From assembly GCA_004335635.1 (NCBI GenBank), contig QAXH01001425.1, positions 45,958 through 109,957 on the forward strand: 64,000 nucleotides of DNA, read 5' to 3'. The translations under genes were made by a program, and so were the position numbers. Shown here one piece after another: positions 1 through 64,000 of the stretch. This DNA comes from Chloromonas sp. AAM2 (lineage: Eukaryota > Chlorophyta > Chlorophyceae > Chlamydomonadales > Chlamydomonadaceae). The first letter of the stretch is position 1. Each line of letters starts with the position of its first letter. The notes below the pieces were generated by a model, which was given only the letters and a program-made list of their open reading frames with translations, did no database searches and was not told the DNA's origin.

Positions 1-1939
1 ACCTGCTGTAGTGTGCGTGGCAGGGCTTTCTTCTTGGTCAGGCAGCGAGTGCCGGGCACTGCACTGCACAGCTGGCCCTTAGCCAGGCCCGCCTCAGCAG
101 CCTTGAGGGCCGTGCTGGAAGGGCTCCACAACAGGTCCCATGCGTGCATGGCCTGCGGTAAAAGCAGTGCATGTGCAGTACAGTAATACTCAGTATGTAC
201 TGCCTGCACCAGGGCGATAGGCCAGGCATGCACGCACGGTTTAAGTGCCACACTGCGGCCAGGTGACAGGCAAGGGCTAACGTAAATACAAGTCACTCAA
301 GTGCTTTCGACTTGAATTGTAAGTTACAGGGTCTACCTGGACAGTTAAACACTATGGGTACAAGACATGAATGGCAAGAGGGTGGTGACAGGGCGGGGAT
401 GCCAGTGAGGCCTGGTCATGTGGCACCAGTATCGAAGGTCAGGTGCCACACACCCGATCATGACCTCCCGTTTGTGGAAGGAGCTCAGAGGAGCGGGCAT
501 GCTGGTTAACGGCTGGTGTGTGTGTGGTGCGTGTGATTATATCTGTATCTGTGTCTTTCATACCTGTGTCTTGTTGCATCTGCGTCTTTTCACATCTGTG
601 TCTCTTGACAACTGTGGTCCCTCACCTGCCAGCCCATGCGGCCATTTGTTGGGTCTGACTTGAGGTTCCCGCCCGTGCGTTCCCCGCCCAATGCCCGCAG
701 TGCTTCATCCGCTATGAAGTTATCGCCCTTGAACCGTTTGTCCTCATGCCAGTACCTGTCACGTGGTACCAATGATATACACATGACATTGGTACCTGCC
801 ACGTGATGGACACCATGCCATCCCATAGCATGAGAAAGCGTCCTATAGCCTAAATTCTATTCCTACACCCTAAAAGCGTCCATGCCATCCTATGGCGTGA
901 AAACGCGCTTCCAAGGTAAAACGACACACACAAAAGGACAGCTGCAGTCCAATGCTCGAGTAAGTGTGTAACGACTGTGGGTGTGTGTAAGCTGCAAAAG
1001 TGTGCTGTGTGTGTGCCCAGTGCTGACGACTGTGCTGAGGCTGCAGCCAGTTGTGGCTTTGGAAATTGTTCCCCAAGTTCAGTATCACGGCACCGTGCTT
1101 TAGATGCTGTTCTGGTGGCAAATGATAACCATGTTCGGCCTCTCAGGGAATGGCTTGGGCTAGACTGCGACTGATGCAGCTGCTAGCACTCATTCTATCA
1201 TTACCCACCGAAACACGCTAGTGGGTTGGTCTGTGAGACTGGGAGAGCGAGCTGTATGATGGGCTAGAGGCGCTGAATTGTGTGCGCCCTGTGCTCCTGG
1301 TCCATGGGAGTGCGCTTTGTTCTTGGTGACAGTCAAGGGACATCTGCCTTGTACTGCTCGATCATGGCCCCAGCTGACTTGAATTCTGGAACTCCAAGAC
1401 GCAGGCATCCAGCATGAAAGAGCGGTATTGAACGCATGGGTGGCCAATGCATGCCCCCGAGACATGTGCCCGGAGCAGTGGGGATGTGCTGATCTATGGC
1501 TAAGGGCATCCATTGCTAGCACGCTCCAGTGAAGTCGAGAATATTAGTATCTGCTGGCCAGAAGCATGCTGACCGTCGGCGGCACTCGGTAGCATGAGAA
1601 CCTTGTGCTGCTAACTGTACGATGGGATGCATGAGAACTTGCATGGCTTTGCATCTGTGTGATCTGTAATCATCAGATTTAGGATGGGACAGTTGCAAGT
1701 CGAAACAAGTACAAGCAGTTTGGAAACCCAAGTCCAAAAACGTGGCAGCTGCCCCAGTTTATTTTTCGTACTTACCCCGTCCTCTTCCTTCGACACGCTG
1801 ACCTTGACCTTGAGCAAGATGGCTGGGCTTCACGCGTAAACGTTGGAACCCCGCAGAGCCCTAGATACACACGCAAGACCCCACATGCTCAAGTTAAAGA
1901 AGACCCCCAGCCCACAGGCGCTCAGCTGTTGACAGATTG
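1..1939. other. Left-edge spacer with no recognised gene
   Basis: No ORF here has recognisable domain content or a convincing splice structure. Two small structures are visible: a short inverted repeat at 765-796, and a degenerate direct repeat around 812-841 and 880-909, both copies reading roughly 'ccatgccatccYatRgcRtga'. The last few hundred bases presumably hold the promoter and 5' UTR of the CAF1 gene that follows. Confidence 0.5.
765..796. repeat. Short perfect inverted repeat (10-bp arms)
   Basis: Arms ggtaccaatg (765-774) and cattggtacc (787-796) are perfect reverse complements around a 12-nt loop. Each arm lies next to a CACGTG hexamer, so the similarity extends with mismatches. It could be a cruciform or regulatory palindrome or the relic of a small element. 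No function can be assigned. Confidence 0.6.
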
Positions 1940-3525
1940 ATGGGGGGTACCAGTCACAATGGTACTTCCCAGCGGGGCTCGCTATCTTGCGATGCGCAAG
2001 GATTAACGGCGGTCATGCCTAACGGGGAGGTGCTGCGAGTCCGCGAAGTCTGGCAGGACAACCTCGAGACCGAGCTGGCGTTCTTGCGGGATGTTGTCGA
2101 GCACTTCCCCTTCGTCGCCATGGATACCGAGTTCCCTGGCGTGGTTGCCAGGCCGGTGGGCAACTTCAAGAGCGGCAAGGAGTATCAGTATCGCGCACTC
2201 AAGATGAACGTGGACATGCTCAAGCTGATACAGCTGGGCTTGACCTTCACTGATGCGTCGGGGCAGCTGCCCGTCTGGAACGGGGAACGCTGCGTTTGGC
2301 AGTTCAACTTCAAGGGCTTCAGGCTCGCAGACGACGTGTACGCCCAGGACAGCATAGAGCTTCTCACCAAGTCTGGGATTGATTTTCAACAGAACGAACA
2401 GCGGGGCATTGATGTGTTCAGGTTTGGGGAGTTGCTCATGACTAGCGGGATCGTGTTGAACGAGGACATGACCTGGATCACCTTTCACAGGTGAGCTGCC
2501 AGCCTTGGCAATAACAACTTAAAGCAGCCAGACAGAGTTAGCTGCATGGTGTGTCTGGCGTGGCTAACTTTCTGACTGCATGGCCTGGGCATCCCAGCAT
2601 TTGTCACATAGGAACATGCGCACGCATCACGCCAAATGTGTCACCTTGCATGGGCTCGTAACAACGTTGGCAGTCACACGTTGGCATTTTTGTTGCACGC
2701 AGTGGCTATGACTTTGGCTATCTGCTCAAGATTTTGACCTGCCAGCAACTGCCCCCAACTGAGGACGAGTTTTTTGAGCTCCTCAATTTGTACTTTCCCA
2801 ACGTCATTGACATCAAATACATCATCAAGCAGCCGGTATGCTCAAGCAACTTGCACGGAGGCTTGAAGAAGTTGTCGGAGTTGCTAGAGGTGCGCGCATG
2901 CAACACATGTGACGGTGGCTTGCTGAAGGTACTGCAGCACGGCAAAATGCGCCAGCTACCTGTCTACACCCAGCATGTGTGCACCTGTGACCACTTTGGC
3001 ATTTACCACCAGGACAGGACATCCCATGTTGTCGGTTACCAAAGGTCAGCTTTAGGTTGTGAAAGAGCTCCGTATAGGTTCGAGCATGTGTGGGCTGCGG
3101 CTTTTAGCTGACGATACTCATCAGTTTGTGTATGGTGCATGCGTAAACCTTGATCAATACAATAGGACCTGTCAGTGCTTCAGTCTTCGCAGCCGCTCGT
3201 GTGAGTGGAACTGCTTGTAGCAATACCATTCATGCTGTCTTCATGGACCATCGGCCATACACACAGGACGTGGTGACATTCTTGCATACGATGACATGCG
3301 AACTGAACGCTTGTACTTCATCTTGTGTGTGTGCAGGTCCAGCGAATTGGTCCCGAGCATCAAGCAGGGTCGGATTCTCTGCTCACACTTCAAGTGTTCA
3401 TGAAGCTGGCATCCAAGTATTTTGCGGGTGTTCAAGAGGCAGCCAAGCATGCTGGCATCCTCTATGGCATGGGGGTGGATGGTAACGTTGGGTGGGACAA
3501 GGGCGGCCAGGACAACGGCGCGTAG
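1940..3525 (+). CDS. CAF1: CAF1/POP2 deadenylase (CCR4-NOT subunit 7/8), 3 exons
   Basis: Exons 1940-2490, 2703-2889 and 3337-3525 join in consistent phase (phase 2, then 0) into about 308 residues, the usual CAF1 size. All GT/AG sites are canonical. The product is the DEDD-family 3'-5' exoribonuclease that shortens poly(A) tails within the cytoplasmic CCR4-NOT complex. Catalytic residues are visible: D62 and E64 in 'AMDTEFPG', D187 in 'SGYDFGYLL', and H254 and D259 in '[15 protein letters not shown]'. The loop '[20 protein letters not shown]' is also typical of the family. I chose ATG 1940, which opens a short leader before the conserved '[16 protein letters not shown]'. A TGTAA poly(A) signal lies at 3729-3733. 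Identity is near certain; the exact start is less so. Confidence 0.95.
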
Positions 3526-3696
3526 CTGTTGGAAACTGGCAAAGTCATGTGCCTGTGACCTACTGGCAAACGGCAATGACTATCTGACGTTGCGACGGCC
3601 ACGTGGAACAAGTAACAGCAGTGCCAGGTAGCTCTGCTCTGGCAAACATTGTCTTGCCGTGTGGGTTCGGGTGGCCCATGCAGGGAAGATGAGGCT

Positions 3697-3753
3697 GGTA
3701 TTTCCGCCACCTCTTGAACGCTGCAGTTTGTAACCCTGTGTGTGGCCTAACAG
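3697..3753 (+). repeat. 3'-flank repeat, copy 1, containing the TGTAA signal
   Basis: This 57-bp stretch runs from 'ggtatttccgccacctct' to 'ggcctaacag' and closely matches 13096-13160 on the same strand. Both copies contain TGTAACCCT and both lie a few hundred bases downstream of a plus-strand stop codon (CAF1 and the lipase). It may be a dispersed repeat that supplies 3'-end processing signals. Confidence 0.6.
3729..3733 (+). terminator. TGTAA polyadenylation signal of CAF1
   Basis: TGTAA is the usual chlorophyte nuclear poly(A) signal. This one lies about 200 nt after the CAF1 stop codon and inside the shared 3'-flank repeat. Confidence 0.5.
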
Positions 3754-5801
3754 GACCAGGCATGTCCCACCGTGGCAGAGTCGTGCTATGGCACAACAGG
3801 GCATCTGGCATAAGTGGCAATTGACATCGGTGGGGTTGTAATGCTGCCTGCTGCCACACATTAGGCGCCACATGGCGGACAAACTGCAGTGGCTGCACTG
3901 TGCATCCCCACCATGGTCGTTGCATCGTCAGTGTTTGCTTGGGCGCTAACACAAGCCGGGACAAGTGGGTTGTTGGCATCACAAGTACATCATCATGACT
4001 CGGTTTGGGAATTTGTTCTCATTCTGAATGCATGCATGCCAGGTGGTGGCTTCCTGGGTATTTCCGCCATGATGATCACCTTCCTGGCAACTTTTGGCTT
4101 CTTGCTCAGGCTATTTATGAGTGGCCTGTTGGATCTGGGTTTCGGCATGCGGCAAGGAATGCCCGCAAATGAGGCTTGTGAATGGTCAAGCAGGTTGAAC
4201 ACACGTTTTGTGTGTGGAGAATGTGACCGAGTCTTCGGGATTGTATGTTTATAATGCAGGCCTCATTTCAAAATTATTTGTGTCCTGTCTGATATTACCA
4301 AGGCTGCTCTTCTAAAGCGTCAGCAAAGTTTATCAAAACCGCTGTGGCAAGCTCAGTGATACCTGCTCTAAATCTGGGCTGGGCTGCCATTGAGCTAGGG
4401 TGTGGAAAAAGACAATTCAATGTTTTGTCCAAAAGTTCAGACGACCTGATGTATGCTGAAGCCGAGGCGTGGTTGGACCTGCATATGGGATTGGCACCCA
4501 GTGAGAACCTGGTTGAGAAGGAGTGAACGAGCAGAAAGCAACCTCAACAGAAGGCTGTGCATAGCCTAAAGCTATCATCGTCAATCAAATCGTGCATAAC
4601 CTGAAGCTATCACCGTCACACTGAACAGACTGTTGATAACAATTGCATCGACAAAATGCAAAGAAACGGCAGCTAGAAGGCAAACAATGCCTGCGTACGA
4701 AACAAAACTGATGCGAGCATTGGTGATGATCACCACTGTTCATTGTCCACATGGGGGCTGGTGCTTATAAGAGCAGGGGTTCAGCTGTCATAAGGGAGCA
4801 GCTCATGCGGCGGACCACAATGGCGTGATCAGCGGCACAAGCCACCGATAGAAAATCAGCATCAAAAACTCAGGTATTGTGATCAGCGGATCCACAACAA
4901 ACTTTCGTGCGTAGGTTCAGTGTGTAATTGGCATCCGTGTCCAGTGTGTGATTTTGGGATTTTCGCTGCTGGCAGTCGCTGTTGTTGCTGTGTTGGGGCA
5001 GTGGTGTCTGTTGGCGTCTTGTGAGATACGAAGATATGTTCGCTGCTGAGATGTATGTTGGTGTTGGCAGAACATGCTCAGACGGCCTCAGCTTGCAAGA
5101 AAAGGGGTTAAAGGAAGGGTACACCAACAATTTCTAAGCCATCAGCAACTTGTAAGTGAGCAATTGACCTAGCATTGAAAGCTGTTGACCATAGCCCCTG
5201 TTTCCATCACCACACAGGTGCTGTGGCAGTACCATAATCCTGAGTTGACCCTGCCGTTCCCCACATCCGCATGTGTACCGCATCAGCCATGTGATCACAG
5301 GCACTGGCCTTGCCGCATCAAATGTAGCTGTGTGCACCTATGACATGCTGGCCTGCTGCACTGTATATGACTGCCTGGCCAAGTTGATGAGTTGTCCGTC
5401 CAATACATCAGCGTTGGAATTAATTGTGCACCAAGTTTGTTATTCCTGTGTGGACTGACGCTACATGGACTGGGCATTACTTTGAGCGACGTATCTAGAG
5501 GCAGGAACAACCTGGTGCAGCTGCCTAGCGAAACGAGAGAGATGAATGCTTTGGAGCCACTTTTGCACTTGTTGCGACTTGTGAACATACTGCTATTGCT
5601 GAAGCAAGAGGCTCTAAGAGGGTGTTCTACTAAGCTAATTCAAAGGCTGTGCAATATTTTTTCATGGTATGGGCAATCCAAATGTCTGGTGCTGACGACG
5701 AGAGTACGAAGCACGTCCCTCACAAGGCTAACTCTGACATGCAAATACCATGCTCACAAAATAAGCTGATAGCAATACCATCAGCATGGAGTGGAGGAGC
5801 A

Positions 5802-5925
5802 AAAAAGGACGTTTGCAAGTTCTGGGACAATCCCTGTGCGACTCCCAGACTTGATACGTGTATTTACAACGGTTATAATGCAGGATACACGAGTTGTCCC
5901 AAATGTGGCATGCTTCTTCATTGTT
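5802..5925. mobile_element. Degenerate TIR fold-back element (family copy)
   Basis: The left arm 'aaaaaaggacgtttgcaag' followed by 'ttctgggacaat' is a diverged version of the terminus seen at 13435, 21533 and 63384. The right arm near 5892-5922 reads 'gttgtcccaaatgtggc' and is its approximate reverse complement. At about 120 bp it has no room for coding sequence, so it is probably a miniature (MITE-like) relative. Confidence 0.45.
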
Positions 5926-6335
5926 GATTGATTGTTGACATACTTGCCTCACTACTGCCTCCAGAATCTCCAACCAACTTCCAACAGGTAGGTTGTTACT
6001 CCTGTAGAGGTTGTCTCGCACGTGGCTATTGCATGCTCGCACCATATGGTACCGGGTAGTCATCTGGGCAGACCATGCCTTCAGGCGGTTTCTTGAGCTG
6101 TCAAAGAAGATATCCGCACATAGGTATGGATGGGGAGATTGCGGGCATGGCAATAACCCCCTGAGGAGAAAGCACCCTCCGTATTTGGTCAGCCATTGCT
6201 GCTTGCGCTGAAGCCAGAGAGGAATCCTGTGGCAGACAAGGAACGTCAGGGGTTTAAAGGCGAAGAAGTACGACCTATCATAATGGTCATGACTGGTTCT
6301 CCCTCAGAGCTGCCCTCAACTCCGGCATTCCCCCA

Positions 6336-6620
6336 TTGTTCCAACTGCATATGACTGGTTTTGCCCTCATGCCTGCAGGCAGCAAGGCTGGCAAGGCAAA
6401 GGCCATCAAGCTGCATGCATGCCGCTCATGGAAAGCGTGGCTGCACATCCCAGGGTTCGACAAGAAGGCATCAAGCTGGGCATCAATTGCAGCAGTGTTC
6501 AATGCTGTCTTTCAGAACACAGCAGGCTTTCAGCAGCTTACAGGAGACAAGTGCACTAAGAAGTTCAACGACGAGCTAAAATACCGTGAGCTTGCGTTTC
6601 ACCTTGCGAGATTGGGTTGA
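6336..6620 (+). CDS. Unrecognised ORF, 94 aa, possibly a transposon remnant
   Basis: The ORF is open for 94 codons with a mixed, protein-like composition, including 'SKAGKAKAIKLHACRSWKAW' and a C-terminal 'FNDELKYRELAFHLARLG'. I cannot link it to a family, and no splice site ties it convincingly to the lipase downstream. It could equally be a chance ORF in repeat-derived DNA. Confidence 0.2.
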   Translation: MFQLHMTGFALMPAGSKAGKAKAIKLHACRSWKAWLHIPGFDKKASSWASIAAVFNAVFQNTAGFQQLTGDKCTKKFNDELKYRELAFHLARLG

Positions 6621-7006
6621 GTGAGCTTTGTTCATTTGCTGCCTGCTGATGTCAATGCCGACCTGCTAATGCTTATGCCGTTAGCGGTTACAAATGAGAT
6701 AGGTGGAGTAGCGACGCCCAGGGTCTGCATTGTCCCGCTCCAGTTTTCAGAAGCTCAGATGCAGTCGGAGTGGAGCTCTAAAGACTTCAGTTGCGACGGG
6801 CACGCAAACAAGGGTTCATTGAAAGCTCGAGTCCCCACAGTCCGAGCAGATTAGCTTCAACAACTACAATCCCAGTGCCAGTAAGCCTCTGAAACCATCG
6901 GTGCTACTGGAAACAAGATTGTTACCTGGAAAACATGGCTCCAGCCTCGTGAGCGCGACATGAAGACATGGGCTGAAGCAAAGCATCTATTGAGACGCAT
7001 CTGAAG

Positions 7007-10000
7007 ATGGAGACGGTGGCAGCTAGCGCTGCTGCTTTCGCTTTGTATTATGTCCTGAAGCAGCGGACAACCTGCGCAGCAGTCCCAGAACAGACGGCAC
7101 CGGTTGTGCTCGAGGCTTCTCGTGAGACGTTTGTCACGATGGAGCATGCACCGAACAATTGGATGGAGGCACTTCACTACTTCAAGGAGGTATTCAAGTG
7201 AGTGCGCACGTCTGTCCTGGGATGTGGAGAGCAGCTGCCTCAAGCTTCGTGCTACTGAGCTCATGCCATGCAATTCTGGGCATGCTGAGCCAGTGCTTGC
7301 ATGCTGAGCCTTGGTAGAAGTAGCAGCCAGCAATCACCTCAGTGGTGCAACCCTAGCACTGCCCTGGCATAACAATTTTCCTTCTTTAGCAGAGTCGCCT
7401 TGCCACTGGCTCAGTTGTAGTGTCATGCACAGATAGAGTGCTTCGACTTCGCCAGGTTCATTTGTGCGATCCCGGTCTCTGCCAATGCAGCTGGTGCCAC
7501 TGGGTGTGTCCTGTTGCCATGCTTTCCTTGTCATGTGTAGGCTGATGTACACAGAGACGTTGGGGCGCTGGCACACAGTGGATTTGTTTGTGGGCTTGGC
7601 GTACCTATCTCATAAAGAGCAAGCGCGGTGGCCGGCCAGTGACATCGCCCACAAGGGCAGGCAAATCAATCTGCAATCAAGCAGGGAGGCCAACATGCAA
7701 CTAAGGGTGGGCATGATCTGATGAGAGGCAGTGTGGGTGGTGTTGTGTGGATGTGCGGTTGGGGTGGGTGGGTGAGCAGGATCCGAAGGTTCAGGGTACA
7801 GAGTATCACTCTTGAGTAACATCCAGGGCGTTCCAAGCATGTGCCGCGTCCAGTACACTTATGGAAGGTCACTCTTGGAGCACAATGTGACAAGCTTGCA
7901 GAATTGCGGTTGACAAGGCTGTCAGCATATGCTTGGCCACGGCATAACAGCTATGTAGTAAGTGTAGTAAGTAAGGTTCCTGTTCAGTTTCACTGCCAAG
8001 ACTCAGATTTTATGAGTTCGGGTAGGTTGAACAGCTCAGTGTGTAGGTTCCAACAGCTCAGTGTGCATAGTCGTGTGAGCTTTTTCTAGGACAACGAAGC
8101 CAGGTAACGCATGTCCATGATCCGTTATGCCACCAGGCAAGCCAGACCTGTGACTCTGTGTGCATGGTCATCTCCTTCTAGCAACTTGGGCCTTGTTACG
8201 TTGCATTTTTGCAGGAGGAGCTAGCAGAGATCAGAGTGTACATGCTGTACTGCCGAGGGCTCAAGTTCAAGAGGGCCGACGTGCAAGCTCGCTTTTGGAT
8301 TGACAACACTGGCATTGGTGAGTGTCTGGCAGCCAGTGCACGTGCTGTCACTGCACCAAACACTTTCTCTCCGGCTCTAATGCCGACGTTCTGTTGGTTT
8401 CCACGCAAGCTTAGCCCTCAGCTACTAAGCACGTGTCCATAGCCCTGTGGATTTGTTCTGAGCAGCACCAAGTCCACCTCCTTTCAATGTGCCCAGTCCA
8501 CCCACGTTTGATTTGCCAAGTTCAGCCAGTTTCAGTAAGTCTGCCTGGCTGCTTGCATGTCTCGTGCAGATGCATCTCAAATCCTGGTTCAGCATGCCAC
8601 AGCTGGTCTGCTGCGTCCTGCCTACGTCATGATTCGGGATGACAAGCTGAAGAAGGTGGTGCTGTGTATCCGGGGTACTCAGAGCATGAAGGACCTCTTC
8701 ACGTCCCTGACAGGTGTGTGCGATTTCGGGAAGGGCTACAGCGTGCCATGTTTTGAGTAGGCAAGTGGGAACAGGCAGGCAGCAACTTTCAAGCACCAAT
8801 GAATGAACTGGTTGAGTCGAGCCTTGACAACCTGGTTGTGAAGGGCCACAGGTGCCTGTTTCGTTTGGGCAAGCAGTAACAGACAAGGAAACAATAGGCA
8901 AACGACACAGCTAATCAAGTCAAGCCTTCACGCGTTTGGATTGTGAGGGATGAGCACTGCGGTGTTGTTCCATTGAACTGGCGGCGTTCGCCAGGCACTC
9001 AACGGGACACAGAGAACGAGGTTGGTGCTGGGGTCAGCCGGCAGATGCGTTCCGTATCATGTTGCTGGTTGCATGCACGTGCCGTATCTTGTGTCTGCAT
9101 CTGTGTTTACTGTACGCATGATGGGTGCCATGCAGGTGCCACCAAGCCCCATCACGTGGTCACACACGAGGGAGTCACGCTGGGCTACAGCCACCTGGGC
9201 ATGTTGGCCGCAGCGAGGTGGCTGGTCAAGCAGGCAGTGCCACAGCTAAAACATGCGCTTGAGACCGTGGGTCCAGGCTACGAACTGCGTATCGTCGGTG
9301 AGTTGTGTGCAGTGGTGTGTAGCCTGCCTGCAACCCTGCAACCCCGCACATGCGTTTGACCACTGCCAACACACAGAAACTTTGCGCTACAGCAAGCCTA
9401 ACGGTATATCCAAAACGTGGTACATGCCTTTCTGCTCACAGTTTTTTATTTGTTTGCTCATGCATGTGTTTGCAGGTCACTCCATGGGCGCCGGCACTGC
9501 AGTGATGCTGACCATGATGTTGAGGGACCTGGGGCCAGAGTTTGCCGACACGCGCTGCGTGGCCATCGCCTGCCCCGCCTGCATGACGCTCGAGCTAGCC
9601 AACAGCTGCAAGAGCTTCGTTACCAGTGTGATCAACGGCACCGACATTGTGCCAACATTCTGTGCAGGTAGGACTACTGGCGCTGTGCATTGCATGAGTC
9701 TGCTTGCTTGCATGCACTGAGCTGTCAGGCTCCATTCATTGTGCTTGTTTGATCATGGTTTACGGAAAGCAGGATGTGCTCAGGGTTGCATAGCTACTTA
9801 CTATGCCCTCCTTTGTTTGTTTTGCCAAGTATTACAGTTCTTGCATCCTTGCTACTCTCTCCTTTGTCGCATTGACTTTGGTGCCTGGCATTGCTGGTCA
9901 TTTGGCTTGTCTGGGTCGTGTGCTTGTTAGTCCCATGGCCCCATTGACTGACACCCAGGTGGTCGTGCCGCTCCTCACCCTGCCCATGCTTGCATTTGTC

Positions 10001-12558
10001 CATGCAGCAAGCGTGGATGCACTGCGCGAGGACATCACCACAAGCTCCTGGTTTGTCGAGTTTCAACGCGACCTACGCACGTCAGTTTACAAGGCAGTGC
10101 AGGGCGGAGTGCGCGGGCTGGGCTCAGCCACGCAGTGGACCGCACGCAACATCCTGGCGCCTGCCACCCTGCCTCTGGCTGCCTGCTACACACGCACTGC
10201 AGCCACGTGTGGCCCTAGTGCTGCGGCACTGAGGCGGGCTGCCAATGCAGGGGGAGAGTACGCGGGAAGGGAGCCGTTCTTTCTGCCTGCGCAGTCGTCT
10301 GCAGCAAGGGCTCAATGGCGACAGGGGGGGTCCGAGCAGCAACCTGGCCCATCCAGCAACCAGCAACAGGATCCAGGACACCAGCGATCGTCACAGCAGG
10401 AGGAGCAGGAGCAGGGCCAGCCGCAGCTGCCGGTGTCCCATGCGCCAGGTGATGCCAGCACTAAGCAGACAAACGACAGAGAAAGACACCTTTTTCGCGG
10501 TCTACTGCTGCAGCAGCAACAGCAGCACCGGTCCTCCAGTGACGGAGGGGATGACCCAGCTGATATGCAGTCCAACGCTTTATCAGAAGAGGCCTTGGAA
10601 CAGACGCTACGCAGCTGTCTGTATGCTGCACAGAAATCCCACCCGCCCACACACGGTCCACACATAGCAGCAGCGATACAGTTGTTAGATGGTGGCAGCG
10701 GGTCACCGTTGCCTGAGCCACGAAACAGACCCCGGACGCCTGCGGGTGGCAGCCCCAAGACTCCTCCCATTGGCACTAGCCACATGCTCGCCTCAGAGCC
10801 TGATGCTTGGGGGCTAGGTGGCAGCGGCATAGCGTTGAGACGGAGGCTTTGGCCATGGGGGACGGGCCAAAGCCAGGTGCAGGCTGGTGAAGAGATGCCA
10901 CTAATGGCGCAGCAGGCAAATGGTGGGATTGTGGGGGAGAATGACCAGGAGCACCTGTCAGGCAGGCCGTCAGGCGAGTCTGATAGCAGAGGGCTAGTCA
11001 AGGGTGGTCGTGATGCGAACGGAAGCACACCGAGGGGTGCTGGTGGCTGGGGAGGGTGGTTGTCATGGATGGGGCTGGGTCAGGGCACACCTGCTCCTGA
11101 CGGGACGTCGGTTTCTGATCATGGCGGTGCCACGCCGGCCTCTGCCTGCACCCCAACAGCGCATGTGCCTCGGCTGGGTGACCAAGCAGCACTTGATAAT
11201 CAGTTGGAAGAGTTGCAGGGCGCGGCGGCTGTTGGCAATGCAGCAGGGCGGCTGGAGCCAGCTGCAGTGGCAAGCACTGGTATGGTTGGGGTGAAGCAAG
11301 CGCTGGAAAAGTCTGCAGCTGCGGTACAGAAGGCACCTGGTTGGCTGAACGGTGTGTTTGGCGGGGGCAAAACGCCTAACCAGCCATGGAAAGCAGGTAA
11401 AATCAGGACGGGAATGGAAGCAGGGCATGGCAGTCCAGGGATGGGCCGAGATCGCGCGAGTAGCCCAGGGGAGGAGGAGGAGGAGTTGTTCGGAGATCCA
11501 GAGCTTTTGATGGAAGGTGTTGGTTCATCACAGTCTATGGGCGGTAGCTTGGGGTCCAGTGCACTGCGTCAGCAGCTGCAGGCAGGAATTTCCGCGGTAG
11601 TTGCAGCGGTGTCCCACGAACCTGAAGAGGAGGATGAAGGCAGTGATAGGGACCCTGTGGCGCGCGAGGCCGAGCGGGTTCTGCGGGAAACTGGCGGGTC
11701 AGCCAACGCGTCCCCGGCGCCTCGTTCGCTGATGCGGTCTGCCAGCATGCTGCGTGCTTCAGCGCTTGACAATGCTGCTGGCTGTGGGTCTGATGGCGGT
11801 TTCCAGCATGCACGTGGTAAGGGTGATGGCAGCCCATTGGCGGCTTCAGGCCCTTGGCGTGGACGGTCAAGGTCGGTGTCCGGGACAGGGCCCGCAGTGT
11901 TGCAGCTAGAGCAGCGGCAGCAGCGGAGCAGGCAGGGATGATGGAAATCAACGTGGATGGTCACCTGCTACAGGCACCATCAGCACCAGGCTTTACCATA
12001 CCGCCAAGTCACAGTGGAACGGCAGGCGATGGTTCTGGAGCCGGTAACAGTGCATCAGGTGCAACTCGCCACGCACACAAGCGTCTGTACCCCGCCGGCC
12101 GTATTCTTCATTTCGTGCCGCTGCACGCCTTGGAAGCGGCTGAAGATGCCGCGAAAGCATGCCCAGCCAGTGCAAGCCATTCACGGTCCACTTCCACCAA
12201 CAACTTCCCCCCTGTTCACGCTGACATGCCTCACCGAGCGCAGCAGGTGCCGCTGGAAGCTGCAGCTGCTGCTACAGAGGCTGCTGCAGCCGCTGCTAGC
12301 AGAGCAACAGGCAGCAATTCGTTTTCAGCAGTTGCTGCTGAAGCAACAGCACAAGGGGCCACATGGGTGTTGGTGGAGGTTGAAGATCCAACCGTTTATG
12401 GAAGGGTCAAGCTCTGCCGCACCATGGTGATGGATCACTTTGTGTCCAGCTACCTAGTGGCGCTGGATTCGGTGGTTTCACAGCTATTGGAACATGTAGC
12501 AGTTCTTGATGAGGAGTCGGCTACAGTGAAGCCCGATGTATCGCAGCCCCTCTTGTGA
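7007..12558 (+). CDS. DAGL-like class 3 lipase with a very long low-complexity insertion, 9 exons
   Basis: Exons 7007-7197, 7541-7706, 7838-7957, 8215-8317, 8570-8713, 9136-9297, 9476-9667, 10008-11816 and 11906-12558 are phase-consistent and give about 1,179 residues. The fold is alpha/beta-hydrolase, lipase class 3 (sn-1-specific diacylglycerol lipase type), predicted to hydrolyse acylglycerols. The core includes 'VLCIRGTQSMKDLFTSL', the nucleophile elbow 'GHSMGAG' (Ser298) and 'NGTDIVPTF' (Asp352). After about 680 residues rich in Gln, Ser, Gly and Ala comes 'LYPAGRILHF' with the likely catalytic His1031, then 'VMDHFVSSYL'. That gap falls where animal DAGL enzymes carry a regulatory loop. 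The 5' end is the weak point: exons 1-3 rest on phase and splice sites, and further upstream exons or membrane segments may be missing. The stop at 12556-12558 is followed by TGTAA at 12670. Confidence 0.82.
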
Positions 12559-13095
12559 GCGTTCATGAGCTTTGACATGCTGTCTTCAGTGAGCATGGCC
12601 ATACTTGTCGTATGAAACGCCTTGGGAAGTTAGTGTTTCATTACACCCTGCTAGTGGACGACAGCTTTGTGTAACTTACTTGCACGATCTGACGTTTAGT
12701 ACAGGGTGATAGTGAAGTGACTCGGTTGGCACTGAGAGCAAAATCGTGGAAGGGGTGTCAAGGCATGTAGTGTGCCACCAAGCAGAGCGCCCCGTGCACC
12801 CGTGTGTCAATTCGTGTTGTCGTTTTGGCTGCTGGTATCATCCTCAGCTTTCATGGTATACGACAGCAAATGCGTGTGGGGGGACCGTAACCTAGTGAGC
12901 GCACATGAGGGCCTGCTCTCTGAACTAGCTGTTAGGAACTTGTGTTGGCAGAGGGACTCGAGTGCTGAGCGAGTGAGTGCGTGGGTGGCAGGCAGCTGAA
13001 TGTTCAGTGCAGGGTCAAGAATGGAATGCGTGAAGGGAAAGCTAGACCCAGTGTCGTAGGCTCAGATTACGGATTGCTCCTTGTGGCTGCTGGCC

Positions 13096-13160
13096 GGTAT
13101 TCCCCGCCACCTCTGGATCGCTGCAGTGTGTAACCCTCAGATCTGTGTGGGGCCTAACAG
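13096..13160 (+). repeat. 3'-flank repeat, copy 2, containing the TGTAA signal
   Basis: It matches 3697-3753 over its full length with scattered substitutions and a small indel. It includes 'cgctgcagtgtgtaaccct' and ends in 'ggcctaacag'. It lies about 540-600 nt beyond the lipase stop codon on the sense strand. Confidence 0.6.
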
Positions 13161-13420
13161 AAGGCATTCCGATGGGAGGTGCACGTAATGGTTAGGGTAG
13201 TGTGCGGCTGTTAGACATTGTTCTGCTCCTTGGCTAGGATGTCCTACAGCAGAGTCGTTCGTTTTCATGCTTGCATCCTGACCAGCTTGGACGATGTATG
13301 CCAAGTCATTTGCTTACGTGCGATGGTGCTGCTTTGTGAGGAGAATTTCCTGGCAAGGATTTGGCACTGCATGGCACGACTGCACCTTATGGAGGCCTCT
13401 CCGTATGCCTGTAACAACAG

Positions 13421-13433
13421 ACTACATGAACTA
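13421..13433 (+). repeat. Left copy of a 13-bp direct repeat flanking the TIR element
   Basis: actacatgaacta here is identical to 14211-14223. The two copies lie immediately outside the terminal inverted repeats and look like a target-site duplication. Confidence 0.7.
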
Positions 13434-14210
13434 CAAAAAAAAATGTTTGCCAGTTCTGGGACAGTTTCCAAGAATGGCACTGGAACCAGTGCGGGAACAG
13501 GGACAAGTTGACGACCTCGGGATTTGGACTGTGGACGTGGCAAGAGATAGTAGATATAGCGTCTGCATCAGTGTAGCATGACACTGAGGTGTGCTGTTGG
13601 TGTGTGAACTGGTACACGTCCAGTCAGAGGTATAGCAGGCCTCAGAACTCGGTACTGTAAGTCGCCACCAAGTGCTCCAATTGCCTCACTCTCTTAAGCA
13701 TGCTCGTGTGCTGCGCACGTAGACGCCCCACAGCCTGTCTCCAGCCCTCTCTCCTTAGGGGTGGTGCATCTCCCTCTGCCAGTGGAGGTTGCCCTAACGT
13801 AATGCACCGCCGACACCCTGCAGACACCGTCGCACTTGCGTTGTGAAGACTGCCTATTGTTGCTGTCGCACGCCTGTGTAACCTGACATACAACCAGACA
13901 ACAAGGCTGTCACGCGCGCATAGTCCGCGTCCGTGACCCGTGTTGCTTCGTACCTGCTGCATGGCATCGCAGGGGCCGCAGAGACCGCCTCGCAAAGGGA
14001 TGGCGCAGGCAAGAGAGCACCTGGCATAAGGATGCATGACAAGCCTGACGAGCTCGTTGTGAATTCAATCTACTCTAGTTGAGCTGTCAAACTCACACAA
14101 TACTGAAGCAGCACCAGTTTTCTTCCCCTGCACACACACAGGAGGCCAAGCTTGTAACCTACATGGACCTACATCTGGCAACTGAACTGGCAAACATCTT
14201 TTTTTTTGGA
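13434..14210 (-). mobile_element. 777-bp TIR DNA element, non-autonomous
   Basis: The left terminus (caaaaaaaaatgtttgcc, continuing agttctgggacagtttcc) is matched in reverse complement by the right terminus (ctggcaaacatcttttttt). A perfect 13-bp direct repeat flanks the element at 13421-13433 and 14211-14223. Inside, on the minus strand, an ORF ends in a coiled-coil-like tail conserved with the element at 21532-22107. No DDE catalytic region or other transposase core is visible, so it is probably mobilised in trans. It is inverted relative to the 21.5-kb copy. The superfamily is not identified; a 13-bp duplication is longer than for most cut-and-paste families. Confidence 0.75.
13642..14037 (-). 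pseudogene. Element ORF with conserved C-terminal coiled-coil tail
   Basis: This minus-strand ORF ends with 'WRQAVGRLRAQHTSMLKRV' followed by 'RQLEHLVATYSTEF' just inside the element. The 21.7-kb copy has the same 30-odd residues with conservative changes only (K/R, N/S, L/M, D/E). A leucine heptad pattern suggests a short coiled coil. The part upstream of about codon 95 is unlike the other copy and may not be coding. It is probably the 3' end of an element-encoded protein whose 5' part has been deleted. Confidence 0.5.
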
Positions 14211-16113
14211 ACTACATGAACTAGTCTGCGAACTCAAAAGTCTTTTGCAAACTATCGTTTTGCAATCGAGTTTTCCGATTCGGTCATTTCGCCAACTAGT
14301 TAGGCTTGCAAATATTTCCTTGCTCAACTCCCTGTCAGTCATTGGCAGGTGTAAGTGATTGACGTCAAAGTGAGTAACGCTTGTGTGCGCGTGCATGTAG
14401 TGCGTGGCGAGCACCACACTCGAGTGGCAGAGTGCCATTGCTTAAGAAGGCTTGCGTAATTAGCAGAATCAGCTGACGTTTGTGATCAATGTGTCAATCA
14501 ATCCCCGCAAAACAACCCCTGTCTCGGTTTTTCATTTCGCAAGACAGTATCTTGCAAACTTGTTGGGATTGGTACGGTAGTGTCAAAAGACGCACTTCAC
14601 CGCAGCTCATTGACAGACTGAGGTACACACACACATACTGATTACATCAGGGGGCCCCACATGCCCCGAGCGCGAATGCTAGCAAGCCATGCAATTGCCG
14701 AGGCTGGATACCTGAGCAACAGAGGGCAACTTCAAGGCGGAAAGAGCAAAGAACACAGAAGTCAAAGCACTGAGGTACGCCTGACAGACTGGCATCACGA
14801 CACAGGAAAACCAACTACACGCGAAAGAGCTGTGTTCCAGGCTCATCAAATGTAGTGGAAGTACAGGCTGTCAGCATTAAGCATCATGATCATTACATTG
14901 TTCAACCCACGGTGAACACACAGTCACCACATGTACCCGTCAAGTTGTCCCAGAACTGGCAAACAACTGCAGCTATACACAATGTCTCTCCAAACTTTCC
15001 GCGCCTGGCAATCATCAAGCCAAGAAAGCTGACTGGTAGCAGGGTGCAAAGTGCGGATGTCATCAGTAATTGAATGGTTCTAAGTTGAGTGTGGGGCACT
15101 CCTCACTACAGCCTGCTGGCCCTGGTGGCAATTGCAAAAAGCAAGCATTTGACGCTGGAGAAAAGGACTGTGCAGCAGCTTGTATACAATCTCTAGCTCA
15201 AGTTCGCTAGAACATGACTGGCTCGCGGTTTGAGTTTGGTCCGTTCCCACAAGCATGCGTACATGCGCTCTGCATGCCGTGCACACCGGGACTGGCACCA
15301 CTAGCACCACTTGGTATAATGACAAGGCTGTGTTGGTCAGCAAGCTGGACCTGAGGCTCCAACTGGTCTAGCCTGGCCTTGCTGCCTTGCTGGCATATTC
15401 CGTAGTGGTGAGGTACATCTCTTCGTTAACATGGTAGTTGTGTCTGAACGTGGGCAGGCCACTGCCTGCCTGCTAGTCCCACGGTTGCGGGGTATTGCAA
15501 GGGGAAGCTACTAGCGACAGCCTGCCTTAAGGACGCTAGTGCAGTATCCCTTGCTCCTAGCATGTGCAGTGATGTAAGCGGGCAGCAGCTCACTGTCATA
15601 CCAGTGGGTCACCTGTCACAGATGACCCATGGCCTCTCCCTGCATACCGAGCCAGTTGTTGCGCCAAGAGCCAAAAGCCACACGCCAATAGAAAGGTCAC
15701 CAGGGGTGCTGGTATGCTCGGAAGCACAAACTTTGGCCGCTCTGCAGCTGCACTGGGAGCTGTCTGACCTTGCTGTTCCTCCACTGCAGTATGGGCCTTG
15801 CGCCGCATATTGGACTTAGCCAATAGCTGTAGATTAGCCTCGAGAAGCACGCTATGGTGATGAAATTTTGGTGTAGGCTGGACTACACCTGATCAGGGTG
15901 ATGGCCACCAACTCACTGCACTCTCTGGCTCTGGCGATGCTCTTGAAGCACGGGTCCTGCCTTGCCTGCAAATAGAGAGCAGGTTGGGTGCTGCCAAGCA
16001 CAAGGTCGTGTCAAGGAAAACGGTTGCATGACGGTTGATCTGTTCTTTGCGCTCTCTGCTGCGACGTCTTGTACGGTGGTCCACCTGGCGTACAGAAAGA
16101 ATTATTGGCCAAG
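14211..16113. other. Spacer with repeat copy A; upstream region of COX5C
   Basis: No recognised gene. It holds an isolated family terminus at about 14943-14966 (tgtcccagaactggcaaac) and a dispersed repeat (14880-15112) that recurs inverted at 21035-21228. A minus-strand ORF at 15596-15850 has one hydrophobic stretch but no family match and no continuation. The last few hundred bases presumably contain the COX5C promoter. Confidence 0.4.
14880..15112 (+). repeat. Dispersed repeat, copy A
   Basis: Read in reverse complement, 21035-21228 aligns along this segment. Shared blocks include 'gttcaacccac', 'tgcagctaKacacaatRtct', 'aagccaagaaaRctgactgg', 'tagcaRggtgcaaagt' and 'gttgagWgtggggcac'. Copy A has about 50 extra bases carrying a TIR-family terminus (tgtcccagaactggcaaac), which suggests a nested insertion or recombination. 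Confidence 0.65.
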
Positions 16114-16574
16114 ATGTCGTCCCAACCTGTGGCTGCCAAGCCAGTCAAGGGCATCCCTGCGCACATCGACTTCGTTAAGGTTGGCGAGGGGGTATCCAAG
16201 AACTTTGGCTTCACCCGCCAAGTGCTAACAGTCTCTACAATTGGAATTGGCCTTGGGCTCTTGTGGAAGGTGAGGATGGAGTTCAGGTGTCGGAGATTGC
16301 CATCGGCTTTAGGGCTGCAGGTCAGATTCGCGGGCAATGACCTGGAGCCAGCGCAGTTGAGCGCTACCATTATTCAGTTGCAACATGCGCGTGCTCTGCT
16401 CTCAACACACTGGCTGCGTCCATGTCCTCCCTGCAGACATGGCATTGGAATGAGAAGCGCGTCGTCGCGCAGTATTATGCGGACTTGGCAAGAAAGGAAG
16501 CCAGAGAAGAGGCAGAACGGCAAGCGGTTATCAAGGAGAAGTTTGCAGAGCTCGAGCGTGAGCTCCTTGCATAG
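16114..16574 (+). CDS. COX5C: Cytochrome c oxidase subunit 5c (COX5C), 2 exons
   Basis: Exons 16114-16269 and 16437-16574 join in phase 0 (GT/AG) and encode 97 residues. COX5C is a small plant-type subunit of mitochondrial complex IV in the inner membrane. The signature 'GLGLLWKTWHWNEKR', followed by a tyrosine-rich 'AQYYADL', matches plant COX5C, where a single membrane helix ends in GLWK-x-HHWNEQR and a charged tail follows. The helix lies at about residues 37-51. The tail here is longer and more acidic/basic than in land plants ('EAREEAERQAVIKEKFAELE'). ATG 16114 was chosen because it gives a compact basic N-terminus. A TGTAA signal lies at about 16850. Confidence 0.85.
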
Positions 16575-17650
16575 GCCAGCCAGCCAGCAACAGCACCAAC
16601 ACTCGCATGCAGCTGGTGCTCGTTGCTTGAGTAGGGAACGCTTTGAGTTGGACTTCTAGACAGGGCCACCATGGCTGCTTTAGGAACCATGCGCTTACCT
16701 CTCATTTAGGCTGGAAGCATGAAGGCCCATGACACCTACCGCTTGTGATTGTAGTAATAGATTGCTCAGATGGCATGCGTGTCATTCTTTGGGTGGCGAG
16801 ATGACATGCTCGTGCTCAGATTGATTTCAGTATGCAACGCCAGTGGTTGTGTAAAGCGTGATGATGCTGATCTGACTTTCTGTATGCATCCTTGGTTGTA
16901 CAACAGCTTTTCTACAGCAGGGTGCCATCGGTTCCACTCGCAGCGTCTGGAACATGCAGGCACAGTGTTTAATGCTGCATGCAGTACAACTATAACAGCA
17001 ACACACAAGGCTGCCAGTACAACGCCGCATTCTATGTCACGCAAGTATGGCATTGTTCAGCGACGCACCAAGAGGTTCTCATGGTCAGAGCATGTGCAAC
17101 CCCATGAAAAGAATGAAAGGAAGAGTTAGCTGGTCAGAAGAAATTTTGTTCCTTTTCTCGACATCCGCATTCCTTTCCTCGGCAAGATCCTTCCCTCGGC
17201 AAACAAATAACTGGCAAACATCTTTTTAGCTACTGAGCAATTTCCTAGCTGCAAGCCCGTCTTGACAGGTGTCCCCACTTGTAGACGCATGTATTGGTGT
17301 GAAAGTGTCGTCAGAGTGCCGTCAGAGAGAGAAACGCCTGTGACCTGTCAAATTCATGGCCGTATATCGACCTTCCTTGTAATGTTTATGGCCAGCTTTG
17401 CGATATGATACTGATCCAACACCACGTTTGCACAGCCACTCAGTCCCAGTATTGGCACTGCACACGCCTACCAACGTCTACCAACACACGCATCACCACC
17501 CCATGTGACCACCAGTGAACCAGGTGTGTGTGTGTGTGTGCTTGCAGGGTGCAGTGGAAGGAATACACTGAGTTGTCTCGATCCAATAGTGATGCTGTTG
17601 CCAGCGACGTGTTATGCCAATCGGCTGTGTGTGTAGGGAGCTGGGGCATC

Positions 17651-17710
17651 AAGCAACACTTCTAACTTGCACAACCCGTCAAGCAATACTTGTAATTTGC
17701 ACAAACCGGC
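17651..17710 (+). repeat. 30-bp tandem duplication
   Basis: Two adjacent 30-bp copies beginning 'aagcaaYacttSta' differ at a few positions. No coding role is apparent. Confidence 0.6.
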
Positions 17711-17791
17711 TACGACAGGCCTCGTCGTGATACTGGTGCTGCAGGCTGGATGCACCAACGGACCACCAAGGAGCGCAAAGACAAAGGAGCC

Positions 17792-17891
17792 CAACGCTTA
17801 CTAAATACCGCCTGTTGTTAATCATCACATGCGTAAAACCATGAACTTGCACACCAACGCTTACTAAATACCGCCTGTTGTTAGTCATCAC
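17792..17891 (+). repeat. 63-bp-period direct repeat of a 37-bp block
   Basis: caacgcttactaaataccgc with its continuation occurs at 17792-17828 and again at 17855-17891 with a single A/G difference. Confidence 0.7.
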
Positions 17892-18568
17892 GCGAGAAAC
17901 GTTAAACACAGTACAGGCAGCTGTCCAGCGTCAGTATGCAGAGAAAATGCGTTGGTCCGTCGGGGCAGGTCATGCCACCTTGCATGGAACAGTGCTGACC
18001 TGAGCCCCTTGGACAGAAACTTGCTGCATGACACAGAGAAATTGGATCTGAGTCCTTGGCATCAACCCAGATGAATCACGCTTGAACAAGAAGAAGGTAA
18101 CCATCAGAAATACTGTCTGTCCGTTCATAGTTGCTGGCCACATGCTTCTGCTTAGCTCTCCGCCACCAGCCACCAACAAATTTGCATAGCACGCATGCAC
18201 GAAGGAAAACCCAGGGGCTGAAGCCATGCACCCACACAATACATCGCAATCATGCCACCGCACAGCTCTGGGGACATGCAAAACTGAAAAACCAAAGCTC
18301 AGCTAGATAACTAGTCTGTCATTCACAGTGCACTCCGCTGCACTTCTGCTGAACGGCTTCAATTCAAACGCAAAACAACAAACGCCTGACTGGTCTTTCC
18401 AACAGATCATACCATCTCTGTTCGAATGTGTACGCCACATTACTGGATGCCCTAACCAGTAGACGAATGCTTACCCAGCCCAAGTGCGTAGATCATGCTC
18501 TTAGTGCTGACGACTGTGAAGTGATTGAATGATAGCCAAAACGCTGACGTGAAGACAAACCGATCTGC

Positions 18569-20482
18569 TTAGTCAGACCAGTGCTGGCCAGTGAGTTCAG
18601 TGGGCTTATCAGGATGTGTGCCATGTGTGCCATTCAGACCCCCATGAGCTTTAATATCAGGAAACTCCTCAACCCCTGGAAAACCATCCAGCGAGCAGAA
18701 CGCGGCGGTGTACAACTCCAATGCATCCTGCATGCACGCAAAAATCAGAACTCCGATATACATCACTGCAGCGGCAAGCTTCACAAAACCGTCGCTTGCA
18801 ACCCAAGATGCACTCATACTGAGATAGCCCAAATCCTCACCAAACGACGGACGCCAATACATGCTTCCAAACACAGAGTTGACACTGCACTGATCCGCGT
18901 CCTGACCAGCGTCCATTTGTGCACCATGCCGCATGTATCCTGTTTCACCCACCTTGAAGCGTTGGATCTTGGAGATCGTGCAGCTGAACTGATCCACCCG
19001 GCCCTCTGCCCCCCGGTAGAAGTGAAAGTAGGGCAGCACCTGCATGCGACCGTTTGCACCATGTTGCATGCGTCTTATGCCTGTGGATGTTTGAATATCC
19101 TGCATAGAACAGCCGCACAGACAGCCATGCTCTACTACACAGAATGAACAACAGTGTGCACAGTCTGCTTGACACACTGCCACCATGTCTGAAAGGCATC
19201 ACAGCTGAACACTCCAATTTGGGACGCAGCAGTCTTCCAAAGCCACAGCAAGTCAAGCTGCCTTGGCCGTACCTTCACTCCCATGGTTTTGCACATGTCC
19301 TTGTTGGCTTCAAAACTGACTTTGAGGAACAGCACGTCGTCCACATGCTCTGCCATCAATTTACATAACTGCAGTCAGAATTCATCGACAGCTTGTCAGG
19401 GTAAGGTTCCCTGTTCTATGCCGGCGCTGCCCCAGCTGGCGGTGGTGCTGCTGCTGCTTGAGTGTGCTGATGGTGTACTCATTCCCAGCTCACTGACGGC
19501 TGGCGATAATGTATGTGTGGAGACTCTCCACATGAAGATGCAATGTGCTGTCGTACCTTGGGGTACAAGGCCTTGCAAGCGTTGCACCAGGGCGCGTAGA
19601 ATCTACAAGATCAGGACAAGCAAACACGGTGTGTAAGCTCCTGCAGGCGAGCCTGTCTGACCATCATACACGTAATGTGACTTGCCCATTGAGTCCCTCC
19701 CCTCGCACACACTGTGCTTGCACATAATGTTGTGCAAGGTCTGCTATGCATAGACGCATGTCTTTACATGCTTGATCCGGATCGCAATTTTCGTGTGGGA
19801 GCATCACGTGACCCCTGGTTGGACGGATTGGAATCCCTCCCCTCTTGTGACTTGTAAGCCCCCAATTTTAAGCCACAGGAACGCTGCCTATACACCAATC
19901 ATGGCCGTGTAATGCCGGTTCTTTGTGCTGTGCAGGTCACACTACTTACTCAACAATGACCAGCTTGTCCCCCGCATCAGCCTGCAGCCACACAGCCATG
20001 AAAAGAAGTGATGATAATGACATTGCGTCAGCGGATGGCACGGACAGGTAGCCTAAGAAGCCTGGTAAATATCTCACCAGTTCGTCCACAAGCTCTTGTA
20101 TGCTTCCAACATCTCGCATGTTTGGAGCATCGGATTTGCTCCACCAACCCTCCTTCTTCTCCTGCTGTGGCGGTGGCTGGCTTGGTTCCTGGGTTTCAGA
20201 GGTCTGTTGATTGGAAACAGCATCCGCATGCACTGCTGCTACGCAGCGAGCCCTGGAAGCAAACAGGCAGGTAACACATGCGCACTGCATGGAAAACAGC
20301 CCAGATCAAAACTTGTTGGAAGGGACCTTCACCAGCAACTTTAAACTGGGACACTCAGGTCCAAAGGGACCAGGCAACATATAGCTTGCTGCAACCAGCC
20401 ACGCGATGTAAATGCACCTGTTGGCACGTCGTTGTGGCTGCACTCTGATGACACGCGGAGCCATGACTTCTAATGACGACAT
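18569..20482 (-). CDS. ACHT: Atypical Cys-His-rich thioredoxin (ACHT), chloroplast, 7 exons
   Basis: Exons, 5' to 3' on the minus strand: 20418-20482, 20078-20252, 19950-19981, 19557-19602, 19273-19368, 18953-19039 and 18569-18727. All are GT/AG and phase-consistent, giving 219 residues. ACHT proteins are thylakoid-associated thioredoxins that oxidise plastid targets such as 2-Cys peroxiredoxin partners and ADP-glucose pyrophosphorylase. Visible features are a short basic N-terminus ('APRVIRVQPQRRANRA', likely transit peptide), 'EGWWSKSDAPNMRDV', the redox motif 'FYAPWCNACKALYPK' (Cys97 and Cys100, the atypical WCNAC), 'LKVSFEANKDMCKTMGVK', and 'VLPYFHFYRGAEGRVDQFSC'. The C-terminal exon matches ACHT tails less clearly. 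An upstream in-frame start cannot be excluded, so transit-peptide length is uncertain. Confidence 0.9.
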
Positions 20483-21034
20483 TCGGACCAAAGGAGTTCC
20501 GCCTCCTTTGAGCAACATCTTTGTCGCTTTATCAACTCTGTTGCCTCGAAGCTCTTGCGATGTGATGCAGAGGCGTGTGGTGCGGAACTCTGTTCCCTGG
20601 CAGAAAAACCTTGGTCTGAGTTGAGCGAACTCGGTTGAAGAATAGCAAATTAACCTTCGCCTGACAAGATGAGCCCGACTGCGAGTTAGGGCAGCAGATG
20701 ACAACGTTAGACTCAGAGTGTTGCGTGGTTGTTGTCGTTGGAACACTTTCAGTTTGCTTTTGTTCTAGTCTGGAGTGTTGTTGTTCTACTCAGAGCAGGC
20801 ATCAGTGCGGCCATAGTGGTGTCTGCTGGCTACTTCAGAGATGCCATAACTTGGTGCCACAGTGATTGCCTATTGCGCTGTGGGCATTGTAGCCCTGATT
20901 GGGTCTTAATGGGGACACTGTTGTGGGACATCTCCCCTGACCACCAACAGGTTTCTGCCGATGTGTCTCGTGATGGCGTGAAGACCATGCAAACGGCATC
21001 TTCTCATGAACGGTCAACTGTTTCAGCCCCAGAG

Positions 21035-21228
21035 GTGCAGTGAGGAGGGGCAGGGGTGCCCCACTCTCAACTGGGAGCCGTGAGGCTAGTTATGACATTC
21101 GTACTTTGCACCTTGCTACCAGTCAGTTTTCTTGGCTTACGATTGTCAGGCGCGCAAGTCTTAAAGAGATATTGTGTCTAGCTGCAGTATCGTGGGTTGA
21201 ACCACGAAAAGCCATGTAATGATGATGA
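21035..21228 (-). repeat. Dispersed repeat, copy B
   Basis: This is the reverse-complement homologue of 14880-15112. Its right end (cgtgggttgaaccacgaaaa followed by gccatgtaatgatgatgag) also recurs near 27092-27125 and 37505-37550 inside HECT introns, so it belongs to a family of at least four copies in this window. Confidence 0.65.
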
Positions 21229-21531
21229 GTGATTGGGTAGTGGTGACTGGACAAGCAATGCGGGACTCAAAAACTGCACCATGGACGCGTGTTTGCAGTT
21301 GCCCTGGCGCTCAGGTCTCCTTCCAGTCCTTTACACGATGACTTCATGCACCTCTGAAGTGAGAGCAGGACGAGGGGCTCAGCAAGTAACACCAAACGCA
21401 CCAACCTGACTTTCGGCACAGCTGGAAGGGCATACATCTCAATGCCATTGAAGCACATCATATAACGCACCATCATACTGGTACCAACCACCTACTGCCT
21501 ACAGAACATCAACAGAAGTCTTGACAGGCAC

Positions 21532-22107
21532 ACAAAAAAGATGTTTGCCAGTTCTGGGACAGTTTCCAGGATCACCACTCGTGCCAGTGTAGGGTTTTGG
21601 GTTTTTCAGATGTAATTTCTCACATATTCCCAAATCTGCTAAACCTGGTAACCACTGGGATGATTTCCAACTACATTTCTCAGGACAAGCGTCTCTCATG
21701 CAGAAATCAACCTGTACGGTGCCCAAGTACAGGAAATTTGGGTGGCTCCCAAGATGACATCCTGGCTCCATATGTCCCCAACAACACGCAGCTGCATAAC
21801 AAGAATGGCACCACCTGCGTCATCCAACAGCGCCTCGACGAAGAAGAAGAGACCTACTGTGTCAAACGAAGCAACAGAAGAGCCTCCACTGGACGCAGGG
21901 CAGAAGACGCCACCCCCAGGTGAACTTCCATTGGTAGAGCGACCAAGAAGGGAGAATTGGAAACAGGCTGTGGGACGTCTACGCGCGCAACACACGAATC
22001 TGCTCAAGAGAGTGAAGCAGCTGGAACACTTGGTGGCGACTTACAGTACCGACTTTTGAGATATTCCCAGGTATTGTCCCAGAACCGGCAAACTTCCTTT
22101 TTTTTTG
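21532..22107 (+). mobile_element. TIR DNA element of about 575 bp, non-autonomous
   Basis: The left end at 21533 (caaaaaagatgtttgccag, continuing ttctgggacagtttcc) is matched inverted at 22074-22107 (tgtcccagaaccggcaaact, then a T tract). The flanks 'ggcacac' and 'ggcacgc' give only a weak candidate target-site duplication. The element carries a plus-strand ORF (21742-22059) whose C-terminal tail matches that of the 13.4-kb element. Confidence 0.7.
21742..22059 (+). pseudogene. Element ORF with conserved C-terminal coiled-coil tail
   Basis: The 105-codon ORF ends 'WKQAVGRLRAQHTNLLKRV' and 'KQLEHLVATYSTDF', homologous to the minus-strand ORF at 13642. Most nucleotide differences between the copies are synonymous or conservative, as expected if the parent element translated this tail. 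The N-terminal part is Pro/Thr/Lys-rich with no recognisable transposase core, so this is probably the 3' remainder of an element gene. Confidence 0.5.
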
Positions 22108-22805
22108 GGCACGCACACACTGCAATCACATGGCCAAGCACGTGACTCCTGTTGTACTCTGCGCTTTCCCAACTGTCCTGCCTTTGAGGCCGGATTAGGA
22201 GCATAAAAAGTGCTAGCAAGAGCAGCGCGACCTAGACGCGCTTTGGCTATCGAACTCAAGCAGCTGGCTGTCTCAATGTCCATGTCGATGAGTCATTGTT
22301 TGCCTCTGTGTGGGTCTCACCATACCCAGGTTGTTGGTCAACTGTTGTTGGTCTGTTTGCAGACACTGGGGGAAATCTGGGTGGTCAGCCCTCCTAGAGA
22401 GGCACACAGGTCATACCGCTTCCTCTGTTGTCTACATCAAAAAATATTGGGCTGTCACGAAAGTCCAGCACAAGGGAATTGCGAAAAGAGCTGCTCAGTG
22501 GCTCTGGCAGCACCAAAAGTCCAGACTGATTTATGCCTGACACATCAAACTCTCACAGCCTTGGCCAAGGACCAAACGTATTGCCTGGCATGTCCTGGCA
22601 CATTTCATAGGAACATAGCAGGTGGCGAAAACCAGAGCAATTCTTACCCACGCTTTCAATCTGAACCATCCCTTGCTCATTCCAGATGTGGAAGGCCACT
22701 GAACACGAGCTCTCTACCAGGCTCAGGCTTGCGCCCACATCACTAGCAACTCTTGCTGGGTTTGAGTGTCTGGCTTAAGAGCTTGAGACTTCGATGACCG
22801 GCGCA

Positions 22806-22810
22806 TTACA
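22806..22810 (-). terminator. TGTAA polyadenylation signal of the HECT gene
   Basis: TTACA on the plus strand reads TGTAA on the minus strand, 37 nt beyond the HECT stop codon at 22847-22849. Confidence 0.5.
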
Positions 22811-22846
22811 ATCCGTTCTATCCTCCTTCTGTAACCCCCTGCCGCC

Positions 22847-25775
22847 TCAGGACAATGCCATGTACCCCTGTCCGATGGTGATAGCCATGACAAGCTTCTC
22901 CTGCACCTCCTCCTTGCTCTTGTACCGCGGAAGGTCCAACTGCCTAAAGCACGTGTGTGCAGCTGGAAGCCTGGCAGTGGTGTCTGCGGCATCGTACAAG
23001 CGCTCCACTGCCACCATGTGGAAGGCAGGATCCATGGCTGCAAAGCCCTCGGCTGGCATGCCGTCGCTGCCGCTCCAGAACTGCAGCAGCTGCCTGCGGT
23101 GTGTGTCGTCCAGGCCCTCCACCACCTCCCAGAACCACTGGATCAGCTCCTCCTTGCCAGTGTAACCGTCCTCGTATCTGTGGCAAACACATGTGACATG
23201 TTCTTTAAAAGGATACAGTGATGTGTGGAGCGTGGTTTGACCTCGAAACAATCCTTCTTGGTTTCATTTGGGCTTTCCTACAGCTCGCCCGGTCCAGTAT
23301 GCCTCGGTTTGAACGCCATGCTCGCTATTGCGCTTTGCTTGAGCTGCAACACATTGCCTAAGACGCTTGCCGGGCAGTGGTGCGTCAGCAGGTGATCGTT
23401 GCAGATGCCTGCGGGTTTGCTCCTGCTCCAGTCTTGGCATGCCTGTGCCTTGCCACTCACTTGCAGTTCCTCTGCAGGTCCTGCACATCGATCCGCTGCT
23501 CGCCGCACACCAGCAGCTGCAGCTCCAGGCTGGTGAAGGAATACTTGTCAATGAGATCGCGTGGGATGATGGAGTGGAAGGCGTCGATGATGGCGGTCAT
23601 CTGCTGCTCAATGGTGCCTACCAACATCTTATGGGCCTTGAGTAGCACATACTCGCGCTTGTTGTGATTGGTCACCTGCGGGCAGAACGTGGAACAGGTT
23701 TTGATATGTGATACGTGGTGGGCTGAACTTGAACATATGATAGGTACGGCGGGTGATCGCGCTGCAAAGCTCCGAAGCAAAGAGCACTTCTGTTCTGTGA
23801 GCCACCCTAGTCTGGTGAACAAGCACGCTGTGTAGCACAAGCACAGATTCGTCTATCTGTTCAAGACGTACCTTGAGATGCGTGCCGCCTGGCTTGAGCG
23901 GTATGGACGCCACCTGTGGATCGTCTTGGCCGTCAAACGCGCCCAGCGGTGACTGTGCGGGCATTTGGCCTGCAGTAGGCGTGCCGGCGTCTTTTTCACC
24001 CACTACGGCATTACCAGCATGCATAGGGGATGAGGAAGAAGCGGCGCCAGGGGCGATGCCGCGGGGCGTGGATTGGCCGCCCGTGGCTGGGGTGGGGTTG
24101 GGTGGCAGCGGAGTGGGTGCAATGTAGCCGGTGCCGACACCAAAGCCTGCTGCGGAGACCTGCGTGGCACCAGAGATGATGCCGGCGATGAGCAAGGAAT
24201 GTCACTAGATGGAGCACGTGACTACTTGTGTAGCCTCAGCTGCGTCTCATGGTGCTCAGAGCACCCAGATAAAGCACACATACACGGTCAGCCTGCTTGT
24301 CAGCCTGGTCCCAGATGCACCTCTGGCCAGACAACACAGAAAGCCATGCCCTGCTTCTTGAGAGCATACATGCATGGGGCACATGGCAACCATCTCTCAT
24401 CAGTCAGCATTTGTTTCTGCAAATCAATCAGTGACCGCACCCTCAGAGCGGATACGCATCTGGCCATGCACGTGGCATTAACAGGCTTTGCCTCCCACCT
24501 GTGCAGGGGGTGCAAACTGCCCTTGGTGGAATTGCCATGCAAAGGTCTCAAAGATGAGCCCATCGATGTCCATGTCCAAAATTGACATGAGGCTGCGGAA
24601 CTCTGTAGGGTCGAGTAGCTGGAGGTCCATGAGGTTGAGGGGGATGCCCAGGAGTAGCTTCCACAGGGGCTCGCAGAAGGGAAGGTTCAGGACAATAGGG
24701 CCGAGTTCCTGTGGGCAAAACCAACAACAAAAAACTAGATAACTTACTGGGCAAAACGGCGAATGCTGGCGCAGACAACATGGCTGCAGGACTGGTTCCC
24801 CTTACCTTGCCACGTGCTGATGACTCGAGGATTGCCTTGGCCATAAACAAGCCAATGAAGTGGAACTTCTTGAGGTGTGTGGGTGCAGAGGACATGGGGT
24901 TGATGTACAGCTGGTTGCGCTGCAGCAAGGAAAGAACAGCACAGGGCCGTTGTTGTGCAAGTAGCTCAGTATGCACAACTCATCAGATGCATGGTACCGA
25001 ATGACATTGACCCGCAGTACCGACATTGACCCTCATCACAACATTAAAAGAAAGGCTTTTAGTCATTCCACCTGAGCTCCTGCCCTCCACACCCCGCAGC
25101 ACTGTCTTCATGCCCTTCGCTCACCTGCGGCCCCGCTGCCCAGAACAGCTCGGGCGACCCCCGTGAGATGGAGCTGGACAGGGAGGAGAACCACTCGCGC
25201 GTCACGCCCCCGCTGTCCATGCCCTGCTCGCCCAGGAACGACACCTGTAGACACACAAGCAAAAGCACACGCATCTTCAACTTGCACACCTGACACATCT
25301 GATGATCAACCAATCGTTTACCCACTCCTCCTGATGAGTCGTGAATACATGTACCTGACCAGGACCTGCCCAATTCTTAGCATGTTGATGCGTCACGTGT
25401 GGTACATGTGACATGTGTACAACTGCTAGATGAATAAAGCGTACTTAGTGTAACATGACAAACACTGTGCCCTGCACGTGGCTAGACGGGTTAGCTAAAC
25501 GATGTGAAACTACACAGTACCGGGTTGTCTCATGCACGCACCTTGAGTGGCTGGCGCCACACGGCGTGGCCCTTGCCCGCAAACTTGTCGATCGAGTCCT
25601 TGAAGCAGCGGCCCCGCCGCACGTCTATCTTGTGTATGGGCCCGTCCGAGGCCAGCTTGGCCACCTCTTCCAGGAAGAGCTTTCTGCGCATGCGGAAGTC
25701 CTGCCGCACCCAGCGCCGCGCCGCGCTGTCCGAGCTGTTGCGCGGTTGGAGTGGCAACATCAACAGCTCCTCAAC
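22847..25775 (-). other. HECT domain of the giant E3
   Basis: The last seven exons encode the HECT catalytic domain. Recognisable blocks are 'VSFLGEQGMDSGGVTREWF', 'FHFIGLFMAKAI', 'LGPIVLNLPFCEPLWKLLL', 'DMDIDGLIFETF', 'YTGKEELIQWFWEVVEG', 'LLQFWSGSDGMPAEGF' and 'LPAAHTCFRQLDLPRY'. The cysteine in 'HTCF' is the predicted ubiquitin-thioester residue, 34 positions from the C-terminus, as in other HECT ligases. One exon (23872-24159) inserts 96 residues rich in Pro, Gly, Thr and Ala between the N-lobe and the 'HNKREYVLLKAHKML' segment. Confidence 0.93.
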
Positions 25776-28700
25776 CTGCAGGCCATCAGGATCAGGCAAC
25801 CAGGGTTGAGCAATCAAGGTTAGGCAACCAAGATTAGGCCATCAGGATCACGAAACATTGGCCCACACCGCACCATGCGGAAAGACATCTAGCCGACGTC
25901 TACAAGCATGGTGAACAGGACTGTAAACAGGTTCCTATGCAAGGTGTGGGCTGCAGGAAGAATGAACTCAGCAGCCGCTGCTTTGCGATGCTCGTACCTG
26001 TTCCCACGACATTGCACTGGTGCCCAAGGCCCCCAGCCGGCCAGACAGCTCTTCCAGTGCAGGCAGCAATTCATTCTCCAGCGCCATCACCAGGCCAGGC
26101 TGGGTGCAGCGCAAGGCTAGCTGGGCAAACTCGACAGCCCAGGCAGTCATCTGCACGTAGGCACATAAAAGGTTGCGCTTCGGTTCACTAGCATGCCTCA
26201 AACTGACGGCTGACTGAGCCAGCAAGGACAGGCACATTGATGTCAAGTCAACACATGTGCATAGTCAGGAGCCCAGCCCTTGCTTACCACGTGCTGATGG
26301 ACCTTAAACAGAACAAATGATGTTAAATGAACTCGTTTGCAAACTGTGTGTCAACAGTGATGCCTGATAGTGCAGGCCAGCTCACACCTGTGTATTGACG
26401 GGCAGTCTGGGTATGAGGTTCATGAGTGTCCCTGTGTCCAGCGCCTCCTTGACAGCCGACAGGAGGCCCAGGGGGCCCTGCTCCGTCAGCAGCTGCAGCT
26501 GCACTATGCCGAACGCATAGAAGCTGGGCGTAGAGGCCTGCGGAGATACAAGTTTCAAAAGCTACTTGTCATGATGCTGTGCTTGACAAGTGGCCTTACA
26601 AGTATTCATGTGCCGTGACAGGGCTTGTGCTGGGAGCGGTTCCTCAGACTGACTGGGCTCAGTAGCTGTTGAATTGCTGCAAGTCTTTCGTTATTGGGCT
26701 GAATATGAAACCTTCCTCTCTCACACCCACATGCACTCAAACGACTCATTTCTGGTGTGTGTGTGGCGTCTTCTGTTTCAGGCATATGCAAAGGTAGCAG
26801 TACTGTTTTGAGCCCGTACCTCTGATAGCAGTGAGTGGGGGTCGATGTAAGCCATGTCGCAGTGCAAGGGTGCGAGCGTGGGGGGTGCGGTGCAGGGGTC
26901 CCCGAGCACCTGCTCCAGGTGGTGCAGCAGCGCAGGCAACACCGACACCTGCGATGGCCAGTGTGTTCAAGTTATGGCCAAGCGAGACAAGCTGCTTCAT
27001 CAGATGCGTGGTTGATGACGCCAGGTGTCATATGATTTGATTACGGTGATGATGTTGGCTGCTGCTGCGCGCCTGGATTGGTTGGTGGTACCGTGGGTTG
27101 AACCATGATAAGCCATATAACGTTGAGACAGAGGCAGAGAGACACAGAGACAGACAGACAGACACACACACACACACACACACACACACCTTGGTGCTCT
27201 GTGCATCCACGCACACATTAGCAGGGGTGACGATGCTGCGGAGGGCGTAGCCTGAGAGAACTGCGTCTGCTGAGGAGGACGGGGCTGTTTGGCTGCGGTT
27301 GCTGTCACGGCCGCCAGGGGTGTGGATGTCGTTCTCTGCGCGCTCCCAGGCAGCGGTGTGACGCCGCATGTCCTGTGAAGGCATGCAAGGTGCGGCCAGG
27401 CAAGGTCAGAAAGACGCAATTAGGCACATCACGAGTGAGACCGTGTAGAAATCGTATCATAAGACAGGGAGAGGCAGTCAAACACACAGTCGGGATGGTG
27501 ACCAGCACAGAGAGATGAACTGCTGTACTCTGCATGAACAGCAACCATTCGGTGCCCAGTGGTCAGCTGCTGGGTTAGCATCAACAACTGTTGGCCACTC
27601 TGACAATTGGCTTGCCCGTCCTATGGTGGTAGCATCAACTGCACTGCTGACACAGCAGCTGAACAGTGGGTATTGGAGTCTCAAATCCCATACCTGAAGA
27701 TAAGCAAGGGCCTTGCAGATGTCGGTGGCGACACGGCAGGCCTGCTGCCAACTCAGCAGGCCACGTTCCAGCCTGGAGTGCAGCGACTCCTCCCCAAAGC
27801 TCTCCTCCACCACCCACACAGTGTGCGGCTGCGCTTGAATCTGTGCCGCAGCCATCTGCTGTGTCCTGAATCCTGTGCTTGCTTCAGGCAGCTCGTAAGG
27901 TGCCGTTGCTGACCGTTCATGGGCCCACCGGGCGTCCGCTTGGCCCTTTTCGGCCGCCACGTCGTCTTCGCCGAATGCAAACAGGCTGCTGTCGGGGCCT
28001 GTTTGTAAAGTGTCATCTTCCAAGGCGGCCGCAGCATCGGAAGTTGCTGCAGCTGCGGCGGTTGGAAGCCAGGCGTTGTCGGGTAAGGAGCGGGCATAGG
28101 TGCAGCGGGAGAGAGGGGAGAGGGTGCCGGGGTTGGGTGCTGCTGCCATAGCGGAAGCTGTGCGTCGGAGGTCCGGCGAGGAGGCAGAAATGTGGCAGAG
28201 GGCGTTGGAGTTGGCTGGCTGGATGCAGACGCCTAGGACTGCGGCGATGTTGGGATGGGCGATGCAATAGCGGCTGTAGGCACGCTTCAGCTCAATGTAT
28301 GACACGCCATGGCTCACGCATGCCCGCCATACGCGGACCTTCATGCCCTTGAAATTGCCCTGGAACACATCGCGGTTCTCCACCTGCACACAGGCCAGAT
28401 CAACACGCACCAGCAGTGAGAGGGACTTAACTGCTCAGCTTTGTGGCTTTGAATCAACCACAACAAATCAAGGTGAAGTTGGTGTTGACTCGACCATTTA
28501 GGCTCGTGGTCGCTGCAAGTCAACAACGAAAAACCGCCCATTGGGCTCAAACGCAAACACAATGGAGAACATGCGTCCTGCCGTCCAGTTTGGTGCCTAG
28601 CGTGTGTCATGATTTTCACCCTGCCTCGTCCACACACCTGTGTAGGCTCAGTGCCCGAGATCATGGCCGCGATTTGCTCCGGCGTGAAGGTCTGGACGCT

Positions 28701-31700
28701 CATGGAGTCGATGATATGCTCGATCTCGTGGTGTGCCATGTGCACCTGGGGCCCTAGGAGGAAACGGGCAGGCAGCAAGGGGCTGCCAGAGGACCCGTCC
28801 TGGCCAGGCAAGGGTAGGCTGCCAGCGAGCAGGTCACATGGCTCGAACTGGTCCGCGTCCTCGTCATCCTGATCCATCTCGTCCTGAATGACAACAGGCA
28901 AAGCAGTGTGTAAACCTCAGGATGACTGTGAATATCATCCTGGAGATCCCATCTTATCCTGGATAGGGACAGCCATACGAGCGTGTTGGTCTCAGTTGAC
29001 CTGGGAAAGCTGGGCTGAGAACTGAGCTGAACGAAGGGCTGGCAAGAGCCCGCGCAGCAGGGAGGCACGCACGAATGATCCAGTACACAACTAATCATCA
29101 TGTCTACCTGCCCAAACCAAAGGGCGTCATTGGGTCTTGAATGCAATGCACGCTGCAGCATGGAGTAAACAGGCAGGAGTCATGTCCCGTACCTGGTCTT
29201 CAAAGACACTGCTCTGGTCCGGTTCAGACAGCAGCTCCCTGGCCCTGGCCTTTGCATTGGAGTGCACCTGGCCATCAGTGGTGTACATGGCCTTCCAGTC
29301 GCCCGAGTCATTGACGCCTGGCGACAGCATGGGGCTGATGGCGCCCAGGCTGTTGCGGGGCGAGGGTTTGAGGAGTGCATACCCCCGACGCTCCTTGTCC
29401 TTGACTGCTACACGCACATCGTCCGCTGCGGCACTGCCTCCGAGTGCAGGACTCCTGGATAGATATAAGCAAGGCAAGGCAAGCCATCGACCATACGAGG
29501 CTTACAGAGCTGGCTGTGTGCAGTCAGGTGCTCAACTTCCATGGTGCAAGCTCAGAAGTGCTGCTAGGCGACGTGACAGGTGTGCGCGACGTGGTGCCCA
29601 ACGAACAAACAAGTCCAGCTGTGCGCAAAAATCGGTGGAACAAAAACACATCCCTTGCAAGCTGGCACCAACAGACAAATGACGTACACTCACTCATGTC
29701 AACGCCGTTGGAACATGTGCAACAAATAACGGACAGAAGCGGAGTGCACAACTGGTGCTCGGCACGTGGAACAGAATTGGAACCAGACAGTTTGCATTCG
29801 TACACACGTCATCGCCCCTGCTCACCTGCATGTCTGCGGCTCTGGTGCGCTGGCTGCAGGGGTGCTGCGGGCGGGTGAGCGGTTGTACTGGCTGTGCAGG
29901 TCCGCACGCTGCAGCTGAGACTCAAGCTCTGCAGGAGAGCAGAAACACGTGCAAACAAAACGGTTGTCGGCCAAGTCGCTGGCATGAACGGTTGGCATGC
30001 CTGTAGCAACCACGCCATGTCCGTCACAAGACTAACTCGAGCCCAACACTGAGGCATGAGGCCTGCTGCATCCCACACACCACCCTCACACTGCACTAAT
30101 CAGTTCCCTCAAAATCACCACCTCGCCGGGACCATATCGTACCTGCGATTCTCTGCATAGCCGCCTGCACACGCTGCTGCATCTCCACATATTCAAAGTT
30201 CCTGAGGCTGGACACGTCGTGCTTGGCCTGGTCGTGTCCCCGCTTGCGCTCCCGCTCCTTGATGCGCAGGATTGCTTCCTGCACCTCCCAGGGGGTAGGG
30301 TCATCAAGACGGCCAAAGTCGCCCTGCATCTGTTGGATGACCTCCCGCTGGAAGTCATGCGGCTCCACACCACCGCGTGTGATCAACACAGCCTCCTGCA
30401 GATGACAAGGTCGTTGTCCGCGAGTCAGTGGTGGTTACAGATGACACCTTGCTGGTAGATGCTGGGTTTGTGGTGAAAGGCAAGAACGTGCATGCTGCTG
30501 TTGAATGCTGTGTAAACCATGCATCAATGAAACTCCATGCAAATGATACATTGGGCAATCATGTGTAGCACCTTGTTGTGAGGCACATCCAACCATGCAA
30601 TACCTACGTTGAATCTTTTCAGCTGTTGTTCTGTTGTTAATTGCAGAGCACTGGCGCAGAACACGTCGTCATACCAACGGCAACCCAGTGCCTGCCCTTG
30701 TCCTGCTCTCACCTCCTCAATAAGGCACACTAGCCTGCCACAGGGCTTGAGCAGCGACAGCAGGGTCGGCAGTTCCTCCTCCGTCACCGACACGTCACAA
30801 AACAGCGCGTCGTATGTAAGCCCGCTGGTGCACTCGGGGATCAGCACGTTGGCTAGAATCAGCTCAACCTTGTTCAGACCAGCGTTGGGGAGGCCGAGGA
30901 TCTGAACAGTGCACGTGGTAGAACAAGGGTGTGTGTGCGTGTGTGTTGTGTGTGCATGAGTGTACGGTCGAGTGCTCAGGGGCTGCCTGGTGTGTTGTGG
31001 TGGGCTTGCTTGGCCTGGTGTGGTTGATTGCTTGGCCCTGCCCACTGTGGCGAGTTGCATTCCCAACAACTGCACTCAAGAGGACCATGCAAGTGACACT
31101 GCCAGCACACCTGGTGCGCAGGTCTGACTGGCATCCACTAGAGCACGCACCAAGTACGCACCAGTTACCAGGCAGTACAAGGTACCAGGAACACACTAGC
31201 AGCTTGATTGTGGCAGTGCTCACCTCGCATCCAGCAGGCATTGGGTTTGCTGCCACCCTGTCTTTAAGAGCTCGCATGTTGGCGCTGGCGGCCTCCAGCC
31301 GGGACGAAATGCACTCCACGCCCTGCACAACAGGGCACATCCTCTTTGCTCAGCGCTCATGTTGGGGTCAAGTAACCTTGGTCCTATCACTACATGCTGC
31401 ATCCAACACCTGACTATTACAACATCAACGCACAGCAGTGATGCCATGTATCACAACAACAAGCGACTGGTCGTTGCGCAGTTGCCTTGCTTAGACGCGC
31501 TGCATTGTAGCACCTTCCAGACATGCCTGGCCCTGCCCTAACAGCACCATCACAGCCCCACATTCCTGGCATGCCCTGTCTCAATGCACCACTTCCTTGT
31601 CATACCGTTCCGGCTGTCATGCCTTTCCATTGCACTGCCCTGCTGTTCCGTAGACGCCTTGGTAGAACGTGTGCATGCCCTGCCCACTGGTGTGCCCTGC

Positions 31701-34700
31701 ATTATCCGCCCATAGAGCCCCAGCACATCCTAGCGCACCTGCACAAGCGCGGCTGGCTGGTCCGCCAGTAGGCATGCCGCCAGGGCGGTCACATACGCCG
31801 TTCCGCAGCCGATGTCCAGGAAAGATCTGGCTGAAGTGCCCACGCCCAGTTTGTCAAGCGCCAGGGCCACAAAGGAGGGCGCTGGCAGGGTCATGGTGCT
31901 GCCGTCTGTCAGCCGGACGGTCACCTTGTGGTCGCGGAACGCCTCCCGCTGGCGATCTCGGGGCACAAAGAGCTCCCTGTGCAGCATTGCAAATGTAGGT
32001 GCCAAGCGTCATGTATGCCTATGAACACGTATGTCTATGAACATGGATGGTGACATGGATGCCGTACCAGTTGAAGGGAGACTAGCAAAGTGCTTGGAAA
32101 CCCATGCAGAGCAAACAATCGCATACATGAACACGCCAAGTGGTAACAGATGTGGCAAGCACGCTCAAAAGATCCGCAGACTAAACTAATTCATCGGATT
32201 GCAGCCCTTGCTGTAGCCCAGTGGCAGCCTTCCAACCTTGACACCAGTGCCCCTTCCCCACTGACCTTGGCACGAGCAGCATAGCTGCCTCCATGCGTCC
32301 ACTGAGTGCAACCCCCTTGCCCTTGAGGATATTGATGAGCTCCTCATTGGTGTGCTCACTGGTGCCTATGGGCCCAGGTCCAAGGGAGGCCTTCTGACGG
32401 CTGCTGGTTAAAGTCACGGCTGCATGTAAAGGACCTTGCACGTCGGTGATGATACCCAGGCTGCGACCCGCATGGGCGAATTTGAGAGTCTTCTCTTTGA
32501 GGTCCAGGGTCATTGTGATCTGGAAGGCAAGTGACGGAATGGCACACTTGGGCGAACACGGTGCGCTGCTACTATGTGCGTGTGTTGTTATGCTTCAGGA
32601 TGCACTGTAATCAACACAGTAAACACCTGCAAGGGGTGAGTGCATGTATGCCCTGCTAGGTGGGATTTGTCCCTAAATTTGTCCCTGAAGAGATGGGACG
32701 CAGCACACACCTGCACCTGAGGTGAACAGCTTAACATCTACCGATAAGCAACGTGAAGGGGCGTGCAGGCAGCAACCGTATTCAAAAAATGTCGAGCCGC
32801 CCCTGGTTCCAATCAAGCCATAACCTACCTCGCACTTGCCATCCACAAAGAAGAAGACGGGCTGTGCCTTGCCTTTGTGCTTGGCAGTCGAGCCGCGCAC
32901 GGGCTTGCTGACCTCCTTCCAGTTGCCCAGGTTGCCCACGTGAAAGTACTTGCCATTCACGTAGAAGTAACCAAAATAATCAAGGCCTGCAAGGGCAACA
33001 AAATCAAAACCGTGTGGAGAAAGCCATGCAAAAACCACAGGTAGAGCTTGCCACAGACGTTCATGCACATAAGCTACGCCAGGGTCTGCCATTCACGAGC
33101 CCAAATCCAGGGTTGATCCTGTTTAAGTGTCGCTTACCAATGCCGCAGCCATCTTCTCCTAGTGATTTGTTGAGGTCCATGGTCGGTGGTGCCACGCCAA
33201 CTAGGAAGTTGGAAACGGAGGTGGTCACGCCCTGCTCTAGGCGCACAACCCAGGAATGGGTCTCGATCTGCAAGCACGTGAGCAAACTTGCTCCAGCCCG
33301 TCATACCCTGTGCTTTGATCGGTAGCCAAACCGACATATGCACAAAGTCAAGTATTATTATCAAAACTGCGATGTTCCAGAGAAGGCTGAGTATCACAAC
33401 ACATGAAGTGCCGACGTCCACCCCATGACATCCCAGAGCAGGCGAGGACGGCCTCAAAACCGTTCGCAAGGTACATGTAATGCGCACCTTGGTGTACTCC
33501 CTTAGCCCCAGCACTGTGCCTTGGCCGAAGGTTTCCTCGCCACCCAGCGCCCTCAGCTGTGCACACGCCCCATCCGCTGCCAGTGCCACCAGCCTGCACG
33601 CCTTGGATGGGTTCCAGCGCAGGGACTGCACCAGGTCCACGAACATGCTGCTGCTGTGCAGCGTGATGCTGTCCATGATGTTGTCCAGGGAGATGTACGG
33701 CCACACCTCCTCTGCAATCGCAAACACAGCAAGCAAGGCAGTGGTCAGAGTGTGTGTGCGTGCCGCCTCATCTTCCTACGCCGGGCAACTACCTACGGTT
33801 TATGGCTTGAAAGGTTGTGTCGTTTGCCACCTTGCCACCAATGCAGAGCACTTCTGGTGCGGGCACAACACAGCCAGTCAGGGCAAAGTTTTGTCACCAC
33901 TGCAAACAAACCCGTACACCTGTTACAATTTGAGTCCCAGTGCATCGTTTTGCCACCTTGCCATCAATGCAAACAGTGCGGGCATGATGGAGCATTTCTG
34001 GGTGCAAGTGATGGACGTTGCCCTCGTGCCTCACCTGGCAGATCGTCCCCAGCCGCCTGCATGACGCCATTCTTGAGGAACTGCATGTGCCTGGCCTCCA
34101 TGTCCAGCTGCACTGTCACCAGATCCCCCTCGGCATAGGGCTCAGCACACCGCGTGATCAGCTTGCCTGCTACACGAATAGTGCCGTTGCTGAGGTAGTA
34201 GGTGCGGTGCTTCATCTCCTGCGGGTCCGCGTTTAAGTCATGGCCACCAACCGTCACGCCTGCACAACAAAGGCGTGTCAATTTAAGGCAGGAAGCAAGA
34301 ACCGCCACTCAAGTCTGCATGCCACTCACGCTGCAGTTTAACAACAGATAGATTTGAGGCATCGGGAGGCAGAAGCTAGCGTTTATAGTTGCCACCATGC
34401 CTGCCAGCTACTTACAGCCAGCCAGTCCTTACTTGACCCGCCTCAACCCAAGAGCAAAAAGCCAGCTTGCTGCACTTGAGCTGTCACTTACCAATGAACA
34501 GATTGCTATCCTCTACATGGTTGATGTAGACGTTCCAGGAATGCTGTCCCGAGGCCAGGCAGAGGGTGCCCAGCACTGTGGCGTAGTCACCCCCCTCGTT
34601 GGCCATCTTGGTCACAGTCAAGCCATCGAGGACGTTCAGGTCCTTGCCGGCACGGGCCTCATCCCACCTGCAACGCAGTTGATGAAGACAGGCTGTGATG

Positions 34701-37700
34701 GCATGGCACAAGAATGGGCACACAGACTATGCACGTCAACAACCCTGGCAAACCATGTTTGTGCTCACGCACACCCCACCCCACACCCACGCACACACGC
34801 GCCCCCCACCCCGTCACACCCACATCGAACAACGGTCAATGTCAACATAGTAACTGAGTATTACTTGGAGAAGCGTTGCTTCTTGGCACACACGACTGTT
34901 TGTGGCACAAACCCCAGCACCAGTTCAAACGCTCAAGCCTTATGATGCGTGCTATGGCCCACAGAAGGCTGTCACATCCACTGACTCCCCGGCTTGAGGC
35001 ATGCCACACATGAGGCATGGTGCAGCAGCTGGACGGCTATCCCATGCACTCGAACCTGCCAACTGTCCGCGTCGCACTCACCTGAGCTCTCCCACGTACT
35101 CCCCTGTGTTGAGCACTGTGGGTCTGTTCTGGATGGTGATCTTGGACTCCTCGCTGGCCAAGGTGGCAGCGGGCACCAGGGGCCCGTGCACGCCTGTGAA
35201 CGCCTCGCCAAGAGGAGTGCCGTCCCTGAACAACCAACAGTCAACATCACAGCCAGTGTCACACGTATGGCTTCTGGTGCAGTGGTCAAGCTGAGTTGTC
35301 CTGACAACACCAACACCAACACCTACACGTATCGCAAGCAGTGGTGGCCTCTCAGTTCTTATCTGTCCACTGGTGTACGCCATGGGTATGTGCCAATCCG
35401 AACAGTGCTGCACACTCATAATGTGAGACTGTGCAGAGCTGCATGCACCAGTGCCGTGTGAGGCAGGTTCAGCGCAAATCCAGGTGCAGAGAGATTCTTG
35501 AAAGTCAGCTACCTGCTGAAGCGGATTGTACCACGGGACAGATCCACGAAGACTGTGAGCACGTCACCGCTCTTGAACGGAGCCGAGTACTCCTCTTCCC
35601 GCCCCTCGCTGCGCTTGTCACCGTCGCTGTGCAGGGCCCAGCCGCAGCCCACATCGCCCACTGTGCAAAAGGGGCCAATGCTGGCCGGAGCCACGCCCAC
35701 CCACACGCCGTCAGGGCCAATGGTATCCAAGATCACGTGGAACTCATGACACCCAGAACCTGAGGGACAGGTCGGCATAACAAAGCGGTCAGCCACCAAA
35801 TACCTCGGGGATAGAGGAGCAGCCAAGGGCTACAACAACACCAGCAACCCAGCCTGAAATGTTACTAGTGCGTCAAGCTAGCCTGCACCCAGACATGATA
35901 AATGTACAAAGCAGCAGCTGCAGCCGAGGCCGGCCGCTGATAGGCCATGCTTACCCTTGTACAGAACGGTCCCATGAACAGTTGATGGATGGTTGGATGC
36001 CGTCTTAGTGGCAGTCAAACAGTTCGATGACAACTCAATGTCGGTGGCATGGTTCTTCGTGTCCCATTCCTGCAAAAACAGCACAAGCTGGTACCATCAG
36101 GTGGCTGTACCATCAGGTGGCTGGTACAAGAGGCAGCTGTCATCAAATAACTTGAGCATGCCAGCATTGAGGTACACGCAACAGCCACAATAACTAGACC
36201 AGACAAACAAGCGCGCACTCTGTTATGATAGCAAGCACACATACATATGAGCATACAAACTGCCACAACTAACAGGAAGGAACTAGTGATCATTTGATGG
36301 ACGAACCAATGTAGGACTGCTTGACGCTAGAGATGCTCACCACGTCAGCCAGCTGGCGGGGTATGCGGTCAAGCAGCAGTGAGTAACTGCCCAGTAGTGT
36401 GATCTGGTCACCCTCACTGTCACATGAGACAAAGGGGAAGAGCCGCCCACGGATGCCGCGCGCACGCCCCTGCTCGACACCTGCACCAACATACAAGACC
36501 CAGAAACAGTGAGTTTAGTGCACAGTACTCACACTTGCGGTGCCTTCTGACTCGTTTAAACCTTGAAGACTCGTGCCCTGAGTTGAGACCCTGTCCACCG
36601 ATACAGACACAAATACAGAGGCGGTGGCAGCTTCATCAGGATGCAAGCTCGTGTCTGAATATCTGACTAATACCCAGCTACCCTCCTCCAAACCGGGGTC
36701 AAACCATTGCAGAAGCCCACATAAAGCTCTACAAGCCTAGCACAACGTACCGTTTCTGAAGAAGGCGATCTCTCCCTGGTCTGCATCCAGCACCAACCCC
36801 ACAGTGTCGCCCTTTGTGAAGTTCGCTGCGGTGGTGAGAACCCTCCGCCCGCCCACTCGGATCACGCCATTACTCAGGTAGTAGGTGCGGTCACGTAAGT
36901 CCTGCAACAGTGGCCGTACACAGAAGCACAGCATTTAGTCATCAAGCTATCCACGCAACATGTCCACAACTCATGCAATCTGGCTCAAAGGTGCAGCACA
37001 TCATGCCAATGTGCCCTACTCCAGACTACCAACTAAGGCTACCTGACACTCATGCAAACTGTTGCTTCTTTGCTCATGCAATCAGGCCCATGCTGTGCCC
37101 CAACCCTTCTGGCTCAAAACTCCACCACACCATGCCCAATGTGCACCATTCTTGTGGTTGACTTCTGTAGCGGGCTTTTGCATGACTTCTGTAGACGTAC
37201 CTGAGGGTCAGAATCCAAGGGCATGCATCCGCGGCACACGCCGATGAAGATACTGTCAGGCTCTGACAGGTTGTTGATCTTTATTAGCCACAAGTGGACA
37301 CCTGACGTGAAACCTGGAAACAATTGACAGCGTATCAGGCAAGATTTCTGTCATAAGTGGCAAGGGCTCACTCTGGCTGGTTGACTTGACGCAGGTTGAC
37401 TGAGCCAGATTCCAGCTGACTACAGCAAAATACCAAGTTATGGCTCGTCTGCATAGCTGGTGTGCACCTGCATTGCTCCTTGCCAAGTACGGCCATTGTC
37501 TAGTTGCAGTACCGTGATTTAAACCATGAAAAGCCATGTAATGATGATGAAGTATGGCCAGTAGCTAGCCTGTTCTTTGCCCCAACCAGTTTGCCCCACC
37601 CAGTACCCCAACCCTTGACCCCCATGTTCAGATGTTCCATCGCTCGCCTTGGTCAGCCAGGACTGTTGAGTAGTCTCCATAGACCTCTGACACCTTAGAC

Positions 37701-40700
37701 ACCACTGGCCCCGCCAGCTGCAGGTCAGCGCTGCATGCCTCCAGGGTCCAGCTCAGGTCCAACTGACGCAGCTTGGTGATGTTCACCAGGCCGGCAGCAC
37801 AGTGGACGTTCACGCCCTGTAAACCATTGAAAATTAAATGCACGCTTGCTCAACTTGCAACTGAACAAAGAAGAGTTCAGACAACCAAGTGCTCGGTCTG
37901 CAATCGGGGGCCGGTCACATGTCGCAAATCGGGACCCCAATCTGGAGATCTACATTTGGATTGCGGTCACACGACAAATTTAGGTCCCAATTTGGATTAT
38001 AATCTGGGTCGGCGATTGGAGGGGGCGCTTAATTTGCGTTCCAATTTGGGTATGGCCCACACCAAGGACATGCCCACTTGACTTTGGCCACGTGCCTTCA
38101 AATCGATCAAGAAGGTGCCTGGCACATCCAAAACCACTGAACACGGCCAACTACACACGTAGATACGCCACTACTGCTGCCAAGGCTTCTAGCAAGAGAG
38201 CTCCTAGCTGATGGGTGGCTGGAGGCTGGTATGCCGCGTACTTGCAAGCGCTTCAGATGCCGCTCTTGATCGCAAATCAGCCTGCTCAGATTATTGTGCG
38301 ACCCTGCACGTGTGACCGCCGGCAAATTCGAGTCCAGATTTGGGCCTCGTCTACCGCCTCTCAACCCCCACTGGGAGCCAGATTGGCAACCAGAATTGGG
38401 ATGCAATTTTTGCGAGTGACCGCCCCTTGAATGTGCGGTACACAATTTATAAGTACTCAAGAAAGGGCCCGAGCCAGCTTCCACAACACAGACACTTGAC
38501 AACAACAGAGCTTGACCAAGGCCGGAAACAGAGTAACTCGATGGATTTTCATGTCCGCCCTCCGCCTGCATGTCACTTGCCCTGTTTGCTGGCCCCACCT
38601 GCCATTTCACATCATCGCTTTTCAACAAAACTCTGATCCCAACACTGCTGCTGTCTGATGGGAAATGATTCCACCTGTTGTCAGTAATGCTTCACTTTCC
38701 CTGTGTTCACTTCACCTAAGTCAGAAGGCCTGAGCGTGAAACACACTACACTCGAGCCCAAAACAGCGTCGTTCCTTGAATTGTCTTGTCCACCTGTTGC
38801 CACTGACTACCAATGGCCTGCTGTCCTCACCTGCGTTAGCGCCACCACCGGACACACCGTCCCTGTGACGCCCTGGAAGGCAGTGCCTATGAGGTGTCCG
38901 TTTCTAAAGAAACGGACATAGCCGTTAGTCAGATCCAGGTCCACCGTCACGAAGCAGTGGCTGGTGGTGGCCTCGGCGTGGTGCACCAGGCCGTCGCGTG
39001 CGGGGGGCACCACCACATGGGTGGAGCCGATGGGTGCAGCTCCTGTACACGTTACAAAATGATCAGGCGTTGGCCAAAAACAAGTGTTGCCTTGACTGTT
39101 GAATGGAGTCTCGACCAATGTCTAAGATATCGGTGTGCGAGGAGTGTCAGGTAATGACGAGGTCCTGTACACGTGACAATATGATCAAGGGTCGATCATA
39201 ATGAAAAACCATGCATGGGCATGATGACGGTGATGGCAATGCTTAAAGTGATGCCTTGAGCAAGTTTTCGACTGCCATGTAATGATGATAATGCTGGAGA
39301 GTGCGTTACTACAACAGGCCGGGTGTATCATGCTGGACTGTATGACTGGCGCTGACATGAACCAAGCCTGCAATTGTGTAAGCCCAACAATGTGTTGGCC
39401 GGTTTTATGCAAGAACCACCACGTTCCACCTGCTTCCTGCTGCCTCTCTGCAATGATGCGTTGCTGCTTCCAGATCCGACCAGTACCAGTATGCTCAACA
39501 ACACACCTGGCAGACGAATCCAGGCTCCCCATTGTGCTGGGTGGGCCTTGGCTGCGGCAGCTGAAGAAGTGCCTCCGCCGTTGCTGCTGGCACGCGACCT
39601 GCCTGCTGCCCCTGCATCTGCACCGCTGTCGTACCCTGCTGCACCAACTGCGGCTGCGGAGGAACCGGCTGCAGCTGGGGCAGCAGACGCTGCAATCTGC
39701 ACAAAACCGGACACATGCACGGATTAGCGAAGTCCAATGAGTGGAACTTCTGGCACAAAGCATTTTCAAGATAAAACGCTGTGCAGTGCACAGCACCCTG
39801 TCCTGCTCCCTGCACTGCGGCTGCATATCCTCCTACACCTCTGATTCAAGACTTGCGCCGAATTTAATTGCTTCCCCATCAACACTGGTTGTACCCGCTG
39901 AAACCTACCGCGTCTCACCTCTGGTCAACATAAGTAAGTTGATGATAACAGTAAACATAACATAGATATAAAAAACCATAAAACCATACCTGCAGAGCAT
40001 GTGCATTGCTTGTCCCAGCAATAGACCTGAGCCGCCCATGTACATTGGACAGCGCACTGCCGCCGCCAGAGGCGAGCATGTGGCTGCCGCTGCACTGCGC
40101 CACGCCCACATAGATGTGTGTGGGCAGTGCGCCCGTGTTGTCCAGCTGCACAGTCCAGCGGTGCCGGCCAGAGGAGAAGGTGGCACTGCCTAGGAATTCG
40201 GCCTGGGCTCCCAGGTGCGTCTGGGCATGTGCGACTGAAGTGGGTGAAGAAGCGTACTTGATGCTGGTGTCAAGCTCCCCAAGGACTATGTCAGGCATTG
40301 AGTTCCCAAGACTGCATGATGATACAGCAGAAACAAGGACACATTTGGGCAAGACATGAAATTCAGTGCCAGGCAGCCGACAGCATAGACTAAAGGCCAG
40401 GGGGACTGCGAAAAATGACCTGCAACATGCTGTGTGCATCATGTAGTTGAGGCAGTCATGCATGTCCTGTTCGATCAGACAATGGGTGTTCAACTTGCCA
40501 GCCTGACAGCGGCTTTGGTTTCTTCCCCAAGCACAGCGTATTCCAAGTGTTAACGCTTCAGCTTGCCAGCCTGGCTTGTTTTCCTAGACACATACCTGTG
40601 GTACCATGTGAAGAGCGGGCTGCGTGTGGTGGCCTCGTACAGTGAAGCGCCCATGCCCGGTGCCAGGGTGATGAAGGGGTACATCTGCAGCATGGAAATG

Positions 40701-42862
40701 GAGCTGCACGGCAGCAGCTGCTGCAGCAGCACCTCGGAGTTGAGCTTCAGGGTAGCGATGATCACTGGTTGGCCCCCCTCCCGTGGAGCCAGGTCGATGG
40801 ATAACACGTCCTGTGCACGGCACACAGCAGGTTGCTGGGTTTCATCACTCAAGTGCCACCTGTGAGTGAGCTGTTCCTTTGTGTAGCTTTGTGGTGATCT
40901 TGATACTGACGCAATGCAAGCAACCTAATGCCCCCTGGGTAATTCAGGTTGGCATGTGGCAGGTTGGCAGACATGTTCAGCCTGTTGTTGCCCAGCCTTC
41001 ATGAGTGTGTCTACGTTTGATCTTTCGACGTTTGCGAGCCACAACACCTACATGCTGACTCACCTCCGCACCCAGGTGGACAGCGGACGCAGTACCACAG
41101 ATGATGTACAGCGGCTTGCGGGATGGGCTGTCAATTGGGCAGCTGATGACAGGGCTGCTAATTGATGCGCCAGATGAAACAGATGGCACGCCTGCTGCAT
41201 CGCAAAGACAAGGGTAAGCAGACGTGTGGGCACCAAAACGTGCTTTGCAGCCTGCCCACGGCCCTCTATTCTGCATCGTTTTGCAGATTAGCATAACATA
41301 TGGCTGCACTGCAGGGTCACTGCAGGGCCATGCAATGCCCTGACTTCACAGTCGACTTCAGCATCATTGAATCAATCAGCGCCCAGTCTAGAAAACCCAC
41401 TGACCTGCTGCTGAAGCCCCTGTTGTGACTGCAGGCTGTGCTGGGTTGGTAACGAGTGCTGGGCAGGGCCGGGTGGAGGCCAGGCCCCAGGAGATGGACT
41501 GCTGACCCTCTGCCACCCTGGCTGCCACCCCATGAGTGCCTTGTGGCTCCTCCAGCCGGAACTTGATGGTGACACCCCCACAGTAAGCCACGAACTTCAT
41601 TACCTGTGTGACAAAGATTAAACCAAGCAGTTCTACTATGCATGCCATGCACCAGAACAGCACGCCAGGTCAATGCATCAACAATAATCAGCACGCGCTT
41701 TTGGTTACGAGCTATCATCGCACACCTATGAGACATAACGACCAAGCAATGTCAATTTCCAGGCATGCTGGCACGTGAATATCACAACTAGTGTCTCGTA
41801 AACACCCTGATCGTGACTCGCACCTCTAAATCCAGAATGCCATAGCTGTCCCGTGCTGCCATGGGCTGCCTTGAGGGCTGTGAGATGCGCTGACACTCGA
41901 GCTGCAACGCCTGGGAGGAGAGTGCCTTGGACCACCCAGGAATCAAGCTGGCTGCCTTGTGCGTTGCCCGGGAGGGCGTGGCGGAATGGGCAACAGCTGG
42001 CTGTGCAGCCTGCTGGGGCACTCCTTGCACCGGCACCTGCATGGCATACACATGGCTCTGTCATCCAACCACGTGCACAAGATCAGGAGGTCTTGCCATG
42101 CAGTTATAGAGCTTGTTAACAAACACACAGTGGAGCTATGAGCCTGCACAAGGGTCAAATGAGCCTCTACAGTCGAAGTCATTTAATTGGTAGATACCAT
42201 GTGGCGTCTTACATGTTCGGCATAGGCTTACAAGCTCGAAGTTGTGGCGAAGCTGCACTGGGCTGTCCACCCTTTGGGCAGTTGAAACAAACGGATGCTG
42301 CGCAGTTGTGCCGTGTAATGCAGGCGTGCATGCATACTTCAGCTACCTGTTGTGGTGCGTTGCGTTGTGCGCCAGCACCTAGGGCGGCAGCAGCTGCTGT
42401 GAGCAGCGGTGCTGCTGCGGCTCCTGACTGGCTGACCCTGCCGGCTGGCAAGCCAAGACTGATGGCAGCATTTGCCTGCACTGGCCAGCTGGAAGGTACG
42501 GAGTTACCTGCAGAAGAACAATAGCACAAGGTCTTGCTTGGTTTTGCTGATACCCTCGATGCCTGCAGGACAAGCAGACTTGCATGCCCTCCTCATTGAG
42601 GCCTTGCCAGCTGCTGCACACACACCTGAGGCGTCCATGCTGCCTGCACCACGAGGGTCGTCACGCCTGGCACCAACCCCGCCTCCCGGCGTGGATGGCC
42701 CTTGGCCCATACCGTGCGCCTGCAAGTCGCCGAATGCAAAGGTTCCCCGTTAGAGTCCACTGACCAGCTGCGTTCCGCGAAGCCAAACATACCCGCAGCT
42801 CCATGTCAGGGAAGTGGACAAATGGCTTCAAGTAGTTCAGTAGAATAACATACAAGAGAAGC
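22847..42862 (-). CDS. Giant SPRYx5 / PIMT-like / pseudokinase / HECT E3 ubiquitin ligase, at least 42 exons, 5' end unresolved
   Basis: Predicted HECT-type ubiquitin ligase. Exons on the minus strand, 5' to 3': 42793-42862, 42626-42719, 42347-42507, 41824-42036, 41405-41603, 41064-41194, 40596-40810, 39990-40311, 39507-39696, 38831-39042, 37648-37816, 37201-37313, 36751-36901, 36341-36480, 35955-36069, 35513-35759, 35082-35225, 34492-34667, 34035-34259, 33488-33711, 33138-33267, 32829-32986, 32266-32519, 31739-31976, 31224-31322, 30713-30901, 30143-30395, 29826-29928, 29193-29454, 28638-28883, 27694-28383, 27190-27372, 26820-26948, 26388-26537, 25998-26150, 25542-25775, 25125-25244, 24806-24919, 24499-24708, 23872-24159, 23461-23675, 22847-23177. 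Every junction agrees in phase, giving about 2,750 residues. Order: unassigned N-terminus, five SPRY-like repeats, PIMT-like domain, pseudokinase, HECT. One donor (37647) must be GC. The first listed exon starts mid-codon, so further 5' exons exist, perhaps within 42900-43170. Splitting into two genes cannot be fully excluded without transcripts. Confidence 0.85.
27092..27126 (+). repeat. Copy of the dispersed 'ttgaacc...aagccat' repeat in a HECT intron
   Basis: ccgtgggttgaaccatgata with the following 'agccatataacg' matches 21190-21225 and 37510-37545. It sits in the intron between exons 27190-27372 and 26820-26948. Confidence 0.55.
27124..27189 (+). repeat. GACA/CA microsatellite beginning at a HECT splice donor
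   Basis: Gag-acag units grade into about 13 CA dinucleotides that end at 27189. On the coding (minus) strand the intron therefore begins AAG|GTGTGTGT..., so the donor GT is the first unit of the tract. Confidence 0.8.
30143..32519 (-). other. PIMT-like (protein-isoaspartate methyltransferase) domain of the giant E3
   Basis: Five exons encode a PCMT-family Rossmann methyltransferase. The start 'HTNEELINILKGKGVALSGR' with 'MEAAMLLVPRELFVPRD' matches the PIMT N-terminal helices. Then come 'DGSTMTLPAPSFVALALDKL' (equivalent to the GxTISAPHMHA region), AdoMet motif I 'SFLDIGCGTAYVTALAACL', post-I 'GVECISSRLEAASANMRAL' and motif II/III 'YDALFCDVSV' with 'LKPCGRLVCLIEE'. Free PIMT repairs isoaspartyl damage; whether this embedded copy is active cannot be told from sequence. 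Exon 32266-32519 encodes both the end of SPRY 5 and the start of this domain. Confidence 0.85.
37505..37550 (+). repeat. Copy of the dispersed 'ttgaacc...aagccat' repeat in a HECT intron
   Basis: gttgcagtaccgtgatttaa, then 'accatgaaaagccatgtaatgatgatga', matches the right end of repeat copy B (21187-21228). It is intronic with respect to the HECT gene. Confidence 0.6.
37907..38435. mobile_element. Putative TIR element in the longest HECT intron
   Basis: The left end 'gggggccggtcacatgtcgc' (then aaatcgggaccccaatctgg) is approximately matched inverted at the right end, '...ccagaattgggatgcaatttttgcgagtgaccgcccc'. Inner relatives occur at about 37963-38000 (gcggtcacacgacaaattta) and about 38307-38346 (cgtgtgaccgccggcaaatt). 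The interior has no ORF of note. The nested subterminal repeats suggest a MITE-like element. It lies between HECT exons 38831-39042 and 37648-37816 in an intron of about 1 kb. Confidence 0.45.
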
Positions 42863-44278
42863 CTGACATACCACAGACCCGACGGCCAGCTCCTTCCCTT
42901 TGCACAACCCTGTTGCAAAACTTACTCGCGTGAACGACAACACGGGACAGCAGTGCGCGAGCTTCATATGCATAACCGATTGCCTGTGTAGCGTTCTTGT
43001 TGCTTCCAAGACCCCGAGGGGTTGACCTTAGGTTGAATGATGAGACTGCGTGGGTGTGTATGGCATCTCTCACCTGGATGTTCAATCCCAAGCGCTTCAC
43101 ACCAGCTGAACTCTAAGTTGGTTGTTCCTTCGAAGACCACCTGCTGCGTTGGCCTAGGTCCAAAATACACACACGTTCATCCGCAACCTGCAGCACTCTG
43201 TTGAAGCTGCAAGGCGCTATCGTCGCACACGCTACTGCTTCTTACGCTACTGTCTAGTCTCGACCCACCATGGGAGCGGACAAAAGTGAACTGCCGGTTT
43301 TCCAACCGCCAACTCCCGAGCCTTGGCTGAGACCTCTTTTCTTGAAACAATAGCTGCTTGGAATCGTTGAAAGCCGCTGTCCGCAAGCACTGGCGTGCAA
43401 ACGCACGTCACAAATAATAATGTAATAATAATATATGGAGGTGCAGCATTTATACAGTGGGCGCGGGCCTGGCACAGCTGCGGAGCATCAGCAGCCCGGG
43501 CCACACACACCTCCCTCTGCGCATGGGCTGAAGGGCTGCACCAAAGTGGTAGATGTGCTTGAAGCGCTGCTCATGGCGTCATACCATGCTCCAGTGTTCC
43601 AGATTTCATTTTGGCAAAACACAACAGATTACACATGTTGCCACAGACAAGCTGATCCCTCACATACCCGAACCCTAGCCCTCTTAGGAGGTTGATGTTT
43701 TGCACAACACTGTCAGTCAGTTTTATCTGGGCCATGGCAGCGGCTCAAGCACATCGGCTCATGCGCCGAGGGATGCCGTGCAGAGCAGAATCACAGATTC
43801 CGTGATGAAGGCCAGCTGGATGCAGGTCAACTGTCGGGTTTACAGGTCCGGTCGCTCAAGAATCTTGGACAGTATGGTATTGTACAACATATGTACTGCC
43901 GAGGTGTGTGCCGCTGCTGCCAGCTGCCCCCGGCTGGTGCATTGGGCGTGCACGCAGGATCCTGGCACTCCAGGGGGGAACGCTGGCCCCAGCTCCTAGC
44001 CAGCTCATACAGTGGACCTCCTGATCTGTAGACCCCACAGCACACGTGACATGATGGTGGATTGTAGAGGCTTGGGTCTGTTGTCAACTTGACCCTTGAG
44101 AATGCTTAAATGAGAACAATGAAGGCCCCGCATGTGCCAGAGTAAACCTGGGAAACACACGACCTGGTGAAACCGGGGTTACTGGTAAGTACATTATGCG
44201 CAACATGTTTTGCATCGTTGATCATTGCGTTCTTGAAACAAGTTTGGCGGGGCGAGGGAAGGCTCCAGTTGTATTATC
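42863..44278. other. Probable 5' end of the HECT gene and divergent spacer
   Basis: On the minus strand, segments at about 42922-42983 ('AIGYAYEARALLSRVVV') and about 43072-43170 ('PTQQVVFEGTTNLEF') look protein-coding and probably belong to the HECT 5' end. I could not join them in phase to exon 42793-42862. The remainder, up to the methyltransferase ORF, has no recognised gene and should include promoters firing in both directions. Confidence 0.4.
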
Positions 44279-45013
44279 ATGTCAAGGCATCTCCAAGGTC
44301 TCAGTTGGCATGGCAAGACACAAATGTCCTTCTGGAGATGTCGTTCCGAGTGGCCACTTGCCACTTTACACTGGCGTCAACAACATGGCAACAGGGCGGC
44401 TGCCATCGGCGCCCATCTGTCAGACATCAAGGAGCTCTCAAAGGAATGGCTCAGGAACCACTCAGCACCTCATGGCATGATAGCTTTGCTTGTTGGTGGG
44501 TCTCCATGCGTGGGATTCTCCTCGCTTGGCAAGCAAAAGGGTTTCAAAGAAGCCCAGAGTGGGCTGGTCAGTCACATGCTCAGGTTGGTGGACGAGCTGA
44601 TGCCTGCATTGGTGTTCATGGAGAATGTGCCTGCTGTCCTGAAGCTGGGCATGTCACACATAGCACAAGAGCTCTTCCACAAGCGTGGGTATGAGCTGAG
44701 GTGGTGCCTGGTGGCTGCCAAGGATGTTGGGGCACCTCATGTGCGCAGACGCTTCTTCTGTCTGGTCCTGCGCCCAGGCTTCGAACTTGACCCGGCAGTC
44801 GCTCACAACGCTGAATCATTTGATTGGTCACCACAGGCAGAGCCACCCCTCATGGTGCACAAGACAGCTACCAGCACACGGCAGCGGCGGCATGGCATGC
44901 TGGGCAACGCTGTCGTGCTTGATGCTGTGAGAAAAGCGCTTGTGCATCTGTGCATGCTGGGTGCCGCTAGTATGAGCCACAGCAAGGTGTTGCATGTGAC
45001 CCGCCAAGAGTGA
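44279..45013 (+). CDS. DNA (cytosine-5) methyltransferase, apparently N-terminally truncated
   Basis: A 244-residue intronless ORF carries the C5-methyltransferase motifs in order. Motif IV is 'LLVGGSPCVGFSS' with the catalytic Cys77, motif VI 'FMENVPAVL' (Glu115), motif VIII 'GAPHVRRRFF' and motif X 'RRHGMLGNAVV'. These enzymes methylate cytosine C5 in DNA. The wording of motif IV ('GKQKGFKEAQSGL') and 'FHKRGYELRWCLVAAKDVGA' recalls enzymes of large DNA viruses and phages more than plant MET1/CMT; that is from memory of the families, not a search. The target-recognition region is very short. Motif I, the AdoMet-binding FxGxG loop, is not visible in frame: an in-frame TGA lies about 16 codons upstream. 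Either a 5' exon exists or this is a truncated relic. It is a single exon in a region of many-exon genes. Confidence 0.75.
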   Translation: MSRHLQGLSWHGKTQMSFWRCRSEWPLATLHWRQQHGNRAAAIGAHLSDIKELSKEWLRNHSAPHGMIALLVGGSPCVGFSSLGKQKGFKEAQSGLVSHMLRLVDELMPALVFMENVPAVLKLGMSHIAQELFHKRGYELRWCLVAAKDVGAPHVRRRFFCLVLRPGFELDPAVAHNAESFDWSPQAEPPLMVHKTATSTRQRRHGMLGNAVVLDAVRKALVHLCMLGAASMSHSKVLHVTRQE

Positions 45014-46330
45014 CCCGCCAACTTTTTGTTTTGGGTTGTGCTGAATGTAAGGGTCTTGGCAAATACAATCTGAGATCACTGGCTTACCAGGTTCGCTCAT
45101 AGTCTATTAGTCTACTGAAGGCATAAGGTCTGGCACGAACGGCAGGCAGAAGTTGGGATTGACTTGGGAGACCCGGACGAAAAGCAAGGAACAGGTGCAC
45201 TCAGCAAGTGTAAGCAGGCGTTAATGCCCATGCCAACCGCCCCTGCATGTCAACTGAAGCCTAGCCAGCCGCACCCTAGCATGTCGACTGAAGCTGTCAG
45301 TGTAAATAGTGGCAACAGCTGGTGCCAAACAGCTGGTCCCTGGCTGTGGCCGTGGGCTGCACAGCACGGAGCCGAAGCACAGGGGTTGTGGTGCTGCTGT
45401 GCTTGAACAACCCTAGAGGAGGAAATACATGTGTGGTGAGCTGTCATGACAGTACAGCACGACCTGCTTGTCCTGATCATGCTTGCTTTCAGCTTCTGGC
45501 TGGGAGCTGGATGTACACAATGCCATGCCCTTGCATGCTGCAAGCACGCCTCTCTGAACTTGACTTTGCCTTCTCTTGCGCAGCCTTGCCAGTTTGCAGC
45601 TCCAGTGCGGGATGCTGTAACACTACCGAAGTGTGTCCGAACACCTCCTGGCACAGGATTACCTTGGTGATTTCAAGCTTTTGCAGGCCACAGAGCCACT
45701 GCATGAGAGTGGGACAGTAGTGCTCCACTTTCTCAAAGAGTCAGCAGGACTACCAGGGCTACTGATCCATTTCATATTGAAACTGTGTGCCAGTAACAGT
45801 AACTTTCTGCTTACAGTGAGGCTGAGGCAGGTTGGCATTGAACATTCAAGGCAATCACATCTGACCAGACGTGCCCATGGCTATCCTCGCAAATCATGCT
45901 ACCTGGAGCCGGCACTAGGCAGGGAGTAGCATCACAGGAACGCAAGTACACTTGCGGTCGCTTTATACTATTACTGGGACGATCGGATATAGGGCATGTC
46001 ACTGTCAAAAGGAGCTAGCAACGCCCGACTGTCGTTAAGGGACGTGTTTCAGCTGTCGGTACAACTGCAGATCGTCATCCTAACCCTGGCTGATCCTTGC
46101 CTGCTACTGATTGATAAGCACGTGCATGATTGACAATGTGTTGCTTCTCAGATCAATCAGGATATAGGTGCCACATAGTAAGAAAGTTATATGACGCAAG
46201 GATTTTTAACACCTCGTCTGTGTGTCTAGGGCCATTGTAGATGTACTTGACATAAAAGCTTGGAACTCTGAGAGCATGTCTTCTAGGACAAGCTAGGGCT
46301 GCGGTCCATCCGTCCCCAGCAGGCACTGCT
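45014..46330. other. Spacer between convergent genes
   Basis: I see no gene. Several ORFs of 60-130 codons overlap on both strands but share no motif and lack consistent splice sites. It should hold the 3' UTRs of the methyltransferase ORF (plus) and of the M32 carboxypeptidase (minus). Confidence 0.4.
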
Positions 46331-49300
46331 CTACAGCTCGTACAGCTTCTCGTATTTAGTCTTCAAGTAACTCTGCAGTGCAGATTCACAGCAAAGGCAG
46401 GTCGCGAAATGATGAAAGGGACGTGCGAGGCTTGCTTTTGCAATTACGCGTACAGCGTGCGAACCCTTGGCTAAAAGCAGAGGTAAGGAAGAGAAAACGT
46501 TCGATTTGCTTTTGTAGGGCATAGTATGAGCATTGTGTGAGCCAGCATGTCAACTCTTCCTGCTGTAACAGCCTTATTGGTTACACGTAAATTCTTGAAT
46601 TTAACACGGCCTGACACCACAGCACCTAACACACTCAAAGTGCTCATAATGTATAGAGAGAAGCGGGTCAGTCTCATGATGATGCACTGTCCATACTGGG
46701 ACAGAGTGAGGCCACACATGTTGTTGTCCATTCCACATACTGTTGACTTGCCAGAGCACAGTCTCATCACACACAGACACAGGGGACTGGGAATCATGCA
46801 TTATGCATCAGAATCCAACAGCCTTGTATTCAATTTCATCCACAATGCCGCATGCCCTGCTGAGCCCCCTTATCCACCCACCAAGAATATGGCGGGCTTG
46901 AGTGGGCTTCCAGTGACTGCCTTCATGAGCTCGTCTCCATCCGGATGCAAAGACCCCAGCTTGTGAATGCGCTCGTTCAGCCACGCCTGAAGCCACACAG
47001 GACACGAGTGCACACGCTGGGGCATGAGAGTTGTGCCCTGCTCTGGTCAGCCTAAGGTTGCCGGCACTGGGTGAGTCCAACAAGGCCAAGCTGCAGCGGT
47101 TGAGAAGCACCGAGCAGGCCCTGCGTACCCATACACAAGGTGTGTGCAATACGAGAGGTGGGTTCGCAGAATCAGCACAGTTGCCTTATTTGCATGCAAA
47201 AGGCAGGTCTGACCGTACTGGACTGCTTCACAGATGCACCTGCTGCCCGCTACATGCTTTGCCTGGCTCCTGATCCGTCTGCACATACAAGAGGCCTGCT
47301 CTATCAAACGCAGCGAACAGCTCCTCCTTCCAGTACCTGCCTACCCCAGATAACACTAGCCTAGCTTTGCCCTAGGCCCGGGATAGATGACCCCAGATAA
47401 CACTAGCCAATTTGGAGGTGAACTCACCTGACTGGTGTGAATGACCGCGGTCGGATCACTGGCAATGGCCCTTCTAACGCGGTTAACCTAGCCATCTCTG
47501 GTCTCCATCTGTGTGTCAAGCTTGTTAACAAGACACTCAACCCGTACACCAGATGACCCTCCAGAACCACACCTTGAGTGCCTTGAATTCTCCCTTGGCC
47601 ACGTCCTCCTCCAGTGTGGGCAGGTGCACCAGCGCGCACTCGTAGATCTGAGGGCGGTGCAGCCAGGCCACAACACGCAGTACACACGGGTCGTGAGTTG
47701 ATAATCGATATGGCTGGCAAGAAAGACACCCTAGCTGCAATCCTTTCAGCCTTAGAGTGATAGCTCAGGCCTTCATTGCCAGAGTTGGTCTGCGCAGACC
47801 GTTGATTGTTCAAATCACATGGTGTTCAACTTACCGCCCCTGGGCGACCCCTGGTCGGTGTTCCACGGGCCGTCACCAAATGCAAAAAATAAATGGCCTC
47901 GACTGAGGCGTACAGATTCAAAATAGTAGTCCGGATTTCTGCCCCTGCTTACCTGTGTGGCGTACATGGCTCCCAGCGTGTAGCACTGCGAGCACACCAC
48001 ACGCACAAAGGCAGCAAACTTCAGGTGTCGTTGTACATGCAACAAGACCGATTACAGACCGACTGCCGAGTGCGTCCTGTGCACCAGTAGGTGGCCAATC
48101 GGCGTGTGGCAACGGTTGTATGATCGCTGCTGCAGGAGTGCAGGTTTCGCATCGAGTAGGTGGACCGAGCAGTGCAAATGGACGGGCATGCATGCAAGTC
48201 AACACGGCACTCAGGGGAAAGGTTGGGAAGTCAACATCAGGCCTGCACTCGAGTACCCTATCCTTGATGCATGCCTTACCGGGAAGTATCCGAAGAGGCC
48301 TGCAGACCAGTGCACATCCTGCACCACGGAGCACACAGCAATGCAAACGGCAATCGTTGACACTTGACGTGATGCTATCACGGTGCTCAACGGCTGGCTT
48401 TCGCAGAACATGCCTTGGCATTGGCCATAGTCTCTCAGCCCAACATCTCTGAATGCGTGCTGGCTACCGGAGTGCTACTGCATTGTTTTGTCAGCGGCCC
48501 CAAGAAGCTCAGGTTTGCAAAGCGAGAGGACAGCAAACTGTGGCCGTCCACACACTGCAGCCTGTGTGCGTACCAAGTAGACCTTGGTGTCAGGGGAAAA
48601 AAAGGAAGAAATACTGATTAAGTCGCTAGCCAGCTGGCTGGACCCCACTGCCTGACACTGGCTGTAGCCCACGTGCTTTGACGAGCGCCACTGACCTGCA
48701 GGCACCCCTGCGCGTCTGAGGGGGGCTCGGCGCCCAGGTACTCCTTCATCTTTGCGTTCCACAGCCGGGGCACATCCTCCACCTGAACACACATGAGAGG
48801 ACAGGATGCATGCGTCCCCGCCCTGCCCCACCCGCCTGGTCAACATGATCCTGCCTGATGGGAAAATCCGGCATCAAAGTGCATAAATCCAGATCTACTG
48901 ACGTCAAAATACTGTCAAAGCTGTCAAAGCGTGGCTTTGGATAGAAGGCTTGTTGGCTGGACTATACCCCAAGCTGGTGCCGCATGACTCGACAGCCCAC
49001 ACATGTCACATTGCCAGTTGACGTGATGCACCAGAGTCGATTGACTGCTCACCTTGACGGTTCCCTCCATCAGTCCCCGTTCGATCTCATAGCGCAGGAT
49101 GATGTGCATGGGGTAGGTCACCTGGAGCAAACAGCCAGCATGGGAGACGCTGTAACAGCTAACTTCACCGCAAGTATCGTTAGTTGTCCATTGTTCATGT
49201 ATGAACCACAGTCAAGTGGCATGAGCCTCCGGACACAATAACGCATGCTCAGGTAGATGGCTTCAGGCAAACTTAGACCACAGTAGACAACACATGTCTT

Positions 49301-52300
49301 ATTGTTCACTGAACAGCCTTGGGCTGAAGGTCAAAAGTGGCAACACGTGTGACAACGTCCATCGGTCACCTCGTCGCTTTCCACGCGAATGAATGAGGGG
49401 TCCTTGACAACGTTAGCTGCCTTGTACAGCTGGTCGGGTGTAACGGACGCAAACGCCTCGGGAAACGTCTCCTGTGGCAGAGCAGCAGGCAAGGACCAGC
49501 AGCTCAGTGGCTGTGTGGACAGCACTTCAGTGGCTGTGTGGACAGCACTTCAGTGGCTGTGTGGAAGCACTTCTTCACTTGGTACCAACATCACGGGTAC
49601 GGTACACTTTGTTGTCAACAAAAATCATCATGAATGTGTTGCATACGCTGCAATGGTGCCATGCTGTGAGTGATGCACAATGAAACCATCTACGCCGAAC
49701 TGGCACGACCCAACCGCACGGCTATTGCAGACACTAGAGCTAGTGCTGTGACCTGGCCGGGAGAGCGGTCATGTGCGCCACCATAACCGCAACTGGTCAT
49801 GCGCGTGCCTTACCTTGAGCTTGGGCAGCAGGTACTGCGCAAACGCCTGCCCCAGCGCGACCTGTCGCTCCCACAGCAGCGACTGGCTCTCATGCACCCC
49901 CATGCTCATGGCCTGGTTCACGGGCAGGCCGTCATACTCCAGGTTGCGGCCCTGCTCGTACAGGGCATGGCCTGCATGGACGTCATACACACACGAGCAA
50001 AACTAAGGCTTTGCGCCAAACTTGGCGGGTTTATGACCCCGGTGAGCCCCTCCAGCACGTCCCCCTGCCCACCTGTTTCGTGCACTGCCCCGGTGAGCCC
50101 CTCCAGCACGTCCCCCTCCTTGAAGCGGGTGGTCATGCGCACATCGGTGGGGTGCGGGCCGCCCTACATGGGCAGGAGTTAGGGTTGACCTAGTTAAGGG
50201 TTTGGATTAGGGTTAGGGTTAGGGTTAGGCTAGGGTTAGGGGCAGGGTGCATTCCCGTGTACAGCACTTGGGTTCAAAGTGAATGATGTTGGGTGGGAGA
50301 CGGATAGAGTCAGGGTTGGGGTTGAGGTTGATTGATGGTTAGGTTAAGGCCACCCTGCGAGGCCATGCCATCAATGCAGCCAACCAGCATGAGCCATGCA
50401 TGCATGCTAGGCTGAATGTACTCGCGCTGGGCGTGCAAAAGAGGCTGTATTCGTGCTTGTAGCCAGGTGGCTGACCCTGACCCTGACCCTGCAGTTGGCA
50501 GGCAAGTTAGGCAAGGCTGGCGCGCTCCTTGCGCAGATATTGGAGTGAAGATGGATGGATTGCCATGCAGGCGTGTGTGCAGAAAGCCCATGAGCCAGTA
50601 ACGTGCATGTGCAGTAGCAATGGCCATGCACCAACGGCCAGCCAACGGCGGTAGAAAGGTGCGTCCTGCAGCGTTGCCACATGCCCTCACGCCCCCATGT
50701 GTCCTTCCAACCACTACTCGTGCCCCCATGGTCCAGCACCCTGTCACAGTCCCACCGTGAACGGGTGCACAGACACGTCCAGCCTCCCCGTGTCAAGGGA
50801 GAAACCGATGTCCAGCGCTACCTGCCTGCACATGCGCAACGGGAACAGTTGACAAACTGCATATACGTACCTTTAAAGATAGTAAGTATATGGATGGATG
50901 GATGGATGGATGGATGGATGGATGGATGGATGGATGGATGGATGGATGGATGGGTGGGTGGGTGGATGGATGGATGGATGGATGGATGGATAAGTACCAG
51001 CTAAGGATGCCAGTACCAGCTAAGGATGGATAAGGACCCTGTCTATGGTGCGGCAAAAGCAGCAGGGCCCTACGTGCATGGAGAGTTACCCTCCTTATCG
51101 TTCTGCTGTGCCCTGAGGAATGTGCTCACAGCTGCTTTACCCGTCTCAAGCACTGCATCTTTCACTCCCTGTCCAAGTTCTGCCAGGACTCACTTGCACA
51201 GTGCAGCTTGTTTGTCGAGGTCGAACTTTCCCTTTACACACGCGTCACTGAGGGTGCTGGCACCCTTGGCCTTGATGGCGGCAATCAGGGGCACCAGGCC
51301 CGCACGAACCTGAAAGCAACCCACGGATCCAGTCATCAAATGCCCAACCACGTGGTGAAGCATGCATGAAAAAAGCCTATCAAGTACGCCTTCTGTGTTC
51401 ATGGCTCTGGCATGCGCTTCGTTGGGTAGACGACCTGGTGTGTGGTGTGCAAAACACAAGTTCAGAGCACTGTTCTCTGCTCCCATCCTTGCAACTTTTC
51501 CGACCCAGTGATACATGGGGGTGTAATAACCATTTTGTTGTGGAATTGCATTGCATTGTGTAGTTCAGTATCAGTGTGCTGATTGCAGGAAAGACTCGCA
51601 TCCATCCGCCGCTCCGCCGCTCATGCGACTGCGCTTCGCTCCGCCCTTGGCAACTAACAAAGCAATGTCCTCTAATTCCCTTCTCACACCCTCCTCCCTC
51701 TACACACCAGTTGAGGCAGCGACACTTGTGTATGCATCCCTCACCTCTGCGAACACCTCGTCAAGTCTAGCTGCCTTCATGCCCTTCTCGTAGTCATCCA
51801 GCAGCACGTCGTACGGGTTGGCGGTGGGGTCGATGTACTTGGCCTTCTCCTTGCTCACCTCTACCCACTGCACAAAGAGAGGTAGTTAGTGAAAGATAGA
51901 TGGAGAAAGAAAGAGAGAGAGAGAGTGTGTGTGTGTGTGTGTCACGCGATCGATGTCGCCAGGCAAGCTCGGATATGCAAGCAGGAAGGCAATCATGCTT
52001 TGTTCCTCCCACCTGCCAATGGCACGCATGTGGCAACAAACGTGCAAAAACCGCTCCCAGGGAGTGATTGGCGCCCGAGCAGGAGCCGCACAGCCCTGGC
52101 TGCATGGCCTTACCTGCTGCAGAAAGGGTGCAAACTTGGAAAAGTCAGAGGCCTTGCGAGCCTCCACCCACGCCTGCACCAACACACGCAAGCAATGGTA
52201 AGCACCGTGACTATTGACTGAGCAATGGGCACTGAAGGTTGTAGGTAGTTTGCTGAGTGCAAGGTTGTAAATTTGACATGGACGTATAAGCGTTGAGACT

Positions 52301-54656
52301 GCTGGTGCAAGTCAATCCCTTTCCTCAACCTGGGTTTGACCTGAATTGTATGTGTGTCAAGATTGACCTCATGCTGTGCGGCAGGCCTGGCTACAAGGAG
52401 CGCCCTACGTCTCTGGTGGCCGCTAGGTCACCCCGCAAGCAAGGCGGCCAGGGTAGGGTGAGCTAGGAAAGCTAGCTGGCACGAGACGCTGTTTGCTACA
52501 CTTCGGACTTGGTGCCAGCAGTCCTGTGCAATGCGCTAGTATGACGACACTTGATCCATCTTCTGTTCGACTTGTCAGACGATACAGATGTAGAAATACA
52601 CTCGCTCACTCACTGACTCACTGACTCACGGTCTTCCTGTTACGTCAGAGGCATGCGAACAGCATCTGGCACCTGCTGCCAAGAGCAGTAGCATGTGCAT
52701 GGATGCAGCACAGGAACTGAGCATGGTGCCTGGGCTCTCCACATGTTGTGCAGCCTACGTCTCTGACTCACCGTATAGCCGTCTGTCTCCAGCTGTGCTA
52801 TGCGCTGGGCCAAGTCCTTGGGCATGGCTGTGGCGCGCACATAGTCCTGTGGACACAAGCACGTGTGAGGCGACGGGCGAGCGACGCCATGTGTTCTACT
52901 TCGCAGTCAGGCAGACATGTACGCATGTCTTCAGTTTGCATCCATCTGCAACCCTGGTCACTGAACGTACAAGCTCCAGCCCATGTAACCGTTTCTCAAC
53001 ACATCCGCCCACACCCGCTGCCTTCCCCGCCCCTGCCTGCTGCTTTCTCCGGACCCAGCCTGCTACTTCACAAGCTCGTACCTTGTATGCATCTCTCACA
53101 ACTGCTTTGGCTGGTTGATCCAGCTCCTGTGCAGCTGCATTGCCTGCCGCCAGGGCTTCATGCAGACTGCGCAGGAGAGAACCCAGCTCAGCGTCTGTTT
53201 TCTGCAGCAACAACACCACCATGTATACAGGCAGGAGTTCACATGGCTTGCGGGCTTGTTGGGTTGCTCAGCTGGCGTGGGCCGGGTGCACAGCCAGTGC
53301 AGTGTTGTGTGGAAAGCACGCCCAACAAGAACATCAATCACATTCAGAAGAGGACTGAATTAGGCTCAGGTATGGCTTGCAATATCAAACAACAGTGCAT
53401 AGCACTTGCATGTTCTGTTGCCTTGCCTTAATTCAAACAAGTGCTGGGTTAGACGAGGAGGAGCCTTGCAGTGCCAATAAAACTAATGGCACCCGAGTTG
53501 CCTTGCCTTATCGTAGATGACTCCGGCCAGAGCGCTCTTCTGTGCCCCCCTGCTGCCCGCCGCCCCACTGGGCATCATAACCATCTGTGAGGACAGAGCA
53601 GGGTGATCTAGGGTAAGACTAGGGTAAGTGTTGATGGTTAGGCTTGAACAAAGCAGTATCAGAATGATGGCCGACTCATGCGGTATGAGGTAAGGCTACG
53701 TCCACAATGAGGTCTGAATGTGAAACAGCACCTACAGGTTTTAAACAGATGGCAATACTGGACCGTCCTGACAGTTTAATCATGGAGTTAACGGTTGAAT
53801 GCCTAGAGATAGGAAACTGCATTCTCTTGGAGGGCACGAGCCAAGGCATGTACCATGAACTTCAGTACCCTAATATCTGGACTGGTAATGTGGGCCCGCC
53901 ATGAGTGTGACATTGCCCGCATGTGCAGAGATGCACGATGCAAGTTTCTTGGCTCACTTCATCCCATCCCAGGAGCCCGGAGATGCCTTGCAGGGCACTC
54001 AGCTCCTTCAGCTTCTCGCAAACCTTGCCATAGCTCTGCAACCACAAACGCCCACAAATTGAACACAGCCTCAGCCTTGTGCATTGTAGGGACACACGCG
54101 CCGGGTGCATTAGACTGGTGCTGACAATAAGCCACTCAAGCCAAGTTCAGACTACAAAGCTAGAGGACCCGGCATAACAAAGGTCTGGCCTGTTGTTTGA
54201 TTGACAGGGTAGCCTTGGCTGAGTGTGGAGAAGAATGGCTGGCGCTTGCTGATGGTGATGCAGCCAGTGTGTATGTGGTGGCACTGTCCACCACCACCTG
54301 TCTGTCCACCACCACCTGCACCACCACCAGCACCACCGTCCCAATTGCCACCACAATGCCACCACCACCACCAACACCAGCACCACAATGCCACCACCAC
54401 CAACATCAACACCACCACCACAATGCCACCACCAACACCACCAACACCAACACCTGTCAAGGGTTGATGAGGGTTTTGTGGTCCGTAACTGCTGCAACCT
54501 CCTGACCTGCTTCGCGTCAGCTGGTGCTGTGGGTGCCATCACAGAGGTAGCCATCGCAGCTCGAGCGGTGGTGAAAGAGGTTCCTTGAACCCGCACAGCA
54601 GATCGCGCGACAAGCAGGCGCTGTGAGCCGATGACCTGACGCGCACACACGGACAT
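46331..54656 (-). CDS. M32 (Taq-type) metallocarboxypeptidase, organelle-targeted, 19 exons
   Basis: Exons on the minus strand, 5' to 3': 54507-54656, 53958-54035, 53507-53584, 53082-53201, 52772-52846, 52114-52173, 51745-51867, 51194-51309, 50756-50825, 50073-50163, 49814-49971, 49370-49471, 49053-49121, 48696-48782, 48280-48318, 47953-47985, 47573-47647, 46882-46986, 46331-46372. All phases agree, giving 556 residues; family members have about 500 plus a leader here. M32 enzymes are zinc carboxypeptidases that trim peptide C-termini. Landmarks are '[16 protein letters not shown]', '[10 protein letters not shown]', the zinc site HETGH in '[15 protein letters not shown]', '[11 protein letters not shown]', '[15 protein letters not shown]', '[13 protein letters not shown]', '[10 protein letters not shown]' and C-terminal '[10 protein letters not shown]'. 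The first about 45 residues, rich in Arg, Ala, Ser and Val, look like a plastid or mitochondrial transit peptide. The donor after 53507 is GC. Confidence 0.92.
49502..49572 (+). repeat. Three-copy tandem repeat (about 24 bp) in an M32 intron
   Basis: The unit 'cagtggctgtgtggacagca' plus 'ctt' occurs about three times, the last copy shortened. It is intronic in the carboxypeptidase gene. Confidence 0.7.
50037..50117 (+). repeat. 30-bp duplication spanning an M32 exon/intron boundary
   Basis: The 30 bases at 50037-50066 are identical to 50088-50117, an offset of 51 bp. The second copy lies in the exon that encodes '[14 protein letters not shown]'; the first lies in the adjacent downstream intron. 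The intron therefore contains an extra copy of coding-like sequence. Confidence 0.85.
50200..50245 (+). repeat. Interstitial telomere-like TTAGGG tract
   Basis: ggattagggttagggttagg and its continuation give about five TTAGGG or near units within an M32 intron. TTAGGG is the telomere repeat in some chlamydomonadalean clades, whereas Chlamydomonas uses TTTTAGGG. This is weak support for the lineage, or a trace of double-strand-break repair. Confidence 0.6.
50891..50991 (+). repeat. (TGGA)n microsatellite
   Basis: About 25 tetranucleotide units with a short GGTG interruption near 50952-50962. Located in the M32 intron between exons 50756-50825 and 51194-51309. Confidence 0.9.
54285..54460 (+). 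repeat. CCA/CAC-rich low-complexity tract
   Basis: Imperfect CCACCA, CAACAC and AATGCC units fill much of the first intron of the M32 gene. All reading frames are open as poly-His/Pro/Thr on plus or poly-Gly/Trp/Val on minus, which explains the long ORFs here; they are not genes. Confidence 0.75.
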
Positions 54657-54971
54657 CTGTCTGAAGGTCTTGGCTGGCACGACGAACCCTGCGCTGATTA
54701 GCGGTCACGCCGCTCAGATCGCAACCGCTCGCACGTGACCGCAAAGTGGTGGTGGTGGGCCGGTCCCCTGGTTTTTTAGGCAAGGCTGGTGTTTGAAGAG
54801 TCGGCCTGTACAAGTGTGCCAAGACAAGGACCGTCTGTGCATCTCAAGTCACAGCCAACAAAAACACCCATAACTTCACAACCCCTTCTTTTAAACGGTG
54901 ACCAGTGACCAAGAACCATCCATCACAGGCCAAGAGCAGGCCCAGCAAAACCAGCCAGTCCAACCATCAAG

Positions 54972-57354
54972 ATGGTGAAACAGCACATGAGCTCTATTGA
55001 TGTGGCAGGTCAGGTGGCGTGCCTGAATCAGAAGCTCCTGGGCTTGCGTGTGTCCAACATTTACGACCTTAACGCCAAGGCAGGTTGTTTCTGTGTATCC
55101 AAGGGTTATGCATAGGGGTAATTGGATGGCAAATGCAGAATCAGAGCATGCTAGATGGCGACCCAACACAGAGAAGGTTGAAGGTTGCAACAGATGTCAC
55201 GGCAACTGCAGCAAGGGTGGGCAGGACAGCTGTGCAGCAGGTATGAGGTATTCATCAGCTGCCTTCAGTGACAGCAGAAGCTGGCAGATGGGCAATATTG
55301 CTGTGCAGCGCGCCAGTGTAAGCAATACAAACCAACAGGCCTTTCCAAAGCACAACATCTCTGGCCCTTCACACCCGACATCCGCCCTGCTTCACATGCA
55401 GACCTACATGCTCAAGCTGTCCAAGAGCGGTGCAGATGGCGACAAAGTGTTCCTGGTTATAGAGAGCGGCGTACGGTTTCACACCACCCAGGTGTGACCC
55501 ACATGCACACGAACATCACCCAACTTCATCCCCTTTAAGCAACCTGGGCACGCACTTCAAGCCAGGGACGCCTATAGCTGGGCAACCCAGTCATTTTACA
55601 TCAGCAGCGCATAAGATGGAGCGATTTCATTCCAAAGCGCATAACAAGCATGCAAGGGTTTCAAGCCTTCTGTGCAAGTGGCCGCTCACATGCACACATA
55701 CATAGCTAGGGACACCTCACGCACTTTTAGCTCAGGGTGCCCCGATGACATCAACAAAACTACTTGGCAATTACTGCCGCTCCCAGCACCCTTCCCGCCT
55801 GCCAATCAGAACTCTTATTGTCACGGCAGGTCCTGCCAACCTTCAGTACATATGCCCCCCTGCCCCCTCCTACCTCGCTAAAACAGCTATACTTATCTAC
55901 GGGCTGGGTGCATGTGGGGTTTCATACTGTAATCTGTATACTATACAAGTTCATACAACCTAAGTGGTATTACTGTTGCTGCTGCAGGTGCTGCCTGAAA
56001 AGAGCGACATCCCCTCCAACTTCAGCCTGAAGCTGCGCAAGCACGTGCGCACCAAGCGCCTGGAGTCAGTCAGGCAGTTGGGTGTGGACCGGATTGTTGA
56101 CTTCACGTTTGGCTCGGGCGAGGTCACAGTGCACCTCATATTGGAACTGTATGCACAGGTGGGATTGGGTGGGATGTAGGTGTGAGGGTAGATGTGAGGG
56201 TAGGTGTGAGGGTAGGTGTGAGGGTGTGTGTGAGGGTGTGTGTGAGGGTAGGCGTGAGGGTAGGCGTGAGGGTAGGCGTGAGGGTAGGTGTGAGGGTAGG
56301 TGTGAGGGTGGGTGTGAGGGTGGGTGTGAGGGTAGGCGTCAGGGTGTGTGTGAGGGTAGATGTGAGGGTCGGTGTGAGGGTAGGTGTGAGGGTATGTGTG
56401 AGGGTATGTGTGAGGGTGGTGTGAGGGTAGGTGTGAGAGTAGGTGTGAGGGTAGGTGTGAGGGTGGTGTGAGGGTAGGTGTGAGAGTAGGTGTGAGGCTA
56501 GGTGTGGGGGTCGGTGTGAGGGTAGGTGTGAGAGTAGGTGTGAGGCTAGGTGTGGGGGTCGGTGTGAGGGTATGCGTGAGGTTATCAAGGCCTTGTGCCA
56601 CAAACTTGGGAACTGTCAGGTCATGTCCTGCCAGGTGCTTCAGTCCAACAGGTGCACAGCACAAGAGTTGACGGCGCACCATCGTGACATGGCATTTGTT
56701 CCGCTTGAGGCCTCGCTTTGAGCATAGAATCTAAAGCACGTGGGCCTTTAGTGCTGCCGCTGAGAGCGCTTGGTGGCTTCGCTATGGGTTCACAAACAGC
56801 TGATGTCGCTTCAGTGTCTCAATGTCTCACAGTCGAAGTCATGTCTCCTCACAGGGCAATATCGTGTTGACTGACCACAAGTACGAGGTGCTCACCCTGC
56901 TGCGCTCGCACCGGGATGACGACAAGGGGTTCGCCGTCATGGCCCGCCACCCCTACCCCATGGCGCATGTGAGGCTCAGGACACGCGTAAGGGCACAGGA
57001 CGTGGTGGCAGCGGCCGCCAGTGCTGCACCGGGCATGAACTTGAAAGGTAATTGAATGGAGGTGCTGTTAGGCTGGCTCCGTTTGGCGTTGACCGGGACA
57101 GGCAGCGAAAGATGAATCGTTCATTCATTAGTACATAGCTTCTCATGGTACCGCAGGACCAACTAGCTAGGCACTCAGGAGCAGCCAACATCCCCATCCT
57201 GCCACCAAAAAACATGCACATACAAGGTTCGAATCCTCTGGAAGGTCTGTTTCTGAGCCAAACAAAGATGAAAGATGAAGGATGAAAGATGATGAAAGAA
57301 GAAAGATGAATGCTGCTGGGCAGTCTGCTTTGGGTGATAGTGGCAGCCGGCGGC

Positions 57355-57395
<41 letters not shown>

Positions 57396-57645
57396 GTTGG
57401 CAAGTGGAGCTTGAGTTCACACCATGAGAACCAGAGTACGCTCCAGATGATGGGTGTCGCCCGCTCCAGTTGTGTGTCGTTGTTGCTACTGTTTTGGGTT
57501 GCTATTGGCTCGGTGGTGCTCCAGGCTTTTGCAAGGTTCAGGCAGCCTCTTAAATATGCCCAAAACCACGAGCGTTTTATTACTGCAACACAACCAGTCC
57601 AGGCGCTTGGGCAGCAGCCTGGAAGTACAACCAAGAAGGTGTGTG

Positions 57646-57676
<31 letters not shown>

Positions 57677-60600
57677 TTGTGCAGGTCTGGTGGCCCACGT
57701 GGTGGGCTATGGGCCTGCTATTGCAGAACACGTGATACTGGACGCTGGACTCGACCCCCACACAACCGTCGTACCAGCAGCAGCTAAGCCCAACAGCACC
57801 AGCACCACCCAGCCGACCGCCACAAAGCCAGAGGAGGTGACCGCAGAAGGAGGGGAAGAGGATGATGGAGGCGTTGATGGGGTTGGAAGTGTTGGTAAAG
57901 CAGGGGAAGTGGGAGGCCAAGGGGATGGAAAGGCGGGTGGCGATGGTGCAGTGGTTAACGGAGGGGGAGGGGCAGGTGCCTGGCAGCTTCCGGCTGATCA
58001 GCTGTCGGCGCTGGATGAGGCGTTGAAGCGGTTGGACGACTGGTTCATAGGTGAATGGGTGGCAGGGTCTGTGTTTGTATGCACACGTGCAGGGTGGCCC
58101 TGTGTACCCTCTCTGTTTGCTCTGTGTGCTGGAGGTGCTTTATGGTCATGATATAGCTAAGTTTTGAGATCTGTTTGCGCCATTTTATAGCATGGAGAAG
58201 CGCGGAACAATGTAAGGGGAACATCAGTGCGGGGCCGTGGGGAGGCACTCTGCAGAGCTGATGAAGACAACAGTTGATATGCAGGCGGCAGCTTGTTCGG
58301 GCACAATGGGCGGGGTAGGTTGAAGGCGCGAGGATGGCTCATGGTTTAGCAGCAGATGCTAAAACGCACAGGCAGGCGGTCTAGGTCCGCAAGGGCTGCG
58401 GGCAAAGAGCAAATGACAAGCAAATGAGTATATCTCTGCAGATTGCAGTGGCAGCCAGGGTTTACTGCTTGTGTGTGCCATGTGTAGCAGCCTCTTAGGT
58501 CATGCGTCATCATACGATTGCTGTTCAGGTCTGGACAGCAGTGCCCCTCCTGGCATCATCACGTGTCTGCCACCGGGCGGCAAGAAGAAGCAGAAACCAG
58601 CGGCAGGCAAGAAGGGAGGCAAGGGCGGTGCCACAGTGGGGAGTGAGGCGACTGGTGGCGAGGCGGGGCCGCAGGAAAAGGCGGAGGATCAACCGCTAAT
58701 CTACAACGAATTCCACCCGCTGTTGATGCGTCAGGTGAGACACGTGGCATACGTTTCAGATGCAAAATGAGAATGTGTGGTTGTGTGATGTAGTCACGTG
58801 GTCCCTCAGGTGTGCTTTGGTGGACCTCCAGTGTTCCAAACGGCTGATTCGTCAGGTCTGCTTGATGCCCAGCACTTTGCTGCAACCCAGTCAGCAGGGG
58901 CCAGATAGGGACATATAGCAATGCAAAGCAAAGCGCTCAGGGAGGTAGGAGACTGCAGCCACGGCGGGGGTCTGCTTGGATACTGATGCTTGACGCGATG
59001 CTGGCTCTACATTGCAGTTGCATGGCCTCAAGACCGTGGAGCTGCCCACCTTTGATAACGCAATTGATGAGTTCTTCAGCAAGGTGGGCAGGAATGGGGT
59101 TAGGCTTGAAGTTTGGGTTCGGGTTAGGCTGGGGCTAGGCTCAACCCAAACACTGGCCGGATCAAGCGGTACGATCATCCAATGTGAAGTATGTCTGAGT
59201 TGCAAGTAAGACGTGTTTAGTTCCTTGCTCTTGGACGATCATGTCGTGGCGTCTCACCGAGTACGTCTTGCCGCAGGCGATCCAGCAAGTTGATTGAATC
59301 AGGGCGGAAGGTCCTGGATGCTCTCACCAGCTGCCAGTGGTTTCGTGTGTGGTCAGTCGGGGTGCCCACCTTTGTGTGCCGCTCACACACCCTGTTCCGT
59401 GTGACCTGGTGTGGGTTGTGACTGGGTGTGACGTGTGACCTGGTGTGGGTTGTGACCGGGTGTGACGTGTGACCTGATGTGGGTTGTGACCGGGTGTGAC
59501 GTGTGACCGGGTGTGACTTGTGGCCGGGTGTGACCTGTGGCCTGGTGTGACATGTGACCTGGTGTGGGTTGGGTGCAGATCGCTGGTCAGCGTGCAGACA
59601 TGGCACGGGCGGAGGCTGAACGCAACGCCACGAGTAAACTGGACAAAATCAGGATCGACCAGGTGAAGCGAGGGAAGGATCAGAACAGGCGAAGTGCAGC
59701 AAGTGGGCGAGGAACGAGCAGAGCAGGATTGACCAGGTGGCGGGAGGGAAGGATCAGACAATGGATGGCAGGCAAGTGGGCAGGATGTATGAGGAGCGGA
59801 CAGGATGTCATTTGGTCAGTTATGGGGATGACACGATGTGTGTTGGGCTGCTCTGTCTTGCCCCTCCCTCATCACCTATCCTTGGGGTCTAGCCCATTTC
59901 CCCCTTACTGTCCCCACCACATGTGGCGCCTTCCATACACAATCCACAACCTTGTGCAGCGGTTTCTATCCAAGCATGCACAGCCTACAAACTGTTTGCT
60001 CCTCGTCCGTGCTCATGCATGTTTGTACATGCCCTTGCGTGTGGCCACTCACGTGCATCCCTCAGACGGCGCGTGCGGAGGCCCTAGCCCGCGAGGCCGG
60101 TGAGGCGGAGCTGCGGGGCACGCTCATAGAGTACAACCTGGATGCAGTGGATGCGGTCATCACAGCACTCAACCAGTCGCTGGCAACAGGTGACTAAGGG
60201 GTCAAAGATAACAAAGGGATCACAGTAACTGAGGAGTTGGATGCATGCTTCATACAGCAGGTTTGAGGTAGCATGCACGGATGGTCATGCGCATAAGTTA
60301 GTCATCAATTATGCAAGCAGAAGGCAGTATGCAGAAGGGACAGCTGAGGGCTCCATGTTTTACGCAACTTGGAATTGCTTTCTCGTAAAGGCCGCCTCCT
60401 TACTGTTCCGTGTTTTCGTTTTGCACAGTGGGTCAATTGGTGCTGTCCAGCCCCTCAATGTATTTCTCTTACGGTACAGGCAAGAAGAGAGTCTTGTGCC
60501 TCATTGGCGGGTGTATGGCATGCTGGTCGGGTCAGAGGGTCCTGTTCACTCACGTTCAGTTTAGAACTACTTCCTTGGGCATACTATTTAGGCATATAAA

Positions 60601-61550
60601 ACTAGTAGTATATGCCTACTACTATCTCCTGTAGGCATGGACTGGCATGACCTCGAGCGGTTGATCAAAGAGGAGCGCAAGGCAGGCAACCCTGTGGCTC
60701 TGTTCATTCACTCACTGCAGGTATGGGGTGGGTCGGTTGGTTGGTTGGTTAATTGGTTGGGCATGCACAGTTCACGCCACTTGTGTAACAAAACAGATGT
60801 ACAACTGCACAGACAGTGTACCTTGAGCTCCACTGACACTGTCGTGTTAATGTGCATGCACAGTGCTAATTGAACTCTACAGGCACTCTCATGTCCACGA
60901 GTACATGCTCGCAGCCACTCACACCTGCACGCAAACATTGCATGTCCAGGGATTTGTATAGTTTTGACCTGTTCCGGTCTACCCCCCAACCGCTGGGCAG
61001 CTTGAACCATATCTTGTGCTTGTGAGCTGCAACCTGACTGTATCCTCCTCCCCTGTACTACCCTATAACCAAGCTGGCATGCACTGCCCCATGCCTCTGA
61101 CATGCACTGTGTGACATGCACTGCCGGACATCACAGCTTGACCAGAACCGTGCCACCCTGATGCTGGTGAACCAACTGGACGAGGAGGAGGAGGGCGATG
61201 AGGCAGCCAACGCACGCAAGGCAACCAAGGTGGGAGGAGGGGGGCGTGCATGTTCATCGGGAACATGGCAGGGATTGCAGGGAATGAAGCCGCAGATTGC
61301 AGTTGTGATGGCAGGGATGACAGGGTATAGGGCATTGTTGATGATGAGTGGACAGTTCTTGTCTGCATTGTTACGTGACTTGCCATGGCACTGTCTCGTA
61401 ACTGTGCTGTAACCCTCACACTCTCTCTTTCTCTCGCTTCTCTCCCCCCGCCAAACGCAATCATGGCTGGCCGCAACACATTGAAGCGTAGAGCAATCTG
61501 CTATCACAGAGCATCACTCCATTGATTGAGATAGTACCACAACATTCTAC

Positions 61551-61588
<38 letters not shown>

Positions 61589-63645
61589 GCAGGTGACCAT
61601 TGACCTGGGGTTGACTGCATTTGCCAACGCCGCGCTTCACTACGACGCACGCAAGAAGCATGTGGTAAAGCAGGTGAGCCCACGACACACCCCGGCAAGC
61701 ATCCGGCCATATAGACCAACCTCCATGCACCATGTGGACCAATTTCACCCATGCTGTGCACCGGGCGGTAACACCTGTGTTTGGTTAGACTAGCAGCTGT
61801 GCCAGGGTAGACTTCATCTGTAACAGACAACGACTCAGCTTTTTTTGCTTCATTAGCAGCCTGAGTATCTGTGTAAACAGCACCTGAAGTATTTGAGGCT
61901 GCCCTTGGCTTTGGCCCTGTGCTTGCTTTCAGGCCAAGACAATCGCTGCCAATGAGATAGCCTTGAAGGCCGCTGAGAAGAAGGCTGCTGCAGCTCTGCT
62001 CAAGGTCCGCTCCACGCCCGCACACGCGACTGTGCAGCGCAAGCCCCACTGGTTCGAGAGATTCAACTGGTTCATCACCAGGTGGGCATAAGGGAGTTTT
62101 GCCTGCCTGATCACGTGCTTAACAAATTGATGCAGTCAAGATTGCCAGGAAGTTGTGCTGGAAATTATCACGGTGGAAGCTGCATTCATGCCGTATCATT
62201 GGATTGCTTTGCATTGTGTGAGCTGCCTGGCCTGACACGCTCCTCCACATCGTGCTTGTATGTTGAACCCTTCGACCTTCTTTGTCAGATTGCTTCGATA
62301 CCCTCTCGCTTCTTCCCCGCCAATTTGCTCCTAGTCCCTGTGCCATTTCTTTCACGATCTCGTCCATTCTACTACATTTCATCAGCTGTGTTGCAGTCTC
62401 TGCTGCCTGCAGTGAGAACTTCCTTGTGATAAGCGGCAGGGACATGCAGCAAAACGAACTGATAGTCAAGGTAAGATTGAGCACTTGCCTGATGCTTCAA
62501 TACTCGCAGGGGTCCGGCTGCCAAGCGTTGCTGCCTGCCTGCTCAGCCACCGGTGTGCTTATGAAAGCCTTATCATGTAATAGACATTTCCGCAGGAGGT
62601 TGCCAGACTTATCCAGTTCGGTTGTTTTTAATAATAGGGTTCAGCACAGAAGGAGGTCTACGCAGACAAGTGCTGGTGCCAGCCTGCCCAGCCACACACG
62701 TGCCTATATAACAGGTACCCGGTCCCGGCCCTCATCTTCCTGTTGTCCTGCTGTCCTGCAGCGCTACTTTCGCAAGGGCGACGTCTACGTGCATGCTGAG
62801 CTGCACGGCGCCAGTTCCACCATCATCAAGAACCCCAACCCCGAGCAGCTAGTGCCGCCTCTCAGCCTGCAACAGGTAAGCGGGTGAGCTAGGGAGATAG
62901 TGCTGCAGAATCATACACACATGGTGGCGAACAGAAAGATGAGCAGCTAAGATGAAAGCATGTGGTGGTGAGCAGAAATCTGAAGGAGTTCAAGCCCAAG
63001 CAAGAGGGCCAATCAGAACAGGAATGAGGAGAGCTAGCAATGGCACGCAGGATGGGCAATGCCAGCCCTTGGGGGTGGGGTTGACACAGGGCAGAAGGGG
63101 TTTGGAGGGTCGAATGGGCCTTTTTACTTAGAAGGGGCTGACGAGGCGAGCTTTGACAGCTTTGTTGCTGATCACTCAGGGGTTAACCTTGCAAACACAA
63201 GGGCATAGGAGTAGGCGATGTGGCACAAGGAGCCAACGGTATTCAGCGCATAGCTTAGGTGGCTGTGCAGGCGATGGCGGGCGAGGAGACCGAGCGCTGT
63301 AGCCCCGGCCAGTCCTGGCTCAAGTCGAGCCAAGTCATCTGTAAACTGCTGGACTCAAGTCACAGAACAGTAAACCGCTCAAGTAAAAAAAGATGTTTGC
63401 CAGTTCTGGGGCAGTTGTTATGTGACTTCTGTCCCAGAACTGGCAAGCATCTTTGTATGTCGATCAGTGCAGTCAAGAAGAGTCGTGTTCCTATGACTTG
63501 TCTTGCCCACACGGCTGGTCTCCAGCATGCTCACCGGTGCACGGCCATGCGCATGTCCATGCAGGCTGGGTGTGCGTGCGTGTGTCGGTCTCGTGCATGG
63601 GACTCTAAGATCGTGACCAGCGCGTGGTGGGTGCACCACCACCAG
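54972..63645 (+). CDS. NEMF: NEMF/Rqc2 (NFACT) ribosome quality-control factor, 16 exons, 3' end beyond window
   Basis: Exons: 54972-55079, 55402-55491, 55988-56158, 56855-57047, 57685-58050, 58529-58734, 59018-59083, 59579-59662, 60066-60189, 60635-60720, 61137-61229, 61593-61673, 61933-62081, 62413-62470, 62762-62875, 63565-63645. All phases agree; 690 residues are encoded and the frame stays open, so the C-terminal third lies to the right. NEMF/Rqc2 binds stalled 60S subunits, recruits the Ltn1/Listerin ligase and elongates nascent chains with C-terminal (CAT) tails. Landmarks are '[19 protein letters not shown]', '[12 protein letters not shown]', '[13 protein letters not shown]', '[13 protein letters not shown]', '[16 protein letters not shown]', '[18 protein letters not shown]', '[13 protein letters not shown]' and '[16 protein letters not shown]'. 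Residues D10, D100 and R101 correspond to those needed for CAT tailing in yeast. A Gly/Lys-rich insertion follows residue 270. The first intron needs a GC donor. Confidence 0.93.
56160..56578 (+). repeat. 12-bp minisatellite in NEMF intron 3
   Basis: About 34 imperfect copies of a 12-bp unit, consensus 'gtgtgagggtag' with common variants (ggtgtg, ggcgtg, ggatgtg). It begins directly after the exon end at 56158. Long His-Thr-Tyr-Pro and Val-Arg-Val-Gly ORFs across it are artefacts of the repeat. Confidence 0.9.
57355..57395 (+). repeat. (TGA)n microsatellite
   Basis: About 13 TGA/GAT units within NEMF intron 4. The methionine and isoleucine runs in the ORFs here come from this tract. Confidence 0.9.
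57637..57680 (+). repeat. GT tract next to a NEMF acceptor
   Basis: A (GT)n tract with one interruption is followed by 'ttgtgcag', the acceptor used by exon 57685-58050. GT repeats stand where a polypyrimidine tract would be expected. Confidence 0.8.
59398..59572 (+). repeat. Minisatellite ending at a NEMF acceptor (unit about 22-44 bp)
   Basis: Alternating 'tgacctggtgtgggttgtga' and 'ccgggtgtgacgtg' blocks recur about five to seven times. The array ends seven bases before the acceptor of exon 59579-59662. Confidence 0.8.
61553..61587 (+). repeat. GT tract next to a NEMF acceptor
   Basis: About 17 GT units are followed directly by 'cgcag', the acceptor used by exon 61593-61673, again in the place of a polypyrimidine tract. 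Confidence 0.85.
63383..63457. mobile_element. 75-bp fold-back of two TIR-family termini (MITE-like)
   Basis: The left arm 'aaaaaaagatgtttgccagt' (then tctggggcag) and the right arm 'ctgtcccagaactggcaagc' (then atcttt) are near-perfect reverse complements separated by only about 15 bases. These are the same termini as in the elements at 13434 and 21532, joined with almost no interior. It lies in the last NEMF intron of the window. Confidence 0.75.
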
Positions 63646-64000
63646 GTGAGAGCGCAAGAGGAATTGGAATAAGGGATGTGGGAGGGGGGGAGGGAAGGTG
63701 AAGCGAGCGCACAAGCGAACAATGTATTTGGAACTGGGGTAGACGTGGCAGGAGCAGGGTTGTTCCGGCTGATTTTTTTTTTCACGGGCTGCCGGTAGAC
63801 TGCAATTTTACACTACAGGTTCGGTTTTTTGTAACCGCCTGGTGCCGGTAAACTGGCCATGTTATAAGCTGAAAAGTCACGGGCAGCCGGTAAACCGCCG
63901 GTAAAGCCAAGGTCAGTATGTTACATTGTTTCAAGTCGGGTTCAATCAGCCAACGCCTCTCGAGCCAGTCTCTCGGCTTCAGTTTCAGCTCGGCGAGCAT
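63646..64000. other. NEMF intron continuing to the window edge
   Basis: No further NEMF exon is recognised. A direct repeat, tcacgggcWgccggtaRac, occurs at about 63782-63800 and about 63877-63896, followed by a similar half copy (aaaccgccggtaaagc). Confidence 0.4.

What the first reader, a model, noticed from the sequence alone, without database searches (positions are those of the whole stretch)
22847..42862. Single giant protein joining SPRY repeats, a PIMT-like methyltransferase, a pseudokinase and a HECT ubiquitin ligase
Forty-two exons chain in perfect phase into about 2,750 codons with the order SPRY x5, PCMT/PIMT-like, TKL-type pseudokinase, HECT. HECT ligases with SPRY modules (for example HERC1) are known, but I know of none that also carry a PIMT domain and a kinase-like domain. 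A plausible reading is a quality-control ligase that recognises damaged (isoaspartyl) proteins and ubiquitylates them, with SPRY repeats as substrate docks and the pseudokinase as regulator. The domain content is seen; the function is inference.
Basis: partly seen in the sequence, partly recalled or inferred. Interest (0 to 1): 0.93.

Follow-up and report, generated by a model that had tools for sequence, protein, structure and literature searches.

The report
SPRY–PCMT–pseudokinase–HECT giant ubiquitin ligase
A green alga encodes one very large ubiquitin-tagging enzyme that carries, in a single chain, a set of docking domains, a look-alike of a protein-repair enzyme and a dead kinase; the same chain is found in related algae, and the repair-like part seems to have become a sensor or receptor rather than a repair enzyme.

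Summary

The isoaspartyl-repair reading is weakened. The PIMT catalytic Ser is Pro, and motif II Asp-Gly is Asn-Val, in the window protein and 13 of 13 relatives. The best-scoring solved relative is human PCMTD1, a CUL5-ligase receptor without detected isoaspartyl methyltransferase activity. I read it as a HECT ligase with SPRY docks, a non-repairing SAM-binding receptor or sensor and a pseudokinase scaffold, possibly myristoylated. The searches named found no printed description. New variant of a known kind.

The parts
22847..42710 (-). Whole coding region, 42 exons, 2,721 aa, ATG 42710-42708, stop 22849-22847
   Evidence: ab initio; corrected against relatives; controls
42626..42710 (-). Exon 1, start MGQGPSTP; MGQ(G/V)(P/S)S matches the N-myristoylation pattern MGxxxS/T (pattern recalled)
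   Evidence: such a sequence in 6 of 13 relatives (P0002, P0004, P0005, P0006, P0008, P0009; in P0005, P0006 and P0009 it is an internal Met of the recorded protein); P0001 starts MGPNYG, the 6 others start later in the protein
40596..42036 (-). Exons 4-7, conserved region before SPRY1 (aa about 78-329), no Pfam family; SPRY-like by eye only
   Evidence: no match for aa 120-325 of the window protein or for the like piece of P0004
37648..40311 (-). Exons 8-11, SPRY 1 (aa about 379-580)
   Evidence: E 5.1e-8
36341..37313 (-). Exons 12-14, SPRY 2 (aa about 634-740)
   Evidence: E 3.4e-9; acceptor corrected by 12 nt
35082..35759 (-). Exons 16-17, SPRY 3 (aa about 805-913)
   Evidence: E 2.2e-13
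33488..34667 (-). Exons 18-20, SPRY 4 (aa about 973-1072)
   Evidence: E 2.5e-5, 24.8 bits, just under the cut-off of 26.3
32266..33711 (-). Exons 20-23, SPRY 5 (segment aa 1085-1290, matched at about 1220-1275)
   Evidence: E 0.0032, second half of the profile only; under the cut-off
30143..32519 (-). Exons 23-27, PCMT-fold domain (aa about 1292-1494) and the conserved helix PTPWEVQEAI-RIK-RE
   Evidence: (3e-14, positions shifted from the uncorrected model)
25998..28383 (-). Exons 31-35, RLK/Pelle-type pseudokinase (aa about 1784-2206) with a long low-complexity insert in exon 31
22847..25244 (-). Exons 37-42, HECT domain (aa about 2319-2717) with a low-complexity insert in exon 40
   Evidence: 1.6e-70, 3.2e-71
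22949..22951 (-). Codon of the catalytic Cys2688 (LPAAHTCFRQLDLP)
   Evidence: (residue number), sequence; motif in 10 of 13 relatives

Best explanation
It is a giant HECT-type ubiquitin ligase of the algal class Chlorophyceae. Shown: one gene model, one conserved chain of five SPRY segments, a PCMT-fold domain, an RLK/Pelle-type pseudokinase and a HECT domain with its catalytic Cys. Inferred: the HECT domain transfers ubiquitin; the SPRY array and the PCMT-fold domain choose the substrate; the PCMT-fold domain still binds S-adenosylmethionine but no longer methylates isoaspartate, so it works like the PCMTD1/2 receptors of animal CUL5 ligases (a SAM-liganded receptor or SAM-level sensor) and not as a repair enzyme; the pseudokinase beside HECT is a scaffold or allosteric switch; and the N-terminus is myristoylated and holds the ligase at a membrane. 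Chances by step: one gene and chain 0.97; active ligase 0.9; no isoaspartyl methyltransferase activity 0.8; PCMT-fold domain as substrate receptor or sensor 0.6; membrane anchoring 0.5.
For: Gene and chain: and the relatives (HECT in 13 of 13, SPRY in 12 of 13, PCMT in 12 of 13 by precomputed Pfam; 7 of 13 with all ten markers). P0002 and P0007: 7,248 and 7,146 coding bases on contigs of 8,436 and 8,465 bases. PCMT domain: best solved relative by profile is PCMTD1, 1.8e-15, ahead of all listed PIMT chains, best 9.9e-13; algal rows and PCMTD1 fall on one side of a 99/99 split from 10 PIMT rows. Pro for the catalytic Ser, and Asn-Val for the Asp-Gly of motif II, in the window and 13 of 13 relatives. 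The SAM loop LD-(V/I)-GCG is kept in 11 of 11 algal rows and found in 12 of 13 relatives. The same genome keeps two PIMT copies with ATISAPHMHA. PCMTD1 binds AdoMet and CUL5/ELOB/ELOC without detected isoaspartyl methyltransferase activity (PMC10798966 and PMC11514484, passages). Pseudokinase.
Confidence: 0.6

Rival explanations
1. Damage-quality-control ligase: the PCMT domain reads (without methylating) isoaspartyl or aged proteins, and HECT ubiquitylates them, while the free PIMTs repair.
For: PIMT-family fold; Thr of the T-x-S-x-P motif kept in 7 of 11 algal rows; two free PIMT copies in the genome could do the repair.
Against: The Ser that bonds isoAsp is Pro in the window and 13 of 13 relatives; PCMTD1 keeps it, and even there no isoaspartyl methyltransferase activity was found (passages).
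Confidence: 0.2
2. Writer plus ligase: the PCMT domain chemically makes a degron (such as the C-terminal cyclic imide that human PCMT1 makes for cereblon) and HECT acts on the marked protein.
For: PCMT1 promotes the C-terminal imide read by CRBN (PMC11974815, abstract and passages); the SAM loop is kept.
Against: PCMT1 S60A does not do it, and the algal domain has Pro at the equivalent place.
Confidence: 0.07
3. The PCMT fold and the pseudokinase are structural spacers without ligand or client role, as the inactive PIMT of Paracoccus complex I; only the SPRY array selects substrates.
For: PMC11522691 passages: a PIMT with Thr, Ser and motif II changed that serves as a subunit of complex I and is concluded to have lost its catalytic ability.
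Against: The SAM loop LD-(V/I)-GCG is kept in 11 of 11 algal rows. The domain (55-65% identity of the window protein to relatives) is better conserved than the kinase region (31-60%) and the linker (34-54%), though less than SPRY 2-5 and HECT.
Confidence: 0.15
4. Artefact: neighbouring genes joined by the gene model.
For: Joining neighbouring genes is a common error of gene prediction (recalled), and the first settings of my finder did join the whole window; the finder was seeded from this gene.
Against: Same order in the 13 relatives found and two long coding sequences on short contigs; forced breaks lose in 10 of 10 places.
Confidence: 0.02

Closest known systems
PCMTD1/PCMTD2 of animals (CUL5-RING ligase receptors)
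   Same: PCMT-fold domain tied to a ubiquitin ligase; best-scoring solved sequence; shared YD-x-(I/L)-(Y/F)C and, in the HMMER alignment, Asn in motif II; isoaspartyl methyltransferase activity not detected for PCMTD1 (passages)
   Different: PCMTD proteins are separate receptors with a SOCS box (passages); here the domain sits inside a HECT ligase, with Pro for the Ser that PCMTD1 keeps
PCMT1/PIMT protein-repair methyltransferase
   Different: Catalytic Ser lost, motif II Asp-Gly lost; an inactive PIMT subunit is known in Paracoccus complex I (PMC11522691, passages)
HECT ligases with SPRY domains, such as HERC1 (recalled)
   Same: HECT plus SPRY in a very large protein
   Different: No PCMT or kinase-like domain known to me in them; HERC1 has RCC1-like domains (recalled, not tested)
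Plant and algal HECT (UPL) subfamilies I-VI
   Same: Green-lineage HECT ligases
   Different: Extra domains named in the part of Marin 2013 that I read are armadillo, IQ, UBA, ubiquitin, RCC1 and a zinc finger; SPRY, PCMT, kinase and methyltransferase are not in its main text (PMC3712016, term search and one section part)
Plant RLK/Pelle pseudokinases (RKS1, BIR2)
   Same: Kinase fold without catalytic residues (BIR2; RKS1 best profile hit; RKS1 as a pseudokinase is recalled)
   Different: Here a module of a HECT ligase, with a long insert in the N-lobe

Membership tests
HECT ubiquitin ligase | Complete HECT domain at the C-terminus with catalytic Cys | tested here: met
   1.6e-70, profile 4-303 of 306; AHTCFRQLDLP, Cys2688
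HECT ubiquitin ligase | Ubiquitin thioester and transfer | not testable with these tools
   Needs biochemistry
PIMT (protein-L-isoaspartate O-methyltransferase) | PIMT fold and SAM motif I | tested here: met
   (fold from the model of a relative)
PIMT (protein-L-isoaspartate O-methyltransferase) | Catalytic Ser of T-x-S-x-P | tested here: not met
   Pro in the window and 13 of 13 relatives; Ser in 8 of 10 PIMT rows
PCMTD1/2 | Closer to PCMTD1 than to PIMT | tested here: inconclusive
   Sequence profile ranks PCMTD1 first; fold tied; tree consistent but weak
PCMTD1/2 | SOCS box and CUL5 binding | not tested
   The protein has its own HECT domain; no SOCS box family is among the 6 families of the Pfam scan
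SPRY-domain proteins | Pfam SPRY | tested here: met
   4.6e-39 for the whole protein; 3 of 5 segments over the cut-off on their own, 2 under it
RLK/Pelle (TKL) kinase fold | Bilobal kinase fold | tested here: met
Active protein kinase | Beta-3 Lys, HRD Asp, DFG | tested here: not met
   Trp for Lys, and no HRD or DFG, in 9 of 9 rows
N-myristoylated proteins | MGxxxS/T at the true start | tested here: inconclusive
   Pattern in the window and in 6 of 13 relatives; modification not tested

The most novel reading that the evidence does not exclude
The PCMT fold has been taken into the ubiquitin system more than once as a SAM-gated substrate receptor: in animals as PCMTD1/2 on CUL5, and in Chlorophyceae built straight into a membrane-anchored HECT ligase together with a pseudokinase switch, so that ubiquitylation of chosen proteins follows the cell's methyl-donor state or a modified-residue signal.
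Probability: 0.25. Interest if true: 0.86.

Novelty: new variant of a known kind. Interest (0 to 1): 0.68.

Why it matters
What PCMTD proteins do is barely known. A natural, conserved fusion of a PCMT-fold domain to a catalytic ligase domain is circumstantial evidence that this fold serves substrate choice in ubiquitylation, and it can be tested in Chlamydomonas, which is tractable. It also shows a green-lineage HECT architecture that the survey of plant HECT ligases I looked at does not describe.

Tried and rejected
First gene-finder settings chained the whole window into one false 497-exon gene; intron costs were raised and the model retrained.

A false first exon (MELR) and a 2-codon exon of the ab initio chain were dropped, and the start and one acceptor moved, after comparison with relatives.

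A sixth SPRY before SPRY1 was tested and not found.

Short PCMT hits (36 proteins): of P0014-P0043 I read P0014, P0016, P0020, P0023 and P0028; they hold family sequence and look like exon pieces of the same kind of gene called on other contigs (inference). I counted none of P0014-P0043 as separate genes. P0044-P0049 look PIMT-like or more distant; five of these six (not P0048) served as outgroup rows.

The tree used 11 algal rows of 14 (window and 13 relatives): P0006, P0008 and P0013 were left out (near-copy of P0005, gap over the SAM loop, and late find). The Ser and motif II counts were then repeated on all 14.

Relatives outside Chlorophyceae were not found in two full-database searches, but those score only about 8,000 candidates that share exact words, so absence is not shown. 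P0002, P0007, P0008, P0010, P0011 and P0013 carry no species name. I checked the class of three of the six named genera; the other three are recalled.

Fold search could not separate PIMT from PCMTD1. A plasmid search with a piece of the gene found nothing. Repeats were looked for in two introns; two short pairs in one, not followed.

Paper searches on this architecture that listed no description of it: (listings only). PCMTD1 and PIMT searches. Papers were seen as passages (PMC11514484, PMC10798966, PMC7859441, PMC11522691, PMC10112892), as abstract and passages (PMC11974815), or as abstract, passages and one part of a section (PMC3712016).

Full report
WHAT IS THERE. The window is part of a eukaryotic assembly of 74.4 Mb in 2,324 contigs, on contig 383. 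Stop-to-stop frames on the minus strand between 22.8 and 43 kb are fragmentary, so I wrote a small spliced gene finder with coding statistics and splice-site matrices. It was seeded with 16 peptides from this region and retrained on about 260 kb of the genome. Its matrices came out as ordinary splice sites (AG|GTRAGT, TGCAG|G). It gave one minus-strand gene, 42804–22847, 44 exons. The region score is 768.8, against 18.4 for the plus strand and at most 0.6 for 20 shuffles; a forced gene break loses 13–36 log units at each of 10 places tried. Because the seeds came from this gene, the independent evidence is the comparison with relatives.

RELATIVES. A search of 5.8 billion proteins with residues 900–1620 of the model returned 12 proteins, and a second search with three of them added a thirteenth. 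They are 47–72% identical over the parts compared. Precomputed Pfam labels list HECT in 13 of 13, SPRY in 12 of 13 and PCMT in 12 of 13. Of ten sequence markers along the chain, 7 of 13 relatives show all; the other six lack one to three, some because the record is truncated or skips a stretch. Named sources are Haematococcus lacustris, Chlamydomonas incerta, Volvox africanus, Tetradesmus obliquus, Scenedesmus sp. and Dunaliella salina; I checked the class Chlorophyceae for three of them. Two unnamed relatives, P0002 and P0007, have 7,248 and 7,146 coding bases on contigs of 8,436 and 8,465 bases, so introns and ends together can take at most 1,188 and 1,319 bases. P0002 runs from MGQGPSTP to the shared C-terminal MALS. 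The window gene has 41 introns with a median of 283 bases, so these contigs look like assembled mRNA. That is an inference, since I could not see the source type. By domain, identity of the window protein to the relatives is 72–80% in SPRY 2–5, 55–65% in PCMT, 31–60% in the kinase region and 67–79% in HECT.

CORRECTED MODEL. Relatives that reach the N-terminus start or continue at MGQGPST-like sequences, have GFISG-like residues where the model had skipped four codons, and lack a 2-codon exon. Corrected, the gene has 42 exons and 2,721 aa, 42710–22847, with one GC–AG intron after exon 11.

DOMAINS. Pfam: SPRY 4.6e-39, PCMT 3e-14, HECT 1.6e-70. Taken one at a time, SPRY segments 1–3 are over the cut-off, segment 4 is just under it and segment 5 is weak. 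The segment before SPRY1 matches nothing. The HECT catalytic Cys is residue 2688.

CATALYTIC RESIDUES. PIMTs hold isoaspartate with the Thr and Ser of T-x-S-x-P; the Ser-to-Ala change abolishes activity in the Drosophila enzyme, and Asp-Gly of motif II binds SAM (PMC11522691, passages). Human PCMT1 S60A is called catalytically inactive (PMC11974815, passages). In the algal protein the Ser is Pro, and motif II reads Asn-Val, in the window and in 13 of 13 relatives. Ser stands in 8 of 10 PIMT rows and in PCMTD1; the Thr is kept in 7 of 11 algal rows; the SAM loop LD-(V/I)-GCG is kept in 11 of 11. PCMTD1 has Asn-Cys in motif II in the HMMER alignment, though MAFFT places that Asn elsewhere. The same genome has two PIMT copies on contig 679 that read ATISAPHMHA. 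So the alga keeps ordinary PIMTs, and the ligase carries a different, probably non-repairing copy of the fold. PCMTD1 binds AdoMet and CUL5/ELOB/ELOC but showed no isoaspartyl methyltransferase activity, and PCMTD2 acts as a CUL5 receptor in T cells (PMC10798966 passages; PMC11514484 passages).

HOW IT PROBABLY WORKS. HECT does the chemistry. The SPRY array and the PCMT-fold domain pick the client, the latter as a SAM-liganded receptor or SAM sensor. The pseudokinase, directly before HECT, is a scaffold or switch. The conserved MGQGPS start would allow N-myristoylation and membrane tethering (pattern recalled; present in the window and 6 of 13 relatives). Everything in this paragraph is inference.

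AGAINST THIS READING. PCMTD1 keeps the Ser that the algae lost. The PCMTD link rests on sequence ranking with few rows. A damage-reading role is not excluded, since reading needs no catalysis. A third link of this fold to ubiquitin, PCMT1 promoting the cyclic-imide degron for cereblon (PMC11974815), offers a writer model, but it needs the lost Ser.

WHAT IS KNOWN. Plant and algal HECT genes were surveyed by Marin 2013 (PMC3712016). The words SPRY, PCMT, kinase and methyltransferase do not occur in its main text, and its table gives Chlamydomonas reinhardtii nine HECT genes. My paper searches on this architecture listed no description; they cover open-licence PubMed Central papers only. Where the search listing shows a source's name for a relative, it is 'hypothetical protein', 'HECT-type E3 ubiquitin transfe...', 'E3 ubiquitin-protein ligase TOM1-like', a bare gene number or 'protein-L-isoaspartate O-methyltransferase'.

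VERDICT. New variant of a known kind, interest 0.68.

Noticed in passing
window 55148-63672, + strand: Gene model with NFACT_N and NFACT-R_1 domains (2.1e-25 and 4e-27), the Rqc2/NEMF family of ribosome-associated quality control (function recalled); one gene lies between it and the ligase. The model runs close to the contig end and its last residues look wrong.
   Followed up: partly
window 46331-54539, - strand: M32 carboxypeptidase Taq gene model, 21 exons (1.5e-164).
   Followed up: partly
window 2015-3525, + strand: CAF1 ribonuclease (deadenylase family) gene model, 3 exons (1.4e-22).
   Followed up: partly
window 7007-12558, + strand: 1,131-aa gene model with a GHSMGAG motif, lipase-like by eye only; not searched.
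   Followed up: no
window 40596-42036, - strand (aa about 78-329): Conserved region before SPRY1 that matches no Pfam family; perhaps a sixth, diverged SPRY-like unit.
   Followed up: partly
window 30143-30395, - strand: Segment PTPWEVQEAI-RIK-RE right after the PCMT fold, nearly invariant in the rows compared and modelled as the start of one long helix; the only Pfam match there is at chance level (PYC_OADA, E 0.15).
   Followed up: partly
L029 and L030 (contig 679 of the genome, 15889-21289): Two similar PIMT copies in opposite directions a few kb apart, with intact ATISAPHMHA motif; only exon pieces were read.
   Followed up: partly
window 37647 (donor of intron 11): GC-AG intron in an otherwise GT-AG gene.
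   Followed up: no
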